Shown here: piece after piece, positions 1-64,000 of the stretch
How the letters are laid out: each line of letters begins with the position of its first letter
How positions within the stretch are numbered: the stretch's first letter is position 1
From: Candidatus Chlorohelix allophototropha
Lineage (GTDB): Bacteria > Chloroflexota > Chloroflexia > Chloroheliales > Chloroheliaceae
Reading direction: 5' to 3'
Assembly: GCF_030389965.1 (NCBI RefSeq)
Contig: NZ_CP128399.1
Coordinates: 310,001 to 374,000, forward strand
DNA length: 64,000 nucleotides
Notes under the pieces: model-generated
Database searches by the model: none
Told to the model about the DNA's origin: nothing
What the model saw: only the letters and a program-made list of their open reading frames with translations
Made by a program: the position numbers and the translations under genes

Positions 1-260
1 GGGAAGTAAAGTTACCGATTGGGGTGACTCCTGAAGAAGGCGAGAATTATAAAGTGTTTGTTCTAGAGAAACTCAAACGCGAATATGGTGATCGAGAAGT
101 AATATTTCTGGGGGACGGGCGCAATGATTTTCAGGCAGCCCAACATGCCGACCGAGTTTTTGCAGTGACAGGCAGTAATCTTGCACAATTATGCCGCGAG
201 GCTAATATACCCTGCATCGAGTTTGATGATTTTCATGAAGTAGTAGCACTATTGAAATAA
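1..260 (+). CDS. HAD-superfamily phosphatase, C-terminal part
   Basis: The frame is open from base 3, so the gene starts left of the window and only about the last 85 residues are seen. The segment carries the HAD motif IV signature 'GDGRNDFQAA', the acidic loop that binds Mg2+, with a preceding Lys-rich helix where motif III is expected. This arrangement resembles the phosphoserine-phosphatase/MtnX-like branch of HAD enzymes, but the nucleophile Asp and cap are missing, so the substrate cannot be named. It ends 16 bases before the next gene and probably shares its transcript. Confidence 0.75.
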   Translation, partial: EVKLPIGVTPEEGENYKVFVLEKLKREYGDREVIFLGDGRNDFQAAQHADRVFAVTGSNLAQLCREANIPCIEFDDFHEVVALLK

Positions 261-276
261 GGGGAATGTAGAAGTT

Positions 277-678
277 ATGAAAAAAGCAATCGCTTCATTA
301 TTAGGGTTGGCAACCCTAGGCGTGGGTATAACCGGAATTGTTTCACCGAAGTTTTTAAGCAAGGTGATGGGCGTAAAAGCCCCAGAAGCTAGCCACTTTT
401 TGCTTCGTGCCATAGGTGTTCGAGATGTGGCATTTGGTCTTGGGATTTTGGCACATCGCAACAAACCGCGTGAGGCGGCATTTTGGGTTTATTCTATAGG
501 TGCGGTAGTGGCGGCAGATGGTATAGGCAGATTACCGGGCGTGAAAAATGAAGGAGTGAGAGCCGAGGTTTATCAGGCTGCTGGTGTTGCAACCGCTTGT
601 TTCATTACCGGATTTTTGCTTTCCAGTTCGGTAATCGAAAAAGAGGAAACTCCGGCTCAAGTGGGTGAGAAAAAATGA
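277..678 (+). CDS. Small membrane protein, DUF4267-like
   Basis: A 133-residue protein with an N-terminal hydrophobic helix (about residues 5-25) and further hydrophobic segments near 60-85 and 98-117, ending in a charged tail. The layout resembles the DUF4267 family of small integral membrane proteins, whose function is unknown. Its stop codon overlaps the trpA start (ATGA), so the two are probably translationally coupled, although nothing suggests a role in tryptophan synthesis. The family assignment rests on overall pattern only. Confidence 0.6.
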   Translation: MKKAIASLLGLATLGVGITGIVSPKFLSKVMGVKAPEASHFLLRAIGVRDVAFGLGILAHRNKPREAAFWVYSIGAVVAADGIGRLPGVKNEGVRAEVYQAAGVATACFITGFLLSSSVIEKEETPAQVGEKK

Positions 679-1469
679 GTAGGATTAAGGCTGCTTTTGA
701 AAAAATCAAGGCAGAAGGGCGCGGCGCGTGTATCGCCTACGTTACTATAGGTTTCCCGCATCTTGAGGATACTGTGCCGTTAACGCTGGCGTTGCTGGAA
801 GCCGGAGCCGATATGGTGGAACTGGGCGTGCCTTTCAGCGACCCTTTAGCAGATGGTCCGACTATACAGCATGCTAGCCATATCGCTCTTGAAAATGGAG
901 TTACTCGCCAATTTTGCTTTGAAGTGGCAAGGGAGATTCGCCAGAAAACCGACAAACCCTTGCTTTTTATGGGCTATTTTAACCCGATTTTTTCGTATGG
1001 CGCTGCCAGATATATTGAAGAATGTGCGGCTGTCGGGATTGATGGTTTGATTGTGCCCGATCTGGCGTTGGAAGAAACGGATGAATTGTTAGGCTTGTGT
1101 CGCGAAAAGCAAATAGACTTGATCCAGTTTATTGCGCCTACCAGCACCGATGAGCGCATCCGCAAAGCGGCAGAGGTTGCCAGTGGCTTCATCTATTGCG
1201 TTTCGATTACCGGAGTTACCGGGGCGCGTACCAACTTGCCCGACTATCTGCCCGAATACATAAACCGGGTACGCAGTTTTAGCGATAAACCGCTGGTAAT
1301 AGGTTTCGGTATTAGTAGCCATGCGCATTTCGTTCAGGCTACCGGGCTGGCGGATGGGGCGGTTTGTGCTAGCGCTTTGCTGGATGCTATTGAGAAAGCG
1401 CCGGAGAGCCAATTGATAGCGACAGGTGTAAACTTTATTAGAAATCTGACCGGAACAAGCAAAAATTAG
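675..1469 (+). CDS. trpA: Tryptophan synthase alpha chain
   Basis: 264 residues, the usual length for TrpA. It cleaves indole-3-glycerol phosphate to indole and glyceraldehyde 3-phosphate in a complex with TrpB. The two catalytic acids fall at the canonical positions, Glu49 in 'MVELGVPFSDP' and Asp60 in 'LADGPTIQ', and the phosphate-binding 'GFGIS' near residue 213 is present. The start ATG overlaps the stop of the preceding membrane protein by four bases. No trpB or other trp gene is in the window, so the pathway is dispersed or continues upstream. Confidence 0.97.
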   Translation: MSRIKAAFEKIKAEGRGACIAYVTIGFPHLEDTVPLTLALLEAGADMVELGVPFSDPLADGPTIQHASHIALENGVTRQFCFEVAREIRQKTDKPLLFMGYFNPIFSYGAARYIEECAAVGIDGLIVPDLALEETDELLGLCREKQIDLIQFIAPTSTDERIRKAAEVASGFIYCVSITGVTGARTNLPDYLPEYINRVRSFSDKPLVIGFGISSHAHFVQATGLADGAVCASALLDAIEKAPESQLIATGVNFIRNLTGTSKN

Positions 1470-1544
1470 GACTTGCCAAATCTTTTAAAATCAAAATGCC
1501 CGAATAATAATTTGTATAGTTTTGAGAGGGAAATTTTTAGAAAG

Positions 1545-2333
1545 ATGGTTATCTGCAAATCGAAAGCCGAAATAGCCGAAATGCGTGAAGCGGGGCGCAT
1601 TGCAGGGCACACGTTGGATGTGCTGGCAACATATATTCGCCCCGGTGTAACCGCCAATGAACTGGATAAAATCGCCGAGGAGACAATCCGTTCGCAGGGT
1701 GGTATCCCCACTTTTAAAGGTTATGACCCCGGACAACGCGGCTATGACCCGAAATTCAGAGGCTACAACGGCTATCCCAGTACAATTTGTATCTCATTCA
1801 ATGAAGAGATCGTACATGGTATTCCAAGCAAACGCGCTTTAAAAGAAGGCGATATTATCGGAATTGATATTGGCGCCACCTACAAGGATTGGGTTGGGGA
1901 TACCGCTCGCACTTTTATGGTGGGAAAAGTATCCGATGAAGCGCGAAAGTTGGTGGAAGTAACCGAGCAGTCGCTGCACATTGCTATCGAAAAGATGCGG
2001 CTTGGCAGTTATTTGTTTGATATTTCAAATGCTATCGCCGATTATGTGGATCAGTTCGGATACGGCATTGTCCGCGATTATTGCGGTCATGGGGTTGGAC
2101 ATCGCATGCACGAAGACCCTAACGTGCCACATAACCGACAACAAACCCGCGGAATGGCTCTTCGGCGCGGTATGGTGCTGGCGATTGAACCGATGATTAA
2201 CCTAGGCACTCACCAGACCCGCGTCAAACCCGATAAATGGACGGTAGTGACGGCAGATGGCTCACTTTCGGCTCATTTTGAGCATACCATAGCGATTACC
2301 GACGGCGACCCTATAGTGTTAACGTTACCTTAA
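1545..2333 (+). CDS. map: Methionine aminopeptidase, type I
   Basis: Removes the N-terminal Met from nascent proteins. All five metal ligands of the pita-bread fold are visible: Asp in 'GIDIGA', Asp in 'GDTARTF', His in 'GHGVGH', Glu in 'AIEPMI' and Glu in 'HFEHTI'. I place the start at ATG 1545 (262 residues) because 'MVICKSKAEIAEMREAG' matches family N-termini; an upstream TTG at 1473 would add 24 unrelated residues. A short insert before the substrate loop contains a repeated 'GYDP' element not usual for the family. It lies 75 bases after trpA. Confidence 0.95.
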   Translation: MVICKSKAEIAEMREAGRIAGHTLDVLATYIRPGVTANELDKIAEETIRSQGGIPTFKGYDPGQRGYDPKFRGYNGYPSTICISFNEEIVHGIPSKRALKEGDIIGIDIGATYKDWVGDTARTFMVGKVSDEARKLVEVTEQSLHIAIEKMRLGSYLFDISNAIADYVDQFGYGIVRDYCGHGVGHRMHEDPNVPHNRQQTRGMALRRGMVLAIEPMINLGTHQTRVKPDKWTVVTADGSLSAHFEHTIAITDGDPIVLTLP

Positions 2334-2338
2334 TAGTA

Positions 2339-2368
2339 TTGACAACGGCTATGCTATTATGCCATAAT
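2339..2368 (+). promoter_or_regulatory. Sigma-70-type promoter of the T-box/DAHP synthase unit
   Basis: TTGACA at 2339-2344, an 18-base spacer, then CATAAT at 2363-2368. It begins right after the map stop codon and about 20 bases before the T-box leader, so transcription would start just ahead of Stem I. Confidence 0.65.
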
Positions 2369-2384
2369 CTTCCACAATCGAATA

Positions 2385-2730
2385 AGGTTATTGACGGTGA
2401 AAGAGACATAGTAGCACAGCCCGGTAACTTTCAGAGAGCGGTTGGTGGGTGCGAAACCGCAGCACTGGTTGTAAGCGAATTTCCCTCTAGAGTCGATGGT
2501 ACAAAGCGATTAACTATCGCAAGTAATATCATCCGGGTGCGCCCGTTACAGCGACGGGCTATTCAACCCACTTTTCAGAGCGGGGGCGTAGTTGGCAAGG
2601 TTGTGGCAGGAATGCTGCGGCGAAGTAAGGTGGTACCACGAGATGGTTTTGAGGCTTCTCGTCCTTACACTGCAAGCTCAAGGGAGCAAGGCGCAGTGAT
2701 ACATAAGGGGCGAGGGGTTTTTTATTTCCC
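2385..2730 (+). promoter_or_regulatory. T-box riboswitch (probably tRNA-Phe specific)
   Basis: The leader shows the main T-box landmarks in order. Stem I begins near 'GACGGTGAAAGAGACATAGTA'-type sequence at 2393, the AG-bulge/distal loop reads 'CAGAGAGCGGTTGGTG' near 2431, and the T-box proper 'AAGGTGGTACCACG' lies at 2627-2640, followed by a terminator. The specifier region after the conserved GAA reads TTTC before CCTCT; either frame (TTT or TTC) is a Phe codon. The UGGU in the antiterminator would pair with an ACCA tail, consistent with discriminator A. Uncharged tRNA-Phe would thus switch on the downstream DAHP synthase. Confidence 0.88.
2655..2727 (+). terminator. Terminator of the T-box switch
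   Basis: 'CTCGTCCTTA' at about 2658-2667 can pair with 'TAAGGGGCGAG' ending near 2714, with an inner 'CACTGC/GCAGTG' stem, followed by GGGGTTTTTTATTT. The 5' arm overlaps the antiterminator, as expected for a transcriptional T-box. Confidence 0.85.
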
Positions 2731-2844
2731 GGTTAATTTACCCCATCACTGCATAAAATTCCCCGAACGCTGGCGTGGTTGGCGTTACTAAACCCGCCGA
2801 ACCAGATTGGTTTGTTTTTTTCATAATTAAAACGTTCATAATTT

Positions 2845-2890
2845 TTAACAACACATGTTGTTAACCTAGGGGAACTTGTATCACCTAGGG
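2845..2890. promoter_or_regulatory. Inverted and direct repeats between T-box and DAHP synthase
   Basis: TTAACAACA (2845-2853) and TGTTGTTAA (2856-2864) form a perfect 9-bp inverted repeat with a 2-base centre. Immediately after it, CCTAGGG occurs twice (2865-2871 and 2884-2890, period 19). This could be an operator or a second control element downstream of the T-box terminator; no regulator is identified. Confidence 0.45.
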
Positions 2891-2909
2891 CAAGAAAGGA
2901 AAGCCTTCG

Positions 2910-3950
2910 ATGATTGTAGTGATGAAAACCGGCACCCCTGAACATGAAATTCATGAAGTTATTAAACGTATAGAGGAACAGGGCTTGATTGCACACCCGA
3001 TTTTTGGTGCAGAACGTACTGTCGTTGGTGTGGTCGGCTCATCTTTCAGACAGGATTTAGCCGATATGTTGAGTTCCGTAGAAGCGGTGGAATCGGTAAT
3101 ACCGGTTAGTAAAAAATACAAGCTCGCCAGTCGCGAATTTCACCCGGTTTCTACTACCTTTAAGGTGGGTGATGTTGTTATCGGTGGTGAAGAAGTGGTG
3201 GTGATGGCAGGTCCATGCTCAGTGGAGAACGAAGAGCAAATTGTCACCACTGCCCGCGCTGTTAAAGCTTCTGGCGCTCGCATCTTACGAGGCGGAGCAT
3301 TCAAACCGCGCACTTCTCCTTACCAGTTTCGCGGCATGGGAGAAGATGGGTTGAAATTGCTAGCAACCGCTCGTGCCGAGACCGGGCTTCCGGTTATTAC
3401 CGAAGTACTGACTCCCGCCGATGTGGAACTGGTGGCGCAATATGCCGATATATTGCAAATAGGGGCGCGCAATATGCAAAACTTTTTGTTGCTGGAGGAG
3501 TGCGGTCGTAGCAATAAGCCAGTTTTGCTCAAGCGCGGTATTAGCGCCACCATTGAAGAGTGGTTGCTGGCGGCAGAATACATCCTGAACGCCGGGAATA
3601 AAGAAGTAATGCTGTGCGAACGCGGTATTCGAGGCTACGACACAATGACCCGCAATATCTTTGACTTAAGCGCCGTACCGTTGGTGAAGAAGTTGAGCCA
3701 CCTGCCGGTAATCGCCGACCCCAGCCACGCCACCGGAAAGTGGTATTTGGTAGAACCGATGGCGATGGCATCAATAGCTTGCGGCGCGGATGGCTTAATT
3801 ATTGAAGTGCATCCGAACCCCGACCACGCTCTCAGCGATGGACCGCAATCGCTAACTCTGGAGAATTTTGCCAAACTTATGCCCAAGGTGGAAAAAATTG
3901 CCGTAGCCACCGAACGGCATGTCCTTCCGAGGCTTTCGCAAGCAAGATAA
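2910..3950 (+). CDS. aroF: 3-deoxy-7-phosphoheptulonate (DAHP) synthase, AroA-I-beta type
   Basis: Condenses phosphoenolpyruvate and erythrose 4-phosphate in the first step of the shikimate pathway. The 346-residue protein has an N-terminal ferredoxin-like regulatory domain (about 1-70, '[17 protein letters not shown]') followed by the TIM barrel. Barrel motifs include 'MAGPCSVE', '[12 protein letters not shown]', '[13 protein letters not shown]', 'CERGIRGY', '[11 protein letters not shown]' and 'IIEVHPNPD', covering PEP, phosphate and metal sites. The length and N-terminal domain match the Thermotoga/Bacillus type. ATG 2910 is preceded by AAAGGAAAG. Expression is probably governed by the T-box upstream, that is by aminoacyl-tRNA supply. 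Confidence 0.96.
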
Positions 3951-3974
3951 TTTTTAGAACCGAAATATAAAAGC

Positions 3975-4003
3975 AGGGGCGATGTAAGCCCCTCTTTTTA
4001 TTT
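3975..4003 (+). terminator. Rho-independent terminator after DAHP synthase
   Basis: AGGGGC (3975-3980), a 7-base loop, GCCCCT (3988-3993), then CTTTTTATTT. Confidence 0.85.
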
Positions 4004-4013
4004 GAGCCGCATT

Positions 4014-4442
4014 CTAAACTTCGTGGGCAGCTTTGGTATAACGCTTGGCTATAACCGGGAGCATATGCACTGCAATAGTGGGATTGCTTTCAATTGCGCC
4101 GTTGAAATGCCAGCGAGTAATTACATAACAGGTGCTTGGTTCTGCGGCAATTACAGTGGCAGAGCGAGGGGTTTCCTCGAATAGCGCCAGTTCTCCGAAA
4201 AATTCACCTTCTCCAATTTCGGCTACTTTTTTCGGTGTTCCGTCTATCACTTTTTGAATTTCGACCAGCCCGGAAGCCACAATGTAAAACCCGATTCCAT
4301 CATCGCCCTGCTTTACAATCGTATCACCCGCTTCAAACTGGCGCACCGTAATGATTTTTGAGATGAGACCAAGATGGTGTTTGTCCATGCCGGAAAACAA
4401 AGACACTTGCTTGAGTACCTCAATGATATGTTTCTCGTCCAT
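4014..4442 (-). CDS. Cyclic-nucleotide-binding domain protein
   Basis: 142 residues made up almost entirely of one cNMP-binding beta-barrel. The phosphate-binding cassette reads 'GEFFGELALFEETPRSATV' near residues 78-96, with the Glu and Arg that contact the cyclic phosphodiester. No DNA-binding or enzymatic domain follows, so it is a stand-alone sensor or part of a larger assembly. The start ATG lies at 4442. It is convergent with DAHP synthase across a short terminator. Confidence 0.9.
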   Translation of the reverse strand: MDEKHIIEVLKQVSLFSGMDKHHLGLISKIITVRQFEAGDTIVKQGDDGIGFYIVASGLVEIQKVIDGTPKKVAEIGEGEFFGELALFEETPRSATVIAAEPSTCYVITRWHFNGAIESNPTIAVHMLPVIAKRYTKAAHEV

Positions 4443-4550
4443 TTAATACCCTGCTCTCTGTACTTAGAAGAAAAATAACTAGGAATTTAGAGGTATCTTA
4501 GCAACTCTTGAAGCGATTTACAATATTCTGATAAGCTCAAATTCAATTAG

Positions 4551-5258
4551 CTATACTTGCGCCCAGCCTATCACAAATAGCTTACGGGTGGTCAGGCGCG
4601 CACTGGCTTTACCTACGCCCGCTACTTCTTCTAACAGCAATTTTAATCGCTCAGGGCTGTAGCGAATTTTTAGCACTCCTCTAACCCGCCCATCCTTGAA
4701 TTCTCGTTGCTGAATCTCTTCATCCGGTCGGTCGGGAAACGGCGCGGATTCCAGCACAAGAATATGCCCACCCGGTCGCAAGACTCTTTTAACCTTTTGC
4801 ATAAATCCTGCCGCTCTTTCGGCTGGAACATGCCCAAGCCAAAAGCTCAGCAAAACGCCATCAAAGCTATGGTCGGCAAAGGGAAGATGGTAGGCATCTC
4901 CCCGTATCAGGCTAACCGCTTCAACCAACTCCAATTCCAAAAGCCGGGCATGTGCCATTTCTAGCATCGCACTCGACCAATCTAAAGCTACGATATGCGC
5001 GTCGGAAGGTAAAGTACGGGCGAGTTGCGAAGTCCACCAACCCGTGCCGCAGGCAAGGTCAAGTGCGCGCACCCCACTAGTATGCGGCAAACTGGCGGCG
5101 AAATGAGTTACTTCTCTGCCGAGTTCGTGGACTTGCGCCAGAAAAACGGCATTGGAAGAAGGTTCGTAAAATTTGCCATGCCTCGTCCAATAGTCATCAT
5201 ATCCGGCGGCGGTTTCATGGTAATAGAGGCGCATTGCCCCGTCTAACTGGTCATTCAT
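4551..5258 (-). CDS. SAM-dependent class I methyltransferase
   Basis: About 235 residues. Motif I is 'ALDLACGTGWWT' and the acidic end of strand 2 is 'IVALDWSSAMLEMA', followed by 'GDAYHLPF' and 'SFDGVLLSFWLGHV', the classic Methyltransf_11 pattern. I start at ATG 5258 because AAGG lies 7 bases before it; a TTG at 5273 would add five residues. The substrate is not evident. The gene diverges from the recombinase across an unusually palindromic intergenic region. Confidence 0.88.
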   Translation of the reverse strand: MNDQLDGAMRLYYHETAAGYDDYWTRHGKFYEPSSNAVFLAQVHELGREVTHFAASLPHTSGVRALDLACGTGWWTSQLARTLPSDAHIVALDWSSAMLEMAHARLLELELVEAVSLIRGDAYHLPFADHSFDGVLLSFWLGHVPAERAAGFMQKVKRVLRPGGHILVLESAPFPDRPDEEIQQREFKDGRVRGVLKIRYSPERLKLLLEEVAGVGKASARLTTRKLFVIGWAQV

Positions 5259-5326
5259 AGGCTTACCTTGCAACCTTTCTACTTACCCTGAAATTGTATC
5301 ACAGGGGCGTCGCAAGAGGGTTGAAA

Positions 5327-5441
5327 TGATTCAGCCATTGATTCACTGAATCGATTCATGAATCAATCGGCATGCTGATTCAGGCTAAATTAGAATCAAA
5401 ACAAACTCATCATGACGCACAACTGAATGTATATACATTCA
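5327..5441. promoter_or_regulatory. Cluster of palindromic operator-like sites
   Basis: In the 300-base gap between divergent genes, the half-site TGATTCA/TGAATCA occurs at 5327-5333, 5339-5345, 5359-5365 and 5376-5382. The perfect palindromes TGAATCGATTCA (5347-5358) and GATTCATGAATC (5353-5364) overlap them. A separate perfect 18-bp palindrome, TGAATGTATATACATTCA, lies at 5424-5441. The density suggests binding of a dimeric regulator controlling one or both neighbours. Confidence 0.55.
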
Positions 5442-5562
5442 AAGCGTAATAAAATTGACATAAAATTCGTTATAAAAATACCCTTAAACCCCTTTTCTCG
5501 TTTTACATAATGTGCTAAAATAACATCAATTAAAAGCCTTGCGTTAAAAGAGGGTGTATATG

Positions 5563-6837
5563 ATGCAGAAAAGGATTGACGAATTCCTTAAGTCTCTTAC
5601 GGACGAGAAGGACTTTTCTGACAACACTTTAGCGGCATACAGTAACGATTTGACCCAGTTCCGGCAATTTCTTCAGAATGAAATCAACGAGTTAATTGCC
5701 GATAACGTGAGCCAGCTTGATTACCCTTTTGAATCCAATGGGAGCAGCGCAAAGCGCTCAAATGCGCGGAAGCGGCGTACCGCTGAGCCTTCCAACGGAA
5801 CCAATGGGACTAACGGGCATTATGTTCATGTGGCTGAACCAGTTAAGTTAATTAATGGTCGGCACTATGATAGCGATTATGGCTCGGAACTAGAAGAAAT
5901 TGATGCTGAGGACAAAGTTGTCGCGGGTGGGGTTCAGGGAAGTAAAATAGGAATATCCGAAAGAAACAAAGCTCTTACCGACTGGCATGAAATCGGTAAA
6001 GAGGATATTGTAGATTACATACTGTTTCTTAAGGAACGCGCCTATGCTACTTCTACCGTAGCGCGCAAGATAGCAGCTATCAAGTCCTTCTTTCACTATC
6101 TGGCAGATCATGGGTTGGTTGATTTTGATGCAACCGAAAACCTTGATTCGCCTAAGGTTAACAAATACCTGCCAAAAGCTATTTCGGTTAACGAAATCCA
6201 CCTTTTGTTAGAGCAGCCGGATAAGCACCAAACCCCTGAGGCAGTGCGCGATAAAGCAATGCTTGGTTTGTTGTATGCTACCGGGATGCGTGTTACCGAA
6301 TTGGTTTCATTGGATTTGGAAGATGTCGATCTCGTAAGCGGCAAGGTTAAGTGTCTGGGTAAATCTAATAAATCGCGCATGATTCCAATTCCTGAGGAAC
6401 AACACATCAGCCTTGTGGAATACCTAAATGTGGTACGTCCTCATCTGGTCGGCGCAAATAACGAAATTGCCGTTTTTGTCAATCATCGTGGCAAACGGCT
6501 GACTCGTCAGGGCTTCTGGCTAATTCTGAAAGCCTATGCCAATCAAGCCGGAATTTCAGATATTACTCCTCATACTTTGCGTCATAGCTTTGCGGCTCAT
6601 ATGCTTGGAGATGGTGAGAATCTGCGACGGGTACAGGAATTACTGGGACATGCCAGCATCAGCACCACCCAGATTTACACCCAACTTAATGCGGAAACAC
6701 GTCGTTCTGACCCTAACCGGGTTATTAGCATCGGTGGTAAAGAAGTGGCTATTAACGCAGAGGATGTGGCTCCCGCAGTTCCTCCCAAACGGGGTAGAGG
6801 AAGACGCAAGGCGGTAATTGCCGCAACCGGAACTTAG
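5563..6837 (+). CDS. Tyrosine recombinase, XerC/XerD type, with insert
   Basis: A phage-integrase-family recombinase of about 424 residues, compared with about 300 for XerC/D. The C-terminal catalytic domain has all expected residues: Arg in 'ATGMRVTEL', Lys in 'LGKSNKSR', His-x-x-Arg in 'HTLRHSF', His in 'LLGHASI' and the nucleophilic Tyr in 'TQIYTQL'. The N-terminal SAM-like domain is split by a low-complexity, basic then acidic insert of about 80-90 residues (roughly 45-130), and a basic 'KRGRGRRK' tail follows. AGAGGG lies 8 bases before ATG 5563; ATG 5560 is also possible. No attachment site or prophage genes are nearby, so a housekeeping chromosome-dimer resolvase is likely. Confidence 0.9.
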   Translation: MQKRIDEFLKSLTDEKDFSDNTLAAYSNDLTQFRQFLQNEINELIADNVSQLDYPFESNGSSAKRSNARKRRTAEPSNGTNGTNGHYVHVAEPVKLINGRHYDSDYGSELEEIDAEDKVVAGGVQGSKIGISERNKALTDWHEIGKEDIVDYILFLKERAYATSTVARKIAAIKSFFHYLADHGLVDFDATENLDSPKVNKYLPKAISVNEIHLLLEQPDKHQTPEAVRDKAMLGLLYATGMRVTELVSLDLEDVDLVSGKVKCLGKSNKSRMIPIPEEQHISLVEYLNVVRPHLVGANNEIAVFVNHRGKRLTRQGFWLILKAYANQAGISDITPHTLRHSFAAHMLGDGENLRRVQELLGHASISTTQIYTQLNAETRRSDPNRVISIGGKEVAINAEDVAPAVPPKRGRGRRKAVIAATGT

Positions 6838-6856
6838 TTCTCTGACCAATTTCCCA

Positions 6857-6884
6857 TTGGACTGGGAAATCAAAATGGTATAAT
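6857..6884 (+). promoter_or_regulatory. Promoter-like element before the YqeY gene
   Basis: TTGGAC (6857-6862), 16 bases, TATAAT (6879-6884). The -35 hexamer is the loop of an inverted repeat ATTTCCCA/TGGGAAAT (6849-6856 and 6863-6870), which may bind a regulator. Confidence 0.5.
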
Positions 6885-6886
6885 GA

Positions 6887-6919
6887 AATCCGGTTCAGGT
6901 GAGCCGGATTTTTTAATTT
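6887..6919 (+). terminator. Hairpin with U-tract
   Basis: AATCCGG (6887-6893) pairs with CCGGATT (6904-6910), followed by TTTTAATTT. It may end the recombinase transcript. Because it lies just after the promoter-like TATAAT, it would sit at the 5' end of a YqeY transcript. Confidence 0.65.
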
Positions 6920-6938
6920 CTAAGGAGAGATGCTAACA

Positions 6939-7394
6939 ATGGGTTTGAAAGAACAGTTACAAGCGGATATGGTTGCTGCGATGAAGGGTGGCGACAAAGC
7001 TCGTACCGATGCAGTACGCTTGATAAAAGCGGCTATTCAGCGTTTTGAGCTTGACCACACCGACTCAAAAAGCCCGCTCTACGGTAAGCCGATTACGGAA
7101 GATGATTATCTCGGCGTAGTGGCTAAGGAAATTAAGCAGCGGCGCGAGTCGATTGAGCAGTTCCGCAAGGGTAATCGCGAGGATTTGGCAGAGAAGGAAG
7201 AGGCTGAAATACGTATCTTTGAAGTATATTTGCCTCGCCAACTCACGCGCGATGAGATAACCCTGCTTGTAAGCTCTATAATTGAGCGCGAAGGCAAAGA
7301 ATTCAAGAAAGTTATGCCTTTAGCTGCGAAAGAATTTAAAGGCAAGGCGGATGGAAAACTGGTAAGCGAGGTTGTACGCGAACTAACCAGTTAA
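6939..7394 (+). CDS. GatB/YqeY domain protein
   Basis: 151 residues of the YqeY family, all-helical and similar to the tail of GatB, the tRNA-dependent amidotransferase subunit. Typical stretches are 'LKEQLQADMVAAMK', 'EIKQRRESIEQF' and 'YLPRQLTRDEI'. The molecular role of free-standing YqeY is not settled. I choose ATG 6939 because AAGGAG at 6922-6927 is 11 bases upstream; ATG 6930 would be too close to it. Confidence 0.88.
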   Translation: MGLKEQLQADMVAAMKGGDKARTDAVRLIKAAIQRFELDHTDSKSPLYGKPITEDDYLGVVAKEIKQRRESIEQFRKGNREDLAEKEEAEIRIFEVYLPRQLTRDEITLLVSSIIEREGKEFKKVMPLAAKEFKGKADGKLVSEVVRELTS

Positions 7395-7437
7395 AAAGCC
7401 TGGCGGGCTGCTTCTGGGCAGTTTCGAGGAGGCGCTT

Positions 7438-8037
7438 ATGGAACGTCTGCGAAAACACGGAATTTATCTAATATTGACGTTGGCGCTGTTGGTTACTTTT
7501 CTTTTAAGCGCTTGTGACGATGCGCCGGAGCAAGGTAATAAAAGCCAGTATGTACAGGATGCCGTCAATGCAGTTAATGGCGGCACACCTATACCTGTAC
7601 CTACCGTCGATCCGCAACAAATACTAAATTTACAACTGTTTTTAGGGCAGGTGGATTATACACGACAGAAAGACCCTGCCCCAAAGGTGGTACTATTTGT
7701 TCTAAATACCGGCAGAACTACGATTTATATTAGTTCCTGCGAAGGCACAATTTTACAGCGCAATGAAAATTCCACATGGATAAATATTGCTGCGGCGCGT
7801 CCCTGTGGAACTAAGCCTCAGCCGCTTGAACTTAAACCCGGTCTTGAATATAATCTATCATTCGAGTTTCTGAAAGCGAGTCCTTATAAGGGTCAGAGTT
7901 TTTATGTGGATGGGAAATACCGTTTGGTAGTGAATTTTGCCACTGCTTGCCCACTTGCCAATGCGGATTACTCACAATGTATAAATCGCAACTGGGTCGC
8001 TTCGTCTGAATTTGATCTATTTCAACTACCTCAATAA
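7438..8037 (+). CDS. Predicted lipoprotein of unknown function
   Basis: 199 residues with a type II signal peptide: basic N-terminus, hydrophobic core and lipobox 'LLSAC' with Cys26, then a polar linker. The mature part has a beta-rich pattern with four further cysteines, which could form disulphides outside the membrane. I recognise no family. A strong GAGGAGG precedes the ATG, and the gene lies 43 bases after YqeY. Confidence 0.75.
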   Translation: MERLRKHGIYLILTLALLVTFLLSACDDAPEQGNKSQYVQDAVNAVNGGTPIPVPTVDPQQILNLQLFLGQVDYTRQKDPAPKVVLFVLNTGRTTIYISSCEGTILQRNENSTWINIAAARPCGTKPQPLELKPGLEYNLSFEFLKASPYKGQSFYVDGKYRLVVNFATACPLANADYSQCINRNWVASSEFDLFQLPQ

Positions 8038-8071
8038 AGCTTCAGAATCAAGGTGACAAAGGGAAAAGCCG

Positions 8072-8884
8072 GTGGGCGAAATCTGGGATGAACTGGTAAA
8101 GTATTTTACAACTGGAAAATCGGGCAACTCGCTGGTGGACATCCTGCTGTCAATATTTGTGTTTTTTTTCTGGTTATTGTTGCTACTGTGGTTAGGTCAT
8201 ATCTCACGGCGTGCCCTTCAGAAATTTGCCGTCCGCAATAGCCGCAATCCCAATTTGGGAGTGTTGCTGGGCAACATCGCCTACATGTCGTTCCTTACGC
8301 TTGCACTCCTCTTAGCTATAACTTTTTTGACCGGAGCTTCGATCAACAATATATTTACCTTTTTGGGCTTTGTCGGCGCAGGTCTTGGTATTGCTCTGCG
8401 CGATGTAATATTAAGCATTATCGCGGGAATCTGGATATTGCTGGAAAAGCCTTTCAAGATTGGGGATATTATCAAGGTAAAAGAGGTAGAAGGGCGTGTA
8501 ACCGGCATTCATATTCGCACCACCCATCTGAGGTCTCTTACCGATATACCCTTGATAATCCCTAACTTTATTCTTTTTTCAGAAATTGTCACCAATCAGT
8601 CTGATGGGGATAAAAAGCAGGTAATCTTGCGGCTTATGTTGCCGGTTACCACTTCATATGAGGATTTAACGGCGCGAGTTAAAGAGGCAGTTCAAAAACT
8701 TGAAAAAGTAGATGAGTATAGTCGGGGCGATCCAGTGCTTTATCTAGAAAGAATCCGGGGTGATAGGACGCTGATTAGAGTTGAGCTTCCGGTTTCCTAT
8801 ACCACCGACCCACAATTTGGTACACAGGCTGGATATGCAATCAGACAACTTTTGCCGGAAGCGGAAATACTTTCAATTGAATAG
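8072..8884 (+). CDS. Small-conductance mechanosensitive channel, MscS family
   Basis: 270 residues with three N-terminal membrane helices. The pore-lining helix reads 'FLGFVGAGLGIALRDVI' and is followed by the MscS beta domain with 'PFKIGDIIKV' and 'GRVTGIHIRTTHLR'. It would open on membrane tension and release solutes during osmotic downshock. The start is GTG 8072. It follows the lipoprotein gene and is followed 14 bases later by nadD. Confidence 0.92.
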   Translation: MGEIWDELVKYFTTGKSGNSLVDILLSIFVFFFWLLLLLWLGHISRRALQKFAVRNSRNPNLGVLLGNIAYMSFLTLALLLAITFLTGASINNIFTFLGFVGAGLGIALRDVILSIIAGIWILLEKPFKIGDIIKVKEVEGRVTGIHIRTTHLRSLTDIPLIIPNFILFSEIVTNQSDGDKKQVILRLMLPVTTSYEDLTARVKEAVQKLEKVDEYSRGDPVLYLERIRGDRTLIRVELPVSYTTDPQFGTQAGYAIRQLLPEAEILSIE

Positions 8885-8898
8885 AGAGGCAGAGATTA

Positions 8899-9513
8899 TT
8901 GCAGCGAATCGGCATAATCGGCGGCACTTTTGACCCGATCCATACCGGGCATTTGATTATAGCGCAGGAAGCCGCTTGGCGGATTGGGTTAGATAAGGTC
9001 TTATTTGTACCGGCGGGCAATCCACCGCATAAACGCAATCAGCAGGTTACGGAGGCGTATCACCGCCTTGAAATGGTGCGGTTGGCTATCGAAGGAAATC
9101 CACTTTTTGAGCTTTCTCTGGTGGATGCTGAACGGCTTGGCTATTCTTATACCGCCGATATGCTACAAGAACTCCGCCTTGAGATCAGCGATTCCGAACT
9201 GTACTTTATTATCGGTGCAGATGCTGCCTCCGAATTGGTAAATTGGTACAAACCGGAAAAAGTGCTGGCACTGGCTAACTTGGCGGTGGTGAGTCGTCCC
9301 GGTTATAGTCTTAATCTTGATGATTTAAAAGAACGCTTTCCTGAGATTGAAAGCCGCATGGTGTTAATCGATTCTGCTATGATACAATTGGCGGCAAACC
9401 AGATTCGCCAGTATGTGCAGCAAGGTGAGCCGATTCGTTATCTTGTCCCGCCTTCGGTAGAAGCCTATATTTACAAGGAGCGTCTCTACTCTCCGCCTGA
9501 GAGTTCAAAATAA
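8899..9513 (+). CDS. nadD: Nicotinate-nucleotide adenylyltransferase
   Basis: 204 residues. It adenylates nicotinate mononucleotide in NAD synthesis. The nucleotidyltransferase signature 'GGTFDPIHTGH' is at residues 8-18, with 'PAGNPPHK' and 'FIIGADAASEL' downstream. The usual C-terminal ST-x-IR motif is changed to 'LAANQIR', a modest deviation. The start is TTG 8899 with GAGAGG about 9 bases upstream. Confidence 0.94.
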   Translation: MQRIGIIGGTFDPIHTGHLIIAQEAAWRIGLDKVLFVPAGNPPHKRNQQVTEAYHRLEMVRLAIEGNPLFELSLVDAERLGYSYTADMLQELRLEISDSELYFIIGADAASELVNWYKPEKVLALANLAVVSRPGYSLNLDDLKERFPEIESRMVLIDSAMIQLAANQIRQYVQQGEPIRYLVPPSVEAYIYKERLYSPPESSK

Positions 9514-9524
9514 AGAGGTATAAT

Positions 9525-10949
9525 GTGATTTCAAATAGATTTAAGCCTATGGCATTAATTCTGGCGCTATTTGCTATCATTAATTTGCTGGTAGCCTGTG
9601 GCAACGAAGCCATTACTACAATTACGCCAGCCACAACTACTTCCACAACTCTTGCCACTACTAGCGCTTCTACTACTGCTGCGACAACGCCGCTTCAAAC
9701 CAGCGCCACGACCGCTACTACTGCTGCAACTACTGTGGTGTCAACCACGCCCGCAATAATCGCTTCTAAGGTAGCAACCAGTGCGCAACCTACGCCCACA
9801 ATCGGAAATGTTTATCCTTCCGGTCCTGCCCCAACTGCGGCTACACCCACGGGTGGTTTAGTGTCGGTGCAATTGCAAATACCTGAGCAATTACGTAAGC
9901 GCGGTTTTACTGTCTCCCACACCTTAAATTTACCCGCCGGGTTTTCCGCTTCACTTTACGCCTTGCTGGATGAAGGGGTACGCTTTATGACCCTCAGCCC
10001 GGATGGGGTAGTGTTTGTCAGCGAAATGGGTAGCGGTCAGGTGGTGTTGTTAAAGGATAACAACGGCGTGGCGGAACGGGTCAGTTTCGCTGTTGGGTTG
10101 GATGCGCCGCATGGTTTGGCATTCCATGTCAGCAATGGTATTACCTACTTATACGTGGCGGAAATGACTCGCGTGGTGCGGTTCGCATATCAACCCGGTC
10201 AACAACGCGCCGATAAAAAAGAAACCATCGTTACCGGAATACCGGGTGGGGGTAATCATCGCACTCGCACAATTGTGTTCGGCAAGGACGGCAAGATGTA
10301 TCTTTCAGTGGGTAGCAGTTGCAACGTGTGCGAGGAATCTGACCAACGCCGCGGTTCGGTGCTACAATTTAACGATGACGGTACTAACGGGCGTATATTT
10401 TCCACAGGACTACGCAATGGGGTTGGTCTGGTGGTGAATCCGTTTACAGGCGAACTTTGGGAAACTGAAAATGGGCGTGATAGTCTCGGCGACAATATAC
10501 CTCCCGAAGAAATAAATATTCTGACGGATGGCGGACATTACGGCTGGCCCTATTGCTATAGCAACGGCGTGTGGGATGGCAATTTTGGTAAGCGCGATCA
10601 GGCGTTTTGCAACACTACCATTAAGCCTGTCTTGCCAATGCAGGCACACAGCGCGCCACTTGGAATAGATATTTACACTGGAAAACAGTTCCCGGTGGAT
10701 TATATGGGCGATGCCTTTGTAGGCTTTCACGGCTCATGGAATCGTAACGAAAAGACTGGCTATAAAGTGGTGCGGTTGAGGGTTAAAGATGGTCGTCCGG
10801 TAAGCTATGAGGATTTTGCTACCGGGTGGTTGGTAAATGGACAAGCTTGGGGTCGCCCGGTAATGCCGATGATGGCGGCAGACGGCAGCCTTTTGCTTAG
10901 CGATGATATGGCGAATGCGGTTTACAGGATTACATATACCCGGCAGTAA
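9525..10949 (+). CDS. PQQ-type sugar (glucose/sorbosone) dehydrogenase-like lipoprotein
   Basis: 474 residues: a type II signal peptide with lipobox 'LLVAC', a Thr/Ser/Ala-rich linker of about 80 residues, then a six-bladed beta-propeller of the GSDH family. Propeller hallmarks are 'PHGLAFH', 'GGNHRTRTI', 'LYLSVGSSCNVC'-like sequence, 'LRNGVGLVVNP' and 'HYGWPYCY'. Members oxidise sugars with PQQ, but many homologues have no proven substrate. The start is GTG 9525, since the overlapping ATG runs into a stop. The protein would face the outside of the membrane. Confidence 0.86.
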   Translation: MISNRFKPMALILALFAIINLLVACGNEAITTITPATTTSTTLATTSASTTAATTPLQTSATTATTAATTVVSTTPAIIASKVATSAQPTPTIGNVYPSGPAPTAATPTGGLVSVQLQIPEQLRKRGFTVSHTLNLPAGFSASLYALLDEGVRFMTLSPDGVVFVSEMGSGQVVLLKDNNGVAERVSFAVGLDAPHGLAFHVSNGITYLYVAEMTRVVRFAYQPGQQRADKKETIVTGIPGGGNHRTRTIVFGKDGKMYLSVGSSCNVCEESDQRRGSVLQFNDDGTNGRIFSTGLRNGVGLVVNPFTGELWETENGRDSLGDNIPPEEINILTDGGHYGWPYCYSNGVWDGNFGKRDQAFCNTTIKPVLPMQAHSAPLGIDIYTGKQFPVDYMGDAFVGFHGSWNRNEKTGYKVVRLRVKDGRPVSYEDFATGWLVNGQAWGRPVMPMMAADGSLLLSDDMANAVYRITYTRQ

Positions 10950-10987
10950 GTATGCCACCAACCACAACGCTCAGGAGGAAACTGGAA

Positions 10988-11725
10988 ATGACAATTAGAG
11001 CGGTGTTGTTAGACCTTGGAGATACCCTGATAAGCGGCAATATAACCAGCGGGGATACCGAAACGATCTGGGAGGAAGTTTATTGTACCCTGATTAATCC
11101 CTGTCACGATTCTTCTATACCTTCACTCCCTACCATACGTGCTGCTATCAAAGAGCATGTACATAACCAAATGGCGCAAGTTTGGAAGTATAAAATCGAA
11201 AAAGAACAAGATGCGCTGGAAATGTACAATATTGCTTTTGCGGCGACAGGGTTTGAAGTGGATACTTGCTTTATTCACCGGGTACTGGAGTTGGAACATA
11301 AACTACTATATAGGCATCTGGTGCGAGTCGGTCCTACCGTTTTTTCCACGCTACAGCTCTTGCGAGAACGGGGCTATTTGCTAGGATTATGCTCTAATTT
11401 CTGCAACCTGACCGAAGTGGTATATGAGAGCTTGCGAGAAGTAAAGTTGCTTGAGCAATTCGATCAGACTGCGGTTTCATGTGAAGTAGGCTGGCGCAAA
11501 CCTTCTCCCCGTATCTATGCTGCCATTTGCGAAAGACTGGCAGTTGCGCCGGAAGAGTGCCTATTTGTGGGTGACAGACTAATTGAGGATGTAAAAGGTC
11601 CGCAGGAATATGGCATGCGAGCTATCCTGACGCATGAGTTCAGACAAGAAGACCCTACCCCTGAGATACAGCCCTTTGCAGTGATTACTCGACTGGATCA
11701 ACTTCTTGCACAGCTTGAGGAATGA
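10988..11725 (+). CDS. HAD-family hydrolase
   Basis: 245 residues. Motif I is 'LLDLGDTL', with Gly where the second Asp of phosphatases often sits. Motif II is in 'LGLCSNF', motif III is the Lys of 'EVGWRKPSPRIY', and motif IV is 'FVGDRLIEDVKG'. These place it in the haloacid dehalogenase-like subfamily I. The substrate is unknown. I use ATG 10988 because AGGAGG is 9 bases before it; the longer frame from 10952 would start without a good ribosome site. Confidence 0.85.
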   Translation: MTIRAVLLDLGDTLISGNITSGDTETIWEEVYCTLINPCHDSSIPSLPTIRAAIKEHVHNQMAQVWKYKIEKEQDALEMYNIAFAATGFEVDTCFIHRVLELEHKLLYRHLVRVGPTVFSTLQLLRERGYLLGLCSNFCNLTEVVYESLREVKLLEQFDQTAVSCEVGWRKPSPRIYAAICERLAVAPEECLFVGDRLIEDVKGPQEYGMRAILTHEFRQEDPTPEIQPFAVITRLDQLLAQLEE

Positions 11726-11750
11726 CAGCTTTTACCGCGTTTGTTATAAT
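11722..11750 (+). promoter_or_regulatory. Promoter of the thiolase gene
   Basis: ATGACA (11722-11727), 17 bases, TATAAT (11745-11750), overlapping the end of the HAD gene. Confidence 0.6.
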
Positions 11751-11817
11751 AAAATTATTATAGTGCACAGTAAGAAGTAGTGTATCCCTATTCAAGCATA
11801 TAAAGGAGTTTGCGAAG

Positions 11818-13011
11818 ATGGCTCAGAACAAGAACGATGCAGTTATCGTAAGCGGGGTGCGCACCCCAATTGGCAAGTTTGGCGGCACTTTGGCAGATAC
11901 TCCCGCCAGCAAATTGGGCGCTATTGCGATTTCAGAGGCGTTGCGCCGCGCCGATATCAAGCCAGATCAGATTAGCGAAGTAATAATGGGAAACGTTTTG
12001 CAAGCCGGTCAGGGCATGAACCCGGCTCGTCAAGCTACTCTGAAAGCCGGATTGCCCGTAACCGTTCCCGCTTTGAGTATTAATAAAGTCTGCGGTAGCG
12101 GCATGAAAGCGGTTATTTTAGCGGCTCAGGCGGTGCAATTGGGCGATGCCGATATAGTAGTAGCGGGTGGTTTTGAGAATATGAACCAAGCCCCTTACCT
12201 ATTGCTTAAAGCCCGTAACGGCTATCGCATGGGTAATGGTGAAATCATTGACTCAATGGTCAATGACGGTCTGTGGGATGTATTCGAAAATTATCACATG
12301 GGTATTACCGCCGAGAATGTAGCCAAAGAATATGACATTTCTCGTCAAGAACAGGATGAATTTGCCTTGCGCAGCCAACAAAAGGCAGCGGCGGCTATCG
12401 CGGCAGGTTATTTTAAGGCTGAAATCGTGCCAGTAGAAATCAAGGCTAAAAAAGAAACCGTCCAGTTCGATACTGACGAGGGTGTACGCGGCGATACTAC
12501 TCTTGAAGGTCTTACCAAGCTGAAACCGGCATTTCAACCGAATGGCGGTACTGTAACGGCGGGTAATGCCAGCAGCATAAATGATGGGGCTGCCGCATTG
12601 GTAATAATGAGCCGCGCACGCGCCGAGGAATTGGGTTTGAAGCCACTGGCGACAATTCGCGGTTATGCCAGCGCCGGGGTTGAGCCTCGCGTTATGGGCA
12701 TCGGACCCGTTCCTGCCAGCAAGAAAGCCCTTGAGAAAGCCGGACTGACCGCTTCGGATATCGAACTGGTAGAAGCCAACGAAGCTTTTGCTGCACAGGC
12801 TTGTGCCGTTGGTAAAGGACTAGGCTTGAACGGTGACATCGTGAACGTTAGCGGTGGCGCGATTGCATTGGGTCACCCGATTGGGGCGAGCGGCGCACGT
12901 ATTTTGGTTACCTTGCTTTACGGCTTACAGCGTTTGGGTAAGCGCACCGGTCTTGCTACTCTCTGCATCGGTGGTGGTCAAGGCATTGCGGTTGTAGTCG
13001 AACGCGAGTAA
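11818..13011 (+). CDS. Acetyl-CoA C-acetyltransferase (thiolase)
   Basis: 397 residues of thiolase II type. It catalyses reversible condensation of two acetyl-CoA to acetoacetyl-CoA, or the last step of beta-oxidation. The acyl-accepting Cys is in '[11 protein letters not shown]', the catalytic His in '[11 protein letters not shown]' and the second Cys in 'LCIGGGQG'. AAGGAG precedes ATG 11818. It has its own promoter and terminator, so it is probably a single-gene unit. Polyhydroxyalkanoate or fatty-acid genes are not adjacent. Confidence 0.95.
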
Positions 13012-13029
13012 TTCTTTTAGACAATGTGA

Positions 13030-13069
13030 GGGATGCGGGATAGTTTTCATCCCCATCCCTTTTTCTTTT
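13030..13069 (+). terminator. Terminator after thiolase
   Basis: GGGATGCGGGAT pairs with ATCCCCATCCC, followed by TTTTTCTTTT. Confidence 0.8.
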
Positions 13070-13097
13070 GACTTTCCATTTGTGACTCTGAAAAACT

Positions 13098-13625
13098 ATG
13101 ACTTCATCAAGAACAGAACTTTCTGACATTCTCGAACCGGGGATAAAGCTGTTAATAGTGGGCTTTAACCCCTCGCTGGTATCGTGGGATAAAGGGCATC
13201 ACTACGCCAACCCGGTCAACAACTTTTACCGCTTGTTGTATCAGTCGGGGCTGACTCCGCGCCTGCTCAAGCCGGATGAGGATGGCATGTTACCGCAATA
13301 CGGTATCGGGCTGACCAATTTTGTGCTACATATCCCCTCTGCCAACGAGAGTAAAGTACCAACTTCGGTGTATCGCGCCGGGATTGAAGGGTTGGACGAA
13401 AAAGTTAAACGCTATAGCCCCAAACTGATATGCTTTAACGGTATGAAGCTGTATAGCTATTATTTCAATAAGAAATTGCCGGACTTTGGTTTGCAGCAAG
13501 ATACGGTGGCGGGTAAGCCTCTTTTTGTTACGCCAAGTAGTAGCGGTGCAGCAAATATGTATTTTGCCCGTAGGCAAGAGCTATATCATGAGATGAAAGA
13601 ACTGCTGGACAGCTTTGAGGAATAA
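13098..13625 (+). CDS. mug: G/U(T)-mismatch uracil-DNA glycosylase, MUG/TDG family
   Basis: 175 residues. The family motif 'VGFNPSLVSWDKGHHYANPVN' region (first motif near residues 22-42) contains the catalytic Asn, and 'YGIGLTNFV' and 'VTPSSSGAANM' match the DNA-intercalation loop. It would remove uracil or related lesions from mispairs. The ATG lies about 28 bases after the thiolase terminator. It is convergent with folE2. Confidence 0.88.
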   Translation: MTSSRTELSDILEPGIKLLIVGFNPSLVSWDKGHHYANPVNNFYRLLYQSGLTPRLLKPDEDGMLPQYGIGLTNFVLHIPSANESKVPTSVYRAGIEGLDEKVKRYSPKLICFNGMKLYSYYFNKKLPDFGLQQDTVAGKPLFVTPSSSGAANMYFARRQELYHEMKELLDSFEE

Positions 13626-13653
13626 AAAAGCCCCCTCAAGAGGCTGAAGGGGC
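13623..13653 (-). terminator. Terminator of folE2
   Basis: GCCCC (13630-13634) and GGGGC (13649-13653) with an inner CCTC/GAGG stem. On the minus strand it is followed by TTTTTTATT. Confidence 0.75.
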
Positions 13654-13659
13654 GAAAAA

Positions 13660-14472
13660 TTATTGAGCTTGTGGACGCTTGTCCATTTCGATAAAGGCGT
13701 AGGCATTGTGATTGTGAATGCTTTCGTCGTTATCGCTTTCCACCGTGAACCAGTCAATACGGGGGTCATCCAATAAAACCTGAGTTAAATCACGTACCAC
13801 ATCTTCAACGAATTTTGGATTCTCATAGGCTCGCTCGGTTACGTACTTCTCGTCCACGCGCTTAATCAGTGAATAAACCTCGCAACTACCACTCTGTTCG
13901 GCGATACTAATCAGGTCTTCCAACCAGACTAATGCGTTAGAGCGAATTTTAATGGTCACAAAACTTCGCTGGTTATGTGCGCCATAATCGCTGATCTCTT
14001 TCGAGCAAGGACATAAAGTTGTAACCGGAACTTCTACCATCGTGATAAGGTCGGTGTTACCATCGGGACCCTGCATTGCTGAGAATCCGCATTTATACTC
14101 CATCAAGCTTTTGATACGGCTGACAGGAGCTTCTTTGGTCAGAAAATAAGGAAAAGTTACCTCAAAATGCGCTTCAGCTGCGGTCAGCTTTTCACGCATA
14201 GTAGCGAGGATTGTTTCTATATTGGCTGGTTCGATTTCGCCTTCAAACTGGTTAAGAATTGCGACAAAGCGACTCAAATGTGTACCTTTGAATTCTTTAG
14301 GGAGGGACACATACATATTGATGTCGCCAACGGTGTGTTGCAAACCGTTGTCGCGCTCTTTCACAGCAATGGGAAATCGAATATCCTTGATACCGACTTT
14401 ATTGATGGCGATGTTTCTTTTATCAGGTCTGCTCTGAATGTCAGGTAGAACCCGATCATTTATTTGAAGCAT
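13660..14472 (-). CDS. folE2: GTP cyclohydrolase FolE2 (type IB)
   Basis: 270 residues. It converts GTP to 7,8-dihydroneopterin triphosphate for folate and possibly modified nucleosides. The family signature with the active-site Cys, 'TLCPCSKEISDYGAHNQRS', is intact, as are 'EYKCGFSA' and the C-terminal 'HNHNAYA'. FolE2 is the version that does not depend strictly on zinc. Start ATG 14472. It stands alone with its own terminator. The gap to 14660 shows no clear zinc-regulator site. Confidence 0.94.
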   Translation of the reverse strand: MLQINDRVLPDIQSRPDKRNIAINKVGIKDIRFPIAVKERDNGLQHTVGDINMYVSLPKEFKGTHLSRFVAILNQFEGEIEPANIETILATMREKLTAAEAHFEVTFPYFLTKEAPVSRIKSLMEYKCGFSAMQGPDGNTDLITMVEVPVTTLCPCSKEISDYGAHNQRSFVTIKIRSNALVWLEDLISIAEQSGSCEVYSLIKRVDEKYVTERAYENPKFVEDVVRDLTQVLLDDPRIDWFTVESDNDESIHNHNAYAFIEMDKRPQAQ

Positions 14473-14659
14473 TTATGTTAATATCCTTCCTAAAAGCTAC
14501 TCGGCGCAGGTGGGAACAAAGCCCTGAAACCAACATGCAAAACCGTGCAGCCCCATAAAAATAAATCTGCGTGTTAATTCTATTCCAATCAATTAGCAAC
14601 TGCAACGGTTAATAAGCAAACTACCCTTTATATATCCTTATTTATAACTTCTTATCAGG

Positions 14660-14694
14660 GAAAAATAAAAATCGGCGGTTGTTTAGACCGCCGA
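14660..14694 (-). terminator. Terminator of the 14722-15213 gene
   Basis: CGGCGGT and ACCGCCG flank an 8-base loop (14672-14694). On the minus strand the stem is followed by ATTTTTATTTTT. Confidence 0.85.
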
Positions 14695-14721
14695 TAGCGA
14701 AGGAGGAGAAAAGCATATTAT

Positions 14722-15213
14722 TTAGGAGAGAGCTTCATTTTTGAATTGGTAAACCCCAACCGGGTTTTTAGTTTCCGGGTGATTCGTAGCTTTAAAGGCG
14801 AACATAGCCAGCGAAGAAGGCAACGCCCACGCAATCCCGGTCAATAAGCCCATCTGAGCATAAGCAACGCCACGAGTGAAAATTCCGGTAATCAGTTCTA
14901 TAAAATCTACCGATGGTGCTGCATGCACCGCATTATTCAAAATTTGAGCGCCTATCACGCAACCACTCCATATCCCGAAGGCTGCAACTGCAAAGAAAAG
15001 AGGCGCTAACAGCAACCAAACCACCGGGTGAAGGTTAAACTCAAGCGCTTTGCGCGTAAAATATCGCGCGACCAATGCTGCTACCAGAATAATAAAGAGC
15101 GGTGCAATCGCATTGTAGTTGAAACTGCCTACAATATACAGATAAGCTGCGGTTATAAGTGCTCCGGTTGCGGTGAAAGCGATATTGATTATTTGATGAC
15201 TGCGACTATTCAT
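14722..15213 (-). CDS. Four-helix membrane protein, unknown
   Basis: 163 residues with hydrophobic segments at about 10-30, 36-50, 62-90 and 118-140, and a short polar C-terminus. I do not recognise a family. It has its own terminator. The upstream intergenic region is shared with the zinc-ribbon/RDD genes transcribed the other way. Confidence 0.65.
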   Translation of the reverse strand: MNSRSHQIINIAFTATGALITAAYLYIVGSFNYNAIAPLFIILVAALVARYFTRKALEFNLHPVVWLLLAPLFFAVAAFGIWSGCVIGAQILNNAVHAAPSVDFIELITGIFTRGVAYAQMGLLTGIAWALPSSLAMFAFKATNHPETKNPVGVYQFKNEALS

Positions 15214-15666
15214 ATGGCTACCCGTTTCAAGTCCCTATCACATTTGCCTTCTGATAACTACGTTGCTTTATAATTCATCTACTAAAATAATAACTCTCCA
15301 ACATTACAATTAGTATGACGTAAATCATAATCTATAAAAATAGGCTGAAAGTCCCTATGCTGCCTATTACTTTTGGGTTTTACCCCTGTTCCCATAATTA
15401 ATTCTAGCTCTAGTTCCTTTTTGGCGCATTGGTCTAAGGGTCTAATTGCTGGTTTAACCTTTGGATAAGGTCATTTAGAATATGGAAGTTGGGGTAAGAG
15501 TTACGCCCAAGGCATTGGCGAAGGTAGTGAAAAATACTATGTCAGCTACAAAGTCCGTATCTGTATTGACCTCCTCTACCAAGTTTTTACCTTGCGCTTG
15601 GCGTAGATATGAATTATTATCATTCCCAGACAAACGGTAAGAGAATCCAAAAGAAACGGATCAAGG
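15214..15666. other. Intergenic region, 453 bases
   Basis: Divergent gap between a minus-strand membrane protein and the zinc-ribbon/RDD pair. I find no open frame of coding appearance, no tRNA and no strong hairpin. It must hold promoters in both directions, but none matches consensus well enough to mark. Confidence 0.5.
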
Positions 15667-16749
15667 ATGTTTTGTATTAAATGCGGCAAAGAAAACAAGG
15701 AAGGGTCAAAGGTTTGCTACTACTGTGGCGCATTGCTGGTAAACCAAAAACCACCAGAGCAAACTTCGACTGAGATAGATGTGAATCAGGTTTCCAGCGA
15801 TGAAACTATTTCAACTAATTGTTATAAGTGTGGCAAAGAAAACAAGGAAGGGTCAAAGGTTTGCTACTACTGTGGCGCGTTGCTGGTAAAGCCAAAACCC
15901 CCGGAAGTGGAAAAGGTGGAAACCCCGCCCGTTCAATATCCCACCGCAACGCCTGTTATACCGCCCACTTCTAACAATGCGCCCGGTAACTTCCCACCTT
16001 ACTATAACCCTACATCTGGAGGTTATTCACCACCCCCGTCCCAAAGAAGCCCTTACCCTCCCGGTTATCGTTCTCCCTATGGTATGCCTCCTTCGGCTTG
16101 GCGTGGTGGAATGGCGCAACCCCGTTTTCCGATAGCCCCAAACGGTGTACCTTATGTGGTAAACGAAAACCCGCAAGCGTTTCATAGCTATACCAAAGAG
16201 GGCAAGCAGGTTTATGCTATTTTCGCCAGCTTTTCCATTCGCGTATTTGCGGCATTTATCGATACAATGATAATGTCGATTCCGGGTTTTATGCTTTCGT
16301 TGCTGGTGTACTGGGTAACCTTACCTGCTTCGGTACTAGAGTCAAATTCTATTGACCCAACAAACCCCGATGTAGTAAGCGCTTCAAACTGGTTAATTCT
16401 GCTGAACGGTACCATCTACCTGTTATATTGTGTTTTTATGACGGCACGCTTCGGACAAACAGTAGGACACCGCTTGATGGGTTTAAAGGTTATGAAGCTG
16501 GACGGTAGCAAACCGGATTTATCTACCGCGCTGGTTAGAAACCTTTTTGGCTATAGCTGGATTATCTCGCAAATATTGAGTGCGGTTGATATTGGGCTGG
16601 TAAATATACTGGGTTTTATTCTGACTGTAATGGTAATGATTGGTTTTGGTTCGGTAGCATGGGCACCCCGGCGACAGGGTTGGCATGATCGCTTGGCAGG
16701 GACGATAGTGGTACATCGGGCTGAGTTAGTCAAAGATTTAAATTTCTAG
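15667..16749 (+). CDS. Double zinc-ribbon RDD-family membrane protein
   Basis: 360 residues. Two near-identical CxxC...CxxC zinc ribbons lie at about residues 3-25 and 52-74 ('CIKCGKENKEGSKVCYYCG' and 'CYKCGKENKEGSKVCYYCG'). A Pro/Tyr-rich linker of about 90 residues follows, then an RDD domain with about three membrane helices. The RDD signature appears as 'FAAFIDTMIMSIPG' and 'GQTVGHRLMGLKVMK', ending in 'RRQGWHDRLAGTIVV'. RDD proteins are poorly understood; some act in ion transport. A paralogue follows 6 bases later. Confidence 0.85.
   Translation: MFCIKCGKENKEGSKVCYYCGALLVNQKPPEQTSTEIDVNQVSSDETISTNCYKCGKENKEGSKVCYYCGALLVKPKPPEVEKVETPPVQYPTATPVIPPTSNNAPGNFPPYYNPTSGGYSPPPSQRSPYPPGYRSPYGMPPSAWRGGMAQPRFPIAPNGVPYVVNENPQAFHSYTKEGKQVYAIFASFSIRVFAAFIDTMIMSIPGFMLSLLVYWVTLPASVLESNSIDPTNPDVVSASNWLILLNGTIYLLYCVFMTARFGQTVGHRLMGLKVMKLDGSKPDLSTALVRNLFGYSWIISQILSAVDIGLVNILGFILTVMVMIGFGSVAWAPRRQGWHDRLAGTIVVHRAELVKDLNF
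15685..15892 (+). repeat. 61-bp direct repeat within the zinc-ribbon gene
   Basis: Bases 15685-15745 and 15832-15892 are identical except for one internal base (A/G) and are 147 bases apart. Each encodes one zinc ribbon, so the second ribbon arose by a recent in-frame duplication. Confidence 0.9.
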
Positions 16750-16755
16750 GCGGTA

Positions 16756-17565
16756 ATGTACTGTAATAATTGTGGAAAACTAAATCTTAAGGAAGCAAAT
16801 TTCTGTTATGGGTGTGGTAAGGCTCTAGAACTCGTCACCGAATCGGTACAGGTTCCGCCTGCACCTGTTTCATCGGTCGCTGCAAATACGCCACCCCCAT
16901 ATTATTCTACAACGCCCTCAACTTATTACAGCGACTATTACAATACGTGGCAATATCCTCCCGCCAATTATAACCCGGTAAATAGCCCGAACTTTTTATA
17001 TCATCATCCGCTGGCATATAACGCGGCAGGACTAACTTATGATATAAGCGGGCAACCGAGCGCATTGTACAGCTATGTTGATGAGCAAGGTAGGCTAGTA
17101 TTATTAAAAAGGGCGAATCATGGGAAACGTTTGCTAGCCGGAATTTTGGATTGGGTGCTTGGCTCTTTACCGGGTTGGCTTGTAATTATTGCTGCCGATA
17201 ATAACTTGAGTTATATCTTGCCCTTCAGCCAGGGAATTTCTTGGTGGGCTTCGCTAATTTCAACACTTTGCTTTTTCGGCTATTTCTTGACGATGACTGC
17301 GCTTGCCGGGCAAACCCTCGGTAAGATGGCGCTAGGCATTCGAGTGGTGCGCTACGATGCGAAAAAGCCCGGTTGGTTACTGGCTTTTATTCGCCAATGT
17401 TTGGGTTACCCGCTCAGCATTGCCGGGTTTATGTTGGGCTTTGTATCCATATTTGTGGATTCGCGCCGCCAGAGTTGGCACGATAAAATGGCACGTACCC
17501 TAGTGGTGGAAGAGCGTATTTATATTGAGGGTCGCGATTTTAGTCTCCCGCCCTTTTCTCAATAA
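16756..17565 (+). CDS. Zinc-ribbon RDD-family membrane protein
   Basis: 269 residues, paralogue of the preceding gene with a single zinc ribbon ('CNNCGKLNLKEANFCYGCG', residues 3-21), a Pro/Tyr-rich linker and an RDD domain. The domain contains 'KRLLAGILDWVLGSLPGW', 'GQTLGKMALGIRVVRYD' and the C-terminal 'RRQSWHDKMARTLVV'. The two genes are almost abutting and likely co-transcribed, suggesting a hetero-oligomeric membrane protein or a tandem duplication. Confidence 0.85.
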   Translation: MYCNNCGKLNLKEANFCYGCGKALELVTESVQVPPAPVSSVAANTPPPYYSTTPSTYYSDYYNTWQYPPANYNPVNSPNFLYHHPLAYNAAGLTYDISGQPSALYSYVDEQGRLVLLKRANHGKRLLAGILDWVLGSLPGWLVIIAADNNLSYILPFSQGISWWASLISTLCFFGYFLTMTALAGQTLGKMALGIRVVRYDAKKPGWLLAFIRQCLGYPLSIAGFMLGFVSIFVDSRRQSWHDKMARTLVVEERIYIEGRDFSLPPFSQ

Positions 17566-17588
17566 AAAAATTCAAAACGGAACTATAT

Positions 17589-18641
17589 ATGAACATTAAT
17601 GAAAATAAAAACGAGCTTGCCCGCTATGCTCGTCAAACTTTGTATCCCGGAATCGGTCTGGAAGGACAGAAAAAATTACTACAATCTCGCGTTCTAATTG
17701 TAGGTTGTGGCGCGTTGGGTACAAGCCTCGCCAACCACCTTGCCCGTGCCGGAGTGGGTCATTTGACCATCATAGACCGTGATTTTATTGAACTGAATAA
17801 TTTGCAACGCCAGACCCTTTTTGATGAGGAAGATTTAAAGCACGCTTTACCTAAAGCGGCGGCGGCTACTGCTAAGCTACGCTTGATAAATAGCGAAATT
17901 TCGATTGAGGCGTTGGTTGAAGACTTCAATTATGATAATGCGCTTGAACTGGTTAAGGGTGTTGATGTGGTGCTGGACGGCACCGACAATTTTGAGACAC
18001 GCTATCTGATAAACGATGCCTGTGTAAAGCTGGGCAAAGCGTGGGTTTATAGCGGAGTTATTGCGGCTTACGGCATAACTTCTACTATTGTACCCGGACA
18101 GACCCCTTGCTTGCGTTGCCTGTTCCCCGACCCGCCCCCACCGGGCACTACGCCTACCTGCGATACGGCGGGTATTATCGGCAGCATTGTAGGGGTAATT
18201 TCTTCTATAGCGGCGGGTGAGGCAATCAAATTGCTGGTGGGTAAAGGAACGCTCAATCGCGGGTTGCTCTCGGTGGATTTGTGGCAGAACAGCTTTGAGA
18301 AACTTCCGATAGAAACGCCCCTGCCCGATTGTCCATGTTGCGGCAAGCGTAAATTCGAATATCTTGAATCGGAAGGGGCGCGTGGAAGTCACGCTGCCAG
18401 TCTATGCGGGCGAAATGCTGTTCAGATTTCGGTGCGCCCTGCGGCACAAATCAACTTAGAAGAATTAGCGATGCGTTTGCAGGTTGCTGGTGCGGCGGAA
18501 GTAGCTCAGAACGAATACCTGTTAAGGTTTAAACTGAACAGCTACGAGTTCACAGTTTTCCCCGATGCGCGCGCGATTATCAAAGGCACTGACGATGAGA
18601 ATATGGCTAAGACGCTATATTCCCGCTATATCGGCATATAA
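17589..18641 (+). CDS. ThiF/MoeB/HesA-family E1-like adenylyltransferase
   Basis: 350 residues. It would adenylate the C-terminal Gly of a ubiquitin-like sulfur carrier (ThiS/MoaD type). The nucleotide site is 'VLIVGCGALGTSLANHLARAG', followed by 'DRDFIELNNLQRQ' and 'DGTDNFETRYLIND'. Two zinc CxxC pairs are visible, 'CLRC' and 'CPCC'. A C-terminal extension of about 85 residues after the zinc site is longer than in E. coli MoeB and may form a small extra domain. No thiS, moaD or rhodanese gene is adjacent, so the pathway is undecided. Confidence 0.9.
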   Translation: MNINENKNELARYARQTLYPGIGLEGQKKLLQSRVLIVGCGALGTSLANHLARAGVGHLTIIDRDFIELNNLQRQTLFDEEDLKHALPKAAAATAKLRLINSEISIEALVEDFNYDNALELVKGVDVVLDGTDNFETRYLINDACVKLGKAWVYSGVIAAYGITSTIVPGQTPCLRCLFPDPPPPGTTPTCDTAGIIGSIVGVISSIAAGEAIKLLVGKGTLNRGLLSVDLWQNSFEKLPIETPLPDCPCCGKRKFEYLESEGARGSHAASLCGRNAVQISVRPAAQINLEELAMRLQVAGAAEVAQNEYLLRFKLNSYEFTVFPDARAIIKGTDDENMAKTLYSRYIGI

Positions 18642-18662
18642 AAGCTGCAAAGAGAGGGAATC

Positions 18663-19691
18663 ATGGAGATTGCGGACAGAGTTTCAGGTTGCTTCTTTGG
18701 GTTGGCAATTGGGGATGCTTTTGCAGCAAGAACCGAGTTTATTTCAAGTGTCGAACAAATCTATCTGAAATATCCCCCTGATGGTCCACATGACTTGGAA
18801 GGCTCACCTTCGCGTGTAACCGATGATACGCAGATGACTCTCGCGGTGGCAAGGGCGCTATTAAATGCTCCGAGACCGTTTTCTCCAGCGGGACTCGAAA
18901 TGACTTTGCGACACGAATTTGTGAAATGGTTGCTCGATCCCGAAAATAACCGCGCCCCCGGTCTTACATGCTTGGATGCTTGCCAGAATCTTAAAAAGGG
19001 GCTGATCTGGCAGCAAGCGACGGTAGCTCATTCAAAAGGTTGTGGGGCGAATATGCGGGTAGCTCCGGTTGGTTGGATGCCTGCTGGCAAGTTTGGGATT
19101 GATTCTAGCAGCCGTGCGGCTATTGCTCAGTTTCAGGCGGCTCTAACGCATGGACACCCTACCGGGTTGGCTGCTTCTGACCTCACTGCCGCTACCATAA
19201 CTTACCTTTTGGAAGGTGGAAAACCTGCTGAATTGGTAAGCTGGCTAAAAGAATATTCTCACTCGCAACGTCTGGTTTATCATACTGACTGGTTGGGTTC
19301 ACTTTGGGATCGTAGTACATTTAGCAATCCACAGAACTATATTGCGAAGGGCTGGGATGATTGTTTGGGAGTACTTAGCAGGCTTGAAAAGGCGCTCCTG
19401 AGACAGGATTATAAGACCGACCCTTGCCAGCAAACAGGCGCAGGCTGGATAGCTGAGGAAGCTCTCGCCACTGCTTTATTATGTTTTCTGCTCTACCCGG
19501 ATGACGCAGTTTCGGCTATCCGGCGCGCCGCTATTACTTCCGGTGATTCAGACTCAATCGCTTGTCTGACCGGAGCGTTTGCGGGTGCATATTTAGGGGC
19601 AAAGGCTTTCCCCCAAAATTGGCTTGATAGAATTGAATATCGCGAAACAATACTTGAATTAAGCGAGGGCTTTACAAAGCTGTTTGCTTAG
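18663..19691 (+). CDS. ADP-ribosylglycohydrolase family protein
   Basis: 342 residues with the fold and metal motifs of the DraG/ARH family. The N-terminal part has 'GLAIGDAFAAR' and 'VTDDTQMTLAVARAL' (metal-binding Thr-Asp-Asp), and the C-terminal part 'SGDSDSIACLTGAFAGAYLG'. Such enzymes remove ADP-ribose from proteins or nucleic acids. The stop codon overlaps the stop of the convergent amidase gene. Confidence 0.9.
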   Translation: MEIADRVSGCFFGLAIGDAFAARTEFISSVEQIYLKYPPDGPHDLEGSPSRVTDDTQMTLAVARALLNAPRPFSPAGLEMTLRHEFVKWLLDPENNRAPGLTCLDACQNLKKGLIWQQATVAHSKGCGANMRVAPVGWMPAGKFGIDSSSRAAIAQFQAALTHGHPTGLAASDLTAATITYLLEGGKPAELVSWLKEYSHSQRLVYHTDWLGSLWDRSTFSNPQNYIAKGWDDCLGVLSRLEKALLRQDYKTDPCQQTGAGWIAEEALATALLCFLLYPDDAVSAIRRAAITSGDSDSIACLTGAFAGAYLGAKAFPQNWLDRIEYRETILELSEGFTKLFA

Positions 19692-20947
19692 CGCGGGATA
19701 CTTACTACTGTGGCATCGCTCTTTTTAATGAAACCGCCTTGCTCAAGAATCGGCAACCAAATTCCATAAGAGCTATTATTTTCCGTGTAATTGGTAAAAA
19801 TCTGTTGTTGCGAGACATAAGCGATCACGGTACCGTTATCGGCTGTGCTAAAAACAGGGGTGCGGTCAAGGCGTGCTTCAATAGCGGCTGCCAACCCTAT
19901 AGGTTTTTCGCGTTGCTCGAAAGGTGGTCGCTGGTTAAGGAATACGATAATACCGTTGGCAAGCCCTCGCGCCACATCATCGGCACGGTTAACCAGTATT
20001 TGCGAATCGTTTGGATTGGTAAGAAAGCCTAATTCGATTATTGCACCGGGCGTTACTTTACTGATGGCATAATAGCGATACGCTGAATTGAAGGAATAAT
20101 ACTCGGTCATGCCATCGGTAATACTACCGTCACGCTTCATTAATGTTGCGGCTTCGTATTGGCTGTAGATCGAATTTACCAGTGTATCGTCAGTTTTGGG
20201 GATAGCGCTGTTCCAATAGTGCGCCAATTTAAACCCGCTTGGACTGCTATTAGTTACCGCGTCACAATGAATGGCTACAAAGGCATCGGCAGTATATGCG
20301 GGCGGGACAGTAGCGGGTAACAAATCCACCGTCACGCCTCTTGAGATGAGCAATGCGGCGGTGCGGCGGGCTATATCGTAGTTAATCTGCACTTCCGTAT
20401 AGCCACCCCCGCTACCGCCTGTCTGGTTACGCAGCGCCGCCCATTCATCCGGCAGTTTGTCTATATCCAGATGCCCGATTTGCAACCCTACACGCGGTTT
20501 TCCATTTATACCATAATTGGGTAATAACGTTGGGATTGGTTGACGGGTTTGCGGTGGGGCAATGTAGGGAATCAGCGGCACCCCATTGATTAGAGTCAGG
20601 TTCTCAGGCTTCAGATTTGCGGCGGAAATGCGCCCGCTATAACCGTAATTGCGAGAGGCTTCAAAAGTGGCAAGGGGCGGAGGCGTTATAAAAATTTGAT
20701 AGCGTGGTAGTGGGCTACCGCTTACTATATCTGCCGGAGTAGGCGGTGGCGCATAGCTAGAACCGGTTTGTAGGGTCGAATTCGGGCTAGGGGCTGGCAA
20801 AGTATCAATAAGTGGCGCAAAGGTCGGAGCGACAAGAGAGAGTTGTGGGGCACGAGTAGGGCGACTTTCATCCTCACAAGCGGTGAGCAGCAAACCGACA
20901 ACTACTAGTCCCAACAAGAAAATTGATTTGAGTTTATTGGTATACAA
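19688..20947 (-). CDS. N-acetylmuramoyl-L-alanine amidase (Amidase_3) lipoprotein
   Basis: 419 residues: signal peptide with lipobox 'LLLTAC', a Pro-rich linker of about 110 residues, then a zinc amidase domain. The Zn-binding and catalytic residues appear as His in 'LQIGHLD', Glu in 'GYTEVQIN', His in 'FVAIHCDA' and Glu in 'AIIELGFLTN'. The first motif departs from the usual 'DPGHGG'. It would cut peptide side chains from peptidoglycan outside the membrane. The start is TTG 20947, with only weak ribosome-site support. Confidence 0.82.
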   Translation of the reverse strand: MYTNKLKSIFLLGLVVVGLLLTACEDESRPTRAPQLSLVAPTFAPLIDTLPAPSPNSTLQTGSSYAPPPTPADIVSGSPLPRYQIFITPPPLATFEASRNYGYSGRISAANLKPENLTLINGVPLIPYIAPPQTRQPIPTLLPNYGINGKPRVGLQIGHLDIDKLPDEWAALRNQTGGSGGGYTEVQINYDIARRTAALLISRGVTVDLLPATVPPAYTADAFVAIHCDAVTNSSPSGFKLAHYWNSAIPKTDDTLVNSIYSQYEAATLMKRDGSITDGMTEYYSFNSAYRYYAISKVTPGAIIELGFLTNPNDSQILVNRADDVARGLANGIIVFLNQRPPFEQREKPIGLAAAIEARLDRTPVFSTADNGTVIAYVSQQQIFTNYTENNSSYGIWLPILEQGGFIKKSDATVVSIPR

Positions 20948-21038
20948 CGGATTGTTGTTCCGGACGATTAACGCAGCGCCTTACCTTGCGGTTTTGTAGC
21001 TTGCTTTGGCGTTTGCGGCATTCTTATTAACAAATGTA

Positions 21039-21107
21039 ACTGCCAAACTGACTAGAAGCAAACTTAAGCTCTATGGTAAGAGCGCTGTGTCATGTAGGTT
21101 TGGCAGT
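21039..21107. other. Inverted repeat with inner hairpin in intergenic DNA
   Basis: ACTGCCAAAC (21039-21048) and GTTTGGCAGT (21098-21107) are a perfect 10-bp inverted repeat around a 49-base loop, and the loop contains a GCTC/GAGC mini-hairpin. It lies between the amidase and the mannose-1-phosphate guanylyltransferase gene and could be the folded leader or terminator region of a transcript. No U-tract follows on either strand. Confidence 0.4.
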
Positions 21108-21179
21108 GTTAATTTCACACAAAAAATCATCAACTTAAGCCAGAATAATCTCCTCAAAATCAGATGACATTATATTGAT

Positions 21180-22277
21180 TTAGAGGTATTTATCCAATCC
21201 TAGAACCTTAAGTTTTTCTACTATCTTGCGCACATCTTGGTTGTTCTGGCGTTTGCAGACCAGCAATACATCGGGCGTATCTACCACAATAATATCTTCA
21301 AGCCCGATAGTAGCCACTAACTTTTGCTGGTTTGCAGTATAAACCAGTGAATTAGTAGTTTCGATGCCAAGATGGTGTCCTATAATGGCGTTGCCATCCT
21401 CATTGGCATTGCGTAGAGCGATTAACTCTGCCACTACCGACCAGTCGCCAACATCGCTCCAACCAATGCTAACCGGCAAAACTGCCATATGGGCTGATTT
21501 TTCGGCGATGCCCACATCGATTGTCTCGGGCTTTATTACATCCCAGATTTTGTTAAGTGCTTGCCAATAATTATCCTTGCCATAAGCAGCTTTTATCTGG
21601 TTTAACTGTGCATATAGTTCAGGCTGAAGGGTTTTATATTCACCCAAGATAGTGGATAATTTCCAGATAAACATCCCACTATTCCAGCTATAGCGTCCTG
21701 TAGCTAGATATTGTTCGGCTATCTCTCGTGCTGGTTTTTCAACGAAACGATTGACCTTGTAACAATCCAGTTCGTCAATGGTTCTTAACAACGCACCACG
21801 TTCGATATAACCATATCCGGTATGCGGGCTATCAGGTTCAATACCGAGAGTAACTATGAAGCCTTGTTCTGCCATGTTAGCGGCAGCAAGTACGGTTTTA
21901 CGAAATTCATCGGTTTTGGTGATGACATGGTCGGCGTGAAAAGAGCCGATTACAGGGTCAGACTCGCCTTTTGCAGCGGCAAGCCGTTCGATATGAATTA
22001 ACCCCAACCCGATAGCAGGTGCGGTACCTCGTCCGCTGGGTTCAATCAGCACGTTTTCAGGATTTAGCTCTGGTAGCTGCTCCCGGGCTTTTTGTGCTTG
22101 CGAATCGCCTGTTACTATGACGATATTTTCGATAGGAATTATGCCCTGTAACCGCAGCACAGTTTCCTGTAGCATGGTATGTTCTGAAACAAGGTCGAGA
22201 AGTTGTTTAGGGCTTGTAACGCGGCTGCGTGGCCATAGTCTTGAGCCAATTCCACCTGCAAGCACAATTGCATACAT
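21180..22277 (-). CDS. manC: Mannose-1-phosphate guanylyltransferase
   Basis: 365 residues. It makes GDP-mannose from GTP and mannose 1-phosphate. The nucleotidyltransferase signature 'LAGGIGSRLWPRSR' with 'SPKQLL' is at residues 7-27, with 'FVEKPA' and 'WNSGMFIWK' downstream. The length corresponds to the enzyme without the phosphomannose isomerase domain found in bifunctional forms. GDP-mannose could feed the glycosyltransferases elsewhere in the window, but no link is shown. Confidence 0.94.
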   Translation of the reverse strand: MYAIVLAGGIGSRLWPRSRVTSPKQLLDLVSEHTMLQETVLRLQGIIPIENIVIVTGDSQAQKAREQLPELNPENVLIEPSGRGTAPAIGLGLIHIERLAAAKGESDPVIGSFHADHVITKTDEFRKTVLAAANMAEQGFIVTLGIEPDSPHTGYGYIERGALLRTIDELDCYKVNRFVEKPAREIAEQYLATGRYSWNSGMFIWKLSTILGEYKTLQPELYAQLNQIKAAYGKDNYWQALNKIWDVIKPETIDVGIAEKSAHMAVLPVSIGWSDVGDWSVVAELIALRNANEDGNAIIGHHLGIETTNSLVYTANQQKLVATIGLEDIIVVDTPDVLLVCKRQNNQDVRKIVEKLKVLGLDKYL

Positions 22278-22377
22278 CCAGCTATGCTCCCCTTAAGTTT
22301 ACAAGAAATGAACAAATAAGAAATACACGAATTTATTATACATTATGTAGCTAGACTTATTTTCCTGTGAGTTTTAC

Positions 22378-22413
22378 AAATAAATAGACCCGCATTAGAA
22401 CTTGATGCGGGTC
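22378..22413 (-). terminator. Terminator of the EamA transporter gene
   Basis: GACCCGCAT and ATGCGGGTC form the stem (22387-22413). On the minus strand the sequence continues TATTTATTTG. Confidence 0.8.
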
Positions 22414-22433
22414 AGAAAAATTTATATGTTGTC

Positions 22434-23417
22434 TCAGGCGTGCGCAAATTCTTCCGCAGGTTTGCGGCTTAGGCTGAGAATTGCCAGCACTATTAAAAAG
22501 CCGCCCAACAATTTAGCTGCATTAATACTTTCATCCAATAGCAGCGCCCCCAATAGCACTGCCACCGCCGGTTCACTGGTTGCAACTATTCCAGAGCGGG
22601 TTGCTCCAATTATATTGATGCCCATCAGCAGTAAAAACACCGAAAATCCGGTCAATATTCCAATTGCTATGCAGCATATCCACCCCGCTACTGTCATATC
22701 AAAACGAAAAGTACCGGTCACGCTTACATACAAGGTGAAACACACCGCCGTAACCGGGATGCAATAACCTGCCATTATCAGCCCGTTTGTATTTTTCCCG
22801 AAGTGTTGCGCCAGAACAGAGTACCAAGAATTGCTGAAGGCAGAACCGAACACATATAATGCGCCAAGCCAGCTAAAGGTAGCGCCCGCCATAAAAGCAG
22901 TACCAGGGTCTACCGTCAGGAAACAGCCCAATAACGCCAACCCAAGCGCTATAGTTTTAGTCCAACTCAATTTCTCATTGAAAAACAATACCGACCAGAG
23001 TACAATCAGCACGGGAAATACGAATACCAATAGAGCAGCAGTTCCGGCTGGCAGTAACTCTAGACCCATATAATAAAAAAGCGCGTTGGTAATCCAGATT
23101 AGCCCCAATAGAAAAAAGCTCAGCGCTTTCCGACGTGGTTGACGCACTTGCAAGCGCACACCACGCCGAATCAATAGCCAGATTGTCAGCCAAATTACCA
23201 GCCCGGCGCCAATGAAACGGATGGTTAATAACGATGCAACGTTGGCATTTCCTTCGTAGGCATATTTAGCTAGCACCGATTGTACGCCGTAACTTGCGCC
23301 TGCTATAGCTACAATGCCGATACCTAACCAGTGTCGCCCACTGCCAGTTTGCAGTTTTGTTTTGAATGAAATTGATTGGATTGGAGCAGTTTCAGTGAGC
23401 TGCTCTAGCTGGTTCAT
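22434..23417 (-). CDS. EamA/DMT-family transporter
   Basis: 327 residues with ten predicted membrane helices and two EamA repeats (about 30-165 and 180-315), after a polar N-terminus of about 30 residues. The helix-end motifs 'GTAALLVFVFPVLIVLWS' and 'TSEPAVAVLLGALLLDE' are typical. These proteins export metabolites or amino acids; the substrate cannot be read from sequence. It is divergent from the arginase-family gene. Confidence 0.88.
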   Translation of the reverse strand: MNQLEQLTETAPIQSISFKTKLQTGSGRHWLGIGIVAIAGASYGVQSVLAKYAYEGNANVASLLTIRFIGAGLVIWLTIWLLIRRGVRLQVRQPRRKALSFFLLGLIWITNALFYYMGLELLPAGTAALLVFVFPVLIVLWSVLFFNEKLSWTKTIALGLALLGCFLTVDPGTAFMAGATFSWLGALYVFGSAFSNSWYSVLAQHFGKNTNGLIMAGYCIPVTAVCFTLYVSVTGTFRFDMTVAGWICCIAIGILTGFSVFLLLMGINIIGATRSGIVATSEPAVAVLLGALLLDESINAAKLLGGFLIVLAILSLSRKPAEEFAHA

Positions 23418-23535
23418 TTAGTAAAGTCTCCTCATTACTGTTGATTTACACTCAAATAGTTTGACTTTTGCCCTTACTAAAGTCAATAGGCATTATTGCG
23501 GCAATTTTTAACACCCTTTTTAACTAGGCGACAAC

Positions 23536-23563
23536 TTTACAGTATGGGTGCGAGTGTTATAAT
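23536..23563 (+). promoter_or_regulatory. Promoter before the arginase-family gene
   Basis: TTTACA (23536-23541), 16 bases, TATAAT (23558-23563), about 70 bases before the start codon. Confidence 0.6.
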
Positions 23564-23634
23564 ACTTTTAACCGTAATTTTACGCCGCTTGCCTTTTTTT
23601 ATAAGGTAGCACTCTTCTTCTGTTAATAACAGCG

Positions 23635-24564
23635 ATGGAGATAAATTCAGTGACTTTTGTGAACATTCAGCTTGAGGAAATCGAAATAAAGGCGAACGCT
23701 ATACAGTTTCTTGAGCCGGGCGAAGGTTATATAAAATCTTTTGAGGAGAGTCGGATAGCCATTATTCCGGCAGGGCTGGAACAAACTACTAGCTATATGC
23801 AGGGAACAGCCAGAGGTCCTGCCGCAATCCTAGCAGCCAGTTCTCAAGTTGAGCTTTATGATGAAGAATTGGATGACGAGCCGGTAGAATTGGGTATATT
23901 TACTCTGGATGAGCTTGAGTTCGGTGATAAAACGCAGGAGCAGAGTCTCGCCCTCATCGGTTCTGCCTTCAAAACTTGTATGGATGCCGGGAAGTTTACG
24001 GTTACACTGGGTGGTGAGCACTCGGTTACCATCCCCATCATTCACGATCTTAAAAACCGCTTCTCTGATTTAGTAGTTTTAAGCTTTGACGCGCACGGCG
24101 ACTTGCGTATTACCTATCATGGAGAGCTAAGCCACGCATGTGTTATGCGTCGTATCTCCGATATGGATGTGCCGCTTTACGTTATCGGGGTGCGGAGCGT
24201 ATGCCGTGAGGAAGTGGAATTTGTACGCTCTAACTCCAAAGTCGAGGTGCTGTTTGATTACCAGCGTGCCGAGCGCAAATTTGAGGTAGCTGACCTGTTG
24301 AAATGGGGCAAGCATGTTTACGTAACTGTCGATTTGGATGCGTTTGACCCTGCCGAAATGCCCTCGGTTGGTACACCCGAACCGGGAGGTTTACGCTGGC
24401 GCGAGTTTTTCGCAATTTTCAAAGAAGTATGTGAAAATTTCAAAATTGTAGGGTTTGATATTATGGAATTAATGCCCCGCGAAGGTCAGGAAAGAGCCGA
24501 TTTTTATAGTGCAAAACTTATCTATAAAATGTTAGGCTATATGCGACGGGCAGGGCAATTTTAA
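23635..24564 (+). CDS. speB: Agmatinase / arginase-family ureohydrolase
   Basis: 309 residues. The binuclear Mn ligands are present in 'GGEHSVT', 'SFDAHGDLR' (usual DAHxD) and 'VTVDLDAFDPAEMPSVGTPEPGG'. The last motif with 'GTPEPGG' is closest to agmatinases, which turn agmatine into putrescine and urea. The arginase and guanidinase alternatives cannot be excluded. The N-terminus carries about 30 extra residues before the core. greA follows 19 bases later. Confidence 0.85.
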   Translation: MEINSVTFVNIQLEEIEIKANAIQFLEPGEGYIKSFEESRIAIIPAGLEQTTSYMQGTARGPAAILAASSQVELYDEELDDEPVELGIFTLDELEFGDKTQEQSLALIGSAFKTCMDAGKFTVTLGGEHSVTIPIIHDLKNRFSDLVVLSFDAHGDLRITYHGELSHACVMRRISDMDVPLYVIGVRSVCREEVEFVRSNSKVEVLFDYQRAERKFEVADLLKWGKHVYVTVDLDAFDPAEMPSVGTPEPGGLRWREFFAIFKEVCENFKIVGFDIMELMPREGQERADFYSAKLIYKMLGYMRRAGQF

Positions 24565-24582
24565 TAAGGAGGCAGTGCATAA

Positions 24583-25074
24583 ATGGCTAACCCCATTAAC
24601 CAATTGACGGCTGAAGCCAAAATCTCGCTTGAAGCTGAGTTAAAAGAATTACTAGAAGTGATTGAACCCGATTTGGTGGCACGTGTCGGAGATGCGGCAT
24701 CGCAGGGAGATTTACGCGAGAATTTTGCATACCACGACCTGCGCCGTGAACTTGGTATAAAGCGTGGGAGAATACAGGAATTGCGCACTATTCTAAAATC
24801 CAGTGTAATAGTTGAAGTACCGATAAACGATGGCTATGTACGTCTTGGTTCTACTGTGGTAGTTACTGAAGATGGGTTTGATGATGAGGAAGTTTTTTGG
24901 ATTGTGACCGAGGCAGAAGCCAGTAATCAGTCTGATTCTTCTAGCGGGAGAATGAAACTGTCGGTAGGTTCACCACTAGGGCAGGTGTTATTAGGTCGCA
25001 AAATTGGCGACAAGGTGACTTTTACTGCCCCTACCGGCGCTAAGCTGGCTTTTATTGTTAAAAGAATCCAATAA
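24583..25074 (+). CDS. greA: Transcription elongation factor GreA/GreB
   Basis: 163 residues. The N-terminal coiled coil carries the catalytic loop with acidic residues in 'ASQGDLRENFAYHDLRRE', and the C-terminal FKBP-like domain has 'SPLGQVLLGRKIGDKV'. It rescues backtracked RNA polymerase by stimulating transcript cleavage. AAGGAGG lies upstream of ATG 24583. It is probably co-transcribed with the arginase-family gene and ends at a bidirectional terminator. Confidence 0.93.
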   Translation: MANPINQLTAEAKISLEAELKELLEVIEPDLVARVGDAASQGDLRENFAYHDLRRELGIKRGRIQELRTILKSSVIVEVPINDGYVRLGSTVVVTEDGFDDEEVFWIVTEAEASNQSDSSSGRMKLSVGSPLGQVLLGRKIGDKVTFTAPTGAKLAFIVKRIQ

Positions 25075-25103
25075 AAAAGACTTCAGAATAAGAGTTTAAA
25101 AGC

Positions 25104-25139
25104 AAAAACCCCATCTCGTTGAATCGAGATGGGGTTTTT
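25104..25139. terminator. Bidirectional terminator between greA and the 653-aa gene
   Basis: AAAAACCCCATCTCG, a 5-base loop, then the complementary CGAGATGGGGTTTTT. Both strands have a U-tract after the stem. Confidence 0.9.
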
Positions 25140-25150
25140 AAGTATAGGCT

Positions 25151-27112
25151 TTACTTTTTCACGCCACCTATACGGTAGGTGAAGTATTCCGGGTCGGTAA
25201 GGTCGGTTCGGAAGGCGCTATTTCCACTGGATAGGAGGTTGCGCAGATATGCCCGGCTGAAAGGTCGCTCGATATTGACCAGCGGATACAGGTCATTCAA
25301 AGATGCACGCAGCAAATCCGCTTGCTTTACGCCCACAAGTTCAAAGGCGTTAGCCACCAGAAAGTCGGTTTTCTTGCGGTCTGATTCTTCGAGACGTTTC
25401 TGGTTATCAAGTTTGCTGAAGCGTTCGGGCGTAAGAATTTCGTTCTCATTTACCTGGCATTCAAAACCAATGGTTCGGTAAACGAACTTCTGCCGTCTCT
25501 CATCGTAAAACAACAGACGACGTTCTTGTTCTTGGCTACTAACCTCGTACTCAATTATAAAGTGATTAGTGCGAATGCCCTGAGTTACCAGCAATTTTGC
25601 ACCCGGTATCAGGTTGTTAGCATAGAAGTCTTCCAACCCGGCAATCCACCCGCCGCGAGTACCACTTGGAAAGTGCAACTCGGCAGTGTAGGTAAATTCC
25701 AGTTGGGGCGCTTCAAGGCGCAGAATGACCAACTTCTGTTCTTCTAATAAACCGGACGGGAATAAACTACGGGCGTTTAAGTCATAGGGCAGCAAACCAT
25801 TTTCGTACTCGTAAAAAGTAATGGTATGCTCCCATTGTTTGCGTCCTTTTACGGTAGTTAGAACAATCGGGTCATTTAAGTTTGTATCTTCGAGGAACTT
25901 ATAGTCTAACCCGATTTCGGATGCCTTGCGTTTGCCTGGACCAAGGGCGTTCATACCCGGTGCAGTCCAAATGCGATCGTCTTCCGCGCCAACAAACTCG
26001 AAATCTTTCTTTTCGCGAGAAAGGCGGAAGTTTAAGGAGAAGCGTTTCGCTTCGTAATCCTGATCATTATTGCGTTTGTTAAAGACATCCGTCAATATAG
26101 CGGTGTCGGTAACAGGCCCGCCAACTTCATTCATATAATCGCGAATGCGGCGGAAATCCCCTTTGGTCAACCTTTCGGTTTGATCTTCGAGGAACCAATC
26201 ATTGGCAAAGTTGATAAAGCGCAAATCCTGATTCAAGCTGGTAGCCAAAGCAGAAGAGAAATAGTCACCATATGTATCCAGAATTTCACTGGCAGATTTG
26301 CTCAAATCGACTTCAACGCCTTCGTCCAGCGTCACAATAACAGGTCCTGCTGGCGCAGCAACCGGTTTAGGCGCGGCTACAACAGGTTCAGCGACAGGAG
26401 GCTTGGCTTCAATCGGTTTAGGTGCGGCTACAACAGGCTCAACGACAGGAGGCTTGGCTTCAATCGGCTTAGGTGCGGCTACAACAGGCTCAACGACAGG
26501 AGGCTTGGCTTCAATCGGTTTAGGCGCGGCTACAACAGGCTCAACGACAGGAGGCTTGGCTTCAATCGGTTTAGGCGCGGCTACAACAGGCTCTTTTGCT
26601 GCAATTTTCTGCTCGGCATTGGCTGTTTTTGGTTCTGCCGCAAACGGTAAAGGCAGCGCAAATGTAGAAGTCGTTTCTTGGCGGGCGGGTACATCAACCG
26701 CTTTAGCATGTAATTCTTCATCAGACATAGGCACTACCGCTTTGGCTCCTTCAAAAAGGCGAGTTTTAAAGCTGTGATGGTCATATACAACCGGCCCGGG
26801 AGTAGGAGCAATCCCTAATTTAGTGGTTTTGAATGTAATTTGCCCTTCTTCGTTTTCTTCTCGTAAGAAAACGCCAGGGTTAGCGGATAGAGCTTTGTCA
26901 ATAATGGGCGCTAGCGCATCAATGTTGTCAAGCCCCTTATATTTTTCATCGGCAAAAAATTGAGCCAGATTCTCAAGAGACTGGCGGATATTGGCGCGGG
27001 CGGACATAGTCACACCTTGCATTCGCATCAGCGCAAAAACTTCCTGAGCAAGGCTTTGTTCTTCGGGAGTACCTGCGAGATCCAATTTGGGCGGCTGATA
27101 TAGCTGTGCCAT
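25151..27112 (-). CDS. Large protein with Pro-rich 17-residue repeats, unknown
   Basis: 653 residues, with no signal peptide or membrane helix. Residues 1-165 form a mostly helical acidic region. Residues about 172-250 are four to five copies of a 17-residue unit like 'EPVVAAPKPIEAKPPVV', and the remaining 400 residues look globular with many aromatic and charged residues. I do not recognise the domain. A very similar composition ('APKPVEAPKP', 'PVVEA') occurs in the protein at 53951-56359 of the csm locus, raising a possible functional link. AAGGAGAGG precedes ATG 27112. A small gene lies just upstream. Confidence 0.8.
   Translation of the reverse strand: MAQLYQPPKLDLAGTPEEQSLAQEVFALMRMQGVTMSARANIRQSLENLAQFFADEKYKGLDNIDALAPIIDKALSANPGVFLREENEEGQITFKTTKLGIAPTPGPVVYDHHSFKTRLFEGAKAVVPMSDEELHAKAVDVPARQETTSTFALPLPFAAEPKTANAEQKIAAKEPVVAAPKPIEAKPPVVEPVVAAPKPIEAKPPVVEPVVAAPKPIEAKPPVVEPVVAAPKPIEAKPPVAEPVVAAPKPVAAPAGPVIVTLDEGVEVDLSKSASEILDTYGDYFSSALATSLNQDLRFINFANDWFLEDQTERLTKGDFRRIRDYMNEVGGPVTDTAILTDVFNKRNNDQDYEAKRFSLNFRLSREKKDFEFVGAEDDRIWTAPGMNALGPGKRKASEIGLDYKFLEDTNLNDPIVLTTVKGRKQWEHTITFYEYENGLLPYDLNARSLFPSGLLEEQKLVILRLEAPQLEFTYTAELHFPSGTRGGWIAGLEDFYANNLIPGAKLLVTQGIRTNHFIIEYEVSSQEQERRLLFYDERRQKFVYRTIGFECQVNENEILTPERFSKLDNQKRLEESDRKKTDFLVANAFELVGVKQADLLRASLNDLYPLVNIERPFSRAYLRNLLSSGNSAFRTDLTDPEYFTYRIGGVKK
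26361..26595 (-). repeat. 51-bp coding tandem repeat
   Basis: Four to five nearly identical 51-base units encoding the 17-residue proline-rich repeat of the 653-residue protein. Their high identity suggests recent expansion or homogenisation. Confidence 0.85.
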
Positions 27113-27141
27113 TGCTTAAAAATACCTCTCCTTAATCTGCG

Positions 27142-27303
27142 CTATTTTACGCCAGCGGATTCCTTTAAAAGCTCGATATACCGCCTAGTCAGGGATTTCA
27201 AACTTTGTGGTCTGTTGGATTTGCGCAACCATTCTACCAGACGTTCGAGTTGAGTAGCATCAATTTTGTAATTTGTTTCTACTTTTGAAAGATTATTTTG
27301 CAT
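27142..27303 (-). CDS. Small helical protein (53 aa), unknown
   Basis: A short frame starting at ATG 27303 and ending with TAG at 27142, read by me directly. It encodes a charged, helical peptide with 'ATQLERLVEWLRKSNRPQS' followed by 'LTRRYIELLKE', like the first helices of a winged-helix or helical-bundle domain. AAAGAGAAAATA precedes the start. It ends 30 bases before the 653-residue gene and is probably in the same transcript. Coding is supported by amphipathic composition and position only. Confidence 0.55.
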   Translation of the reverse strand: MQNNLSKVETNYKIDATQLERLVEWLRKSNRPQSLKSLTRRYIELLKESAGVK

Positions 27304-27413
27304 TATTTTCTCTTTGATTTATTTCTTAGAAAGGCACACCAAACCTAATACCCCTCGTTGGGAGTTTATGAGGGTATCATACACCATGTTGCTGTAATAT
27401 TCAATTCGGGACG

Positions 27414-28142
27414 TTATTCGTTGAATCCTAGCCCTTTTTCCCGCATACTTATAAAACGTTGGTGACCAATAACAAGATGGTCTAGCAATTCTATATCCAT
27501 TAGCTTACCGGCTTTCTGCACATCTCCGGTAACCCGCACATCATCCGCGCTAGGGGTTGGATCGCCGCTTGGATGGTTATGCGCCATAATAATCGAGGTA
27601 GCGTTTTGCCTTATAGCTTCGCGAAAAAGCTCCGCTACACGCACATTACTGCTCATTAGTGTACCACGATATACCTCGATTATGCGGATAATCTGATTCT
27701 TGGTATTCAGTAATACTACTTTGAGCACTTCTTGTTCAAGCTGGTTCATCTCCAGCATCAGCATACCTACTATATCGTTAGGGCTACGCACTGTTGAACG
27801 TGCTTCAGGGTTTGCCACCAACAAGCGTCGCCCCATTTCCAGCGCTGCTTTTAACTGACTGGCTTTAGCTTCACCCAACCCGCGCACTTGGCACAATTCA
27901 TCAAAAGGGACTCGACTCAAACCTGTAAGCCCACCGTATTCATGCAACAAGCGTCGGCTTAATTCTAGCACGCTTTCACCGGATATCCCTACCCTTAACA
28001 GAATAGCCAGCAATTCGTCATCGGATAAACTCACTGCACCGTTTTGTTGCAGTTTCTCGCGAGGCGGTATCTGGTCGGGAAAATCCCTTTTGAAGCGGTG
28101 CTGTTGCGATTTAGGTTCTGAAAGCGATTTTGATTCAGACAT
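27414..28142 (-). CDS. radC: RadC-family JAB/MPN metalloprotein
   Basis: 242 residues. A helix-hairpin-helix region ('GLTGLSRVPFDELCQVRGLGEAKASQLKAAL' area, residues 70-100) precedes the JAB domain with the zinc motif 'MAHNHPSGDPTPSADD' and an upstream 'LMSSNVRVAELFREA'. The true function of RadC is unsettled despite the DNA-repair name. It lies 47 bases downstream of the hydrogenase-like operon and may be read through from it. Confidence 0.92.
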   Translation of the reverse strand: MSESKSLSEPKSQQHRFKRDFPDQIPPREKLQQNGAVSLSDDELLAILLRVGISGESVLELSRRLLHEYGGLTGLSRVPFDELCQVRGLGEAKASQLKAALEMGRRLLVANPEARSTVRSPNDIVGMLMLEMNQLEQEVLKVVLLNTKNQIIRIIEVYRGTLMSSNVRVAELFREAIRQNATSIIMAHNHPSGDPTPSADDVRVTGDVQKAGKLMDIELLDHLVIGHQRFISMREKGLGFNE

Positions 28143-28188
28143 ATTGCCACCTCTTAAAAGACATATCCCTTACAGCGATGGTTAAACC

Positions 28189-28629
28189 TTACTTCGCTTG
28201 ATATAGTTCCAGAATTGCATTCAGAATACTTTGCGGGTCAGGCGGAGAACCTGCCAGATAAGCATCAATTTTCCTGCCTACCGATAGCTTTAAATCGGTT
28301 TCTTTAACCGATTCTGAAAGCTGGATTGGTCCAGCAACTCCATAACAACTGGCAAAGGGCGCACCGCTGATGGTATCAGAACCTAACACCAGCAATTTTA
28401 CATCCGGCGAGAGGCTTTCCACTAAACGCATGGCATGTTCAGCTGCTTTCACTGTGCCTATTCCTGTAATAACAAGTAGGTCGCATTGTTTGGGACTGGA
28501 AGTTAAATAGATACCGAAATGTCCGGCATTGTAAGGTGGCACAAAAATAGACTCAAACTCCAACTGCGTAGCGTTGGAGCCTCCAATATTGAGTGGGAAA
28601 ACTGCAACCGATAGCCTGTTTTTTTTCAT
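28189..28629 (-). CDS. NuoB/hydrogenase small-subunit homologue lacking cluster cysteines
   Basis: 146 residues from ATG 28629, which overlaps the preceding stop as ATGA; a longer frame to 28677 exists but would lie inside that gene. The fold is that of NuoB and group-4 hydrogenase small subunits: 'CDLLVITGIGTVKAAEHAMRLVE', 'KLLVLGSDTISGAPF' and 'DAYLAGSPPDPQSILNAIL'. All expected [4Fe-4S] ligands are replaced: the N-terminal CxxC by Ser18 and Thr21, the GxC motif by Asp/Ile in 'GSDTISGA', and GCPP by 'GSPP'. It therefore cannot hold the usual proximal cluster. The partner subunits are upstream. Confidence 0.8.
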   Translation of the reverse strand: MKKNRLSVAVFPLNIGGSNATQLEFESIFVPPYNAGHFGIYLTSSPKQCDLLVITGIGTVKAAEHAMRLVESLSPDVKLLVLGSDTISGAPFASCYGVAGPIQLSESVKETDLKLSVGRKIDAYLAGSPPDPQSILNAILELYQAK

Positions 28630-30014
28630 GATGCTTTCAGCGCACTCCCCAACCAATCCAACGGTAATGCCGACCATATGCCAAAAAATATCATTACAGC
28701 AATCAGCAACAAGATTATTGCGCTTGTACCCATAGGCTCGGCTTTTGTTTTTAGTCCAGGTATGCCTCGTCCCATAAACTGATTATGGAAAAATCGCAAA
28801 TAGGCAAGTAACCACAAAGTGATGGCAAGACCTCCAAGTAATGCCCAACCGATCCCCTCTTGCGCGGCACTTTGCAGAATTAGATATTTGCCCGGAAACC
28901 CACTGATTAGGGGTGCGCCCGCCAATGCCAGCATCCCGAAGCTCAATCCTACAGTTGCCACCGGCATATGCCTTCCCAACCCGCTAAGCCCCGTCATCAT
29001 CCGTTCGTAATTGCAATAGTATATTACTGCCAACGATGTGAAAATGAGCAATTGTGCCAAAGCAAAATTCGCCGCTTCAAAAACTGCTCCGCGTAACCCG
29101 GTAGTGTGGGGTGTTGCCAATCCGAATAGTACGAGGCTCAAATTTCCGCTTCCGGTATAAGCCAGCATTTTACCAAAACTGCTCTGTGCCATACCAAATA
29201 ACCCTGATAAAACTGCTCCTGACATGCCAAGCGCCATGACAGGCAAAGTCTGGCTAGTATTATTTAGCAAAAGGGTGGGATTTTGTTGTAAAAAATCTAC
29301 TAGAAATATAACTGCCGCACCGTTTATAAGTCCTAGCACCAGCCAACTTGCTAAGGCAGGAGCATCTTCAATTACTTGTGGTAGCCAAAGGTTAAAGGGG
29401 AAAACACCAAAACGCAAAGCGAATCCGGTAATTGCAAGCGCCACGATTACTTTAATCAAGCCGATTTGTTGTGGGTCGAGGCGAACTCGCTCCAAAAAAA
29501 CCTGTGCCACAAACAAAAGCAAGCCAAATAGCACCGTGACTATCAAGTAACGTACCGCGCTTTTAACCACCCGTACAAAGCGTTCTTCGTCTTCTGCACC
29601 TACATCCACAACTGAAATAATGCTAAAAAACTCGGCGGCTACAAAGCAAAGGGTTACTACAAATACGTTATTAATAAAAAGCGCTGCATTAATTGTGCCG
29701 CAAACTGTGAGTGTTACCGGAGCATAACGTCCACTTTTCAGGTTATCGGTAAGATACGCTACCAGCAGGCTGATGCTCGCTAGGATAAAGAGGAATGTTA
29801 AAAATAGTTGGGCTATAGGAGTGAAGAAGAAAGCATTATCAGCGTTTGTCGGGTTTTCAATCCACACCATTACAGTACTTGCCACTAATCCGGCTACCGC
29901 TATAGTCACTGCTACTTTATAGCTCCAGCGATATTTTTCAGCCGGAAATAATGCCTCAATCAGCACTAGAAACAGTGTAGCTGCAAAAGGTAGTACGATA
30001 ACCGTAAAAGGCAC
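28626..30014 (-). CDS. NuoN/HyfF-like antiporter-type membrane subunit
   Basis: 462 residues, about 13-14 membrane helices, of the Mrp/NuoL-M-N family that forms proton- or sodium-conducting channels. The conserved TM5 Glu is in 'FVAAEFFSIISVV'. The central helix carries 'FALRFGVFPFNLWLPQVIEDAPA', with Arg near the position of the usual Lys, and another Lys is in 'SSFGKMLAYTGSGN'. It starts with GTG 30014 directly after the previous stop. It is one of three channel-type subunits in this operon. Confidence 0.85.
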   Translation of the reverse strand: MPFTVIVLPFAATLFLVLIEALFPAEKYRWSYKVAVTIAVAGLVASTVMVWIENPTNADNAFFFTPIAQLFLTFLFILASISLLVAYLTDNLKSGRYAPVTLTVCGTINAALFINNVFVVTLCFVAAEFFSIISVVDVGAEDEERFVRVVKSAVRYLIVTVLFGLLLFVAQVFLERVRLDPQQIGLIKVIVALAITGFALRFGVFPFNLWLPQVIEDAPALASWLVLGLINGAAVIFLVDFLQQNPTLLLNNTSQTLPVMALGMSGAVLSGLFGMAQSSFGKMLAYTGSGNLSLVLFGLATPHTTGLRGAVFEAANFALAQLLIFTSLAVIYYCNYERMMTGLSGLGRHMPVATVGLSFGMLALAGAPLISGFPGKYLILQSAAQEGIGWALLGGLAITLWLLAYLRFFHNQFMGRGIPGLKTKAEPMGTSAIILLLIAVMIFFGIWSALPLDWLGSALKAS

Positions 30015-30776
30015 TTATTTGACCGCCTTTCTTCCGGCTGTGAAAGCATCACTCAGGTTTAGCGTTTTAAGTTTATTATAGAAAAGTATGGCAAGGTATG
30101 AAATCAGAAGCGCCAGCAAAATGGTGATTGCCGCGCTAAAGCCCAACACCAAAGGATTATCACCACTGCGTAATAGTGAGTAGAGTAGGTCTGCACCGTT
30201 TAAGGCAGTTAACAAGCCAATTCCCAGTTTGAGAATATCGCTGCCCACTACCATAATGGTAACACCAATCGAGAATGTCCAGTAGAAGGCGAAATCGCCC
30301 AAAAAATTGCCGGAGAAAGGCAACAACGTTGCAAATGCATAGGTGGCTACTGCTGCAATAATGCTTGTACCTATTGGCAGCATATAATCAATATAGCGAA
30401 AACGGCTAAGTTGTTCTTTTTGCTGGCGGCGAAAAAAGCGGCGCAAACCCCCGGTTCCGGCTGCATCTTCCTCAGCCTCTTGCTGCTTCAGCCTGCGTCG
30501 CTCGATTATAATTGCATACCCGGTTAGAAAAATTATTAACGCCGCAATAACCCCCGACATAGTTTTGAGAAAAACTGCCAGTGGTATTGAACCGAGCATT
30601 ACACGCTGGGCAGTTCCATTCTGATCGTTAGCTACTACTGCCACCACAAAGTATTGAAAGACCAGCGCCGGGGTTATAATTACCCAGTCTTTGTACACTG
30701 CCAACGCTACACAGGATGCTACCAGTAGCCCTATATAGAAAATATAATTACCAGCGGTAAGTGTCAGAAAATCCAC
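30015..30776 (-). CDS. NuoK/HyfE-like membrane subunit
   Basis: 253 residues with about six membrane helices and a basic cytoplasmic loop ('RRLKQQEAEEDAAG', residues 96-110). The C-terminal half resembles NuoK and HyfE ('LKLGIGLLTALNGADLLYSLL'). It begins with GTG 30776, preceded by AAGGTGA, four bases after the NuoL-like stop. The family assignment is weaker than for its neighbours because HyfE-type proteins are poorly conserved. Confidence 0.65.
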   Translation of the reverse strand: MDFLTLTAGNYIFYIGLLVASCVALAVYKDWVIITPALVFQYFVVAVVANDQNGTAQRVMLGSIPLAVFLKTMSGVIAALIIFLTGYAIIIERRRLKQQEAEEDAAGTGGLRRFFRRQQKEQLSRFRYIDYMLPIGTSIIAAVATYAFATLLPFSGNFLGDFAFYWTFSIGVTIMVVGSDILKLGIGLLTALNGADLLYSLLRSGDNPLVLGFSAAITILLALLISYLAILFYNKLKTLNLSDAFTAGRKAVK

Positions 30777-30780
30777 AAAA

Positions 30781-32787
30781 TCACCTTGTTAGCAGGAAGA
30801 TAAAAAGGATTACCACCAAAGCCGCCAGCGCCGCATAAAATTTCTCGGTCATCCATTCCAGCACCCACACAATAAAACCTAGAATTTTAAGACCGATTCC
30901 ACCAAACCAACCTCCCAAAAAGCCGGTATCGAATATGCGTATTATATAGCGGGCAGTTTGCTGGAAAGAGCTAAAATAATCATTAATGCTCAGGCGAGGT
31001 GGGATTTCACCACGCGGGGCGGTAGGTTTGATGGCTTCCGTGCCGATTTTGAAAAAGTCATCATCAAACCCGGCAGGAATGCTTTCCTTGTAAATTTTCA
31101 GGCTCTTTTTTTTGCTCTCGCGTCGGCGTTGCGCTTCTTCTTCTTCCGCCCCAAAAAGTAAACCTCCCTGATAGGCAGGGGAGGCATGTACACTGCCAAA
31201 CTTGAGGTAAATTCCAAATAATACCAGTGCGCCTATTACTACTATTAGCCCCAACCATCCGGTTGAAATAAAATTAGCGTTTACTGTGGGTGTCGTTTCT
31301 GCGCTCATCTTGGTTGGGAGTTGCTCTACCCAACCAGAAGCTAGAGATGGAGAAAAACCGCTTATTATCGCGAAGAGTCCGAAAACGCTCGCCATTCCCG
31401 GTGGTATCCATGCTACGAGATTGCGCCCATCCACCGTCTGTCTTTCTACGGTCAGAAAGGTTATCAGCCCATTTGAAAGCCCAATTGCCAGTATCATCAA
31501 GCCAATCAACGCTACCAATAAGTAAAAGCCATAGCCCTGTGTTGCTAGATTCTCCAGAGTGGTATAGCGCGAAATATAGGCAGGAGTGAGCGGTAAACCC
31601 ACCGCTACTGCCATTCCAAGCAAATAAAGCGCTATCAATGCGCCTCGGTAGCGGGGTGAACGTTCTAACGGTTTGGGAGTTTCTCGTCCTTTTTTCAACA
31701 AAGGCGTATTTTCAATTTGGAGCAAATCTCCGCATAAAAACAGGATTGGAACCGATAAGCTAAGGGCGAAAAATTGCCATGCCGCAGCGTTGAACTGTTT
31801 TAGACCTAGCGCAATTATCACAAAACCAAACTGGGCGGAAGCCGCATAAGCTGCTTTGCCTATCAGGTCAGCTTCTTTGGCTACCATCCAACCGCAAGCC
31901 AATACAGAAATAGCTCCTACGGGTAATAATAACGGTGAGGCTGCTTTAAATAAGTCTAATCTGTCACCGGCTATGCTATTCAACCGTGCCGGTAAATAGA
32001 GCGCTAACGGTAAGATACCACCTGCCATTAGCAGTGCAAATGCGCCTCCCGGCAAGTTTTTAAGGGAACCAGACCAAGCTTGGAAGGGGAATTGCGCGGT
32101 TTTAATCATCGCCCCGACCCATACCAGTACAAAGAAAAGTGTTTCGATGGAGGACGGTGAGATTGCAGTATATTGGGTGATGCCACCGTTGCGTGAAACT
32201 ATCACCAATAAAGGCGCAAGAATAACAAACCCACCCGCAACGCTGACAACATAGGCATAGAAACTGGAACGCGAGGAACTTGCCCCACGCAAACCCGGTC
32301 CTGCCAGCAAATAGAGCCATAAGCCTAAAGCTTCTAGCCAACCGTATAACCAAATGAGGTCAGAAGAATAGAAAGCAGCTAAGGCTGAACCTTCTACCAG
32401 AAATAGGAGACCATATAGTCTGCCGCCGGTTATTGCTTCGCCTTCTTCGGCGGAAGGTTGCCGAGCTACTAGATAGATGATAACCAAGAAGCCCAAAATC
32501 GCCAGTGGAAGGGTGAAGAAGTAGGAGAGTATATCGGCGCGAAAGGCAAATTGTACTTTTGCTTCCGGCAGGGGCGACCAGCTAAACAATGTAGCGGAGG
32601 GATTGCCAGAAGCGACTCCAAAACCAAGCGCTATTTGCCCTGCCAGTGTAACCATACTAACCAATACCGCCAGCGAGGCAAGCGCGGCTTGTTCTGTTTC
32701 AAAAAGCCAGCCGAAGAAGAAGAAAGCAACGCCTACTATGAGCGGTAAAATGATGCTTATAGGTAACAAAATGTCAAAGGGATTCAA
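30781..32787 (-). CDS. NuoL/HyfB-like antiporter-type membrane subunit
   Basis: 668 residues, about 15-16 membrane helices. Family hallmarks are the TM5 Glu in 'YGWLEALGLWLYLL', the central Lys motif 'GAMIKTAQFPFQAWSGSL' and 'KEADLIGKAAYAASAQFGF'. The C-terminus has a polar stretch and a final helix, like the piston-helix end of NuoL but shorter. The start is TTG 32787 with AAAGG six bases before it. It would couple the soluble subunits to ion pumping. Confidence 0.87.
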   Translation of the reverse strand: MNPFDILLPISIILPLIVGVAFFFFGWLFETEQAALASLAVLVSMVTLAGQIALGFGVASGNPSATLFSWSPLPEAKVQFAFRADILSYFFTLPLAILGFLVIIYLVARQPSAEEGEAITGGRLYGLLFLVEGSALAAFYSSDLIWLYGWLEALGLWLYLLAGPGLRGASSSRSSFYAYVVSVAGGFVILAPLLVIVSRNGGITQYTAISPSSIETLFFVLVWVGAMIKTAQFPFQAWSGSLKNLPGGAFALLMAGGILPLALYLPARLNSIAGDRLDLFKAASPLLLPVGAISVLACGWMVAKEADLIGKAAYAASAQFGFVIIALGLKQFNAAAWQFFALSLSVPILFLCGDLLQIENTPLLKKGRETPKPLERSPRYRGALIALYLLGMAVAVGLPLTPAYISRYTTLENLATQGYGFYLLVALIGLMILAIGLSNGLITFLTVERQTVDGRNLVAWIPPGMASVFGLFAIISGFSPSLASGWVEQLPTKMSAETTPTVNANFISTGWLGLIVVIGALVLFGIYLKFGSVHASPAYQGGLLFGAEEEEAQRRRESKKKSLKIYKESIPAGFDDDFFKIGTEAIKPTAPRGEIPPRLSINDYFSSFQQTARYIIRIFDTGFLGGWFGGIGLKILGFIVWVLEWMTEKFYAALAALVVILFIFLLTR

Positions 32788-32790
32788 GTG

Positions 32791-33870
32791 TTACCTTTCT
32801 CCACATGCCATGCAATAATCCAGCGATACAAGCAATGCTCCCGCATCCTCAACGTCCTGACCGAGCAACGAGAAGGGTAAAGCAGGCAGGTTACACATTG
32901 TAGGGGGGCGTAGCTTTAGCCTTGCTATACAGCCTTTCTCATCCGAAGCAACATAACAAAAAAGTGCGCCTCTCGGTGATTCTACCAGAGAATACACTTC
33001 TTTGTCGGGGGGGAAAGCTGCGGGTAGAAGCTGTTCATCCTTCAGGTTGCCTTCTGGCATTTTAAGAAGTGCTTGTCCTGCTAGGTTAAGACTTTCTAGA
33101 GCTTCTAGCAAGCGTACTACCAGCCGCGCATAAAGACTACCACTGTTCTGAGTTACTACTCGGAAATCAAGCTCGCCATATGCAGCGTAAGGTTCTGATC
33201 GGCGGATGTCATCAGGAATATCACTGGCACGCGCGACAGGACCAACCAACCCGTATTCATCAGCCAGTTCTGCTGATATTATTCCGATATATTCGGTGCG
33301 GTGTTCGAGTTGGTGGTTTTCCAGCAATTGGCTAACCGATTCATACACATTCTTACGTAAACGCTCAACCGCGGCTTGAAATTCCATCGGTAATGGTAAC
33401 GTGCGCATGATTCCACCGGGGATTGTGAAGGTATCATGTATGCGGTTGCCGGAAGCAGCCATTAACTGGCGCACTCCTTCGGCTTCTTCCTCAAGACGGC
33501 TGGCAATCAGGCGTTTTCCAAGCATTCGGAGGGTACGTGCAGAATTGGCAAGATGGCTGGCGGCGCGTTCGAGTTCTGCCATTACGGTGCGGATATAGCT
33601 GGCGCGAAGTGGGGGATTAAGATCGGCGAGCTTTTCAAGGGCTAATGTTACTGCCAAAGTATTGGCATAAGAGCATTTTCCGCAAATTTGAGCAACCACG
33701 CCGGGCAATTGATGCGGCAAAAGGTGAGTCAATAAACCCTCAACCCCACGATGGTTAAAGCCAAGCTCAATTTCGACCTTTTCTATTTTAGTTCCGTGTA
33801 TTTCCAGCTTATAACAAACAGGTTCATCTAGCGCCGGATGCCACGGACCAATAGGTAACAGGTAGGGCAT
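32791..33870 (-). CDS. Group-4 [NiFe]-hydrogenase-like large subunit (NuoD homologue)
   Basis: 359 residues. 'PIGPWHPALDEP' and 'ELGFNHRGVEGLL' place it with NuoD and group-4 hydrogenase large subunits. Unlike NuoD it keeps both metal-binding pairs: Cys63/Cys66 in 'AQICGKCSYAN' and Cys353/Cys356 in the final 'DYCMACGER'. The first motif is altered from ERxCGxCxxxH, with Ala-Gln replacing Glu-Arg and Asn70 replacing His, and Tyr replaces Pro in the second. Whether NiFe(CN)2CO is inserted is open. No hydrogenase maturation gene is in the window. GAGGA precedes ATG 33870. Confidence 0.85.
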   Translation of the reverse strand: MPYLLPIGPWHPALDEPVCYKLEIHGTKIEKVEIELGFNHRGVEGLLTHLLPHQLPGVVAQICGKCSYANTLAVTLALEKLADLNPPLRASYIRTVMAELERAASHLANSARTLRMLGKRLIASRLEEEAEGVRQLMAASGNRIHDTFTIPGGIMRTLPLPMEFQAAVERLRKNVYESVSQLLENHQLEHRTEYIGIISAELADEYGLVGPVARASDIPDDIRRSEPYAAYGELDFRVVTQNSGSLYARLVVRLLEALESLNLAGQALLKMPEGNLKDEQLLPAAFPPDKEVYSLVESPRGALFCYVASDEKGCIARLKLRPPTMCNLPALPFSLLGQDVEDAGALLVSLDYCMACGER

Positions 33871-33890
33871 GGGTTATTCCTCAAGCCGCA

Positions 33891-33919
33891 ATAGTAGCAG
33901 CTTGAAATTACCCCGTCAA
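33891..33919 (-). promoter_or_regulatory. Promoter of the hydrogenase-like operon
   Basis: On the minus strand: TTGACG (33919-33914), 17 bases, TACTAT (33896-33891). This gives a short leader before ATG 33870. An inverted repeat GTATCA/TGATAC lies just upstream at about 33937-33952. Confidence 0.55.
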
Positions 33920-33965
33920 GTCAACATGAGTTCAAGCGTATCAATTCTGATACAAGCGCAAATAA

Positions 33966-34000
33966 AAGGCTCGCCTTCTAAAAAGGCGAGCCTTATTTTG
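33966..34000. terminator. Isolated bidirectional hairpin terminator
   Basis: AAGGCTCGCCTT (33966-33977) and AAGGCGAGCCTT (33983-33994) form a perfect 12-bp stem. T-rich sequence follows on both strands. No recognised gene ends here on either strand. Confidence 0.7.
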
Positions 34001-34341
34001 TATCAGCAAAGAAAGGAACCTCGTGATTTTAAAAAAAGAAAAGGACTTTGGTTATTTATTACAAAAGTAATTGTATGAAATTGATATAAACAAGTAAAGG
34101 TACAGTAGAACCGAATAAGAATGGAATTAATTTAGGCATATTGCACAAAGGCTTGCCTTATTGCACAAAAACACCATATAGTGATAGCTTTCCGGCTTAT
34201 TTAAGATTCCTTTGGTGAAGCGATAAAGGTTAAAAAATTAGTTTTGACACTTGCCGATTTTGATATTACACTAATTCTATAGAAACCTAATGTCACTAAA
34301 AAAATGATGTGATCGGTCATTGGAAAGGAGCGATTTGAGCT
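34001..34341. other. Intergenic region with direct repeats
   Basis: AT-rich gap. TATTGCACAAA occurs twice (34139-34149 and 34159-34169, period 20), a spacing of about two helical turns. No coding frame or known RNA is seen. The right part holds the promoter of the following gene. Confidence 0.5.
34244..34272 (+). promoter_or_regulatory. Promoter before the Pro/Gln-rich membrane protein
   Basis: TTGACA (34244-34249), 17 bases, TACACT (34267-34272), about 70 bases before ATG 34342. Confidence 0.6.
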
Positions 34342-34893
34342 ATGAGCCAGCCTCAACAACCCCCTCAACCGCAACAACAACCTCCGGTACCCGGAACGCC
34401 TCCGCGTACTGCCACTGTTCCACCACCACCGGGCATGTATCAAGCACGGCAGCCTCGCAAAATGATTACCAACGAAGCCGAAAAACGAGAACAAGCCCGC
34501 ACTCTGATTTATAGCCTTGTTTTCATTGTAGTAGTACTTATCGTTGGTTTTGTTGCCGGTGTAATCGATCAGGCTATACACTCCAGCAGCGCCGACCGCA
34601 ACCAGAATTATTTCTTGCTAAACGCGCAAGATATTCTACTGATAGTTGCCAGTATGGCTCCTTGGGCGGTCTTATTTTTCCTGATTTGCGTGGCGTGGAC
34701 TTATATTACTAACCGCTTGTTTACAAAGTGGAATAGCGCGCTGGCAGATGATGAGAATGACGAAGCTTACGGTAAAGGTCTGGTTTACGAAATAGTACAC
34801 GATAATAATGCAGCTGCAGCATTAGTGTTAATTATGCCTATGTTGGTAATCGCGGTTGCTCTTATCTTTATTGTGATTCTTATCAAGCAGTGA
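34342..34893 (+). CDS. Membrane protein with Pro/Gln-rich N-terminus, unknown
   Basis: 183 residues. The first 45 are rich in Pro and Gln, followed by three hydrophobic helices at about 54-75, 95-120 and 158-180, and an acidic loop between the last two. No family recognised. AAAGGAG precedes ATG 34342. Its stop overlaps the GTG start of rnc, so the pair is probably translationally coupled. Confidence 0.7.
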   Translation: MSQPQQPPQPQQQPPVPGTPPRTATVPPPPGMYQARQPRKMITNEAEKREQARTLIYSLVFIVVVLIVGFVAGVIDQAIHSSSADRNQNYFLLNAQDILLIVASMAPWAVLFFLICVAWTYITNRLFTKWNSALADDENDEAYGKGLVYEIVHDNNAAAALVLIMPMLVIAVALIFIVILIKQ

Positions 34894-35588
34894 TAATTTC
34901 AGACGATTTGGTAGATTTGGAGAAGCGGCTTGGGTTGGAATTCAACAACAAAGCCCTTCTTCAGTTAGCTTTAATACACCGCTCTTACTTGAATGAGAAG
35001 GGCGGTATGCTTGAGTCTAATGAGCGTCTAGAGTTTTTGGGTGACGCAATATTAGGCGCAATAGTTGCTGAGTATCTTTACCATACTTTCCCTGACCAAT
35101 CGGAGGGGGGTTTGACAGATTTGCGCAGCGCGCTGGTTCGTCGCGAAACTCTTGCGAAATGGGCTGCCACTTTTGAGGTTGGCGAGTTTTTATTGCTTGG
35201 CAAGGGTGAAGCTAATACCGGGGGACGAAGCAGACCGGCTATTCTCTCAGCAACCTTTGAAACGATTTTGGGGGCAATGTATCTTGATAAAGGAATTAAG
35301 CAGGTTACCGAGTGGTTGTTGCCGCTGGTAAGTGCAGAATTGCAAGTGATTTTGCAGGAAAATCGCCATCTGAACTATAAAACCCGCTTGCAAGTAGAAA
35401 TACAGCGGCTCCACCATATTGCTCCGGTTTACGAGTTAATCGAAACAAGTGGTCCAGAACACCATCCCAATTTTGTGGTTGAAGTAAAACTAGGGGATCA
35501 GGTTTTAGGGCGAGGGAGCGGTACTACCAAGCAACAAGCTCAGCAGGAAGCCGCCCGCGCCGCCCTAGAGTTTTTGGAAAAATCCTAG
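34890..35588 (+). CDS. rnc: Ribonuclease III
   Basis: 232 residues. The catalytic motif 'ERLEFLGDAILGAIVAEYL' holds the Mg-binding Glu and Asp, 'ETILGAMYLDKG' gives the second acidic set, and a double-stranded-RNA-binding domain occupies about 160-230, ending 'TTKQQAQQEAARAAL'. It processes rRNA precursors and structured mRNAs. The start is GTG 34890 within the stop of the previous gene. The stop codon overlaps that of the convergent acyl-CoA ligase gene. Confidence 0.95.
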   Translation: MIISDDLVDLEKRLGLEFNNKALLQLALIHRSYLNEKGGMLESNERLEFLGDAILGAIVAEYLYHTFPDQSEGGLTDLRSALVRRETLAKWAATFEVGEFLLLGKGEANTGGRSRPAILSATFETILGAMYLDKGIKQVTEWLLPLVSAELQVILQENRHLNYKTRLQVEIQRLHHIAPVYELIETSGPEHHPNFVVEVKLGDQVLGRGSGTTKQQAQQEAARAALEFLEKS

Positions 35589-37129
35589 TCCAGTGTCCGC
35601 AATTCGCGCTTCAGGATTTTCCCGGTAGCGTTCTTGGGTAATTGCTCTCGTCGAACCTCGATATAGCGCGGGTACTTATAAGCGGCAATCCGTTCTCTGC
35701 AATATTCCCGCAATTCATCCTCTGATGCTGAAGCATTATCTTTTAGCACCACTACCGCTTTAATTTCTTCCCCATGTACTACATCCGGCACGCCGACCAC
35801 CGCACATTCTGCAACCGCAGGGTGCGAGTATAGCAATTCCTCGATTTCACGCGGGTACACATTAAAGCCGCCTCGAATGATCATATCTTTCACACGGTCA
35901 ACGATAAAGAAGTAGCCATCTTTGTCCACTTTGCCGATATCTCCAGTGTAGAACCAGCCATTGCCACGAATACATTCGGCGGTTGCTTCCGGTTTGCGAT
36001 AGTACCCTTTCATTACGTTGTGTCCGCGAATGGCGATTTCGCCTATCTCTTCGGGAGGGAGTTTTTCGCCCTTCTCATTCATGATTGCCATTTCTACACC
36101 CCAAATTGGTATGCCTACCGACCCGGCTTTAGGTTCCTTGAACGTTACATTAAAGGAGGCTACCGGAGAAGTTTCGGATAAACCATAACCTTCAAGTATG
36201 TCAAAGTTGAACTCACGTTTCCAATAATTCAGTATTTCAACGGGGATTGCTGCACCACCGCTAGAACACATTCTGAGGCTGGTGAGGTCGTGTTTTTTGC
36301 GGTCGGGATGATTGAGTAGGTAGAAATACATTGTAGGTACGCCTGAGAAGATTGTGACCCGGTCGCGCTCGATAATCTCAAAGGCTTTCACCGGATCGAA
36401 GCGCGGCATTAAACTCAGGGTACCGCCCACACTAATTATTGAATTCATCACACAGGTCTGTCCAAAGGAGTGGAAAAGCGGCAATGCTGCCAACCCTACA
36501 TCTTCATTAGACCAAGTGATACCCAGTTCGTGAGTGATGGAACGAACATTCATAAAAATGTTAAAGTGAGATAACTCCGCGCCTTTTGGTTTCCCGGTAG
36601 TACCGCTGGTATACAGAATAATTGCGGTATCATCGGAGTTGGTCTGTACAATATCGAAAGAAGGAGAAGCGCTTGCCATCAGTTCGTTGAAACTATAGAT
36701 GTCGTTTCCTTCGGGTTTAGCAGTATTGCCCGGTGCGTTAACTACGATCAATTTATGGCAGGTTTCAGCCTGACGAAATCCGGGTAAAGCTTCACCCAAA
36801 AAGCTCTCCCAGACGAATAAGGCGATGGATTCGCTATCTTCAAGGTGATAGGCAACTTCGTTTGTTTTGAAAAGGACGTTTAAAGGAACAACTACGCCTC
36901 CGGCTTTGAGTATCCCATAATAGCAGACAAGAAATTGTGGGATATTGGGCAGCAGCAGGGCTACTTTTTGTCCTTGTTCTAATCCCATGCCGGTGAGGAT
37001 ATTGGCAATCTTGTTCGAAGCACCATGTAATTCGGCATAACTCATTTTAAAGGCATCAAACAGGATTGCATTTCGCGTGGCATTGTTTCGCACGCTCTCA
37101 GTTAGCAGCATCGCCATATTGAGACTCAT
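35585..37129 (-). CDS. Long-chain acyl-CoA ligase, AMP-binding family
   Basis: 514 residues of the ANL superfamily. The P-loop is 'IILYTSGTTGKPKGAEL', the A5 motif 'EGYGLSETSP', the ATP-binding 'FYTGDIG' and the hinge 'IVDRVKDMIIRGGFNVYPRE', with the catalytic Lys in 'PKNATGKILKREL' near the end. It would activate fatty acids with ATP and CoA. Other carboxylates cannot be excluded. The thiolase at 11818 could act in the same metabolism but is distant. Confidence 0.92.
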   Translation of the reverse strand: MSLNMAMLLTESVRNNATRNAILFDAFKMSYAELHGASNKIANILTGMGLEQGQKVALLLPNIPQFLVCYYGILKAGGVVVPLNVLFKTNEVAYHLEDSESIALFVWESFLGEALPGFRQAETCHKLIVVNAPGNTAKPEGNDIYSFNELMASASPSFDIVQTNSDDTAIILYTSGTTGKPKGAELSHFNIFMNVRSITHELGITWSNEDVGLAALPLFHSFGQTCVMNSIISVGGTLSLMPRFDPVKAFEIIERDRVTIFSGVPTMYFYLLNHPDRKKHDLTSLRMCSSGGAAIPVEILNYWKREFNFDILEGYGLSETSPVASFNVTFKEPKAGSVGIPIWGVEMAIMNEKGEKLPPEEIGEIAIRGHNVMKGYYRKPEATAECIRGNGWFYTGDIGKVDKDGYFFIVDRVKDMIIRGGFNVYPREIEELLYSHPAVAECAVVGVPDVVHGEEIKAVVVLKDNASASEDELREYCRERIAAYKYPRYIEVRREQLPKNATGKILKRELRTLD

Positions 37130-37327
37130 CGTAGTTTACTCCTTTCATTCTCTCAAATCTTTGTATAATCTTAGAATATAAAAACTTGGTTATTGGTCTT
37201 GGAATTTGTGGGATATTGTACCTTATTTATGAGGGTTAGCAAATTCTAATACAGTGTTCATTTGTACATAATTGAGGCAGTGTACAGGCAAGCAAACTAG
37301 GTGAGCAAAGCTATAAAAGAGGCTTTT

Positions 37328-39325
37328 TTAATCGCTGAAAACGCGGGAAGCGGGTAAGGTAGTAGGGGTAGTAACGCTGCTTGGCAAAATCACATTAAAG
37401 ACGCTGCCTTTTCCCAATTCACTTTCGATGCTAATCGATCCAAGCATCATTCGTATCAGTTTCAAACAGATGGTCAAACCCATACCAGCGCCGCCAAAAG
37501 TGCGAGTAGTGCTACCGTCCACCTGACGGAAACTCTCAAAGATACTCTCATAATCTTCGCTTGAAATGCCAATGCCTGTATCGATGATTTTGATACTATA
37601 ACCGGGACCACCACTCGTTGCGATTGCGGGTCCAACTTTCACTGTAACGCCACCATTATGAGTAAATTTAATGGCGTTGGAAAGCAGGTTAGTCAAAATC
37701 TGCACCAGTCTTTTCTGGTCATTTTCGACAATTTTGGGGCAATCCTTTTCAATGATACATTTGAATTCTAGCCCCTTAGCTCGCGCTTGCTCAATGAAAG
37801 GCTCACAATTGAAGCGTACTACTTCTTCCAGCCAAAATTGTTCTACCATTAAAGTTTCGCGCCCTGCCTCCAGCTTTGCGAGGTCAAGCATATCGTTAAT
37901 CATACTGAGTAAGCGGCGGCTATTACGTACAACTCGTTCGAGCGGGTCATTGAAAGTTTCGGGGACATCTCCATAGAATTGCGATTGGATCATATCAATG
38001 TAGCCCATGATTGAATTCAGGGGCGTGCGCAATTCATGGCTGACATTCGCCAGCAACTCATTTTTCAAGCGGTTGGCTTCTTCGAGGGCTTTGTTTGCTA
38101 CAGCGAGTTCTTCTTTTTGCTGTTTTATATCTTCAAATCGAATAGCGTTTGAAAGTGCAATAGTGATTTGGTCTGCCAGCGTTTTCAGTAAGATAACCTC
38201 ATCATCATCGAAGGCGTAAACTCGATCGCTTTGTACTTCCAGAATACCCAAAATATTGCTGGCTTCTCGTAGAGGGATAACAATTTCCGCGCTGGTATCA
38301 GGCGTAAACTCCGATTCCTTGTAGCGTTCATCCTGAGTTACATCTTGAACCAGTACCAATTCTCCGTGTCTATAGGCGTAAGTGATCAGGCAATCTTCGT
38401 TCAAGGGCACTTCAAAATTACGCTCTATCGGTAACTGACTTTCACCTACTCCAATAGTGAAAAATAAGGAATTTTCTTTTACTAGACCGAGGTTCACACT
38501 GTAATAGCCTAGCTTTTTGCGAACTACACCAGTTATATGGTTACAAATATCAGCCACATCTAGCATGGAAACCAGTTCTCGCCCGATTTTATTTAGTGCG
38601 GCAAGTTGGTCGGCTCGTCTGAGTTCGCTGAGATAAAGGCGATTTTGTTCGATCGCTAACGTTAAATGATCGGCGGCGGCTTGGCAAAGGCGCAGATCAT
38701 GCTCGTCAAGAGGTACACCTGTTGATTCAACACAAAGAACGCCTACAATCTCGTTACCTGTGCGAATAAGCGGCACGACGATTTGATAGTGTTTATCTGA
38801 ATCTGCATCCCGGTCATCTGAATCAGAGATTATTTCAGGTACTAAGGTGGCGTTACCGGATTTGAGAACCTGCCCAAAAACACCTTCAACCATATTGATT
38901 TCAGGTTTTAGATTTTGGTAGCCTTGCTGTGCTACTAGTTGTAGGGTATTTTTCTCAAGCAAATAGAGGCAAATCATTGAGTAGCCAAATGTAGTAGCTA
39001 CTGTATCGACTATATAATGAAGGGCGTTTTCCGAGTCAAAGTTGGAAATTAAGGCACTACGAATCTGGTGGAGTAGCTCAAGCTCTCGGGCTTGTCGTTG
39101 CACCAACTCGCTATTATTGAGAGGAGTAACATCAATAGACCTAGAAGGGTTAATACTTGAATTTATTTTAGATTCAATATTTCCTTGCAAATTAGTAATA
39201 TCAGGTGTCGGTTCAGAACCGGATTCCAGCATATGAAGCCCGTTATCGCTAGAAGCAATATCCTCTATAGTTAAATCCTTATAATCCACTTTAACATGCA
39301 CTTTATTACACTTATTCAAGATCAA
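37328..39325 (-). CDS. GAF-GAF sensor histidine kinase
   Basis: About 665 residues. Two GAF domains (about 80-235 and 245-400), a coiled coil, HisKA with the phospho-acceptor His in 'NVSHELRTPLNSIMGYIDM', and a HATPase_c domain with N-box 'LSNAIKFTH', 'DTGIGIS' and 'GGAGMGL'. There is no membrane helix, so it senses a cytoplasmic signal or light through GAF-bound ligands; the bilin-type Cys is not obvious. No response regulator is adjacent. The TTG start at 39325 is uncertain. Confidence 0.9.
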   Translation of the reverse strand: MILNKCNKVHVKVDYKDLTIEDIASSDNGLHMLESGSEPTPDITNLQGNIESKINSSINPSRSIDVTPLNNSELVQRQARELELLHQIRSALISNFDSENALHYIVDTVATTFGYSMICLYLLEKNTLQLVAQQGYQNLKPEINMVEGVFGQVLKSGNATLVPEIISDSDDRDADSDKHYQIVVPLIRTGNEIVGVLCVESTGVPLDEHDLRLCQAAADHLTLAIEQNRLYLSELRRADQLAALNKIGRELVSMLDVADICNHITGVVRKKLGYYSVNLGLVKENSLFFTIGVGESQLPIERNFEVPLNEDCLITYAYRHGELVLVQDVTQDERYKESEFTPDTSAEIVIPLREASNILGILEVQSDRVYAFDDDEVILLKTLADQITIALSNAIRFEDIKQQKEELAVANKALEEANRLKNELLANVSHELRTPLNSIMGYIDMIQSQFYGDVPETFNDPLERVVRNSRRLLSMINDMLDLAKLEAGRETLMVEQFWLEEVVRFNCEPFIEQARAKGLEFKCIIEKDCPKIVENDQKRLVQILTNLLSNAIKFTHNGGVTVKVGPAIATSGGPGYSIKIIDTGIGISSEDYESIFESFRQVDGSTTRTFGGAGMGLTICLKLIRMMLGSISIESELGKGSVFNVILPSSVTTPTTLPASRVFSD

Positions 39326-39399
39326 AAGTATATTACCCTATTAATATATGTTAAGTATATCATTAGAACATAACAAAATTGATTACGAAATTTTCAGAA

Positions 39400-40530
39400 T
39401 CATTTTAATACATCTTCGTAAATAGCCATAATTCTTTTTAGCATCATTTCTGCACTAAACTCTACCCGCGCTCTTTCTCTACCCTGTGCCCCTAATTTTT
39501 GACTAAGAATCGGATTAGTTAGCAGATAGTTACAAGCTTTTGCCAGCGCGGTTGCATCGGCGGGAGGCACTACTAGCCCGGTAATTCCATTCTGATTTAC
39601 ATAACTCGTACCGGTGCCAAGTTCTGTACTGATTATCGCTTTACCGGCTGCCATTGCCTCTATCAGCACTAGCCCAAATGCCTCGCTTCTTTCAGCCGAT
39701 GGCAAGACAAAAATATCACATGCATTGTAGTAAGCGGGTAGGTCGGCATCGGATACATCCGACAGGAAAGTAACCCGCGAACTCAATCCTAAATCGCGGT
39801 ATTGCGTGTGTAGCGCATCTTCTACCCCTCCTTGTCCAATGATGAGTAGATGCGCCGGAGAAGGTACTTCTAGCATGCTTTGTAACAAATAATTTAAGCC
39901 TTTGTAATAGCGCAAACGTCCTACAAACAATATTAATGGGGCAGGATACCGCGCTTTTATCTGTGCTACATGTGCAGGGTCGGCATGCTGATACGATTCG
40001 TTGTATATACCCAATGGAACAACTCGGCATTTAGGTTCAAACGGTTTTAGGTAGGCTGATGTCTGTAAATAGTTAGGGCTGGTGGTGATGATTACATCCG
40101 CGCTCTTTAATACCCGACGCATTATCGGCGCGTAAAGGCGCAAAATATTCTTTTGTTTTACCACATCGCTTTGATAGGTTATGACACAGCGGGTTTTGGA
40201 CTTAAGAATTGAAGCGCTAAGCCAACTAATTTCGCTTAGTGGATAGGGCATTTGCAAATGAATTATATCAGGGGGTGCAGTGAGCAAGCGTTGGTACAGA
40301 TGTAAGGGATAAAGGGGAGTTAGGGGGGTGGAAGCCAAATGCGCCCAACGTCCGATTTTAGTGACTTTAACGCCTTCTAGCACTTGCTGTTGGGATTTAA
40401 AGTTTGAATTTGTAGCCAGCACTTCAACTTCATGTCCGCTTGCTACTTGCCCTTCTGCTAGCAGGCGCACATGATTTTCGATTCCACCGATTACAGGATA
40501 GTAATCTTTATAGAGGTGTAATATTTTCAT
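39400..40530 (-). CDS. Glycosyltransferase, GT4 family
   Basis: 376 residues. GT-B fold with N-terminal 'KDYYPVIGGIENHVRLLAEG' and the C-terminal nucleotide-sugar motif 'PSAERSEAFGLVLIEAMAAGKAII' containing the E-x7-E pattern. It would transfer a sugar, often from GDP-mannose or UDP-sugar, to a lipid or glycan. It follows another GT4 enzyme with 10 bases between, so the pair likely builds one glycan or glycolipid. Confidence 0.9.
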   Translation of the reverse strand: MKILHLYKDYYPVIGGIENHVRLLAEGQVASGHEVEVLATNSNFKSQQQVLEGVKVTKIGRWAHLASTPLTPLYPLHLYQRLLTAPPDIIHLQMPYPLSEISWLSASILKSKTRCVITYQSDVVKQKNILRLYAPIMRRVLKSADVIITTSPNYLQTSAYLKPFEPKCRVVPLGIYNESYQHADPAHVAQIKARYPAPLILFVGRLRYYKGLNYLLQSMLEVPSPAHLLIIGQGGVEDALHTQYRDLGLSSRVTFLSDVSDADLPAYYNACDIFVLPSAERSEAFGLVLIEAMAAGKAIISTELGTGTSYVNQNGITGLVVPPADATALAKACNYLLTNPILSQKLGAQGRERARVEFSAEMMLKRIMAIYEDVLK

Positions 40531-40540
40531 AATGGCTAAA

Positions 40541-41689
40541 TTACACTTCGTTGTAAATTTTGAGGGTTGCTTCCGCTGCTTTTATTAAGCTAAATTCGGC
40601 AATTCGAGCCAGTCCATGCTCACGCATTTGCAACATTAACTCGGTGTCATTTAGCATCAGTTCAATTTTATTCGCAATGTCTAGCGGGTCATAAGGGTCA
40701 AATAAAGGCACATGTTTCCCGGCTGCCTCAGGGAGACTACCCCGATTCGAGCATATTACCGGCAAACCGCAAGCTTGCGCTTCAAGCACCGGTAATCCGA
40801 AACCCTCGTATAAGGAAGGCTGGATATAGAGTATAGAGCAATTATACAACGTGACCAATTGTGTGTCAGATACGTTTCCCATAAAAAGCACTCGCCCTGT
40901 TAGACCTAATTCCCCAACTTTAGCTCTGATTTCGGGTGAGTAACGTGGGTCTTCCCGTCCTGCTAGCACAAGTTGGATTGAAGACTCTGGGTAGCGTTGC
41001 AAATACAACGTAAAAGCTTCTAGGAGGCGATTCAGGTTCTTGTGGGGCTTGTTAGTACCTGTGAACAGTACATACTGCTCAGGCAACTGCATTTCCTGCC
41101 GTAAGCTCCTTATTAGCTCTTTGTTCAGTGGCTGAAATTTCGGCTCGATACCGGGCGCAACTACCCTGATTTTTTCAGGGCTAACCTTGTAAAGTCTGGT
41201 TATATCTTCAGCGGCTGAGTGCGACAGGGTGATTATTCGCTGCGAACTAAGGAAGGCAAGGTGCGTGGTGATTTCAAAGGCTAATTGCGCTTTTTTTCCG
41301 GGTAACACTCCCGGAACTATTTTTCCGATAAGGTCATAAGCGGTTAGAATAACCGAACATGGCATTAGATAGGGGCGGATATAATAAGGTGCATGCCAGA
41401 GGTTAAAGTTGTGTCGCTTTGCCAGCAGTGGTAGTTGCCATTGTTCTGCTGGAGAAAATGGTTTTATCTCGGTAGCTATAATCTCGATACGGTTTTCAGA
41501 CGAAGCCACTAACTTGGCAAAGTCGTAGGAGGTATTACTGGCGTTACAAATGAGGCTGAAATGAAATGAGGGTTCGGTTAGTCCTGCAAAGCCTGCTGCA
41601 AGGTTATAGACATAGCGACCGATGCCCGGAAAATGGGGTTGGGCATAACGACAATCGAGCGCTATGTGAATTTGTTTCCTGCCCGGCAT
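40541..41689 (-). CDS. Glycosyltransferase, GT4 family
   Basis: 382 residues. Typical elements are 'GIGRYVYNLAAGF' near the N-terminus, 'VLFTGTNKPHKNLNRLLEAF' and the C-terminal 'PSLYEGFGLPVLEAQACGLPVICSN' (the last two shared with mannosyltransferases of the WbaZ/PimB type). It is upstream of the second transferase and 10 bases downstream of tdk. Acceptor unknown. Confidence 0.9.
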   Translation of the reverse strand: MPGRKQIHIALDCRYAQPHFPGIGRYVYNLAAGFAGLTEPSFHFSLICNASNTSYDFAKLVASSENRIEIIATEIKPFSPAEQWQLPLLAKRHNFNLWHAPYYIRPYLMPCSVILTAYDLIGKIVPGVLPGKKAQLAFEITTHLAFLSSQRIITLSHSAAEDITRLYKVSPEKIRVVAPGIEPKFQPLNKELIRSLRQEMQLPEQYVLFTGTNKPHKNLNRLLEAFTLYLQRYPESSIQLVLAGREDPRYSPEIRAKVGELGLTGRVLFMGNVSDTQLVTLYNCSILYIQPSLYEGFGLPVLEAQACGLPVICSNRGSLPEAAGKHVPLFDPYDPLDIANKIELMLNDTELMLQMREHGLARIAEFSLIKAAEATLKIYNEV

Positions 41690-41698
41690 TTCGTGGCT

Positions 41699-42310
41699 TT
41701 AGCGCGGAACTATTTGGTGACGACGGCAACGCGCCTCATAGTTTTCGGTCGCGCCCACCAGAATAATCGGGTCATTGTAACTGGCGGGCTGTCCATTGAT
41801 GAGGCGTTGGGTACGGCTGGCGGGTGCGCCGCATACTAGGCAGATGGCGTGCAACTTATCAACCTGTTCTGCTTCTGCCATAAGATAGGGCATCGGTCCG
41901 AACGGTTCACCTCTGAAATCGAGATCTAGCCCGGCTACTATAACGCGCCTTCCGGCGTTTGCTACTTCGCGGCAAAAGGCTACGATGTCACTGTCGAAGA
42001 ATTGAGCTTCATCTACGCCGATTACATCGGCTTCAAGGTTGAGGAGTTGGCGCATCTGGGCAACATTGCTAACCGGAATAGCATTGAAAAAAGACCCGGC
42101 ATGCGAAGCTACTTGTTCTTCAGAATAGCGATTGTCCAACGCTGGTTTGAAGACTTGTACTAACTGGCGGGCGATGGTGGCACGTTTGATGCGGCGAATT
42201 AACTCTTCAGTTTTGCCGCTGAACATGCTGCCACAAATAATCTCAATCCAACCACCGCTTTCTTCGCGCTGAACATGTCGTCGCTGCAAATTTGGATTAT
42301 CTCCGTACAA
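41699..42310 (-). CDS. tdk: Thymidine kinase, type II
   Basis: About 203 residues. P-loop '[14 protein letters not shown]', Walker-B-like '[11 protein letters not shown]', the lasso region around '[13 protein letters not shown]' and a C-terminal zinc site 'CLVCGAPA...CRRH'. It salvages thymidine to dTMP. I use TTG 42310 because AGGAG lies 10 bases before it; TTG 42319 would overlap the ribosome site. It lies directly after the rpmE terminator, so read-through or its own promoter drives it. Confidence 0.92.
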
Positions 42311-42338
42311 TGGTTGCAATCTCCTGTGTAGCTAAGAC

Positions 42339-42374
42339 AAAAAAAAGGCTGCCGTGTTTATAAATTCGGCAGCC
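42339..42374 (-). terminator. Terminator after rpmE
   Basis: On the minus strand GGGCTGCCG pairs with CGGCAGCC around a 13-base loop, followed by eight T residues. Confidence 0.85.
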
Positions 42375-42413
42375 CTTCGTTTTCACAATGACCGATTGGG
42401 TCAGAGAATGGCT

Positions 42414-42644
42414 TTATTTTTTCGCCTTGGCATCCTGCCGTTGCTGGCTAAGACGTTTCATAAAGCGATCGACCTGGCCAGCGGTATCAACGATACGCTG
42501 CTCACCTGTATAAAACGGATGGCAATGAGCGCAAAGCTCAACTTTTAATATTCCCTGCCGGGTGCTGCGAGTTTGCCACTGAGTATTGCATGTGATGCAT
42601 GTGATGGTGGTTTCCTCATAGCGGGGATGTATGCCCTTTTTCAC
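42414..42644 (-). CDS. rpmE: Ribosomal protein bL31
   Basis: 76 residues with the zinc-type pattern: 'CITC' and 'CAHC' pairs, 'RSTRQG' and 'HPFYTGEQRIVDTAGQVDRF'. The start is GTG 42644 with AAGGGG upstream. Together with rpmA and rplU it forms a ribosomal-protein operon read from the promoter at 43478. Confidence 0.95.
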   Translation of the reverse strand: MKKGIHPRYEETTITCITCNTQWQTRSTRQGILKVELCAHCHPFYTGEQRIVDTAGQVDRFMKRLSQQRQDAKAKK

Positions 42645-42675
42645 GTGCTACCCCTTTTCCTCTATTGATTATTTA

Positions 42676-42945
42676 CTACTGGGCAGCGACTTCAAGCGGG
42701 TAAACGCTTACGCGCTTGCGATCTTTGCTGTCCCACTCAAACTTGACTTGTCCTTGCACGGTAGCGAAAATAGTGTGGTCGCGACCAAGCCCAGTGTTCA
42801 ATCCGGCTTTAATGCGAGTGCCACGTTGGCGAACAATAATGTTGCCACTGAGTACCACTTCGCCATCAAATTTCTTTACGCCCAGATATTTAGGTTTGCT
42901 GTCGCGCCCGTTCCGGGAGCTACCCACACCCTTCTTATGAGCCAT
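42676..42945 (-). CDS. rpmA: Ribosomal protein bL27
   Basis: 89 residues, with the characteristic '[16 protein letters not shown]', '[20 protein letters not shown]' and C-terminal basic region. The N-terminus begins directly at MAHKKG, without the cleavable Firmicutes-type leader. It follows rplU by 33 bases; no ysxB-type protease gene lies between, consistent with the absence of a leader to remove. Confidence 0.96.
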
Positions 42946-42978
42946 CTAAAAGATCCTTCCTTTATAACGGCGAGACAA

Positions 42979-43296
42979 TTAATTGCCCGGCACAATTTCT
43001 TCTATTTTCAGAGTGGTGAGGGAGGAGCGGAAACCGGTTTTACGGCGATAACGCTTCTTGGATTTATACTTAAAGATGTATAATTTTTCGCCTTTATCGT
43101 GGCTCACGATAGTAGCGCGCACCGCTGCTCCTGTAATTATAGGCGTTCCAACGGTTACTCCCCCATCAGCAGAGATAAGCAGAACTTTCTCTAACTGGAC
43201 TTCCGCGTTTTCATCGCCCAGCAGGCGGTCAACTTGGATAGTTTGACCGGCTTCGACTTTGTACTGTTTGCTTCCCGATTCAACAACCGCGAACAC
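42979..43296 (-). CDS. rplU: Ribosomal protein bL21
   Basis: About 105 residues. It binds 23S rRNA. Family sequence includes 'FAVVESGSKQYKVEAGQTI' and 'YKSKKRYRRKTGFR'. I place the start at GTG 43296 because an excellent TAGGAGG lies just before it; the longer frame to 43317 would run through this ribosome site. It is first gene of the rplU-rpmA-rpmE operon. Confidence 0.94.
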   Translation of the reverse strand: MFAVVESGSKQYKVEAGQTIQVDRLLGDENAEVQLEKVLLISADGGVTVGTPIITGAAVRATIVSHDKGEKLYIFKYKSKKRYRRKTGFRSSLTTLKIEEIVPGN

Positions 43297-43449
43297 GGCA
43301 TTTCCTCCTACCGCCACAATGCACCGATATAGCGCGAGCGGATCGTTTTTTTAGCTTCTTACTTAAAAGTGGGGTGAACTCGATCGTTACCCCAAAGTTC
43401 TCTTAATTTAGGCAGACAATTTTATCCTAGTTTTTGGCTGCGAGTGAGT

Positions 43450-43478
43450 ATTATAAGCATTTGACCCCTCTCTGTCAA
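43450..43478 (-). promoter_or_regulatory. Consensus promoter of the rplU operon
   Basis: On the minus strand: TTGACA (43478-43473), 17 bases, TATAAT (43455-43450). Both hexamers and spacing are perfect. The leader to the rplU start is about 150 bases. Confidence 0.88.
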
Positions 43479-43720
43479 GTCATTTTTAGACTCTCACATT
43501 GTCTGCGCACATTCCTTCCAGGGTGGTTGCAAGAACCGTTTTTAGGGCAATAACCTTCTGCTCCCGCTTGAGAAGAAGAGAGATGGTGAGTTCAAGGGGA
43601 CACCCCTTGCGACCCCGGCAGGCGTTCCACCAGCACTCCCTTTCCGAACTTGCAACTGCCCTGACATTCTTTCTCCAAAGTATTGTATTCAAACCTATAG
43701 GGCAATTATAATAACACTCG
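43479..43720. other. Intergenic region upstream of rplU promoter
   Basis: About 240 bases between divergent units. I see a GGGGACACCCC-like hairpin near 43598 but no conserved RNA family, tRNA or coding frame I can support. Confidence 0.4.
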
Positions 43721-44227
43721 ATGATTTGTATAAATTGCAAGGAAGAAATACCCGAACAATCCCGGTTTTGTAATCTTTGCGGTTCTGAGCAAGCACCTTT
43801 TTTACCCGAAGAAGCACGGGATGGTCACATACCCAAGTTGCCGAAACTTGAGGAATTTGAATGGTTAGAACGTGAAGCCGCGTTAGATCCATCGCTAGAT
43901 TTTGAAGCACAGCGACAGTTTAGTGGTGCAACCGGGGTAGCTTTTAGCTGTTTAGGTTATATCGGTATTTTTTTTGTAGGGCTGCTGGCGCTAATTCCGG
44001 GAGTACCGCTATTGGCTATCGCCGGAATACCTATTGCGCTGTTATTGGGCATCCTGACTTATTTTAACTATGCTCATTTGCAAGAGAAATGGCGCAAAAT
44101 TCCCCTTATAAAAAATTTGCCCGGTCTAAATGGGGCAAAATTGGTGCAATCTTTCCTTGTAACATGCTATCTGGTGATATTATCCCTGCTATGTCTTGGT
44201 TTGATGGTAGTTACCCAACGCCGTTAG
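43721..44227 (+). CDS. Zinc-ribbon membrane protein, unknown
   Basis: 168 residues: N-terminal zinc ribbon ('CINCKEEIPEQSRFCNLCG', residues 3-21), a charged linker, and membrane helices at about 72-92, 93-112 and 143-163. It recalls the zinc-ribbon/RDD proteins at 15667-17565 in layout but lacks the RDD motif. ATG 43721 has no strong ribosome site. Confidence 0.72.
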   Translation: MICINCKEEIPEQSRFCNLCGSEQAPFLPEEARDGHIPKLPKLEEFEWLEREAALDPSLDFEAQRQFSGATGVAFSCLGYIGIFFVGLLALIPGVPLLAIAGIPIALLLGILTYFNYAHLQEKWRKIPLIKNLPGLNGAKLVQSFLVTCYLVILSLLCLGLMVVTQRR

Positions 44228-44247
44228 AACTACGACTGTTTTTAGCC

Positions 44248-45021
44248 TTATTCAATGTTTTCTAACACGGCGACCAATTTATCAGGGTAATTGGTGATTA
44301 TAATATCCACCCCTAGTTTTGATAACCACTCCATCTCCTCCGGTTCATTAACAGTCCAAGTATTGACCTTTAACCCCCTATTGCGGGCACGCACCATATA
44401 AGCCTCGTCAATGAGCTTGTAATGCGGGTGTAGGGCGATTGCCCCGGTCATTTCGGCAAGTTGAAAATAGTCGAAATTGGGCGGGTAATTTTCTGGTTTT
44501 CCGGTGTAAAGCGCACCGAGTGGAATTGTGGGATTATAGGCGTGCAAGCGCGCAAGCCGGAAAGGGTCAAAGCTGCTGACAATAACTCGATCCACCAACT
44601 TGTGTTTCACCACTGCGTCCGCTACCATTCTCTCGATACCATTGTCTGCTTCAAAATTGGGGGTGCTCTTAATTTCAATGTTAAGTCCCAATTTTTGCCC
44701 GAATTCTTCTAGTACCTCCTCTAGTGTAGGAATGCGTTCTCCCGCAAATGCTGTGCCAAACCATGTGCCTGCATCGAGTTCTTTCAATTCTGAAAGAGTA
44801 AGTTCGGTTGGACGGCGTGCGCCCCCTTTATCGCTGGTTCGCTCAAGGGTGTCATCATGCAGAATTATGGGGATACCATCTGCACTCAGTTGTACATCAA
44901 ACTCAACCCATTCAGCGCCCTGTTCAAGCGCTTTTTGAAAGGCAGCAAAGGTATTTTCGGGGGCATAACCACAAGCGCCTCGATGCCCACATGCTTTTGA
45001 TTTAAATAATTCTGTGCTCAT
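44248..45021 (-). CDS. Glycerophosphodiester phosphodiesterase family protein
   Basis: 257 residues, GDPD TIM barrel. Catalytic and metal motifs are 'GHRGACGYAPENT' near the N-terminus, 'EFDVQLSADGIPIILHDD' and 'NIEIKS', with 'NTWTVNEPEEM' at the C-terminus. There is no signal peptide, so it is cytoplasmic and would release glycerol 3-phosphate and an alcohol from glycerophosphodiesters. Confidence 0.93.
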   Translation of the reverse strand: MSTELFKSKACGHRGACGYAPENTFAAFQKALEQGAEWVEFDVQLSADGIPIILHDDTLERTSDKGGARRPTELTLSELKELDAGTWFGTAFAGERIPTLEEVLEEFGQKLGLNIEIKSTPNFEADNGIERMVADAVVKHKLVDRVIVSSFDPFRLARLHAYNPTIPLGALYTGKPENYPPNFDYFQLAEMTGAIALHPHYKLIDEAYMVRARNRGLKVNTWTVNEPEEMEWLSKLGVDIIITNYPDKLVAVLENIE

Positions 45022-45111
45022 ATTTATTCTTTCTAAATAATATTTGGAAGAAAAAACTTCAATCTGATTATAGCCGAACTATAATTTCGTGAGCAAACTG
45101 CGAAAAAGGAC

Positions 45112-45141
45112 TTTACCGCACTTGAAATACTAGGCTATAAT
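45112..45141 (+). promoter_or_regulatory. Promoter of folD
   Basis: TTTACC (45112-45117), 18 bases, TATAAT (45136-45141), about 55 bases before the ATG. Confidence 0.5.
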
Positions 45142-45196
45142 ATGGGGAAATCATTATTTCTTAGGGCTTGTATAAACTAAAAGCGGTGAGCTTAGC

Positions 45197-46081
45197 ATGA
45201 ATGGGTTTGCAGATAGCAGGCCAGGAAACCCGGTTTTATTGGATGGCGCTTCCTTGGCAGATAAAATCCGTGAAGAAATGCAGTATGAGGTACAGGAATT
45301 TGAAACAGAGTTTGGACGACCTCCCGGATTGGCAATGCTGGTACTGGGTTCCGACCGTCGGGCTATTGAATATGCCGACCGGGCAAAAAAAGAGGCTTAT
45401 AAGATAGGCATGCAATTCGGCGCTTATCTATGGCCTTCCGATACAGGCGATCGTGAGTTGCAGTTCTTGATTCGAGAATTGAATAGCCATATCCAGTATG
45501 ATGGTATCTCAGTTCAAACTCCACTTCCTCCCCATCTAAACTTTGAAGAGATGGTGGTTATGATTGACCCTGCTAAGGATGTGGAGGGGCAACATCCCCT
45601 TAACGTAGGCAGGCTATTTTCGAATCTGGATGCGATGGTTCCGCCGCCAGCCGCCGGAGGTTTGGAGTTGTTGCTGCGCTATAATGTGCCACTGACTGGA
45701 AAACATGCGGTGGTGGTAGGTAGAAGCCGCATAATCGGTAAACCAATAGCAGATTTGCTGACATTGGCAGATGCTACGGTAACCGTCTGCCACAGTCAGA
45801 CTCAGGATTTAAAGCATTATCTTAAAGATGCCGATATTGTGGTTGCTTGTGCCGGTGTGCCGGGTTTGATTCACGGTGATATGCTCAAACCGGGCGCGGC
45901 AGTGCTGGATTTTGGTATGAATCGGGATGATGAAGATCGGATGGTTGGGGATGTGGATTGGGTCAGTACTTACCCATTAGCAGGTGCAATTTCACCTACG
46001 CCCGGTGGTACTGACCCAATGACAATTATGGCGCTTCTGGCTAATACCATAAAGGCAGCGCGTCGCCTGAATCTTAACTAA
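45197..46081 (+). CDS. folD: FolD-like methylenetetrahydrofolate dehydrogenase/cyclohydrolase, divergent
   Basis: 294 residues with the overall FolD sequence: '[18 protein letters not shown]', '[15 protein letters not shown]' for NADP, 'VTVCHSQT' and '[10 protein letters not shown]'. Key active-site positions differ from the family: in the YxxxK motif the Tyr is Tyr59 but the catalytic Lys position is Ala63, with Lys at 64 and 65. The usual KDVDG is 'KDVEG' and the PCTPxG loop is 'PPPAAGG'. Cyclohydrolase activity may be reduced or the register shifted. The stop overlaps the convergent purE stop. Confidence 0.88.
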
Positions 46082-46569
46082 AGTTTTAAATTCTGGTTTT
46101 TCTCCCGCGACATTTTTTCTAACTCCGCTTTATAATCCAACATTTTCTGAAGTAGTACCGGGTCACTGGTAGCCAATATTTGCACTGCCAGTAGTCCGGC
46201 GTTTTTTCCTGCTCCAATGGCGACGGTTGCAACTGGGACTCCGGGTGGCATTTGCACTATGGATAATAGCGAATCGAAACCTCGCAATGTCTCGCTCAGC
46301 ACCGGCACACCGATAACCGGCAAAGGGGTGTGTGCCGCTACCATACCCGGTAAATGGGCTGCGCCACCTGCACCCGCAATAATTACTTTAATGCCGCGCT
46401 GGTGGGCGCTTAGGGCGTATTCTGCCATATCTAGCGGGGTACGGTGCGCTGATACAACCCGAATTTCATACGCTACCCCGAATTGGGCGCAAATCTCTGC
46501 GGCGGGCTTAAGGGTAGGCAGATCGCTATCGCTGCCCATTATTATTCCAACAAGAGGGTTTGAGTCCAT
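46078..46569 (-). CDS. purE: N5-carboxyaminoimidazole ribonucleotide mutase
   Basis: 163 residues, class I PurE for purine synthesis. '[14 protein letters not shown]', 'VSAHRTP' with the catalytic His, '[14 protein letters not shown]' and '[11 protein letters not shown]' are all present. purK is not adjacent. Confidence 0.95.
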
Positions 46570-46675
46570 ATTACTTCCTTAAAAATTGGTTATGGTCTGA
46601 TATTGAAATTTTAACTACCTCTATTCTATCAACCTTGTTTTCAAAGGTAAAACATGGAGAACAAGGGAAAGAAGA

Positions 46676-46709
46676 AACAAAAAGAGGAGCGCACCTAGTA
46701 CGCCCCTCT
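46676..46709 (-). terminator. Terminator of the radical SAM gene
   Basis: On the minus strand AGAGGGGCG pairs with CGCTCCTCT around an 8-base loop, followed by TTTTTG. Confidence 0.8.
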
Positions 46710-46735
46710 GGTTTTTGCTCTGGACAAAAATTTCC

Positions 46736-48169
46736 TTAGTTCAAGGTTACCTGTGGGGCTGAATTACCCACCGGAAGATTGAATTTCTTCTTCTCGGTTA
46801 CGATAGCAGCCATTTGGCGGTCTTTTTCTTCAACTTCGTCCCAATGACCGCGCAGTTTCTGTCCGAACTCTTCCAAGTGCTTGTTGGCGAAGCGGAAGAA
46901 GTTGAACTCAGGCAAGTGAGCAAGCCGCTTGTCAATGTAACCTGGTCCGTATACTTTTTCATGAATGTGCAGGAAGCCCTCTTTCAAATCTTCGTTGGAC
47001 ATGCCTTTCATGTTGATAACCAGATTATGCGCATCGTAACGTGCCCAGTTCCGATTAAAGATACGACCCTGACTGTTCAAGTGATTATAGAAACTGGTGC
47101 CGGGATAGGGCGTTAGAATAAAGAAAACCGGCATCTCGATATGGTTCTCGATGATAAAGTCGGCGGTTTTGTCGAAGCCGTCCGGCTTATCGTGATCAAA
47201 CCCAAACATGAAATAGCCCTGAATACCGATGTTGTGGTCGTGGATCATCTGGATAGTTTCAGAGAATTGGTCTACTTGGTTAATTTTCTTGTTAACTTCA
47301 AGTAGGCTCTCTTGGTTGATGCTTTCAAGACCAATACCGAATAACTGGCAGCCACTTTCTTTAGCCAATGCTAGAAATTCAGGGTCACGCAATGAAACTA
47401 TCGAAGCTTGTGCGCTCCATTCGACATCTAGTTTGGTAAGCGCTTCCAGCATTTCACGGGTGTGTTTGCGTTTAGGCCAGATATTGTCGTCTACAAAGGA
47501 GATATGCAACTTGCGTTTGGGTGCGCCGGGCATATCTGGGACTTCGTTGAACCACATCTCTTTGAACATAGCAATTTCTTCCAGCAGTTGGCTAACCGAG
47601 CGTTCGCGGTAGCTCTTGCCGTAGAGGTCAGGCACGCTGCAATAGCTGCAAGTATGAGGGCAACCGCGGGATGATTCGATTTGAATCATTGCGGAATAAT
47701 CCTTACCTTTTACCAAATCGTAACGAGGGATAGGGTGATTACCCAGCGCGGGTAAACCATCCGATTTGTAGTAACGTTTTAGTTGCCCCGCTTCAAAATC
47801 TTTGATAACTTCAGACCAAACTGGTTCAGCTTCGCCTATTACAATGGCATCAGCTTTCATTGAGGCTTCGCTCGGCAATACTGAAACGTGGGGACCACCC
47901 ATTACCACTTTAACACCGCGTTTGCGGTATTCCGCCGCTATTTGATAAGCGCGCGGCGCTAACAAGGTACGTACTGCAATACCAACCAGGTCTACTTGCT
48001 CATCGAAATCGATTTTTTCCCCAATACGCTCATCGATTATTTTTATATCCCAATTATCGGGAGTTAAAGCAGCTAATAATGTTAAGCTTACCGGATAGGT
48101 TGTAAGGTTGCGGGGCTGTAAATGCCACACTAGCGACTCGGATTCAGGCCATATAAGATTCAGCCGCAT
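46736..48169 (-). CDS. B12-binding radical SAM enzyme (possible BChl methyltransferase BchQ/BchR/BchE-like)
   Basis: 477 residues. An N-terminal cobalamin-binding Rossmann domain (about 1-140, 'VDLVGIAVRTLLAPRAYQIA' and 'VKVVMGGPHVSVLPSEA') is followed by a radical SAM barrel with CxxxCxxC in 'SRGCPHTCSYCSVPDLYG'. The C-terminal 120 residues match class B methylases and BchE-like cyclases in layout. In a chlorosome organism such proteins include the BChl c/d/e methyltransferases BchQ and BchR and the cyclase BchE; which, if any, this is cannot be fixed by sight. A GGGCGG/CCGCCC hairpin sits just before the ribosome site. Confidence 0.78.
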   Translation of the reverse strand: MRLNLIWPESESLVWHLQPRNLTTYPVSLTLLAALTPDNWDIKIIDERIGEKIDFDEQVDLVGIAVRTLLAPRAYQIAAEYRKRGVKVVMGGPHVSVLPSEASMKADAIVIGEAEPVWSEVIKDFEAGQLKRYYKSDGLPALGNHPIPRYDLVKGKDYSAMIQIESSRGCPHTCSYCSVPDLYGKSYRERSVSQLLEEIAMFKEMWFNEVPDMPGAPKRKLHISFVDDNIWPKRKHTREMLEALTKLDVEWSAQASIVSLRDPEFLALAKESGCQLFGIGLESINQESLLEVNKKINQVDQFSETIQMIHDHNIGIQGYFMFGFDHDKPDGFDKTADFIIENHIEMPVFFILTPYPGTSFYNHLNSQGRIFNRNWARYDAHNLVINMKGMSNEDLKEGFLHIHEKVYGPGYIDKRLAHLPEFNFFRFANKHLEEFGQKLRGHWDEVEEKDRQMAAIVTEKKKFNLPVGNSAPQVTLN

Positions 48170-48391
48170 ATCAATTTCCTCTCTCCGGGCGGGAAAGCCG
48201 CCCCCTGATGCTAACTTTAAAAATTACTGTTTATTTTTCATCAGGTATTATCAAGAATTATAGTCAGGCAGCACTACAACCCGATAAACCGATGTAATCG
48301 GCAAGCACATAGGAAAAAAAGTTAACGGGTTTATGCCTGATAGCGTTGATTCAAATTATTGCGGAAAGAGGGGAAATAGCAGTAGTTTCAA

Positions 48392-49078
48392 CTACAGGAT
48401 GCGACTTAAGAACGATTCTATCTCATTTAGTTCTTCGAGACTTATCTGGTGGTAGCCGGGAAATTCGAAATAAGTCACCGGCACTCCGGCGTGTTTCAGG
48501 GTAATTTCGCTGGCGCGTCCGGCTTGTACCGGTATTACCTGATCGTAGGTGCCATGTGCTATCAAAACCGGCATTTTCAATTGTGCCGCCTCTGCGATTA
48601 CTTTTTCCAGTTCTGGTAAGCTTTGAGGGTCATCAGCCGGAAGGAGGCTACTGAGGGCAATTAATCCGGCTAAGGGTTCATTGTTGTGGCGATAGCGCAA
48701 ACCACCTTCAAAGGTGAGCATGCCCCCTTGCGAAAAGCCGCCAAGTACAACTTTAGAAGCGGGCAAATTGTAACGTTCTAGCAATTCGTTCAGCAGACTA
48801 TTGAGCAAAGGTCGCGCTTTTGAGGCGCGTTTGGCAAAATCGCGGAAATTCATATCAAGGTTAAACCAGCCGAAAAGCGCACCGGGAACCGGAACCGACC
48901 CAGTTGGAAATACAAAGCGATAGCGTTCTCCCTGCCCGATTACTTCACCGATGTCGAGGTAACTTTCGCCCCAATCTCCCCAACCGTGTAGAATCACCAC
49001 CAAAGGGTAATCACCCGGTTTAGTAGGCTCTAACGCCACGCATTTTAGACCAGCCGCTTCAAACCTGACAGTTTCCAT
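48392..49078 (-). CDS. Alpha/beta-hydrolase, phospholipase/carboxylesterase family
   Basis: 228 residues. Oxyanion region 'VILHGWGDWGES', nucleophile elbow 'LGGFSQGGML' with the catalytic Ser, Asp in 'AHGTYDQVIPV' and His in 'FPGYHQIS'. The length and order match Abhydrolase_2 esterases. Its start overlaps the transporter stop as TAATG, so the two are coupled. Substrate unknown. Confidence 0.9.
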   Translation of the reverse strand: METVRFEAAGLKCVALEPTKPGDYPLVVILHGWGDWGESYLDIGEVIGQGERYRFVFPTGSVPVPGALFGWFNLDMNFRDFAKRASKARPLLNSLLNELLERYNLPASKVVLGGFSQGGMLTFEGGLRYRHNNEPLAGLIALSSLLPADDPQSLPELEKVIAEAAQLKMPVLIAHGTYDQVIPVQAGRASEITLKHAGVPVTYFEFPGYHQISLEELNEIESFLSRIL

Positions 49079-50052
49079 TAGCTCCTCAGTATCAATTTTC
49101 GTATTCGGCTAAAACTTAGAACTCGGCGATAGATTAACATTCCCAGAATGATGAGAATACCACCTAGAAGTTGCCAAATCACTATCTGTTCGCTTAGCAC
49201 CAACGCCGCCGCTACTACACCGAGAAATGGTTGCAAGTAGGAATAAAAAGCGGTTCGTGGGCCACCTAGGCGTTTCACACCAAAATACCATAGAATGTTG
49301 GTTAAAACTACTGCTCCCAACGTAGCGTATATCAATTCCACCCAAATAATTGCCGGGAGGTTAGTTATTGCATCTATATTAATCTGAGGTAAGCCAAATG
49401 GCAAGAGCATAACTGTACCCATAAGCGTTATATAGGCGCCCAATTTGGTGATAGAGTAGTGCCGCATCAAAGGGCGCAAAATGACGGTATAGGCTGCCCA
49501 TGAGAAAGCAGTAAGAATTGCCAGAAAATCCCCAAACCAACCTCCTGATAGATGCGCACCGGGCGCAGTCAGTACGATCAATACTACCCCTGCCAGTGAA
49601 ATCGGCAAACTCTTCCAGTAACTGGCAGTGGTTTTTTCCTGCTTTAGCATCCAAGCAATTAGCACGGCAAAGGTCGGAGTAGTTGCCATCAGCAACGAAA
49701 CTTCCGAGGCGCTGGTATTGGATAAAGCATATACGAAAACCACTTGGTTTAGAGTGATACCGCACAGTGCGCAGAGAATCATCAAGGGGAGATGCTTAAG
49801 TTGAATTCGTAGCGAACGCTCTCGATACAAGAATATGGCAAACATTATAAGCCCGGCAACTGTAAAGCGCAGAATTGAAACTGCCAGTGGATTTAAATAT
49901 TGCAGAATTGACTTTATTAGTGGTACATTTAAAGCCCAGATACTGACACAGACGAGTAATAAAAAATCTGCGAAAGTGAAGCCTTGCACTGAAGCTTGTG
50001 GGATGCCAAGCTTTTTTGTCGGGATATCGGTAGTTGAGACAGAACTAGCCAA
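49078..50052 (-). CDS. EamA/DMT-family transporter
   Basis: 324 residues, ten membrane helices in two EamA repeats (about 28-160 and 175-305). Typical elements are 'WALNVPLIKSILQYLNPLAVSILRF'-like start, 'SEVSLLMATTPTFAVLIAW' and 'YLQPFLGVVAAALVLSEQ'. It is a paralogue-type relative of the protein at 22434-23417. It is divergent from the csm locus across 350 bases. Confidence 0.88.
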   Translation of the reverse strand: MASSVSTTDIPTKKLGIPQASVQGFTFADFLLLVCVSIWALNVPLIKSILQYLNPLAVSILRFTVAGLIMFAIFLYRERSLRIQLKHLPLMILCALCGITLNQVVFVYALSNTSASEVSLLMATTPTFAVLIAWMLKQEKTTASYWKSLPISLAGVVLIVLTAPGAHLSGGWFGDFLAILTAFSWAAYTVILRPLMRHYSITKLGAYITLMGTVMLLPFGLPQINIDAITNLPAIIWVELIYATLGAVVLTNILWYFGVKRLGGPRTAFYSYLQPFLGVVAAALVLSEQIVIWQLLGGILIILGMLIYRRVLSFSRIRKLILRS

Positions 50053-50404
50053 AGAAAATATAGCCTTCCCGTGATACGAAGTTGTTCATGATAGTGTATT
50101 ATAGTAAAAACAAATGATATTTTGTTAAATATTAGCATGGTTGGATTTAGATTTGTCTAGGCTACATGGCTGATTTTTAGGGCACTGTGATAGGCTTCTG
50201 CCAGGGTTTTAGGTGTAGTAAATGCTACAGACTAGCCATACCCTGCGTGTTACGATTAATTCAACCTAAAGACCAACCATAGGTAGTAGGTCTATATGCG
50301 CCACCTTCTTACTAACCATACAAAGCATTTTAGCCATAAGTAGGTAGGTTGGCATTTCTGTTGTTGCTCACTCAACTTAGCTTTTTAGGAAGAGATACAA
50401 ACAG
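50053..50404. other. Intergenic region upstream of the csm locus
   Basis: About 350 bases between a minus-strand transporter gene and the ArsA-like gene. It contains short variants of GTAGGT and TAGGTAGGTTGG but no clear promoter, RNA or coding frame. AGGAAGAG just before 50405 serves as ribosome site. Confidence 0.4.
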
Positions 50405-51625
50405 ATGCGGATTATCATCTTTACAGGTAAGGGCGGGGTTGGCAAAACTAGCGTAGCAGCTTCTACTGCCGCCAAAGCAGCATCACAAGGTTATAAGACT
50501 CTTGTGATGAGTACGGATCCTGCACATAGTCTTGCGGATAGCTTTGACATTGACGAGTTTCTTGGGCCTGAACCGCGAGAAATTGCGCCCAATCTATTTG
50601 GACTTGAAGTAGATATTTATGATGATCTACGAGATAACTGGGAAGTAGTTCGCCAGCACTTTGCTACCCTGATGAGTTCACAGGGCGTTAGCGGTCTGCT
50701 TGCGGATGAGATTGCCATTTTACCGGGTATGGATGAGTTATTCAGCCTCGTCCGGATTAAAAAGTATTTTAAGAGTCGTGAATATGATGTATTGGTAGTA
50801 GACTGCGCCCCTACTGGTGAAACACTACGTATGCTCAGTCTGCCTGAAACCTTGAAATGGGCTATTAAAGCACTGAGAAATACTGAGAAGTATCTTGTAA
50901 AACCAGTGTTACGCCCTCTTTCTAAGGTGTCTCCTCTCAGCAAAGTAGTTGCGCCGGAAGAAGTATTTACAACTATTGATAACATGTTCTCGGAACTGGA
51001 AGGGTTAACCGGAATCCTATCCGATACCAAGGTAACCAGCGTTCGTTTGGTGATGAACCCTGAAAAGATGGTAATTAAAGAATCACAACGCGCTCTAACC
51101 TACTTGGGAATGTACGGTTTGATGGTTGACAATGTAATTGTAAACCGTATTTTGCCCGCCGATAAAGACAGTGGTTACATGAATCGTTGGAAGACTATCC
51201 AACAGAAGCACTTAGTGGAAATCCATGATAGCTTCGTACCACTACCGATTCGGCATGTACCAATGTATCAGCAGGAAGTGGTTGGTCTTGAGTTCTTAAC
51301 CCAGATGGGCAACGACATCTACGGCAACGAAGATGCTACCAGTTTTATGTATACCGAACGTCCTTACGAGATTTACAAGAAGGGTGTCGGCTACGAATTA
51401 AAGATGTATCTGCCTTTTGCCAACGAAGAAGCGCTTGATCTGTGGCACAAAGGCGATGAACTGATTGTACAATTGGGTAATCAGCGCCGCATCGCGACCT
51501 TGCCGGTAGCAGTAGCCGGAATGGAAGCTGGCGCAGCTGAATTTGAAGGGCAGTATCTGATTGTATCATTCTCACCTGCTACTAACCCAAGCAAAGCAGA
51601 ACCGGCTACTTCGGGTGTTAAGTAA
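50405..51625 (+). CDS. ArsA/Get3-family ATPase with C-terminal HSP20-like domain
   Basis: 406 residues. Deviant Walker A 'FTGKGGVGKTSVAAS', 'STDPAHSLADSFD' and 'VVDCAPTGETLRMLS' identify the ArsA/Get3 P-loop family. Residues about 320-390 form an alpha-crystallin-like beta domain seen in the homologues of photosynthetic bacteria. The family acts in arsenite efflux or in handling of membrane-targeted proteins. No arsB/acr3 or arsR is near, while csmA follows 150 bases later, so a role in chlorosome protein assembly is more likely than arsenic resistance. From memory, ArsA-like proteins have been linked to Chloroflexus chlorosomes. Confidence 0.88.
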   Translation: MRIIIFTGKGGVGKTSVAASTAAKAASQGYKTLVMSTDPAHSLADSFDIDEFLGPEPREIAPNLFGLEVDIYDDLRDNWEVVRQHFATLMSSQGVSGLLADEIAILPGMDELFSLVRIKKYFKSREYDVLVVDCAPTGETLRMLSLPETLKWAIKALRNTEKYLVKPVLRPLSKVSPLSKVVAPEEVFTTIDNMFSELEGLTGILSDTKVTSVRLVMNPEKMVIKESQRALTYLGMYGLMVDNVIVNRILPADKDSGYMNRWKTIQQKHLVEIHDSFVPLPIRHVPMYQQEVVGLEFLTQMGNDIYGNEDATSFMYTERPYEIYKKGVGYELKMYLPFANEEALDLWHKGDELIVQLGNQRRIATLPVAVAGMEAGAAEFEGQYLIVSFSPATNPSKAEPATSGVK

Positions 51626-51775
51626 CAGGGTATTTTGAACAAATCCGCCGCAAGGCACTTTTATATAGCTACACGTACACGGCTTGATAATTCTTTAGGC
51701 AGGTAAAGGGGCTAGAAGTAGTCTCTAGCTTGTCCAACCCGCAACAATCTCACTTTTGAAGGGAGGTGAATTTGG

Positions 51776-52021
51776 ATGGCAGGTTTGGTTGCAAGAGTTG
51801 CGTCTGACGCAGCTGAGTTCTTTGAAGTACAGAGCGATGGCTGGTGGATGTGGGTCGCAGGTATGCTGCGCACCACCGGAGACGCGGTAGAGCGCATTTG
51901 TGCTAATACTTGGGGCGTATCCAGCGGCGGTCGGGTTCCCCAGGTTGAAACTCCTGTTGTTGCTTCCCCTGGTCGTTTCCGGGAGAAACAGATCGAGTCG
52001 CGCTTTACTAAGCTCGGCTAG
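51776..52021 (+). CDS. csmA: CsmA-like chlorosome baseplate protein
   Basis: 81 residues, the size of CsmA precursors (about 79-80). CsmA forms the paracrystalline baseplate that passes energy from the chlorosome to the membrane. The central amphipathic region 'FFEVQSDGWWMWVAGML' aligns with Chlorobaculum 'IFEVMVEGHWETVGML' and the Chloroflexus 'GHWQWVSNAL'. The later 'AVERICANTWGVS' aligns with 'NINRNAYPGVS', and the C-terminal 'KQIESRF' with 'KRIRSRF'. The BChl-a-ligating His25 of Chlorobaculum is Trp23 here. A very strong AGGGAGGTGA precedes ATG 51776, fitting an abundant protein. References are recalled, not searched. Confidence 0.87.
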   Translation: MAGLVARVASDAAEFFEVQSDGWWMWVAGMLRTTGDAVERICANTWGVSSGGRVPQVETPVVASPGRFREKQIESRFTKLG

Positions 52022-52028
52022 AACTATG

Positions 52029-52110
52029 ACGAGTAACGAGATAAACATGAAAAGTTGGGGTTGCCTAGCCAAAAGCTAAACAATCTTTACCTGAAATGCT
52101 CGTTACTCGT
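52029..52110 (+). other. Large inverted repeat directly after csmA
   Basis: ACGAGTAACGAG (52029-52040) and CTCGTTACTCGT (52099-52110) are a perfect 12-bp inverted repeat around 58 bases, with further matching bases at the outer ends. There is no U-tract. In RNA it would form a stable stem-loop between csmA and the next gene, able to protect the csmA message or reduce read-through. Confidence 0.65.
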
Positions 52111-52195
52111 TATTTGTCATTTAGGTACTTACAATCTCACTTCTCACTAACTGTAGTTCTGCCTTGCTAATGGCAGCTGAAAAAGGATTAGTCCG

Positions 52196-53926
52196 ATGAG
52201 TAATGATTTGCGACCCCGGGCAATTTCGGGCGATATTCTGGTAGGCACAAATAGTAAATGGCACCATATCCAGCAGGCATACCAACTGGGCATTATTGAC
52301 CCGGATGATATTGTACTGGGCTTCTTCGATGGTGTGTTTTTCGATGAGGCTGGTAAACGTGTAGGTGGTCTGGCGCTTAGCGATTTCATACTCATAACTA
52401 ATACGCGCGTTACCCTCTGGATGCGCGATCAAGTAAAAGACTACGTTGATCACTTTCCCCTTTCCCATGTATTTGTAGCTGAAAAGTCTCAAAAAGACTT
52501 GCTACATGGGACTTTACGCCTCACTCTTTTAATGCCTGAAGTTGATATTACAAATAAGACCAAAGAGCCTTCCAGAGTAATTTTATCTTTTGATTTTATC
52601 CCCCTTCCCGATTTGTCGCTTCTAGCCGATATGCTGGATGTACTTGGTAGCGCAATGCGCGATATGGTTGAGGGTGGTGCTGGTCCTGTAGATCGTGCTC
52701 AGGCAATTCTTATTTTGTTCCAGAAGGTTTTTATCAGCAAATTTCAAGCCCCGGAATCTGCTCAAAATAACGGTTTGGGAACTGCCAACGGCAATGCCTC
52801 CAACGATTTTGCCGCTGATGGTTCATCCGGGAATGGCTTTGACCCCGGTATGACTCCATTACGACGGTTGGATGGCTTTGATGAGTCTGCTCGCCCAATG
52901 GGTAATCAACCTCCTGCGCCTAAATCATCAAATGGTTACGGCTACACGAATCCAAATGAAGCGCGCCTTTTCCAGACGGGTGAAGCACCCTCATATTCTC
53001 CATACAATCAGGAAGTTCCATATCCAAAAAATCCCAATTCTGCAAATGATATGAATTGGTCAAATGGACAGCAATACGCTGCCTCCTCTCGCTTTAGTGG
53101 CGGGATCCGTCAGCGTCGTGGCGCAGGAGATACCGGGCAAGGCGATTACCAAGCGCAAACCCCAAAAGGTGAAATACCACCGGAGAGTATTTATATGATG
53201 GGTAGGGTAGCGCGCACTGCTTGGGATGGGTTAAGCAAAATGCGCCAAGAGGCTGAATCTAGGGCGATGCCTGCTCTTCAATCACTGCGCAATAGCGGGT
53301 TCAATCTCAAGGAGATGACCGAGTTTATAACTGCTGCTAATGGCTTGATGGAAACGGTTAGCAAAAACCCAGCGGCGCGTGAGTTAGCGATGGCTTTTAT
53401 AAATAAAAGCACGGGTGGCTTGTCGTTCGGGAATAGCAACAAAAGCAATGAGGAACGTCGCACCCCCAAAGTTGAAAATGTAGATGACGATGATGACAAA
53501 GCCCCTTCATTACGAACAATTCCTCTAGCAGGAAAAGCATTGAAGGTGGAACGCCGCACATCCGGCAAACCTTCCAACATTACATCAGTACACTTGTCGG
53601 AAAAGGAATCAAGACCGGTTTCTGTTGAGAGCGGGGAAACTCCTACCTCTGAAATGGCGAGTGTATCTACGGAGCAGTTGTCTAACTCTGTTAAAGCTAG
53701 TGCCGGTGATGAGTCAAATCCAGAACCCAAGAAAGTCAAAAGACTTCCGATTCGTAGGAAGGGTGTTTCAACTGCTGAAGAGTTTATGTCCGAATCCGAT
53801 ACAGAGTACAACACTTCAGTAGGTGTGAAGACAGATTTGTCAATTTTTATGACAAATAATAATCAATATGATAAGCAGGAAAACCAGGCCACTCTTGCAG
53901 TATCCGATGGTCCGGCTCTTAATTGA
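52196..53926 (+). CDS. csmA-linked protein A: PH-like N-domain, disordered and helical regions
   Basis: 576 residues. Residues 1-185 form a beta-rich domain resembling bacterial PH-type folds ('LSDFILITNTRVTLWMRDQ', 'VDHFPLSHV'). Residues about 190-330 are disordered (Asn/Pro/Ser-rich), 335-415 are helical ('MGRVARTAWDGLSKMRQEAE'), and the tail is charged. The N-domain is paralogous to that of the next protein. No signal peptide or membrane helix. Position after csmA and 24 bases before its paralogue suggests a chlorosome envelope or assembly role, perhaps analogous to CsmM/CsmN of Chloroflexus; this is inference. Confidence 0.75.
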   Translation: MSNDLRPRAISGDILVGTNSKWHHIQQAYQLGIIDPDDIVLGFFDGVFFDEAGKRVGGLALSDFILITNTRVTLWMRDQVKDYVDHFPLSHVFVAEKSQKDLLHGTLRLTLLMPEVDITNKTKEPSRVILSFDFIPLPDLSLLADMLDVLGSAMRDMVEGGAGPVDRAQAILILFQKVFISKFQAPESAQNNGLGTANGNASNDFAADGSSGNGFDPGMTPLRRLDGFDESARPMGNQPPAPKSSNGYGYTNPNEARLFQTGEAPSYSPYNQEVPYPKNPNSANDMNWSNGQQYAASSRFSGGIRQRRGAGDTGQGDYQAQTPKGEIPPESIYMMGRVARTAWDGLSKMRQEAESRAMPALQSLRNSGFNLKEMTEFITAANGLMETVSKNPAARELAMAFINKSTGGLSFGNSNKSNEERRTPKVENVDDDDDKAPSLRTIPLAGKALKVERRTSGKPSNITSVHLSEKESRPVSVESGETPTSEMASVSTEQLSNSVKASAGDESNPEPKKVKRLPIRRKGVSTAEEFMSESDTEYNTSVGVKTDLSIFMTNNNQYDKQENQATLAVSDGPALN

Positions 53927-53950
53927 TATAACCCTCAAGGAGAGTTCGAT

Positions 53951-56359
53951 ATGACGCAGGATGTAAAAAATCTGGGCGATGCCGGATTGCAAGGTATTCA
54001 ACTACCTACCAGTATTTACATAGGAAAAAATGTAGTTCGAAGGCATGTGCTGGAGTTTTACAAACTTGCGGCAGCCCATAAGCTTCTAGCGCAAGGCGCT
54101 CAAGTTCTAGCAGTATTTGACTGTGTGGTACTGGAACAGCATGGTGGTCGTCTTGGCTCTTTTACCCTGCATGATTACGCGGTACTTACCACTACTAACC
54201 TCATTACATGGGGTAGGGGTCAGAACCGAGACCTAGTTGACAGGTTTGAGTGGTCGGATGTGGTTCTTGAAAAATTCGGAAGACGTAGCCCTCTCGAAGG
54301 CATGGTTAAAGTTTCAAATCGAACTCGCTCGGCAGTTTCAAAACGAAGAATAGCAGTTCGTACCAAAAACGAGAATGTTGACGAACCTATTCCTCAATTT
54401 GAAGGTGCTGACAAAGAAACCGGAATAACCCTGTATCTAGACTTGATGCCGTTTGATGATGTACGCACTTGTGCTAGCATGATTTATTTCCTAAGCAATA
54501 AAGGTGGTGAAACACCGGGTATTGACGCCTTTAATGCAAAATTCAAGTCGGAGTTGGCGGAATCCACCGAGCGTTTGACTACTATTGCCAATGCAATGAA
54601 GTCATTCTATGTCCAGCAAGCTAACGGCGTTTGGATAGAAAAAGGTTATACCGAAGAAACGGAAATGCTCGAAAGATTATCCGCTAGTGCAGCAAGCAAG
54701 GAAGAGTCTAACAAAAATAAGGATTCCAAATTACGTAGAGGCTATGTTTCTCCTTATAAGTTGGGGAAGGGTGGTGTTGCTCCAAAAACGCGTACGCCCG
54801 TAGCTACCCCAAAGGTTGCAGCTTTACCTAAAGTGACATCGGTTAGTAAGACTACCAGTAGTGCAGATGAGGACTGGTTTTATTCAGATTTTGGCAAGCT
54901 TGATAAAAAAGAGAGTAGCCAGCCAGTAGCCAGTGCTATAAGCACGCCAGCGCCAAAACCAGCACCAACCCCTCGTGCTGCTACCCCGGTTCGCTCAGCT
55001 AAACCGGCAGTAAGACCAACTCCTGCGCCTAAAGTTGCAAAGGTAAAGGAAGAAAAGCCAGTAGTATCAAAGAATGAAAGAACTGTCGCAATGCCATTTG
55101 GTGTATCACTCGGTATGGGTGCACTTAATCTTTTCACGTTCAGTCGAATCATTCGGGGGTTATGGCTTGACCCACGCACTTTAGGCTTACGAATATCGGG
55201 CATTAGCGGTAATTCTGCCTTGCTTATGGATTTATTTGGTACGGTTGCCACTGATGCCGATGCCCGTCAAAATGCGATTAATCGTCTGCGTAGCAACATT
55301 GATAATGGTCCAATCGCAAAGAATGTTATCTTGCATTATACGATTTATCCCTTCCTGAAGCCGGTGTTGGATGCTGTTGCTTCCCCGGAAATAGATCGGG
55401 TTATTCGTAAGGTTAAGGTACGGGCTGTTGAACAAGTTGCTGCTCCGGTTAAAAACCCTGTAGAAAGCAAGCCAATTGCAACAACTGCCAAAGTTCCGGT
55501 AGCAAAGCCGGTAGAAGCGCCAAAGCCAGTTACTCCTGTGCCAGTGGTTGAGGCTGTAAAGCCAGTAGAGGCGCCGAAACCAGCAGAAGCGCCAAAGCCA
55601 GTTACTCCTGCTCCGGTGGTTGAAGCAGCCAAGAAGGTAGAGCCACCAAAACCAGTGGAAGCTCCGAAGCCAGTTACTCCTGTGCCAGTGGTTGAAGCTG
55701 TAAAGCCAGTAGAGGCGCCGAAACCAGCAGAAGCTCCGAAGCCAGTTACTCCTGCTCTGGTGGTTGAAGCAACCAAGAAGGTAGAGCCACCAAAACCAGC
55801 AGAAGCTCCAAAGCCCGTTGCATCCGCTCCGACCGTAGCAGCCGTAAAACCGGTAGAAGCCCCGAAGCCAGCGGAAGCTCCAAAGCCAGTTACTCCTGCT
55901 CCGGTGGTTGAAGCAGCCAAGAAGGTAGAGCCACCAAAACCAGCAGAAGCGCCAAAGCCAGTTACCCCGGCTCCGGTGGTTGAGGCTATCAAGAAGGTAG
56001 AGCCACCAAAGCCAGCGGAAGCGCCAAAGCCTGTAACGCCCGCTCCGACCGTAGCGTTTGTAAAGCCGGTGGAAGCTCCGAAGCCAATAACCTCTTCTCC
56101 GGTGGTTGATGCTGCAAAAAAAGCAATGGAAGCTAAACCAAATGAAGCGACTAGTCCGGCTGCTAAAACGCCAGAGAAACCAAAAGTTGAGGAGAAGTTG
56201 CCAGTACAGCAACCTCCAAAAGTAGATGCTGCTGGTATTGAAGGGACAGACGCAACTACAAAAATAAATATTTCTGCCCCTAAAGTAACCGACCCGACTG
56301 CTTCGCTTGGTAAAGAAGACGAGAAGCCACCTGAACCAAGTAAGCTAGATAAAATTTAG
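53951..56359 (+). CDS. csmA-linked protein B: PH-like N-domain plus Pro/Lys-rich repeats
   Basis: 802 residues. The N-terminal domain (about 15-240) matches protein A: 'LHDYAVLTTTNLITWGRGQ' aligns with 'LSDFILITNTRVTLWMRDQ'. A conserved-looking segment at about 380-490 ('GVSLGMGALNLFTFSRIIRG') resembles a helical structural core. Residues about 519-720 are about nine copies of a 24-residue unit like 'VVEAVKPVEAPKPAEAPKPV', giving a long extended rod, and the end is acidic. AAGGAG precedes ATG 53951. It ends the operon before a strong terminator. Function not recognised; a scaffold on the chlorosome surface is a reasonable hypothesis. Confidence 0.76.
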   Translation: MTQDVKNLGDAGLQGIQLPTSIYIGKNVVRRHVLEFYKLAAAHKLLAQGAQVLAVFDCVVLEQHGGRLGSFTLHDYAVLTTTNLITWGRGQNRDLVDRFEWSDVVLEKFGRRSPLEGMVKVSNRTRSAVSKRRIAVRTKNENVDEPIPQFEGADKETGITLYLDLMPFDDVRTCASMIYFLSNKGGETPGIDAFNAKFKSELAESTERLTTIANAMKSFYVQQANGVWIEKGYTEETEMLERLSASAASKEESNKNKDSKLRRGYVSPYKLGKGGVAPKTRTPVATPKVAALPKVTSVSKTTSSADEDWFYSDFGKLDKKESSQPVASAISTPAPKPAPTPRAATPVRSAKPAVRPTPAPKVAKVKEEKPVVSKNERTVAMPFGVSLGMGALNLFTFSRIIRGLWLDPRTLGLRISGISGNSALLMDLFGTVATDADARQNAINRLRSNIDNGPIAKNVILHYTIYPFLKPVLDAVASPEIDRVIRKVKVRAVEQVAAPVKNPVESKPIATTAKVPVAKPVEAPKPVTPVPVVEAVKPVEAPKPAEAPKPVTPAPVVEAAKKVEPPKPVEAPKPVTPVPVVEAVKPVEAPKPAEAPKPVTPALVVEATKKVEPPKPAEAPKPVASAPTVAAVKPVEAPKPAEAPKPVTPAPVVEAAKKVEPPKPAEAPKPVTPAPVVEAIKKVEPPKPAEAPKPVTPAPTVAFVKPVEAPKPITSSPVVDAAKKAMEAKPNEATSPAAKTPEKPKVEEKLPVQQPPKVDAAGIEGTDATTKINISAPKVTDPTASLGKEDEKPPEPSKLDKI
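55507..56110 (+). repeat. 72-bp coding tandem repeat array
   Basis: About nine degenerate 72-base units encoding the 24-residue Pro/Lys/Glu/Ala repeat of protein B. Two alternating variants are visible, one with 'VKPVEAPKP' and one with 'KKVEPPKP', suggesting duplication of a two-unit block. Confidence 0.88.
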
Positions 56360-56365
56360 CCCCTT

Positions 56366-56402
56366 GCCCCTTCCTGAAACTAATGGGAAGGGGCTTTTTT
56401 TA
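56366..56402 (+). terminator. Terminator of the csm operon
   Basis: GCCCCTTCC (56366-56374) pairs with GGAAGGGGC (56386-56394), followed by eight T residues. Confidence 0.9.
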
Positions 56403-56535
56403 CCTTTGATCTCAAAAACTAACCGCAATCAATACAAATAAATACCATGCCCTTTATACCCCTGTTTCTTGTTTGGGGTATAATAATATCCCGGATTAGT
56501 AATGCGGATGATCGAGGAGCACTTAGTAAAACTCT

Positions 56536-57906
56536 GTGAAAAAAAAGCGTGCCAGAATTACCCGATTCCCTTCAAGCGGAGTTGCTTTGCTTATGCTTCT
56601 GAACCTCTTGCTGGTAGCTTGCGGACTTGATGCCAATACATCAGCTACTCCGGTAAATGTTCCTACCCCACTTCCCGGCTTTAAAGGAAGTATTCAAATC
56701 GGCGCTATGTTCGACCTGACAACCGCTCCTACAGAAGACGCGCGAGAGTACGCCGCCGGGGTAAGTGGTTATATAAACTATCTAAATTCTACAGGGGGGG
56801 CAGCAGGTTACCGGATAGATATGCGCGTAGTAAATTATGCTGGGAAAGCTCCAGTAGCAATTGAGCAATACCAGAAACTGGTAAATGAAGGTGTGGTAGC
56901 ATTTATCAGTTGGAACCACTCCGATACCCAAGCGCTTAGCTCTCAAATTAACAATGGCAAAACCCCTCTTTTCTCTGCCAGCTACCGTGACGAACTGACT
57001 CGCGATACTAAAAAAAGCCCTTATAACTTTATGATTACCCCGAGCTATTCTGACCAGATGCAGATGCTAGTGGAATTTACCCGTATTTATCACCCTGAAT
57101 CAATCCGCAGATTGGGGATTGCTAATTTGCTGGTAGATAATGAGTTTGGTCGGTATCCACTACAGGCTGGCAGGAATTATGCTGCTGCTAACAATATCTT
57201 CTGGTATCATGAAGGTCTCTTGAATCCTGTAGTTGATCCCCGCAACATAGATTATGAAGTGAATCGTCTTAAAGCAGCTAAACCGGATTGGACTATAATT
57301 CAAGCCGAAGCACCTTTGGCAGCCGCTGCTATGTCGGCTATACGAAAAGCAGGAGTAGTCGGTAAGTTTATCGGTATGCCTACCACAGGAGGACCGGACT
57401 TTCTAGATGTTATTGGAGGTAATGCTGCTGAGAATTATTATGTAGGCGTAACGCTACCCTACCCAACCGATGAATCTAACGGTATGACGGTGCTAAAGAA
57501 GTGGTGGCGCGCACATCAAACTAAAATTAACACTTCGCGTTTGCCGGAATATAGTCCCCCTACCCAACCGGATATGCGGTATATTCAGGGTTGGGCTACT
57601 GCAATGGTATTGCTGGAAGGTACTCGCCGTGCCTTAGTAGCTAGCCCCACTAAAGGGCAGGGAATAAATGGAGACGATATTAAAGCAGCACTTGAAACTT
57701 TGAACAATTATGATGCGGAGCAATTGTTGCCACCTTTGACCTTTAGTGCCGGCAATCATAAAGGCACTCAAATGCGTTTTTACAAGGTTGAAGGTGGTAA
57801 CTGGCGTGTTGTCGAAGAGAACCTTTCTTTGGCTGAAATGGCGAGACGGGGTTACGCCATTACACCAACACCTATCCCTCCTACACCCACTCTGCGCCGT
57901 CGCTGA
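56536..57906 (+). CDS. ABC-type branched-chain substrate-binding lipoprotein
   Basis: 456 residues of the Peripla_BP_6 (LivJ-like) fold. Signal peptide with lipobox 'LLLVAC', then 'IQIGAMFDLTTAPT', 'EGVVAFISWNHSD' and 'IGMPTTGGPDFLDVI'-type elements. It would bind a small organic solute outside the cell. No permease or ATPase gene is adjacent. The start is GTG 56536. TATAAT at 56479-56484 may be its -10 element. Confidence 0.82.
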   Translation: MKKKRARITRFPSSGVALLMLLNLLLVACGLDANTSATPVNVPTPLPGFKGSIQIGAMFDLTTAPTEDAREYAAGVSGYINYLNSTGGAAGYRIDMRVVNYAGKAPVAIEQYQKLVNEGVVAFISWNHSDTQALSSQINNGKTPLFSASYRDELTRDTKKSPYNFMITPSYSDQMQMLVEFTRIYHPESIRRLGIANLLVDNEFGRYPLQAGRNYAAANNIFWYHEGLLNPVVDPRNIDYEVNRLKAAKPDWTIIQAEAPLAAAAMSAIRKAGVVGKFIGMPTTGGPDFLDVIGGNAAENYYVGVTLPYPTDESNGMTVLKKWWRAHQTKINTSRLPEYSPPTQPDMRYIQGWATAMVLLEGTRRALVASPTKGQGINGDDIKAALETLNNYDAEQLLPPLTFSAGNHKGTQMRFYKVEGGNWRVVEENLSLAEMARRGYAITPTPIPPTPTLRRR

Positions 57907-57942
57907 TAAATATAAATTCAGTTTTAGGAGATAATAATATTT

Positions 57943-59193
57943 ATGCTAAAAGCTCTGGCTAACTCTTTCAAACTTTATAATTCTTATTCACAAACAAAAG
58001 AGCCATTTAGTTCGGTAGAACCCGGTTCTGATTTGGCTAGGATTTATGTATGCGGCGTTACACCCTATGATACCAGCCATATAGGGCATGCGCTTACCGC
58101 TTTGACCTTTGATATACTCCACCGCTATCTTGAATATTTGGGTTATCAAGTTAAGCATGTGCAGAACCTGACGGATATTGATGACGATATTATCAAACGG
58201 GCAAATCGCGATGGAGTTAATTGGAATGACCTTGCCCGCCAATGGGATGAAATTTACCGCAATAGCCTTGCTGCCATCAATTGCCTACCTTTCGACAATT
58301 ATATACCCGCTACCACTAAAATCCCTGAGATAATCGAAATGGTAAAGGGCTTGATCGAACGCGGGGCGGCTTATGAAGCCAAGGATGGGAATATATATTT
58401 TCGGGCAGCATCTTTCAAAAATTATGGCGCGTTAAGTCATTTGAACCCGGAAGAACTATTGGAGAAAGCTCGCGCTGCTGCTGTTGATAGCCTTGTAGAT
58501 TACCCTGAAAATGATGCTAAAGAAAGCGTGCTGGATTTCGTGCTATGGCAAGCGGCACGTCCGGGTGAACCAAGATGGGACTCTCCATGGGGAGAGGGTC
58601 GTCCCGGTTGGCATATTGAGTGTAGTGCAATTGGATTAAACCAGTTCGGCGCGCAATTTGAGATTCATGGCGGTGGCGCAGATTTATTATTCCCGCACCA
58701 TAGCTCTGAAATAGCCCAGAGCGAGAGTTATACCGGGCAGCATCCCTTTGTCAAATACTGGGTGCATATCGGGATGGTACATCTCGGTGGCGATAAGATG
58801 AGCAAGTCATTGGGAAATCTAGTGCTGGTTCGTGACGTAATAAAAAACCACCGTCCCGATGCACTACGCTTATATCTCTTAAGTATCCATTACCGAGAGC
58901 CGCTGCATTATGAAGAAAGTGGCGTAGTAATTGCGGAAGGTTGGTTGGCTCAGTTAGAAAAGGCGCTGGCAGTGGAAAGTGAAACCGCTAACGAGCAATT
59001 ACACCCTACGGAGTGGCAACAGCGTTTCTTTGCAGCAATGAATGACGACCTTGATACACCGATTACGATTGAGACAATACTTGACCTTGCTCAAACTATT
59101 CTTGCGAAGGCGCATACAATCGGTGTAGTTAAGGCGCAAGCTGCGTTGAAAGAAATGCTTTCAATCTTAGGGTTATTTCTGGTAGAAAACTAA
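57943..59193 (+). CDS. Cysteinyl-tRNA synthetase / MshC-type cysteine ligase
   Basis: 416 residues of the class I CysRS family. The zinc and ATP site reads 'YVCGVTPYDTSHIGHA', where typical CysRS has CGPTVYD and MshC has CGITPYD. 'NRDGVNWNDLA' also recalls MshC. 'WHIECSAIGL', 'FPHHSSEIAQSE' and 'GDKMSKSLGN' complete zinc and KMSKS motifs. The length matches MshC (about 412) and is shorter than CysRS (about 460), with most of the anticodon-binding domain absent. It could be a compact CysRS or a thiol-cofactor ligase; I do not decide. Confidence 0.85.
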   Translation: MLKALANSFKLYNSYSQTKEPFSSVEPGSDLARIYVCGVTPYDTSHIGHALTALTFDILHRYLEYLGYQVKHVQNLTDIDDDIIKRANRDGVNWNDLARQWDEIYRNSLAAINCLPFDNYIPATTKIPEIIEMVKGLIERGAAYEAKDGNIYFRAASFKNYGALSHLNPEELLEKARAAAVDSLVDYPENDAKESVLDFVLWQAARPGEPRWDSPWGEGRPGWHIECSAIGLNQFGAQFEIHGGGADLLFPHHSSEIAQSESYTGQHPFVKYWVHIGMVHLGGDKMSKSLGNLVLVRDVIKNHRPDALRLYLLSIHYREPLHYEESGVVIAEGWLAQLEKALAVESETANEQLHPTEWQQRFFAAMNDDLDTPITIETILDLAQTILAKAHTIGVVKAQAALKEMLSILGLFLVEN

Positions 59194-59226
59194 AAAGGGT
59201 GGAATTTGTTACCCTTTCAGTAGAAA

Positions 59227-60582
59227 TCACACTTTAAGTTTGGCTAGAACCGGATCAATTTTAGCAGGAAGCCCGGAAAGTATTTCCACCGGGCTTTTTT
59301 GACCCCGCCAAACCGACTCTAGTTCAGTATCTATCAGTTTGACCACGTCATTAGAGGAGCGGAATTGTGCCACGCGCTTACCATATTTGCTCTCTTCGTT
59401 AAATACCTGCCAGTTGTATTTGCTATTGCGTAGATAGATATTATCTTCTCTAATAGATTGCCGTGCTGGTGTCAGCAACCCGGTTTCCATGAATAGACCC
59501 TCTCCTAAATCGCCCGTCAGAAACTTGACCAATTCCCATGCTTCCGCTTTATTCTTTGAGTTTTTGTGAATGACATATCCCGCACCACCCGCTACATTTA
59601 CCCGCTGTTTTCCGACAGGCAAGGGCACTACATCCCACTCCAATCCCGGTGTTTGGCTGAAGGCTGGCACTTTGCCATGCCCTCCAAATGCCATTGCCAA
59701 TTTCCCATCCTGGAAAAGCTGGGTTATCTCAGTGGAGGTATTCATCTGCTCATAAGTCGGTGTAACCCGGTCTTTATTAATTAGGTCAGAATAGAAATGG
59801 ATTCCACTAAGCGCTTCTGGCGAATTGAGCAGAAGTTTTGAAGGTGGTTCGGGCGAAGTAAAGGAGTCATAGACTTCACCCCCAAGCTGCCAGACATAGA
59901 GTTGCCACCAGTAATCAGGTTCGAAAGCAAACCCGTACTGTGTAATGTTTCCATTCTCGTCTCGCTTGGTCAGTTTTTTTGCCGCTTCACGTAAATCTTG
60001 TAAAGTCCAGCCTGCTTTGGGAGTTGCCAAACCCGCTTCTCTGAACATCCTCAAGTTTACATAAATAACTTTGGTGTCATTATCACGAGGCAAACCGTAT
60101 AGCGCATTGTTATAGTGAAAGGCTTCGAGTAGATTTGGGTAAAAATCGTTCAAATCTAGCTCTTTTTCTTTTGCTATATAAGGCTGTAAACTTTCGAGAA
60201 TCCCTTTGCTGGCATAATTGGGTATATAGCTGAGAAACATCACATCTGGAGCTTTATCGCCAATCCAATCCTGCTCTACTCGGTTAAAATAATTTTCCCA
60301 CTTCTCATATAGTGAGATTATTTTTATTCCGGGGTGCAGCCGTTCGTATAGGTCAATTAGCTTCTTATCTATTTGTATCTCTGCCTCGTCTCCCCAATAC
60401 GAAAAAGTCAAAGACACATTTTTTGTAGCGCTTGTTGCAGAAGTTCCTCCACCGAGTGCCGGAGTATTAATAGCGCTTGTTGGCTTTGCAGTTTCCTCAC
60501 CGCAAGCGATTAATAGCAAGTTGACCAGCAAAAAGCTTAGGAGGGCAAAGCATTTATTGAAATGTTGCTCTTTTTTATTCAT
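59227..60582 (-). CDS. Sugar-type extracellular solute-binding lipoprotein (family 1)
   Basis: 451 residues. Lipobox 'LLLIAC', then 'VSLTFSYWGDEAEIQID', 'APDVMFLSYIPNYASKGILE', 'YGLPRDNDTKVIYVN' and 'GGAGYVIHKNSKNKAEAWEL', typical of SBP_bac_1 proteins that bind oligosaccharides. It is closely similar along its whole length to the next minus-strand gene, so the two are a tandem duplication. No permease genes lie in the window. Confidence 0.9.
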   Translation of the reverse strand: MNKKEQHFNKCFALLSFLLVNLLLIACGEETAKPTSAINTPALGGGTSATSATKNVSLTFSYWGDEAEIQIDKKLIDLYERLHPGIKIISLYEKWENYFNRVEQDWIGDKAPDVMFLSYIPNYASKGILESLQPYIAKEKELDLNDFYPNLLEAFHYNNALYGLPRDNDTKVIYVNLRMFREAGLATPKAGWTLQDLREAAKKLTKRDENGNITQYGFAFEPDYWWQLYVWQLGGEVYDSFTSPEPPSKLLLNSPEALSGIHFYSDLINKDRVTPTYEQMNTSTEITQLFQDGKLAMAFGGHGKVPAFSQTPGLEWDVVPLPVGKQRVNVAGGAGYVIHKNSKNKAEAWELVKFLTGDLGEGLFMETGLLTPARQSIREDNIYLRNSKYNWQVFNEESKYGKRVAQFRSSNDVVKLIDTELESVWRGQKSPVEILSGLPAKIDPVLAKLKV

Positions 60583-60634
60583 ATCGCTAATAACCTCAGT
60601 TTATGAGATGAAAAACTATTATTTACTACCGGGA

Positions 60635-62026
60635 TTAGGATTTAGCCAAAAGTGGATTGAGGATGTTGGGTAGGGTCGCCAGCGCTATATTAACACTCAT
60701 TTTCCCTTGCCAAACCGGAGCAAGTGTCTGGTCAATAATGCCATTAAGTTTATTCGAAGAGCGAAACTCAGGGTAAATATGACCTAGCCTAGTTTCTTCC
60801 ACAAAAACTTGCCAGTTAAATTTGCTGTTGCGGACGTATATATTATCTTCACGGATAGATTGGCGCGATGGTACAACTAGCCCAGTTTCCATAAAGAAAC
60901 CTTGCCCCAATTCACTCGATAAATATTTGAGGAATTGCCAAGCGGCTTCTTTATTCTTCGAGTCATGATTAATCGCATACCCTGCTCCACCGATTACATT
61001 GACCCTTTTCTTACCCATCGGTAAGGGAACCACATCCCACTCTAAATTCTGATTCTTTGAAAATGCAGGTACGGCAGAATGGTTTCCAAAAACCATTGCT
61101 ACTTTCCCCTCCGTAAAAAGCTTTATATTATTGTCTCCATTACTCATAACTTCGTAAGAGGGTGTCACTTTATCAACATTAATTAGATCGGCAAAGAACT
61201 GGATTGCTTCGTTTGCTTCCGGTGAATCAATCAAAGTTTTGCGAGGTGGTTCAGGTGGCGTAAAGCTATCCCAAACCTCACCCCCGTTTTGCCAGACCCA
61301 GAGTTGCCACCATTCATTGACTTCAAAGGCATAACCGTATTGGGTAGTATTACCTTTCTCATCACGCTTGGTTAGCTTTTTGGAATAATCGCGCAAGTCT
61401 TGCCAAGTCCAACCCGCTTTAGGAGTGGTAAGCCCGGCTTCTTTGAGCAATTTCAAGTTGACATAAACAACTTTAGTATCATTATCTCGCGGTAAGCTGT
61501 ATTGTTGCCCATTGTATTGATGTTGTATTAAAAGGTTGGGGTAAAAATCTTCCGGTTTTACATCACCATCTCTGGCAATATAAGGACTAAGGTTTTCAAG
61601 AATACCTTTGCTGGCATAAGTCGGGATATATGCCATGAACATCACGTCTGGCGCTTTATTTCCCACCCATTCGTTGTCTATCTTATTAAAGTAATCCTGC
61701 CAATCCGCATGCAAGGTTATGACTTTGATGTTGGGGTTAAATTTCTCGAATTGCTCTACCAATTTATTGTTAACGGCTACCTCACCGGCATCACCCCAAA
61801 ATGACCAAGTGATTGTAGCCTGAGCGTTACTAGTGGTGGTGGTAGCGTTTGGTGCAGACGTTGGGGGGATAGTAGTCGAATTAACGCTCGAAACTGTATT
61901 AGTAGGAGTAACATCAGAATTTCCACAAGCAGCAAGCAACAAATTAAATACGAAAACTAATACAATATAAATTGCATACTTTGGAGCATTATTTCTAAAA
62001 CTCATAAAGGTATCCGGTTTAAGCAT
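60635..62026 (-). CDS. Sugar-type extracellular solute-binding lipoprotein (family 1), paralogue
   Basis: 463 residues. Signal peptide with lipobox 'LLLAAC' and a Thr/Ser-rich linker, then the same domain as its neighbour: 'ITWSFWGDAGEVAVN', 'APDVMFMAYIPTYASKGILE', 'YSLPRDNDTKVVYVN' and 'GGAGYAINHDSKNKEAAWQF'. ATG 62026 or ATG 62005 could be the start; neither has a strong ribosome site. It precedes its copy by 52 bases. Confidence 0.9.
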   Translation of the reverse strand: MLKPDTFMSFRNNAPKYAIYIVLVFVFNLLLAACGNSDVTPTNTVSSVNSTTIPPTSAPNATTTTSNAQATITWSFWGDAGEVAVNNKLVEQFEKFNPNIKVITLHADWQDYFNKIDNEWVGNKAPDVMFMAYIPTYASKGILENLSPYIARDGDVKPEDFYPNLLIQHQYNGQQYSLPRDNDTKVVYVNLKLLKEAGLTTPKAGWTWQDLRDYSKKLTKRDEKGNTTQYGYAFEVNEWWQLWVWQNGGEVWDSFTPPEPPRKTLIDSPEANEAIQFFADLINVDKVTPSYEVMSNGDNNIKLFTEGKVAMVFGNHSAVPAFSKNQNLEWDVVPLPMGKKRVNVIGGAGYAINHDSKNKEAAWQFLKYLSSELGQGFFMETGLVVPSRQSIREDNIYVRNSKFNWQVFVEETRLGHIYPEFRSSNKLNGIIDQTLAPVWQGKMSVNIALATLPNILNPLLAKS

Positions 62027-62233
62027 TATTAGTAAATATTGAGGTTATGAGCTTACTTTGAAATCAAAAGCAATCTTGGCGCTTACAGGCTACTGCTTCG
62101 TAGTATAATTTTAGGAAGCATTATAACATAGAAAACCCTTCAGCTGACCAAATTATTTATTAGATTTACTAATGAAGTGAGGCTATACTCGCTGCTTTTA
62201 CTCAGGGTTTGCCTGATATTTCACATGTTACCC

Positions 62234-62263
62234 TTGACACACAATAGTTCGTTAGAGTAGTAT
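62234..62263 (+). promoter_or_regulatory. Promoter of the nuo operon
   Basis: TTGACA (62234-62239), 18 bases, TAGTAT (62258-62263), about 100 bases before nuoA. The remainder of the 341-base gap 62027-62367 shows only a small CCCGTG/CGCGGG hairpin near 62330-62350. Confidence 0.5.
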
Positions 62264-62367
62264 GTTAAAAACACAAAGCAGTGTCTTTGGTAACAAATAT
62301 ACCCGTGAAAATTCCCCTAAAATTAAAACCCGTGCCTTAAAAACGCGGGAGAGAAAGCGATAGAGCG

Positions 62368-62724
62368 ATGCTTGAAGGGTATGTGCCCATACTAATTCTA
62401 TTAATTTTTGCTGTGTTAGCTTCGTTCCTTTTCAGTGGAATAGCGTTGCTGCAGAACGCAAAAAACCCCAGTGAAGCCAAAACATCGACTTACGAGGGTG
62501 GTGTGCCTTTGCTACAGCAAGTTCCGAATCGTTTCCCCGTTAAATTTCTGGAAGTGGCGATGCTCTTCCTTATTTTTGACATTGAAACGGTGGCTTTCTT
62601 TCCGTGGGCGGTACTGCTAAACCAACTTAAGGTATTTGGTTTGGTTGAGATGGGCTTATTTTTACTGGTATTGGGCGTGGGTTATATCTATTTGCTCAAA
62701 AAGGGCGCATTCAAATGGGATTAA
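62368..62724 (+). CDS. nuoA: NADH-quinone oxidoreductase subunit A
   Basis: 118 residues, three membrane helices. 'STYEGGVPLLQ' corresponds to the conserved loop and 'FLEVAMLFLIFDIETVAFFPWAV' to the signature second helix with its Asp and Glu. The usual Cys of the loop (YECG) is Gly-Gly here. It begins a nuoABCD run in the canonical order. Confidence 0.95.
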   Translation: MLEGYVPILILLIFAVLASFLFSGIALLQNAKNPSEAKTSTYEGGVPLLQQVPNRFPVKFLEVAMLFLIFDIETVAFFPWAVLLNQLKVFGLVEMGLFLLVLGVGYIYLLKKGAFKWD

Positions 62725-62727
62725 AAA

Positions 62728-63330
62728 ATGGGTAATGAGCTTTATCGTGTTGAAGATTTTTTCACTATAAATGCAACTCGTCCCGGTGATGCTCAATCAA
62801 TTATGAGCGCCTCTCCGGTGGGGGGTATGGTCACTACTACCGTTGATAACTTGGCAAATTGGGGGCGAAAATCCTCTTTATGGCCTGCTCTATTTGGGTT
62901 GGCTTGTTGCGCTATCGAAATGATGGCGACAGGGGGCGCTAGGTTTGATATGGCACGTTTTGGTTCGGAAGTATTCCGAGCTTCCCCACGACAAGCTGAT
63001 TTGATGATTGTGGCGGGGCGTGTTTCTGCTAAGATGGCTCCTGCCGTTCGCCAAATTTACGAACAGATGCCCGGTCCTAAATGGGTAATTGCGATGGGAG
63101 CATGCGCCAGTTGTGGTGGCGTATTCAACAATTATGCTATTGTACAGGGCGTAGATTTGATAGTGCCGGTAGATGTTTATGTGGCAGGTTGTCCACCTAA
63201 TCCCGAAGCGCTATTGGAAGGCTTTCAAATTTTACAGAAAAAAATCATGGCAGGCGTGCCCAATCCACCTGATCCGATGAGTTATGCCCCGGAGGTAGTG
63301 AGTGACCCCAACTTCGGACGAACCCGCTAA
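62728..63330 (+). CDS. nuoB: NADH-quinone oxidoreductase subunit B
   Basis: 200 residues. It carries cluster N2, with all ligands present: the double Cys in '[10 protein letters not shown]', one in '[10 protein letters not shown]' and one in '[11 protein letters not shown]'. It starts three bases after nuoA and overlaps nuoC. It makes a useful internal reference for the cysteine-less homologue at 28189-28629. Confidence 0.97.
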
Positions 63331-63838
63331 CCCGGTTCAAAATGAGGAAAATACTCTCAAGGCAGAGCGTTTTCCAAACGTAAAACGCAGCGAAATGCGA
63401 GCGGCGGATGGTACGCCCACTTTTATTGTACCTGCCGATGAATTGCTGGAAGTATTGCAGTATCTGCGCGATGAAGCCCGCTTTACTATGCTGGAAGATG
63501 TCACGGCGGTAGATTGGAAAAAAGAGCCGCGCTTCCAGCTAGTTTATAATTTATTGTCGCTAGAACGAGCTTCCGTTATCCGAATAAAAGTAAATTTGCC
63601 GGGAGAGAATCCAATCGTATCCAGCGTCACTGCCTTATTTCCGGGCGCTAACTGGTACGAGCGCGAGGTTTTCGACCTATTCGGTATTACTTTTACCGAG
63701 CATCCGGACTTGCGGCGTATAGAAATGCCGGATGATTGGCAAGGTCACCCACTTCGCAAAGATTATCCCATTACGGGACCGCGCCGCCCGGTTATGCCTG
63801 CTAATCAGTTCAGACCGGTCGGCAGAAGTAATTCATAA
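63302..63838 (+). CDS. nuoC: NADH-quinone oxidoreductase subunit C
   Basis: 178 residues of the 30-kDa subunit. Signature '[23 protein letters not shown]' and 'GHPLRKDYP' are present. The start is GTG 63302, overlapping the end of nuoB by 29 bases. It is separate from nuoD, unlike the fused NuoCD of enterobacteria. Confidence 0.95.
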
Positions 63839-63856
63839 GAGAAGAGGTCGTTAAGC

Positions 63857-64000
63857 TTGGAAGATCTGGCTTTAAAGGATAGCTGGTTACAGGAAGACGG
63901 AGATAAAGAGGACGAGAGTAATATTCTCGACCCTGAAATAGTTGACCAGTCAGAGTCGCCTGATAAAGAGTTGATGACCATAAATATGGGACCTCAACAT
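63857..64000 (+). CDS. nuoD: NADH-quinone oxidoreductase subunit D, N-terminal part
   Basis: The window cuts this gene after 48 codons. The last visible residues, 'MTINMGPQH', are the start of the family core. Starting at TTG 63857 (AGAGG 9 bases before it) gives an acidic 39-residue extension; ATG 63974 would begin directly at the core. The frame is open throughout. Confidence 0.88.
   Translation, partial: MEDLALKDSWLQEDGDKEDESNILDPEIVDQSESPDKELMTINMGPQH

Follow-up and report, generated by a model that had tools for sequence, protein, structure and literature searches.

A hydrogenase-related operon of Candidatus Chlorohelix allophototropha whose large subunit keeps the Ni/Fe-ligand cysteines and whose small subunit lacks those of the proximal cluster

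Judged from sequence, the five genes at 28189–33870 of the window (the whole stretch of 64,000 nucleotides analysed) most likely belong to an ion-translocating complex that derives from a hydrogenase and in which the metal site would no longer be wired for electrons. The relevant features, with the subunit letters used below, are as follows.

32791..33870, minus strand: D, large subunit of HycE/MbhL/NuoD type, 359 aa (Pfam PF00346, Complex1_49kDa, 6e-48; PF00374, 1e-7)
33673..33684, minus strand: first Ni/Fe ligand pair of D, C63-G-K-C66, kept in 5/5 family genomes
32803..32814, minus strand: second Ni/Fe ligand pair of D, C353-x-x-C356, kept in 5/5 family genomes
30781..32787, minus strand: L, NuoL/HycC-like antiporter subunit, 668 aa (Pfam PF00361, Proton_antipo_M, 1.5e-15)
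30015..30776, minus strand: K, membrane subunit, distantly HyfE-like, 253 aa (profile comparison)
28626..30014, minus strand: N, NuoN/HyfF-like antiporter subunit, 462 aa (Pfam PF00361, Proton_antipo_M, 1e-23)
28189..28677, minus strand: B, small subunit with NuoB/HycG/MbhJ fold (Pfam PF01058, Oxidored_q6, 1e-7; phmmer match to MbhJ)
62368..63838, plus strand: start of the canonical nuo operon (nuoA, nuoB, nuoC), given as context; it continues past the window end

The minus-strand run of five open reading frames is confirmed in the order D, L, K, N, B. Gaps of 3, 4 and 0 bp separate D, L, K and N, and N and B share a 4-bp ATGA overlap, provided that B starts at Met17 (position 28629), its likely start, which gives a protein of 146 aa. 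The tight packing reported in a preliminary description of this DNA is thereby borne out, as are the subunit types named there (a large subunit, NuoL-, NuoK/HyfE- and NuoN-like subunits and a small-subunit homologue), by Pfam and, for K, by profile comparison. Its distinction between these genes and the cell's complex I also stands, as the canonical nuoA–C lie in the same window; nuoD of that operon is found beyond it, at contig 374 kb. For all seven genes considered here, i.e., the operon and an unlinked pair termed H and I, dN/dS is 0.02–0.17, which indicates purifying selection with no gene decaying.

All four Ni/Fe-ligand cysteines of D (C63/C66 and C353/C356) are present in 5/5 family genomes, and its PRG and RGVE motifs and final Arg are invariant in the same genomes. 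The protein lacks a NuoC domain, can be aligned through its last residue to MbhL (6cfw_L) and HycE (7z0s_E), and ends in ...DYCMACGER without a C-terminal extension, stopping exactly at the hydrogenase processing point. HypD is present in G000, G001, G003 and G004 and was not found in the fragmented G002; other NiFe hydrogenases in the family genomes need HypD too. In a large-subunit phylogeny, proposed as a check in the preliminary description, D falls in a clade apart from the sampled functional group-4 hydrogenases (support 99/97).

In the alignment of the small subunit, the four proximal-cluster cysteines are replaced by Ser34, Thr37, Asp101 and Ser144. Across 5/5 family genomes B keeps at most one of the four proximal [4Fe-4S] cysteines, the single one remaining being that of G002, and B of G001 has only one Cys at all, close to the C-terminus. 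The ligands are intact in the small subunits of the Roseiflexus-like genomes G047, G043 and G053 and of the aligned outgroups. The predicted fold of B matches NuoB, MbhJ and HycG chains (Foldseek E about 1e-8). Misannotation or a frameshift in B was ruled out by the five intact ORFs, the low dN/dS and the retained fold. The loss of the proximal ligands had been missed when the operon was first described.

In FHL the electron relay runs through the HycG proximal cluster, with all gaps under 14 Å (PMC9474812). Because B has no proximal cluster, the standard relay to D would be broken, and operation as a ferredoxin- or formate-linked hydrogenase is therefore improbable. The complex could still be a true energy-converting hydrogenase, with NiFe in D and an alternative route for electrons: a small carrier might dock, a cluster might be held by ligands other than cysteine, or a different NuoB-type subunit might substitute for B. 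Such an enzyme would account for the four NiFe cysteines, for HypD in 4/5 family genomes and for the kept key residues of H, I and L, and it would require no protease since D ends at Arg. We nevertheless consider it unlikely: B, itself a conserved occupant of the NuoB position, lacks any combination of residues that could bind a cluster, and the PF01058 matches observed in G000 trace to B, two nuo operons, an FHL operon and other NiFe hydrogenases.

The operon had been described as lacking NuoC, NuoH, NuoI and any ferredoxin module. No NuoH adjoins it, but the genome carries four NuoD-type and four NuoH-type genes, and the sole unassigned NuoH (H) directly adjoins an unassigned NuoI (I) at contig 40.8–42.6 kb, about 300 kb from the operon. 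This pair is present and syntenic in 5/5 family genomes, so that NuoH and NuoI homologues do exist, in trans; the absence of NuoC was upheld, with no orphan copy in the family genomes searched (G000–G003). No comparable match to H was obtained in 56 other genomes of the class, and H is confined to precisely the genomes that carry this form of the operon. NuoD- and NuoH-type genes tally one-to-one in G000, G001, G002 and G004, and G003 has one extra NuoH-like match. H keeps its acidic residues and is far closer to Azospirillum-type group-4 NuoH (E 8e-51) than to complex I NuoH (E 6e-7). I is a NuoI of HycF/HyfH type, with two 4Fe-4S motifs and the HycF/HyfH cysteine quartet (for the quartet, cf. 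PMC9474812). That both 4Fe-4S sites of I are intact would be surprising if electrons never had to pass, which counts against the explanation favored below.

We infer that H and I belong to the complex from co-occurrence, gene counting and type, and not from linkage. Alternatively, the complex could consist of five subunits without NuoH, the H–I pair serving another role, as the distance between the loci and the sugar- and glycosyl-modifying genes beside the pair would suggest. This is distinctly unlikely given the one-to-one tally, the restriction of H to genomes with this operon version and the degenerate NuoH that directly follows N in related Chloroflexia clusters. A missing subunit lying adjacent in related genomes is one of the findings that the preliminary description had itself named as refuting its reading.

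Among the membrane subunits, L retains Glu152 in TM5 and Lys229 in TM7, with Arg407 in place of the TM12 Lys (5/5 family members). N has Arg201 for the TM7 Lys, has lost the TM8 Lys and keeps Lys376. The preliminary description had counted at least two antiporter-like pumps, and L and N both match PF00361. Canonical pump residues are lost in N, which speaks against the explanation favored below. K has no Pfam or NCBIfam family match. Against a single HyfE sequence its full-length match was at best marginal, and a broader HyfE alignment was needed; profile comparison with HyfE gave 89.6% (E 2e-7, 231 columns). This comparison was substituted for a structure search, for which the AlphaFold2 model of K, built on four sequences, was too poor (pLDDT 49). 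K also has a homologue in the Chloroflexia clusters (E 5e-36).

From the observed gene content, ligand residues, conservation and co-occurrence, the explanation we favor, with a probability of roughly 40%, is that the products of the operon and of the H–I pair make up a single Hyf/FHL-type complex, which would translocate ions without electron transfer through it. D, B and I would form the peripheral arm, H the membrane anchor, and L, K and N the pump arm. The metal centre of D would still sit on its four cysteines, probably as NiFe in genomes that have Hyp proteins. It may still be mechanically coupled via the acidic residues of H to Glu152 and Lys229 of L. Electrons entering the two clusters of I presumably could not reach D by the standard relay, and binding, turnover or a structural state at the D site would gate H+ or Na+ movement through L and N. 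That this is a complex I-superfamily machine combining a hydrogenase-type site with ion coupling and no electron relay, working non-redox or in gradient-driven reverse, seems doubtful to us. If true, a relay-free machine would add a third way of working to those of redox-driven pumps and plain antiporters, reached by a route opposite to the stepwise NiFe-cysteine loss towards MBS and complex I.

Hydrogenase-4/FHL (Hyf/Hyc) offers counterparts to all subunits (HyfG for D, HyfI for B, HyfC for H, HyfH for I, HyfB for L, HyfE for K and HyfF for N); I shares the extra cysteine quartet of HyfH, and D the four NiFe cysteines. Unlike in that system, the genes here are split over two loci, there is no NuoC domain, no HyfA/HycB and no C-terminal extension on D, and B is without proximal-cluster cysteines. 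With respect to group 4 [NiFe] hydrogenases in general, the four large-subunit cysteines are present, the proximal [4Fe-4S] ligands of the small subunit are absent, and a NuoH-type anchor and ferredoxin-type NuoI, both of group-4 type, appear to be supplied in trans. Complex I (Nuo) differs, as D has NiFe cysteines and B no cluster N2 ligands; NuoE, F and G were not seen in the five-gene cluster. Mrp antiporters differ too, as D and B are present and only L, K and N types occur, with no MrpA–G set. Among named genomes, the nearest large subunits outside Chloroflexia (36–39% identity) and the nearest NuoH type to H are those of AOR-linked group-4 clusters in Azospirillum and Anaerolineae. In contrast to the operon here, these clusters are linked to aldehyde ferredoxin oxidoreductase, hold B-H-I-C-D in one operon with an intact small subunit, and have no K subunit.

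The likeness to Ehr complexes that had been proposed extends to the subunit types, since these too are group-4-like membrane complexes with antiporter-like (Mrp) subunits and hydrogenase-like large and small subunits. However, Ehr complexes are defined by absent Ni/Fe-coordinating residues (PMC6349859), and the name suits this operon badly: the four [NiFe]-ligand cysteines are all retained in D (5/5), which also ends where a hydrogenase would be processed, and here it is the small-subunit cluster that is lost. MBS of Pyrococcus furiosus, which likewise belongs to the complex I superfamily and descends from a hydrogenase through metal-ligand loss, shows the reverse pattern: two of its four NiFe cysteines are gone, and the proximal cluster remains as the active site (PMC7684303). 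Loss of NiFe cysteines with the proximal cluster staying, as in MBS and complex I, has been taken as the evolutionary path (PMC7684303). As read from the alignments, the family-wide order of loss here is the opposite of accepted accounts of complex I evolution. The searched literature, whose coverage did not include the founding Ehr paper, yielded no description of a complex that retains the NiFe cysteines but has lost the cluster of its small subunit. A five-genome family with this reversed pattern provides a natural test of a membrane arm without an electron wire to the active site.

D-L-K-N clusters related to the operon occur across Chloroflexia (Roseiflexus-, Chloroflexus- and Herpetosiphon-like), with the same D clade, the same gene order and a homologous K, and have shed redox parts independently. 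They differ from the operon in that NuoH is degenerate beside N or missing, ABC transporter genes are attached in most, L pump residues are lost in nearly all, and the small subunit is intact or absent. The independent losses of B, H and ligand residues across the class could point to a vestigial hydrogenase heading for loss, but the D-L-K-N core is kept in the Chloroflexia clusters examined and dN/dS is low in every gene, B included, which makes decay highly improbable. In HypD-less Chloroflexia the second D cysteine (C66) is replaced by Asp, His or Ser, as if NiFe had given way to a simpler metal, for instance zinc. Together with the conservation of the core without electron input, this would suit a non-redox enzyme like DAB or NDH-1MS, in which the flow of H+ or another cation through L and N powers a reaction at the metal site of D, e.g., CO2 hydration. 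Within the family, however, the four D cysteines are unchanged, and neither a sequence relation to DabA/Cup (no targeted search was made) nor linkage to carbon-fixation genes was noticed, so we regard this as very unlikely.

A phototrophy-specific role was dropped, as the D clade takes in HypD-less genomes that we take to be non-phototrophic Herpetosiphon. The analysis exposes a Chloroflexia-wide complex for which the literature searched gave no description. Chloroflexus, Roseiflexus and a phototroph with a type I reaction centre seem to be among its hosts; nothing on expression of the cluster in C. aurantiacus was found in PMC9316378 or PMC3150298. In other Chloroflexota the L-K-N triad stands alone, and hence the membrane part can persist without the redox arm. 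Triads adjacent to Lgt and RecA have no hidden NuoH or DabA partner, their neighbors being Lgt, a PHP-domain polymerase and RecA. Pump residues are mostly absent from the stand-alone triads, which weakens pumping as the common function.

The five genes of the hydrogenase/complex-I-like operon lie on the minus strand and are tightly packed, with gaps of 3, 4 and 0 bp from the large to the NuoN-like subunit and a 4-bp ATGA overlap before the small-subunit gene, an overlap that holds only if the latter starts at Met17. The third gene was identified as HyfE-like by profile comparison.

32791-33870, minus strand: ORF, large subunit (D)
30781-32787, minus strand: ORF, NuoL-like subunit (L)
30015-30776, minus strand: ORF, HyfE-like subunit (K)
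28626-30014, minus strand: ORF, NuoN-like subunit (N)
28189-28677, minus strand: ORF, small subunit (B)
62368 (start): nuo operon, running past the window end

The source genome (G000) totals 6,086,194 bases in five contigs (C1, 2,961,161; C2, 2,453,413), and 'Ca. Chlorohelix allophototropha' L227-S17 is described as five circles of 2.96 Mb, 2.45 Mb, 375 kb, 241 kb and 55 kb (PMC10972752). Among relatives with a name, 'Candidatus Chloroheliaceae bacterium L227-5C' is the closest, and the Chloroheliaceae (f1) were sampled with G000 and G001-G004. The preliminary description proposed a complex lacking NuoC, NuoH and NuoI; only the first absence stands, with no orphan NuoC found in G000-G003. A divergent NuoH gene, strong in all five family genomes, is present at 41.5 kb and is directly followed by a NuoI gene; the pair is joined, and followed by the same downstream genes, in every family genome. 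G000 holds four NuoD-type and four NuoH-type genes, of which two pairs lie in complex I sets and a third in an FHL/Hyf-like operon at 1.77 Mb, so that the large subunit of the five-gene operon and the divergent NuoH remain. The two types also tally evenly in G001, G002 and G004, and G003 has one NuoH-like match beyond the tally. From this we infer that the NuoH-NuoI pair belongs with the five-gene operon. The FHL/Hyf-like operon (L056, G000:C1:1762000-1781000, 6699-14776) encodes an antiporter, NuoH, HyfE, HyfF, a fused NuoC-large subunit and a fused ferredoxin-small subunit; NiFe-type cysteines are present.

The divergent NuoH matches group-4 NuoH of Azospirillum and Anaerolineae (E 8e-51) but complex I NuoH at only 6e-7. 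Across 56 other genomes of the class its matches were marginal (best E 2.7e-5) and, where checked, were canonical NuoH genes. Two Azospirillum lipoferum plasmids of one strain (L061, L128) carry group-4-type clusters with aldehyde ferredoxin oxidoreductase (AOR), MoaD and HypA. The NuoI protein aligns with E. coli HyfH (E 5.6e-22) and has two complete 4Fe-4S motifs plus a CxxC...CxxC quartet, which binds a peripheral metal in HycF (PMC9474812).

The large subunit retains C63/C66, C353/C356, RGVE, PRG and a terminal Arg, and its four cysteines are kept in 5/5 family genomes. It aligns with HycE and reaches the last residue of mature MbhL, without the C-terminal extension carried by E. coli HyfG. 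The small subunit lacks the proximal-cluster ligands: positions 34/37/101/144 are S/T/D/S in the window copy, S/C/E/S in G002, and S, T or S, D, S or A among the g2 genomes, although its predicted structure (pLDDT 70) still matches NuoB, HycG and MbhJ chains. The FHL relay has no gap of 14 A or more, and its final station ahead of NiFe is the HycG cluster (PMC9474812); electron delivery to the large subunit should therefore be halted once this cluster is removed. MBS and complex I show the opposite loss, with NiFe cysteines gone and the proximal cluster retained (PMC7684303). In the membrane arm, Glu E152 in TM5 and Lys K229 in TM7 of the NuoL-like subunit are retained in 5/5 family genomes, whereas their equivalents are gone in nearly all Chloroflexia relatives; in the NuoN-like subunit Arg replaces the Lys of TM7, and the Lys of TM8 has been lost. 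Some acidic residues of the quinone/E-channel loop, missing from the degenerate Chloroflexia NuoH, are still present in the divergent NuoH. Pairwise dN/dS (NG86) among three g2 genomes was low throughout (D, 0.06-0.07; L, 0.06-0.10; K, 0.02-0.04; N, 0.06; B, 0.07-0.10; NuoH, 0.11-0.14; NuoI, 0.13-0.17), and none of the seven genes is decaying. The simplest reading of these sequences would be a coupled ion-translocating complex whose putative metal site is now unfed by the relay. For the Ehr complexes to which the operon had been likened, the definition applied is the version quoted in PMC6349859.

In the large-subunit tree the family groups with Chloroflexia clusters (99/97), separate from AOR-linked, Ech-like, FHL and NuoD sequences, although the exact internal branching order is unsure because several branches are long. 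The grouping is backed by the D-L-K-N gene order and the K subunit (E 5e-36) common to both. Strong K matches in the phylum sample fell in f1, f6, f8, f10 and f11 of the class, and most of the clusters there have the order D-L-K-N-(B)-H'-ABC-permease. The H' gene encodes a degenerate NuoH (99.1%, E 9e-18 against group-4 NuoH; N and K controls without match), so the blank Pfam NuoH result in Chloroflexia clusters is misleading. In most Chloroflexaceae- and Roseiflexaceae-like clusters (L045, L047, L049, L055, L209) the next genes encode the ATPase and permease of an ABC transporter.

Redox parts have been shed in differing ways across these clusters. Chloroheliaceae retain D and have lost the B ligands, G053 has lost the D cysteines with B intact, and Chloroflexus- and Herpetosiphon-like genomes have clusters without B, the PF01058 genes of G039 and G037 being explained by nuo and NiFe hydrogenases. 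All four cluster cysteines are intact in the small subunits of G047, G043, G053 and G007. G047, G039, G037 and G045 are probably Roseiflexus RS-1, C. aurantiacus, Herpetosiphon and Kallotenue, respectively. The four D cysteines occur in 12/14 sequences from HypD-bearing genomes vs. 2/11 from HypD-less ones, an association that is suggestive only because the lineages are non-independent. In D sequences of HypD-less Chloroflexia (L017-L021, L024, L028) C66, the second NiFe cysteine, is Asp or His and the three others are kept; this change could reflect a switch to a simpler metal, e.g., zinc. Further out in the Chloroflexota, stand-alone L-K-N antiporter-like triads without D (L226, L228-L231, L236) adjoin lgt, often, or recA, and mostly lack the canonical pump residues.

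Elsewhere in the window, Pfam searches were blank for a 653-aa protein with a near-perfect tandem repeat (PPVVEPVVAAPKPIEAK) at 25151-27112 and for an 802-aa ORF at 53951-56359.

Follow-up and report, generated by a model that had tools for sequence, protein, structure and literature searches.

How could a complex of the complex I/group 4 hydrogenase superfamily work if its small subunit has lost the residues that bind its iron-sulfur cluster? The question is raised by an operon in the window analysed here, a 64,000-nucleotide stretch of the Candidatus Chlorohelix allophototropha genome (contig NZ_CP128399.1, positions 310,001 to 374,000). Five tightly spaced genes lie on its minus strand in the order L, M, E, N, S, with S last, and would together encode most of a divergent member of that superfamily:

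32791–33870, minus strand: L, large subunit of the NuoD/HycE/MbhL type, 359 aa (Complex1_49kDa, 163.6 bits; NiFeSe_Hases, 31.3)
33673–33684, minus strand: first CxxC of L (Cys63, Cys66), invariant in 5/5 Chloroheliaceae
32803–32814, minus strand: second CxxC of L (Cys353, Cys356), invariant in 5/5 Chloroheliaceae
30781–32787, minus strand: M, NuoL-like antiporter-type subunit, 668 aa, which keeps Glu152 and Lys229 (Proton_antipo_M, 57.6 bits)
30015–30776, minus strand: E, membrane protein of 253 aa and marker of this complex (no Pfam family above cut-off)
28626–30014, minus strand: N, NuoN/HyfF-like antiporter-type subunit, 462 aa (Proton_antipo_M, 84.3 bits)
28189–28629, minus strand: S, subunit of the NuoB/HycG/MbhJ type, 146 aa, without proximal-cluster ligands (profile, alignment and predicted fold)

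The S frame is open from an ATG at 28629, which overlaps the stop codon of the upstream gene (ATGA), to a stop at 28189. S matches the Pfam family Oxidored_q6 at 32.2 bits (cut-off 27), and its nearest solved chain by sequence is MbhJ (6cfw_J; E 3e-11), with NdhK also alignable. Its predicted fold, from a modest model based on three sequences (mean pLDDT 68.8; 31–43 for the other four models), matches NuoB/MbhJ chains with E-values down to 2.8e-7 and TM-scores of about 0.6–0.66. In the alignments with MbhJ and NdhK, SCNGC is replaced in S by SNAT, GAC by GSD and GCPP by GSPP. The four ligand columns, and the comparator encoded in the same window, are as follows:

28576–28578, minus strand: codon of Ser18 in S, first ligand Cys column (CxxC); Ser in 5/5 Chloroheliaceae
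28567–28569, minus strand: codon of Thr21, second ligand Cys column; T, T, T, S, C in Chloroheliaceae
28375–28377, minus strand: codon of Asp85, third ligand Cys column (GxC); D, D, D, D, E in Chloroheliaceae
28246–28248, minus strand: codon of Ser128, fourth ligand Cys column (GCPP); S, S, S, A, A in Chloroheliaceae
62728–63330, plus strand: ordinary nuoB outside the complex, with all four ligand Cys in the alignment

The alignments thus bear out the preliminary description, which had read these positions as Ser/Thr, Asp and GSPP and had contrasted them with a nuoB in the same window that keeps all four cysteines. Judged from its sequence, S is predicted to be unable to hold a proximal or N2-type cluster, and the usual exit for electrons from the large subunit would be closed, as had been proposed.

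Relatives of S are encoded in all four other sampled Chloroheliaceae genomes, with 56, 49, 47 and 49% identity and with S/T/D/A, S/T/D/S, S/S/D/A and S/C/E/S in the ligand columns. Ligand cysteines therefore number 0/4 in four genomes and 1/4 in the fifth (G086), the ligand loss extends to all five, and the suggestion that close relatives might have kept the cysteines found no support. The other way out that had been considered, with the two leftover cysteines of S (in KQCDLL and FASCYG) as alternative ligands, can be ruled out, as neither place has a Cys in any of the four relatives. In a named collection of contigs, an alignment used as query picked out complex-bearing contigs, presumably those of the four relatives, that are assigned to 'Candidatus Chloroheliaceae bacterium L227-5C', Chloroflexi bacterium 54-19, RYN_336 and isolate 14. 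In three Chloroheliaceae genomes S is encoded apart from L-M-E-N.

We found no NuoH gene in the L-M-E-N-S operon. A weak fourth PF00146 match per genome in 5/5 Chloroheliaceae led instead to a second locus, where a NuoH-like gene, H, always adjoins a gene, I, whose HycF-like product has two 4Fe-4S motifs and, at its C terminus, a quartet of Cys. By profile, I resembles HyfH (99.2%) and HycF (99.0%), and H resembles HyfC (94.3%). In HycF the Cys quartet holds a metal ion, according to the accessible part of PMC9474812. Homology and constant pairing suggest that H and I are subunits of this complex, and homology is what points to co-assembly of the products of the split loci. The HycF-like protein was specific to Chloroheliaceae among 35 genomes searched (363–477 bits in 5/5, at most 48 bits in the 30 others).

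The complex is best read, on present sequence comparisons, as Ehr-like. Ehr complexes resemble it in that one cluster of group 4 hydrogenase/complex I-like genes encodes L, S and antiporter-like subunits; in the accessible text of PMC6349859 and PMC10284858, through which Marreiros et al. 2013 is cited here, they are described as having a large subunit without [NiFe]-binding residues and no assigned function. The Chloroheliaceae form departs from that account: both CxxC pairs are still present in L, and the cluster has gone from the small subunit instead, although loss of the large-subunit [NiFe] ligands does occur in other carrier families. The two CxxC pairs of L, found in 5/5 Chloroheliaceae, are a trait of group 4 [NiFe] hydrogenases, and L and S best match MbhL/HycE and MbhJ/HycG (for L the nearest solved chain by sequence is MbhL, E 6e-44), with I again similar to HyfH/HycF. 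Unlike Mbh (6cfw), Hyc (7z0s) and Hyf, however, S is here without proximal-cluster ligands, the L1/L2 surroundings are altered, E is unlike HyfE by profile, H is very divergent and the genes are spread over two or three loci. Respiratory complex I has homologous subunits (NuoB, NuoD, NuoL, NuoN, NuoH, NuoI), and ordinary nuo genes are also present in the genome, but its NuoD lacks CxxC and its NuoB has a consecutive-Cys N2 site, whereas here L has hydrogenase-type CxxC pairs and cluster N2 is absent; counterparts of NuoA/C/E/F/G/J/K were not seen in the operon. In Mrp-type cation/proton antiporters, NuoL/NuoN-type subunits act without redox parts; here, in contrast, L, S and H are retained and we identified no Mrp-specific subunits. 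The accessible parts of PMC3150298 and PMC8004040 list two complex I clusters in Chloroflexus and do not mention the operon, a search of the Chlorohelix paper for hydrogenase or nuo terms gave none, and we found no description of this operon, or of a small subunit without its cluster, in the open-licence literature. Ehr complexes are already known, and the cluster-less small subunit seems new, on the weak evidence that such an absence gives.

To see how far the complex extends we used a class-wide sample of 158 Chloroflexia genomes. A profile of E gave one strong copy per genome in 80 of them, namely the five Chloroheliaceae and 75 others, and the latter presumably include Chloroflexus aurantiacus, C. 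aggregans, Roseiflexus sp. RS-1 and Herpetosiphon aurantiacus. In these 75 the genes follow, completely or partly, the order L-M-E-N-S-H-ABC ATPase-membrane protein. Profile comparison of Chloroheliaceae with the other families gave hhalign probabilities of 100 for L, 97.9 for M, 99.8 for E, 100 for N, 98.5 for S and 92 for H. In a tree of L, all 38 rows from the complex stand apart from eight outgroup rows (HycE, HyfG, NuoCD, and the Chloroheliaceae's own NuoD and Hyc-like proteins) with support 98/93, and the taxonomic families f1 (Chloroheliaceae) to f5 are recovered, as expected under vertical inheritance, which we consider the best reading for the complex in Chloroflexia.

Across these families the parts that would carry electrons have been lost in several ways. 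Among the 46 genomes of families f1–f6 in which S was found, a cluster-capable ligand set is present in 0/5 of f1 and 0/8 of f3, and four Cys in 8/8 of f2, 4/5 of f4, 19/19 of f5 and 1/1 of f6. The ligand columns of f3 read T/E/A/D, S/E/A/I or S/E/T/D (the last in G050). In a further 29 genomes (28 of f2, one of f5), N and H share a contig but have no S gene between them, and searching all 29 genome-wide with the S profile gave NuoB-level matches only; the other five of the 34 genomes without S (G049, G069, G070, G081, G089) are not counted as losses. By lineage, S has all four ligand Cys in Roseiflexus-type genomes and no ligand Cys in Herpetosiphon-type ones, and Chloroflexus-type genomes lack the subunit. 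A reading from synteny that f3 lacks S altogether proved wrong, since the genome-wide search found S at a second locus in seven genomes; that of G029 and that of G004 lie beyond a contig end. Outside Chloroheliaceae the four-Cys set of L is complete in 48 of the 75 carriers and incomplete in 27. On a tree built from three proteins for 39 of the 80 genomes, five changes are required to explain the S state and eight to explain the L four-Cys state; that tree alone would also fit a single loss shared by f1 and f3 with later regain, but separate losses are simpler because the outgroup proteins have the cysteines and the replacements differ. With these losses of S ligands, of S and of L cysteines, and with the complex-specific HycF-like protein confined to Chloroheliaceae, no family examined has a complete electron wire.

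We therefore lean, with some reserve, towards a non-redox L-S pair in a conformationally controlled membrane assembly of ion-conducting or antiporter type. In Chloroheliaceae, S would have been retained for a structural role, without any cofactor, as a wedge that separates the large subunit from the membrane arm, no electrons would pass from the large subunit through S, the complex would work without redox chemistry at L-S, and the four Cys of L would hold a structural metal. The sequences directly show the ligand loss and its conservation, the operon and its relatives, and the parallel losses; that S is structural, that the complex works without redox chemistry, that L holds a metal and that ions are transported are the elements that we infer. 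Of the two options in the preliminary description, a non-redox complex acting as a regulated ion channel or electron flow by another route, the non-redox part of the first gains from the ligand loss in a second family and from the losses of S and of L cysteines in others. Its regulated-channel part fares less well. Chloroheliaceae M has Glu152 (TM5) and Lys229 (TM7) in 5/5, at the places of E144 and K229 of NuoL, and ion conduction in this family is plausible. N, however, has lost most channel residues (the TM7 Lys is Arg, the TM8 Lys is absent and the TM5 Glu is present in 1/5), and M of the other families has neither the channel Glu (0/68 aligned) nor the Lys (0/68), with only four charged residues conserved at 85%, so that conduction outside Chloroheliaceae appears doubtful. 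The loss in M makes it less likely that all carriers share one ion-pumping function, and it is one of the reasons why our confidence in the preferred reading is no more than moderate. Subunit E may be the functional heart of the complex; it has no match by sequence among solved structures, has a conserved Asp and Lys in Chloroheliaceae and in other families, and shows the lowest dN/dS of the subunits (below); its predicted structure (pLDDT 51) was left unused.

The other route of the preliminary description is possible as well, though on the evidence rather unlikely: L of Chloroheliaceae might still have a [NiFe] or other redox site, with electrons leaving by a path such as slow direct exchange with the cluster pair in the HycF-like protein, or might act as an H2-responsive switch with no electron exit. 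A remnant redox function of this kind is suggested by E16, R300 and D351, residues of a hydrogenase pocket that are retained in L together with the four Cys in 5/5, by the HycF-like protein beside H in 5/5, and by HypE in 5/5 and HypD in 4/5 genomes (in G086, hypE ends about 70 bases from the contig end, and hypD may be cut off). Roles for the HycE equivalents of E16, R300 and D351 are described in the accessible part of PMC9474812. The motifs around the cysteines are nonetheless QxCGxCxxxN and D(Y/F)CxAC in 5/5 (L1 Arg to Gln, L1 His to Asn, and Pro of the L2 DPC to Tyr or Phe), in place of the RxCGxCxxxH and DPCxxC surroundings of group 4 [NiFe] hydrogenase large subunits. HypD, moreover, is the protein that makes the Fe(CN)2CO moiety for the [NiFe] site, and it was not found in 31 of the 75 carriers outside Chloroheliaceae, 16 of which (including 11/11 of genus g37) have L with four Cys; the four Cys can thus persist without a [NiFe] site. 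The Hyp genes of G000 could be explained by other hydrogenase-type proteins (a Hyc-like L), and bypassing the proximal cluster would probably leave a long gap for electrons to cross. Within about 10 kb on either side of the hyp genes (less at contig ends; three genomes), we recognised no large subunit.

Less probable again, to the point of being clearly unlikely, is a wholly non-redox machine in which ATP hydrolysis replaces electron input in Chloroflexales- and Herpetosiphon-type genomes and the Chloroheliaceae form is a gated ion conductor built around E and M. It is suggested by the S and H genes of the former genomes, which run straight into those for an ABC ATPase and a membrane protein, and, for the Chloroheliaceae form, by the absence there of that membrane-protein gene (0/5, compared with 4/5 of the other genomes searched).

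The changed columns of S might instead hold a different cofactor or metal through Ser, Thr and Asp. Such a site would fit the invariant Ser18 and the acidic residue (Asp or Glu) that occupies position 85 in 5/5, but position 128 is Ala in 2/5, position 21 varies, and the second family has the other residue sets given above; with replacements differing between f1 and f3, S has no conserved substitute ligand set, and we regard this reading as improbable.

A decaying, functionless relic operon is less credible still. Cofactor ligands and channel residues have indeed gone in many lineages, but every frame is open and dN/dS is far below 1 for each subunit for which it could be computed: among the three closest genomes, 0.067–0.103 for S, 0.064–0.070 for L, 0.061–0.102 for M and 0.023–0.036 for E, with 0.061 for N from a single computable close pair (for most distant pairs, saturation prevented an estimate). 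Identity across genera is 61–66% for L and 63–66% for E, and the complex is kept in about half of the class sample. The S gene is under purifying selection, which speaks against both sequencing error and decay, and open frames with these ratios rule out S as a pseudogene. Sequencing error or misassembly in the window can be set aside almost entirely, as the same changes occur in five separate genomes of three genera.

How redox chemistry is coupled to ion pumping is a central open question for complex I. The homologous complexes described here form a natural series that has shed, in differing combinations, the cluster site, cysteines of the large subunit, the small subunit as a whole and channel residues. 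Such a series shows what evolution is able to discard and what it has to retain, and with carriers in culture, presumably including Chloroflexus, Roseiflexus and Herpetosiphon, the question is open to experiment.

Some further observations concern the neighbourhood of these genes. In most carriers outside Chloroheliaceae, the ABC ATPase and membrane-protein genes come after the NuoH-like gene (L087:13401-15184, L165:7966-9761 and equivalents), the membrane protein being 250–270 aa long and without a Pfam match, and in the split operons of Herpetosiphon-type genomes they stay with S and H. The genome to which the window belongs also encodes, at L055:9136-11776, a four-Cys large subunit of the Hyc-like kind, together with a small subunit that has a fused ferredoxin domain with two clusters and in which every ligand is present. 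G086 has a second Hyc/Ehr-like pair (L056:9484-11745), with a large subunit lacking the CxxC pairs and a small subunit with 1/4 ligand Cys, which looks like a double loss that took place separately. In the window, a perfect-looking hairpin with a T-rich tail on both strands lies upstream of the L gene (33966–33994) and could be a terminator common to the flanking genes, and the proteins encoded at 25151–27112 and 53951–56359 contain long proline/valine/lysine-rich tandem repeats of the KPVEAPKP type.

Follow-up and report, generated by a model that had tools for sequence, protein, structure and literature searches.

Four pocket cysteines retained beside a clusterless small subunit: a putative non-hydrogenase, Ehr-like complex in the order of Candidatus Chlorohelix allophototropha

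What becomes of the four cysteines of a [NiFe] hydrogenase-like pocket when the small subunit next to them has lost its cluster? The question is raised by an operon (28189-33870) of Candidatus Chlorohelix allophototropha, found in a window of 64,000 nucleotides, the whole stretch of DNA analysed here (contig NZ_CP128399.1, hereafter C1, positions 310,001 to 374,000). Five tightly packed genes encode, in this order, a large subunit (L), a NuoL-like, a HyfE-like and a HyfF-like membrane subunit, and a small subunit (S; Table 1); these would be five core subunits of a complex that sits in the membrane and belongs to the hydrogenase-4/complex I superfamily.

Table 1. Position of the operon genes in the window and of the distant NuoH-like gene on contig C1
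Feature	Position	Strand	Size	Basis or remark
L, HycE/MbhL/NuoD-like, EhrL-like large subunit	32791..33870	minus	359 aa	ORF, Pfam, alignments, fold
NuoL/HyfB-like antiporter subunit	30781..32787	minus	668 aa	PF00361
HyfE-like small membrane subunit	30015..30776	minus	253 aa	63-66% identity in 4 other genomes of the order
HyfF/NuoN-like antiporter subunit	28626..30014	minus	462 aa	PF00361
S, NuoB/MbhJ-like small subunit	28189..28629	minus		ligand positions S/T/D/S; Pfam, alignment, predicted fold
NuoH-like gene (fourth NuoH homologue)	G000:C1:41491-42555			HycF-like gene next to it; about 300 kb from the window operon

L starts with MPYLLPIGPWHP and ends with ...LDYCMACGER. It matches PF00346 (E 6.3e-48) and PF00374 (E 1.4e-07), which places it in the NuoD/HycE/MbhL family, and it misses the NCBIfam NuoD cut-off (221.9 of 360 bits). 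The closest solved structures are MbhL (6cfw_L) and HycE (7z0s_E), each aligned over nearly the whole protein; the structure predicted for L (mean pLDDT 88.6), with 35 sequences of the window and the loci as input, superposes on FHL HycE 7z0s_E with a Z of 46.7 and 2.0 Å over 356 residues. Both cysteine pairs announced by a preliminary description of L are present in the translated ORF, as C63-G-K-C66 and C353-M-A-C356, and in all five genomes of the order. Where group 4 hydrogenases carry (Glu)-Arg and His, L has A60-Q61 and N70, and in addition Lys65 and Cys305. Many other residues of the true hydrogenase pocket are retained, among them D15/E16, R300, R321 and D351: the beta1-beta2 loop acid E16 and the three others are intact in the window and in 5/5 genomes, as are S105/H106, R214 and E256. 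The quinone Tyr of complex I is absent from L, the alignment giving Cys-Gly at what would be the corresponding position.

After C356 the protein terminates with GER, aligned with the C-termini of 6cfw_L (...DPCLSCTDR) and HycE (DPCYSCTDR). This mature-type end, three residues past C356, is shared by 5/5 genomes of the order, and the C-terminal extension cut by a HycI-type protease, a feature not universal in group 4 [NiFe] hydrogenases, is absent. The preliminary description was thus correct about the end of the protein, but the argument that it drew about a maturation protease is neutral, since group-4-like large subunits with full motifs and no extension occur (e.g. L071 and L185), and the two HycI-type proteases of the genome (C2:19743 and C1:2270394) are each near other hydrogenase large-subunit matches.

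The order is represented by five genomes, that of the window and four others, all four having an L orthologue 61-66% identical to the window L. We compared these five proteins with two sets of large subunits, 24 from a sister clade in the Chloroflexia and 68 other ones spread over many phyla; nine duplicate loci were excluded from the counts for L and S, and one of the two scan patterns favoured [RQ]ICG-type sequences, which biases the survey. All four cysteines are found in 5/5, 14/24 and 67/68 of these large subunits respectively. The conservation of the cysteines in orthologues, on which the preliminary description made its reading depend, therefore holds throughout the order and only in part in the sister clade. 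The Arg of RxCG is kept in 0/5, 19/24 and 68/68, and the His of the first motif in 0/5, 24/24 and 67/68; the acid at position 16 in 5/5, 1/24 and 67/68, and R321 in 5/5, 0/24 and 66/68. The loss of Arg and His noted beforehand is thereby borne out, with A60-Q61 and N70 in their place, while the Glu listed along with them is no firm hydrogenase feature (51/68 of the other large subunits). Lys65 and Cys305, in 5/5 genomes of the order, occur neither in the sister clade nor in the others.

The RxCGxCxxxH first motif of group 4 is thus replaced by QICGKCSYAN in the whole order, where Cys63, Cys66, Cys353, Cys356, Cys305, Gln61, Lys65 and Asn70 are invariant, a full set encountered in no other survey row. 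The longest invariant run of the alignment, AQICGKCSYAN (11 residues), is no statistical proof when taken alone: when columns were shuffled 10000 times, 1650 of the shuffles gave a run this long. Low dN/dS values among the three closer genomes, 0.064-0.070 (L) and 0.067-0.103 (S), show that both evolve under constraint; these values and the orthologues in 5/5 genomes led us to reject a sequencing error or a pseudogene. The four-cysteine L is no isolated decay, being fixed across the order.

A tree of 62 rows groups the five L proteins as one clade (support 100/100) that is sister to 21 Chloroflexia rows, the joint clade of 26 rows having a support of 99/93; a common ancestry of L in the order and in the sister clade is thus supported. 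As the patterns for Arg, His, acid 16 and R321 show, the pocket was modified along different lines in these two groups. Operons of the sister clade have the genes in the same order, L, NuoL-like, HyfE-like, HyfF-like, and often continue with a ligand-bearing S, a membrane protein of 270 aa that belongs to no known family, and an ABC-type ATPase (L055:14491-16426, L058:2304-4661 and others); no S was found in the flanks of several of these loci. We considered whether the 270-aa protein that follows S in Chloroflexales operons could be a NuoH, and a profile comparison with the NuoH-like family of the order gave a probability of 0.5% (E 0.12), so that this homology is unsupported.

S is a NuoB/MbhJ homologue by its sequence and by its predicted fold, which, computed on the longer ORF, superposes on 6cfw_J (Z 15.2, 2.4 Å, 127 residues). 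The longest ORF would place its start at 28677, but the true start is probably the ATG at 28629, which overlaps the stop of the gene before it. At the four ligand positions of the proximal [4Fe-4S] cluster the window S has Ser, Thr, Asp and Ser: it is clusterless, as had been stated from the window alone, and no S of the order has more than one ligand cysteine. S is encoded in all five genomes; two of them have it inside the operon, the other three at an unlinked place. A loss of S from genus g225 had been suspected from its absence from the operon, and was discarded once S was located elsewhere in all three genomes.

Outside the order, 71/72 paired small subunits retain all four cluster ligands (for 20 large subunits there was no S within the stretch examined), and none of the 72 survey loci with both subunits scored pairs a four-cysteine L with incomplete S ligands. 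In a Chloroflexota sample of 30 scored small-subunit loci, the flanks of the 11 with a clusterless S (L229 and ten more) were taken: L has lost all four cysteines in 10 and retained them in one, L236. The combination, qualified as unusual in the preliminary description, is indeed so: fixed in 5/5 genomes of the order, it is met at 0/72 survey loci elsewhere and in this one further case. It is rare, not unique, and joint loss is the usual course. As all L cysteines are gone from 10/11 clusterless-S loci, their retention in the order is informative and needs a reason. L236 (G029:C53) is a separate case, with a four-cysteine L that keeps Glu, Arg and His (ERVCGACSLSH, ELCYSCLDR) and an S with 1/4 ligands. 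L229 (G403:C78:39456-41744) is a second complex of genome G403, one of the order, in which a near-clusterless S (GSCNAAE, GDG, GDPP) goes with an L that lacks the four cysteines.

Concerning the membrane subunits, the NuoL-like protein has the antiporter Glu (TM5 type) and Lys (TM7 type), both conserved in the five aligned genomes. The HyfF/NuoN-like protein has orthologues in all four other genomes, one interrupted by a contig end. The 253-aa protein has no match in Pfam and is called HyfE-like from its position and composition. The operon contains no NuoH-like and no ferredoxin-like subunit. Elsewhere in the window, a nuoB-like gene with complex I type cysteines (62728-63330) and a nuoC-like gene open a second complex I operon (62728-63838 onward), nuoD being just past the window end (C1:374319). 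The window also holds two tandem repeat arrays, 26359-26593 and 55513-56047, with units of 51 and 72 bases; the former sits within the ORF 25151-27112 and yields protein repeats rich in Pro, Ala and Lys.

The missing subunits were looked for in the genome, which amounts to 6.09 Mb in five contigs (C1, 2,961,161 bases, holding the window, and C2, 2,453,413 bases); the closed genome of strain L227-S17 is described as two chromosomes of 2.96 and 2.45 Mb and three smaller replicons (PMC10972752). The window's genome encodes four NuoD-type large subunits, among them two of complex I and a group-4-like one at C1:1774753-1775826, and four NuoH homologues. By place or count, two of the latter go to the complex I sets and one to the other group-4-like locus; the fourth is left over. 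The gene after it encodes a HycF-like protein that has two [4Fe-4S] motifs and, at its C-terminus, a CxxC...CxxC quartet. The pair is present in 5/5 genomes of the order with all these HycF-like cysteines conserved, including the eight of the [4Fe-4S] motifs. This unassigned NuoH/NuoI pair at C1:41 kb, in all five genomes, and the tally of four NuoH for four NuoD-type subunits count in favour of its belonging to the window complex, whose missing subunits it probably supplies, as counting and co-occurrence in five related genomes suggest. The pair stands alone between unrelated genes (likewise L076:10489-11556 and L076:9781-10485, minus strand).

The other group-4-like locus (L017:6136-8776, G000:C1 about 1774-1777 kb) encodes an L fused to NuoC, whose motifs read ERNCAACTVSS (Ala instead of Gly, Ser instead of His) and ELCYSCLDR; it has four cysteines, no His and no C-terminal extension; the adjoining S is fused to ferredoxin domains and keeps all cluster ligands. 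Three further NiFe large subunits are encoded, one full-length on C2 and two on C1. HypA and HypD are present; HypD is needed for the Fe(CN)2CO unit. HypD was found in 4/5 genomes of the order and not in G403, which keeps the cysteine motif; this absence is soft, G403 being a draft (94% complete, 560 contigs).

To which known complexes does this one compare? Group 4 and Ehr complexes have reportedly been classified by Marreiros and co-workers. The likeness is with the Ehr (energy-converting hydrogenase-related) complexes, which have group-4-hydrogenase-like L and S, HyfE-like and NuoL/N-like membrane subunits, no assigned function and no expected [NiFe] chemistry (PMC10284858, PMC6349859, PMC7894505). 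The Ehr trait of having L, S, HyfE-like and antiporter-like genes together in an operon is present in the window, S being unlinked in three of the five genomes. In the first two of these papers, however, the Ehr L is described as related to group 4 and devoid of CxxC motifs, whereas the L of the order keeps both pairs in 5/5 genomes while its S has lost the cluster. Escherichia coli FHL-1 (HycE/HycG/HycF) shares the fold of L, the beta1-beta2 loop acids, the canopy Arg and Asp and the HycF-like cysteine quartet, which in HycF binds a single metal according to PMC9474812; the window complex differs by the lack of first-motif Arg and His, proximal cluster, NuoC domain on L and C-terminal extension. 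Unlike in FHL-1, no formate dehydrogenase was recognised beside the window operon or the NuoH/HycF-like locus. The sulfane reductase MBS of Pyrococcus furiosus is, like the complex of the order, a group 4 descendant altered both in the NiFe pocket and in the proximal cluster, but in the opposite manner: according to PMC7684303, it keeps a catalytic [4Fe-4S] cluster with three cysteines, and two of the four L cysteines are gone. The window S has no ligands for a three-Cys catalytic cluster of MbsJ type. Complex I, of the same superfamily and fold in NuoD/NuoB, is also the reverse, since it lost the cysteines and kept cluster N2; neither the N2 cysteines of NuoB nor the quinone-site Tyr of NuoD is found in the window L and S. 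Finally the clusterless complexes L230-L235, L238 and L239, which we assume to be of a Dehalococcoidia type, resemble that of the order by the Asp/Asn replacing cluster cysteines in S, and differ by an L with a longer N-terminal part and none of the four cysteines (SGDES...LSYAG). On their defining features, the window complex falls outside both the group 4 hydrogenases and the Ehr complexes, yet it is of the same kind. Literature searches on hydrogenase-related complexes of Chloroflexus/Roseiflexus and on Dehalococcoides Hyc-type complexes and CxxC motifs gave no match, and none of the Ehr papers retrieved had a title on the order; the word hydrogenase is absent from the main text of the Chlorohelix genome paper (PMC10972752).

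The explanation that we prefer, with a confidence slightly short of an even chance, is that of a non-hydrogenase, Ehr-like complex, putatively translocating ions, whose four-cysteine pocket was kept as a putative non-NiFe Cys4 metal site. In the order the complex would no longer be a hydrogenase; its remaining subunits, NuoH-like and HycF-like, would likely come from the locus 300 kb away, and its membrane arm is predicted to be still capable of moving ions. The proximal cluster being gone, the usual relay would no longer deliver electrons to the old NiFe position. The two CxxC loops would most likely hold one tetrathiolate metal, Fe or Zn, in the manner of rubredoxin or a zinc knuckle, and this putative metal may fix, and perhaps signal from, the loop region through which the peripheral and membrane arms are coupled. 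Fe(CN)2CO chemistry is made less likely by the missing Arg and His, and G403, with the same motif and no detected HypD, was also counted for a non-NiFe site. Two observations count against this preferred explanation: the intact D15/E16, R300, R321 and D351 are odd for a purely structural site, and the eight [4Fe-4S] cysteines of the HycF-like partner, kept in 5/5 genomes, suggest that electrons still flow.

The latter point brings in the main rival, rather unlikely in our view, in which an Fe-S cluster or a redox-active Fe centre, bound by the four L cysteines, replaces the proximal cluster, with electrons coming directly from the HycF-like subunit to drive ion pumping with quinone or another acceptor. 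The conserved [4Fe-4S] motifs and quartet of that subunit, the latter resembling the single-metal site of HycF (PMC9474812), agree with it, as does the invariance of Cys305 along with the four cysteines. But S is still encoded in 5/5 genomes, so L may not sit nearer to the HycF-like clusters; in FHL the relay steps are under 14 Å (same source), and the gap left by one absent link would probably be too wide for electrons to cross quickly, barring a rearrangement of the complex. The Cys-Gly found where we presume the quinone Tyr to be is a further difficulty. With the same low probability, the pocket could have been re-tooled as a new redox or metal-sensing centre, a putative Fe or Fe-S site in L of Cys4 type, or Cys5 should Cys305 take part. 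This site, fed from the HycF-like ferredoxin subunit or isolated from it, would drive or gate the translocation of ions by a complex I relative that lacks cluster N2.

A [NiFe] hydrogenase, or a Hyp-matured Ni site with an unusual electron route, appears more doubtful still. It would account for the four ligands kept with E16, R300, R321 and D351 in 5/5 genomes, and HypA and HypD are at hand; however, the Arg and His present in nearly all other large subunits are lost throughout the order, S is clusterless in every genome, HypD was not found in draft G403, and the Hyp proteins have other clients in the window's genome, the three further NiFe large subunits. We hold as equally improbable that the ex-hydrogenase is a passive relic, a mere scaffold for an ion channel, with cysteines persisting by slow decay or forming disulfides. 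The piecemeal loss in the Chloroflexia sister clade, where ten large subunits lack the complete set and several flanks have no S, goes in this direction. Against it, dN/dS is about 0.07 among the closer genomes, the motif is invariant though L differs from that of the window at 34-39% of residues, and the Dehalococcoidia-type complexes lose the cysteines along with the cluster (10/11 clusterless-S loci). Both the NiFe site and the relic are less likely than the Cys4 Fe/Zn site.

In proposals on the origin of complex I, as given in the MBS paper (PMC7684303), the four NiFe cysteines are lost stepwise while the proximal cluster stays. The order shows the reverse of this path: the cluster was lost, and the cysteines were retained and fixed. 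Were the pocket a re-tooled redox or sensing centre, the superfamily would count an energy-coupling module that uses none of the chemistries described to date, those of hydrogen, quinone and sulfane. If the site binds a metal without relay, the coupling role of the pocket would be separated from its electron chemistry, and the order would offer a natural experiment on whether the membrane arm depends at all on electrons passing through the L/S module.
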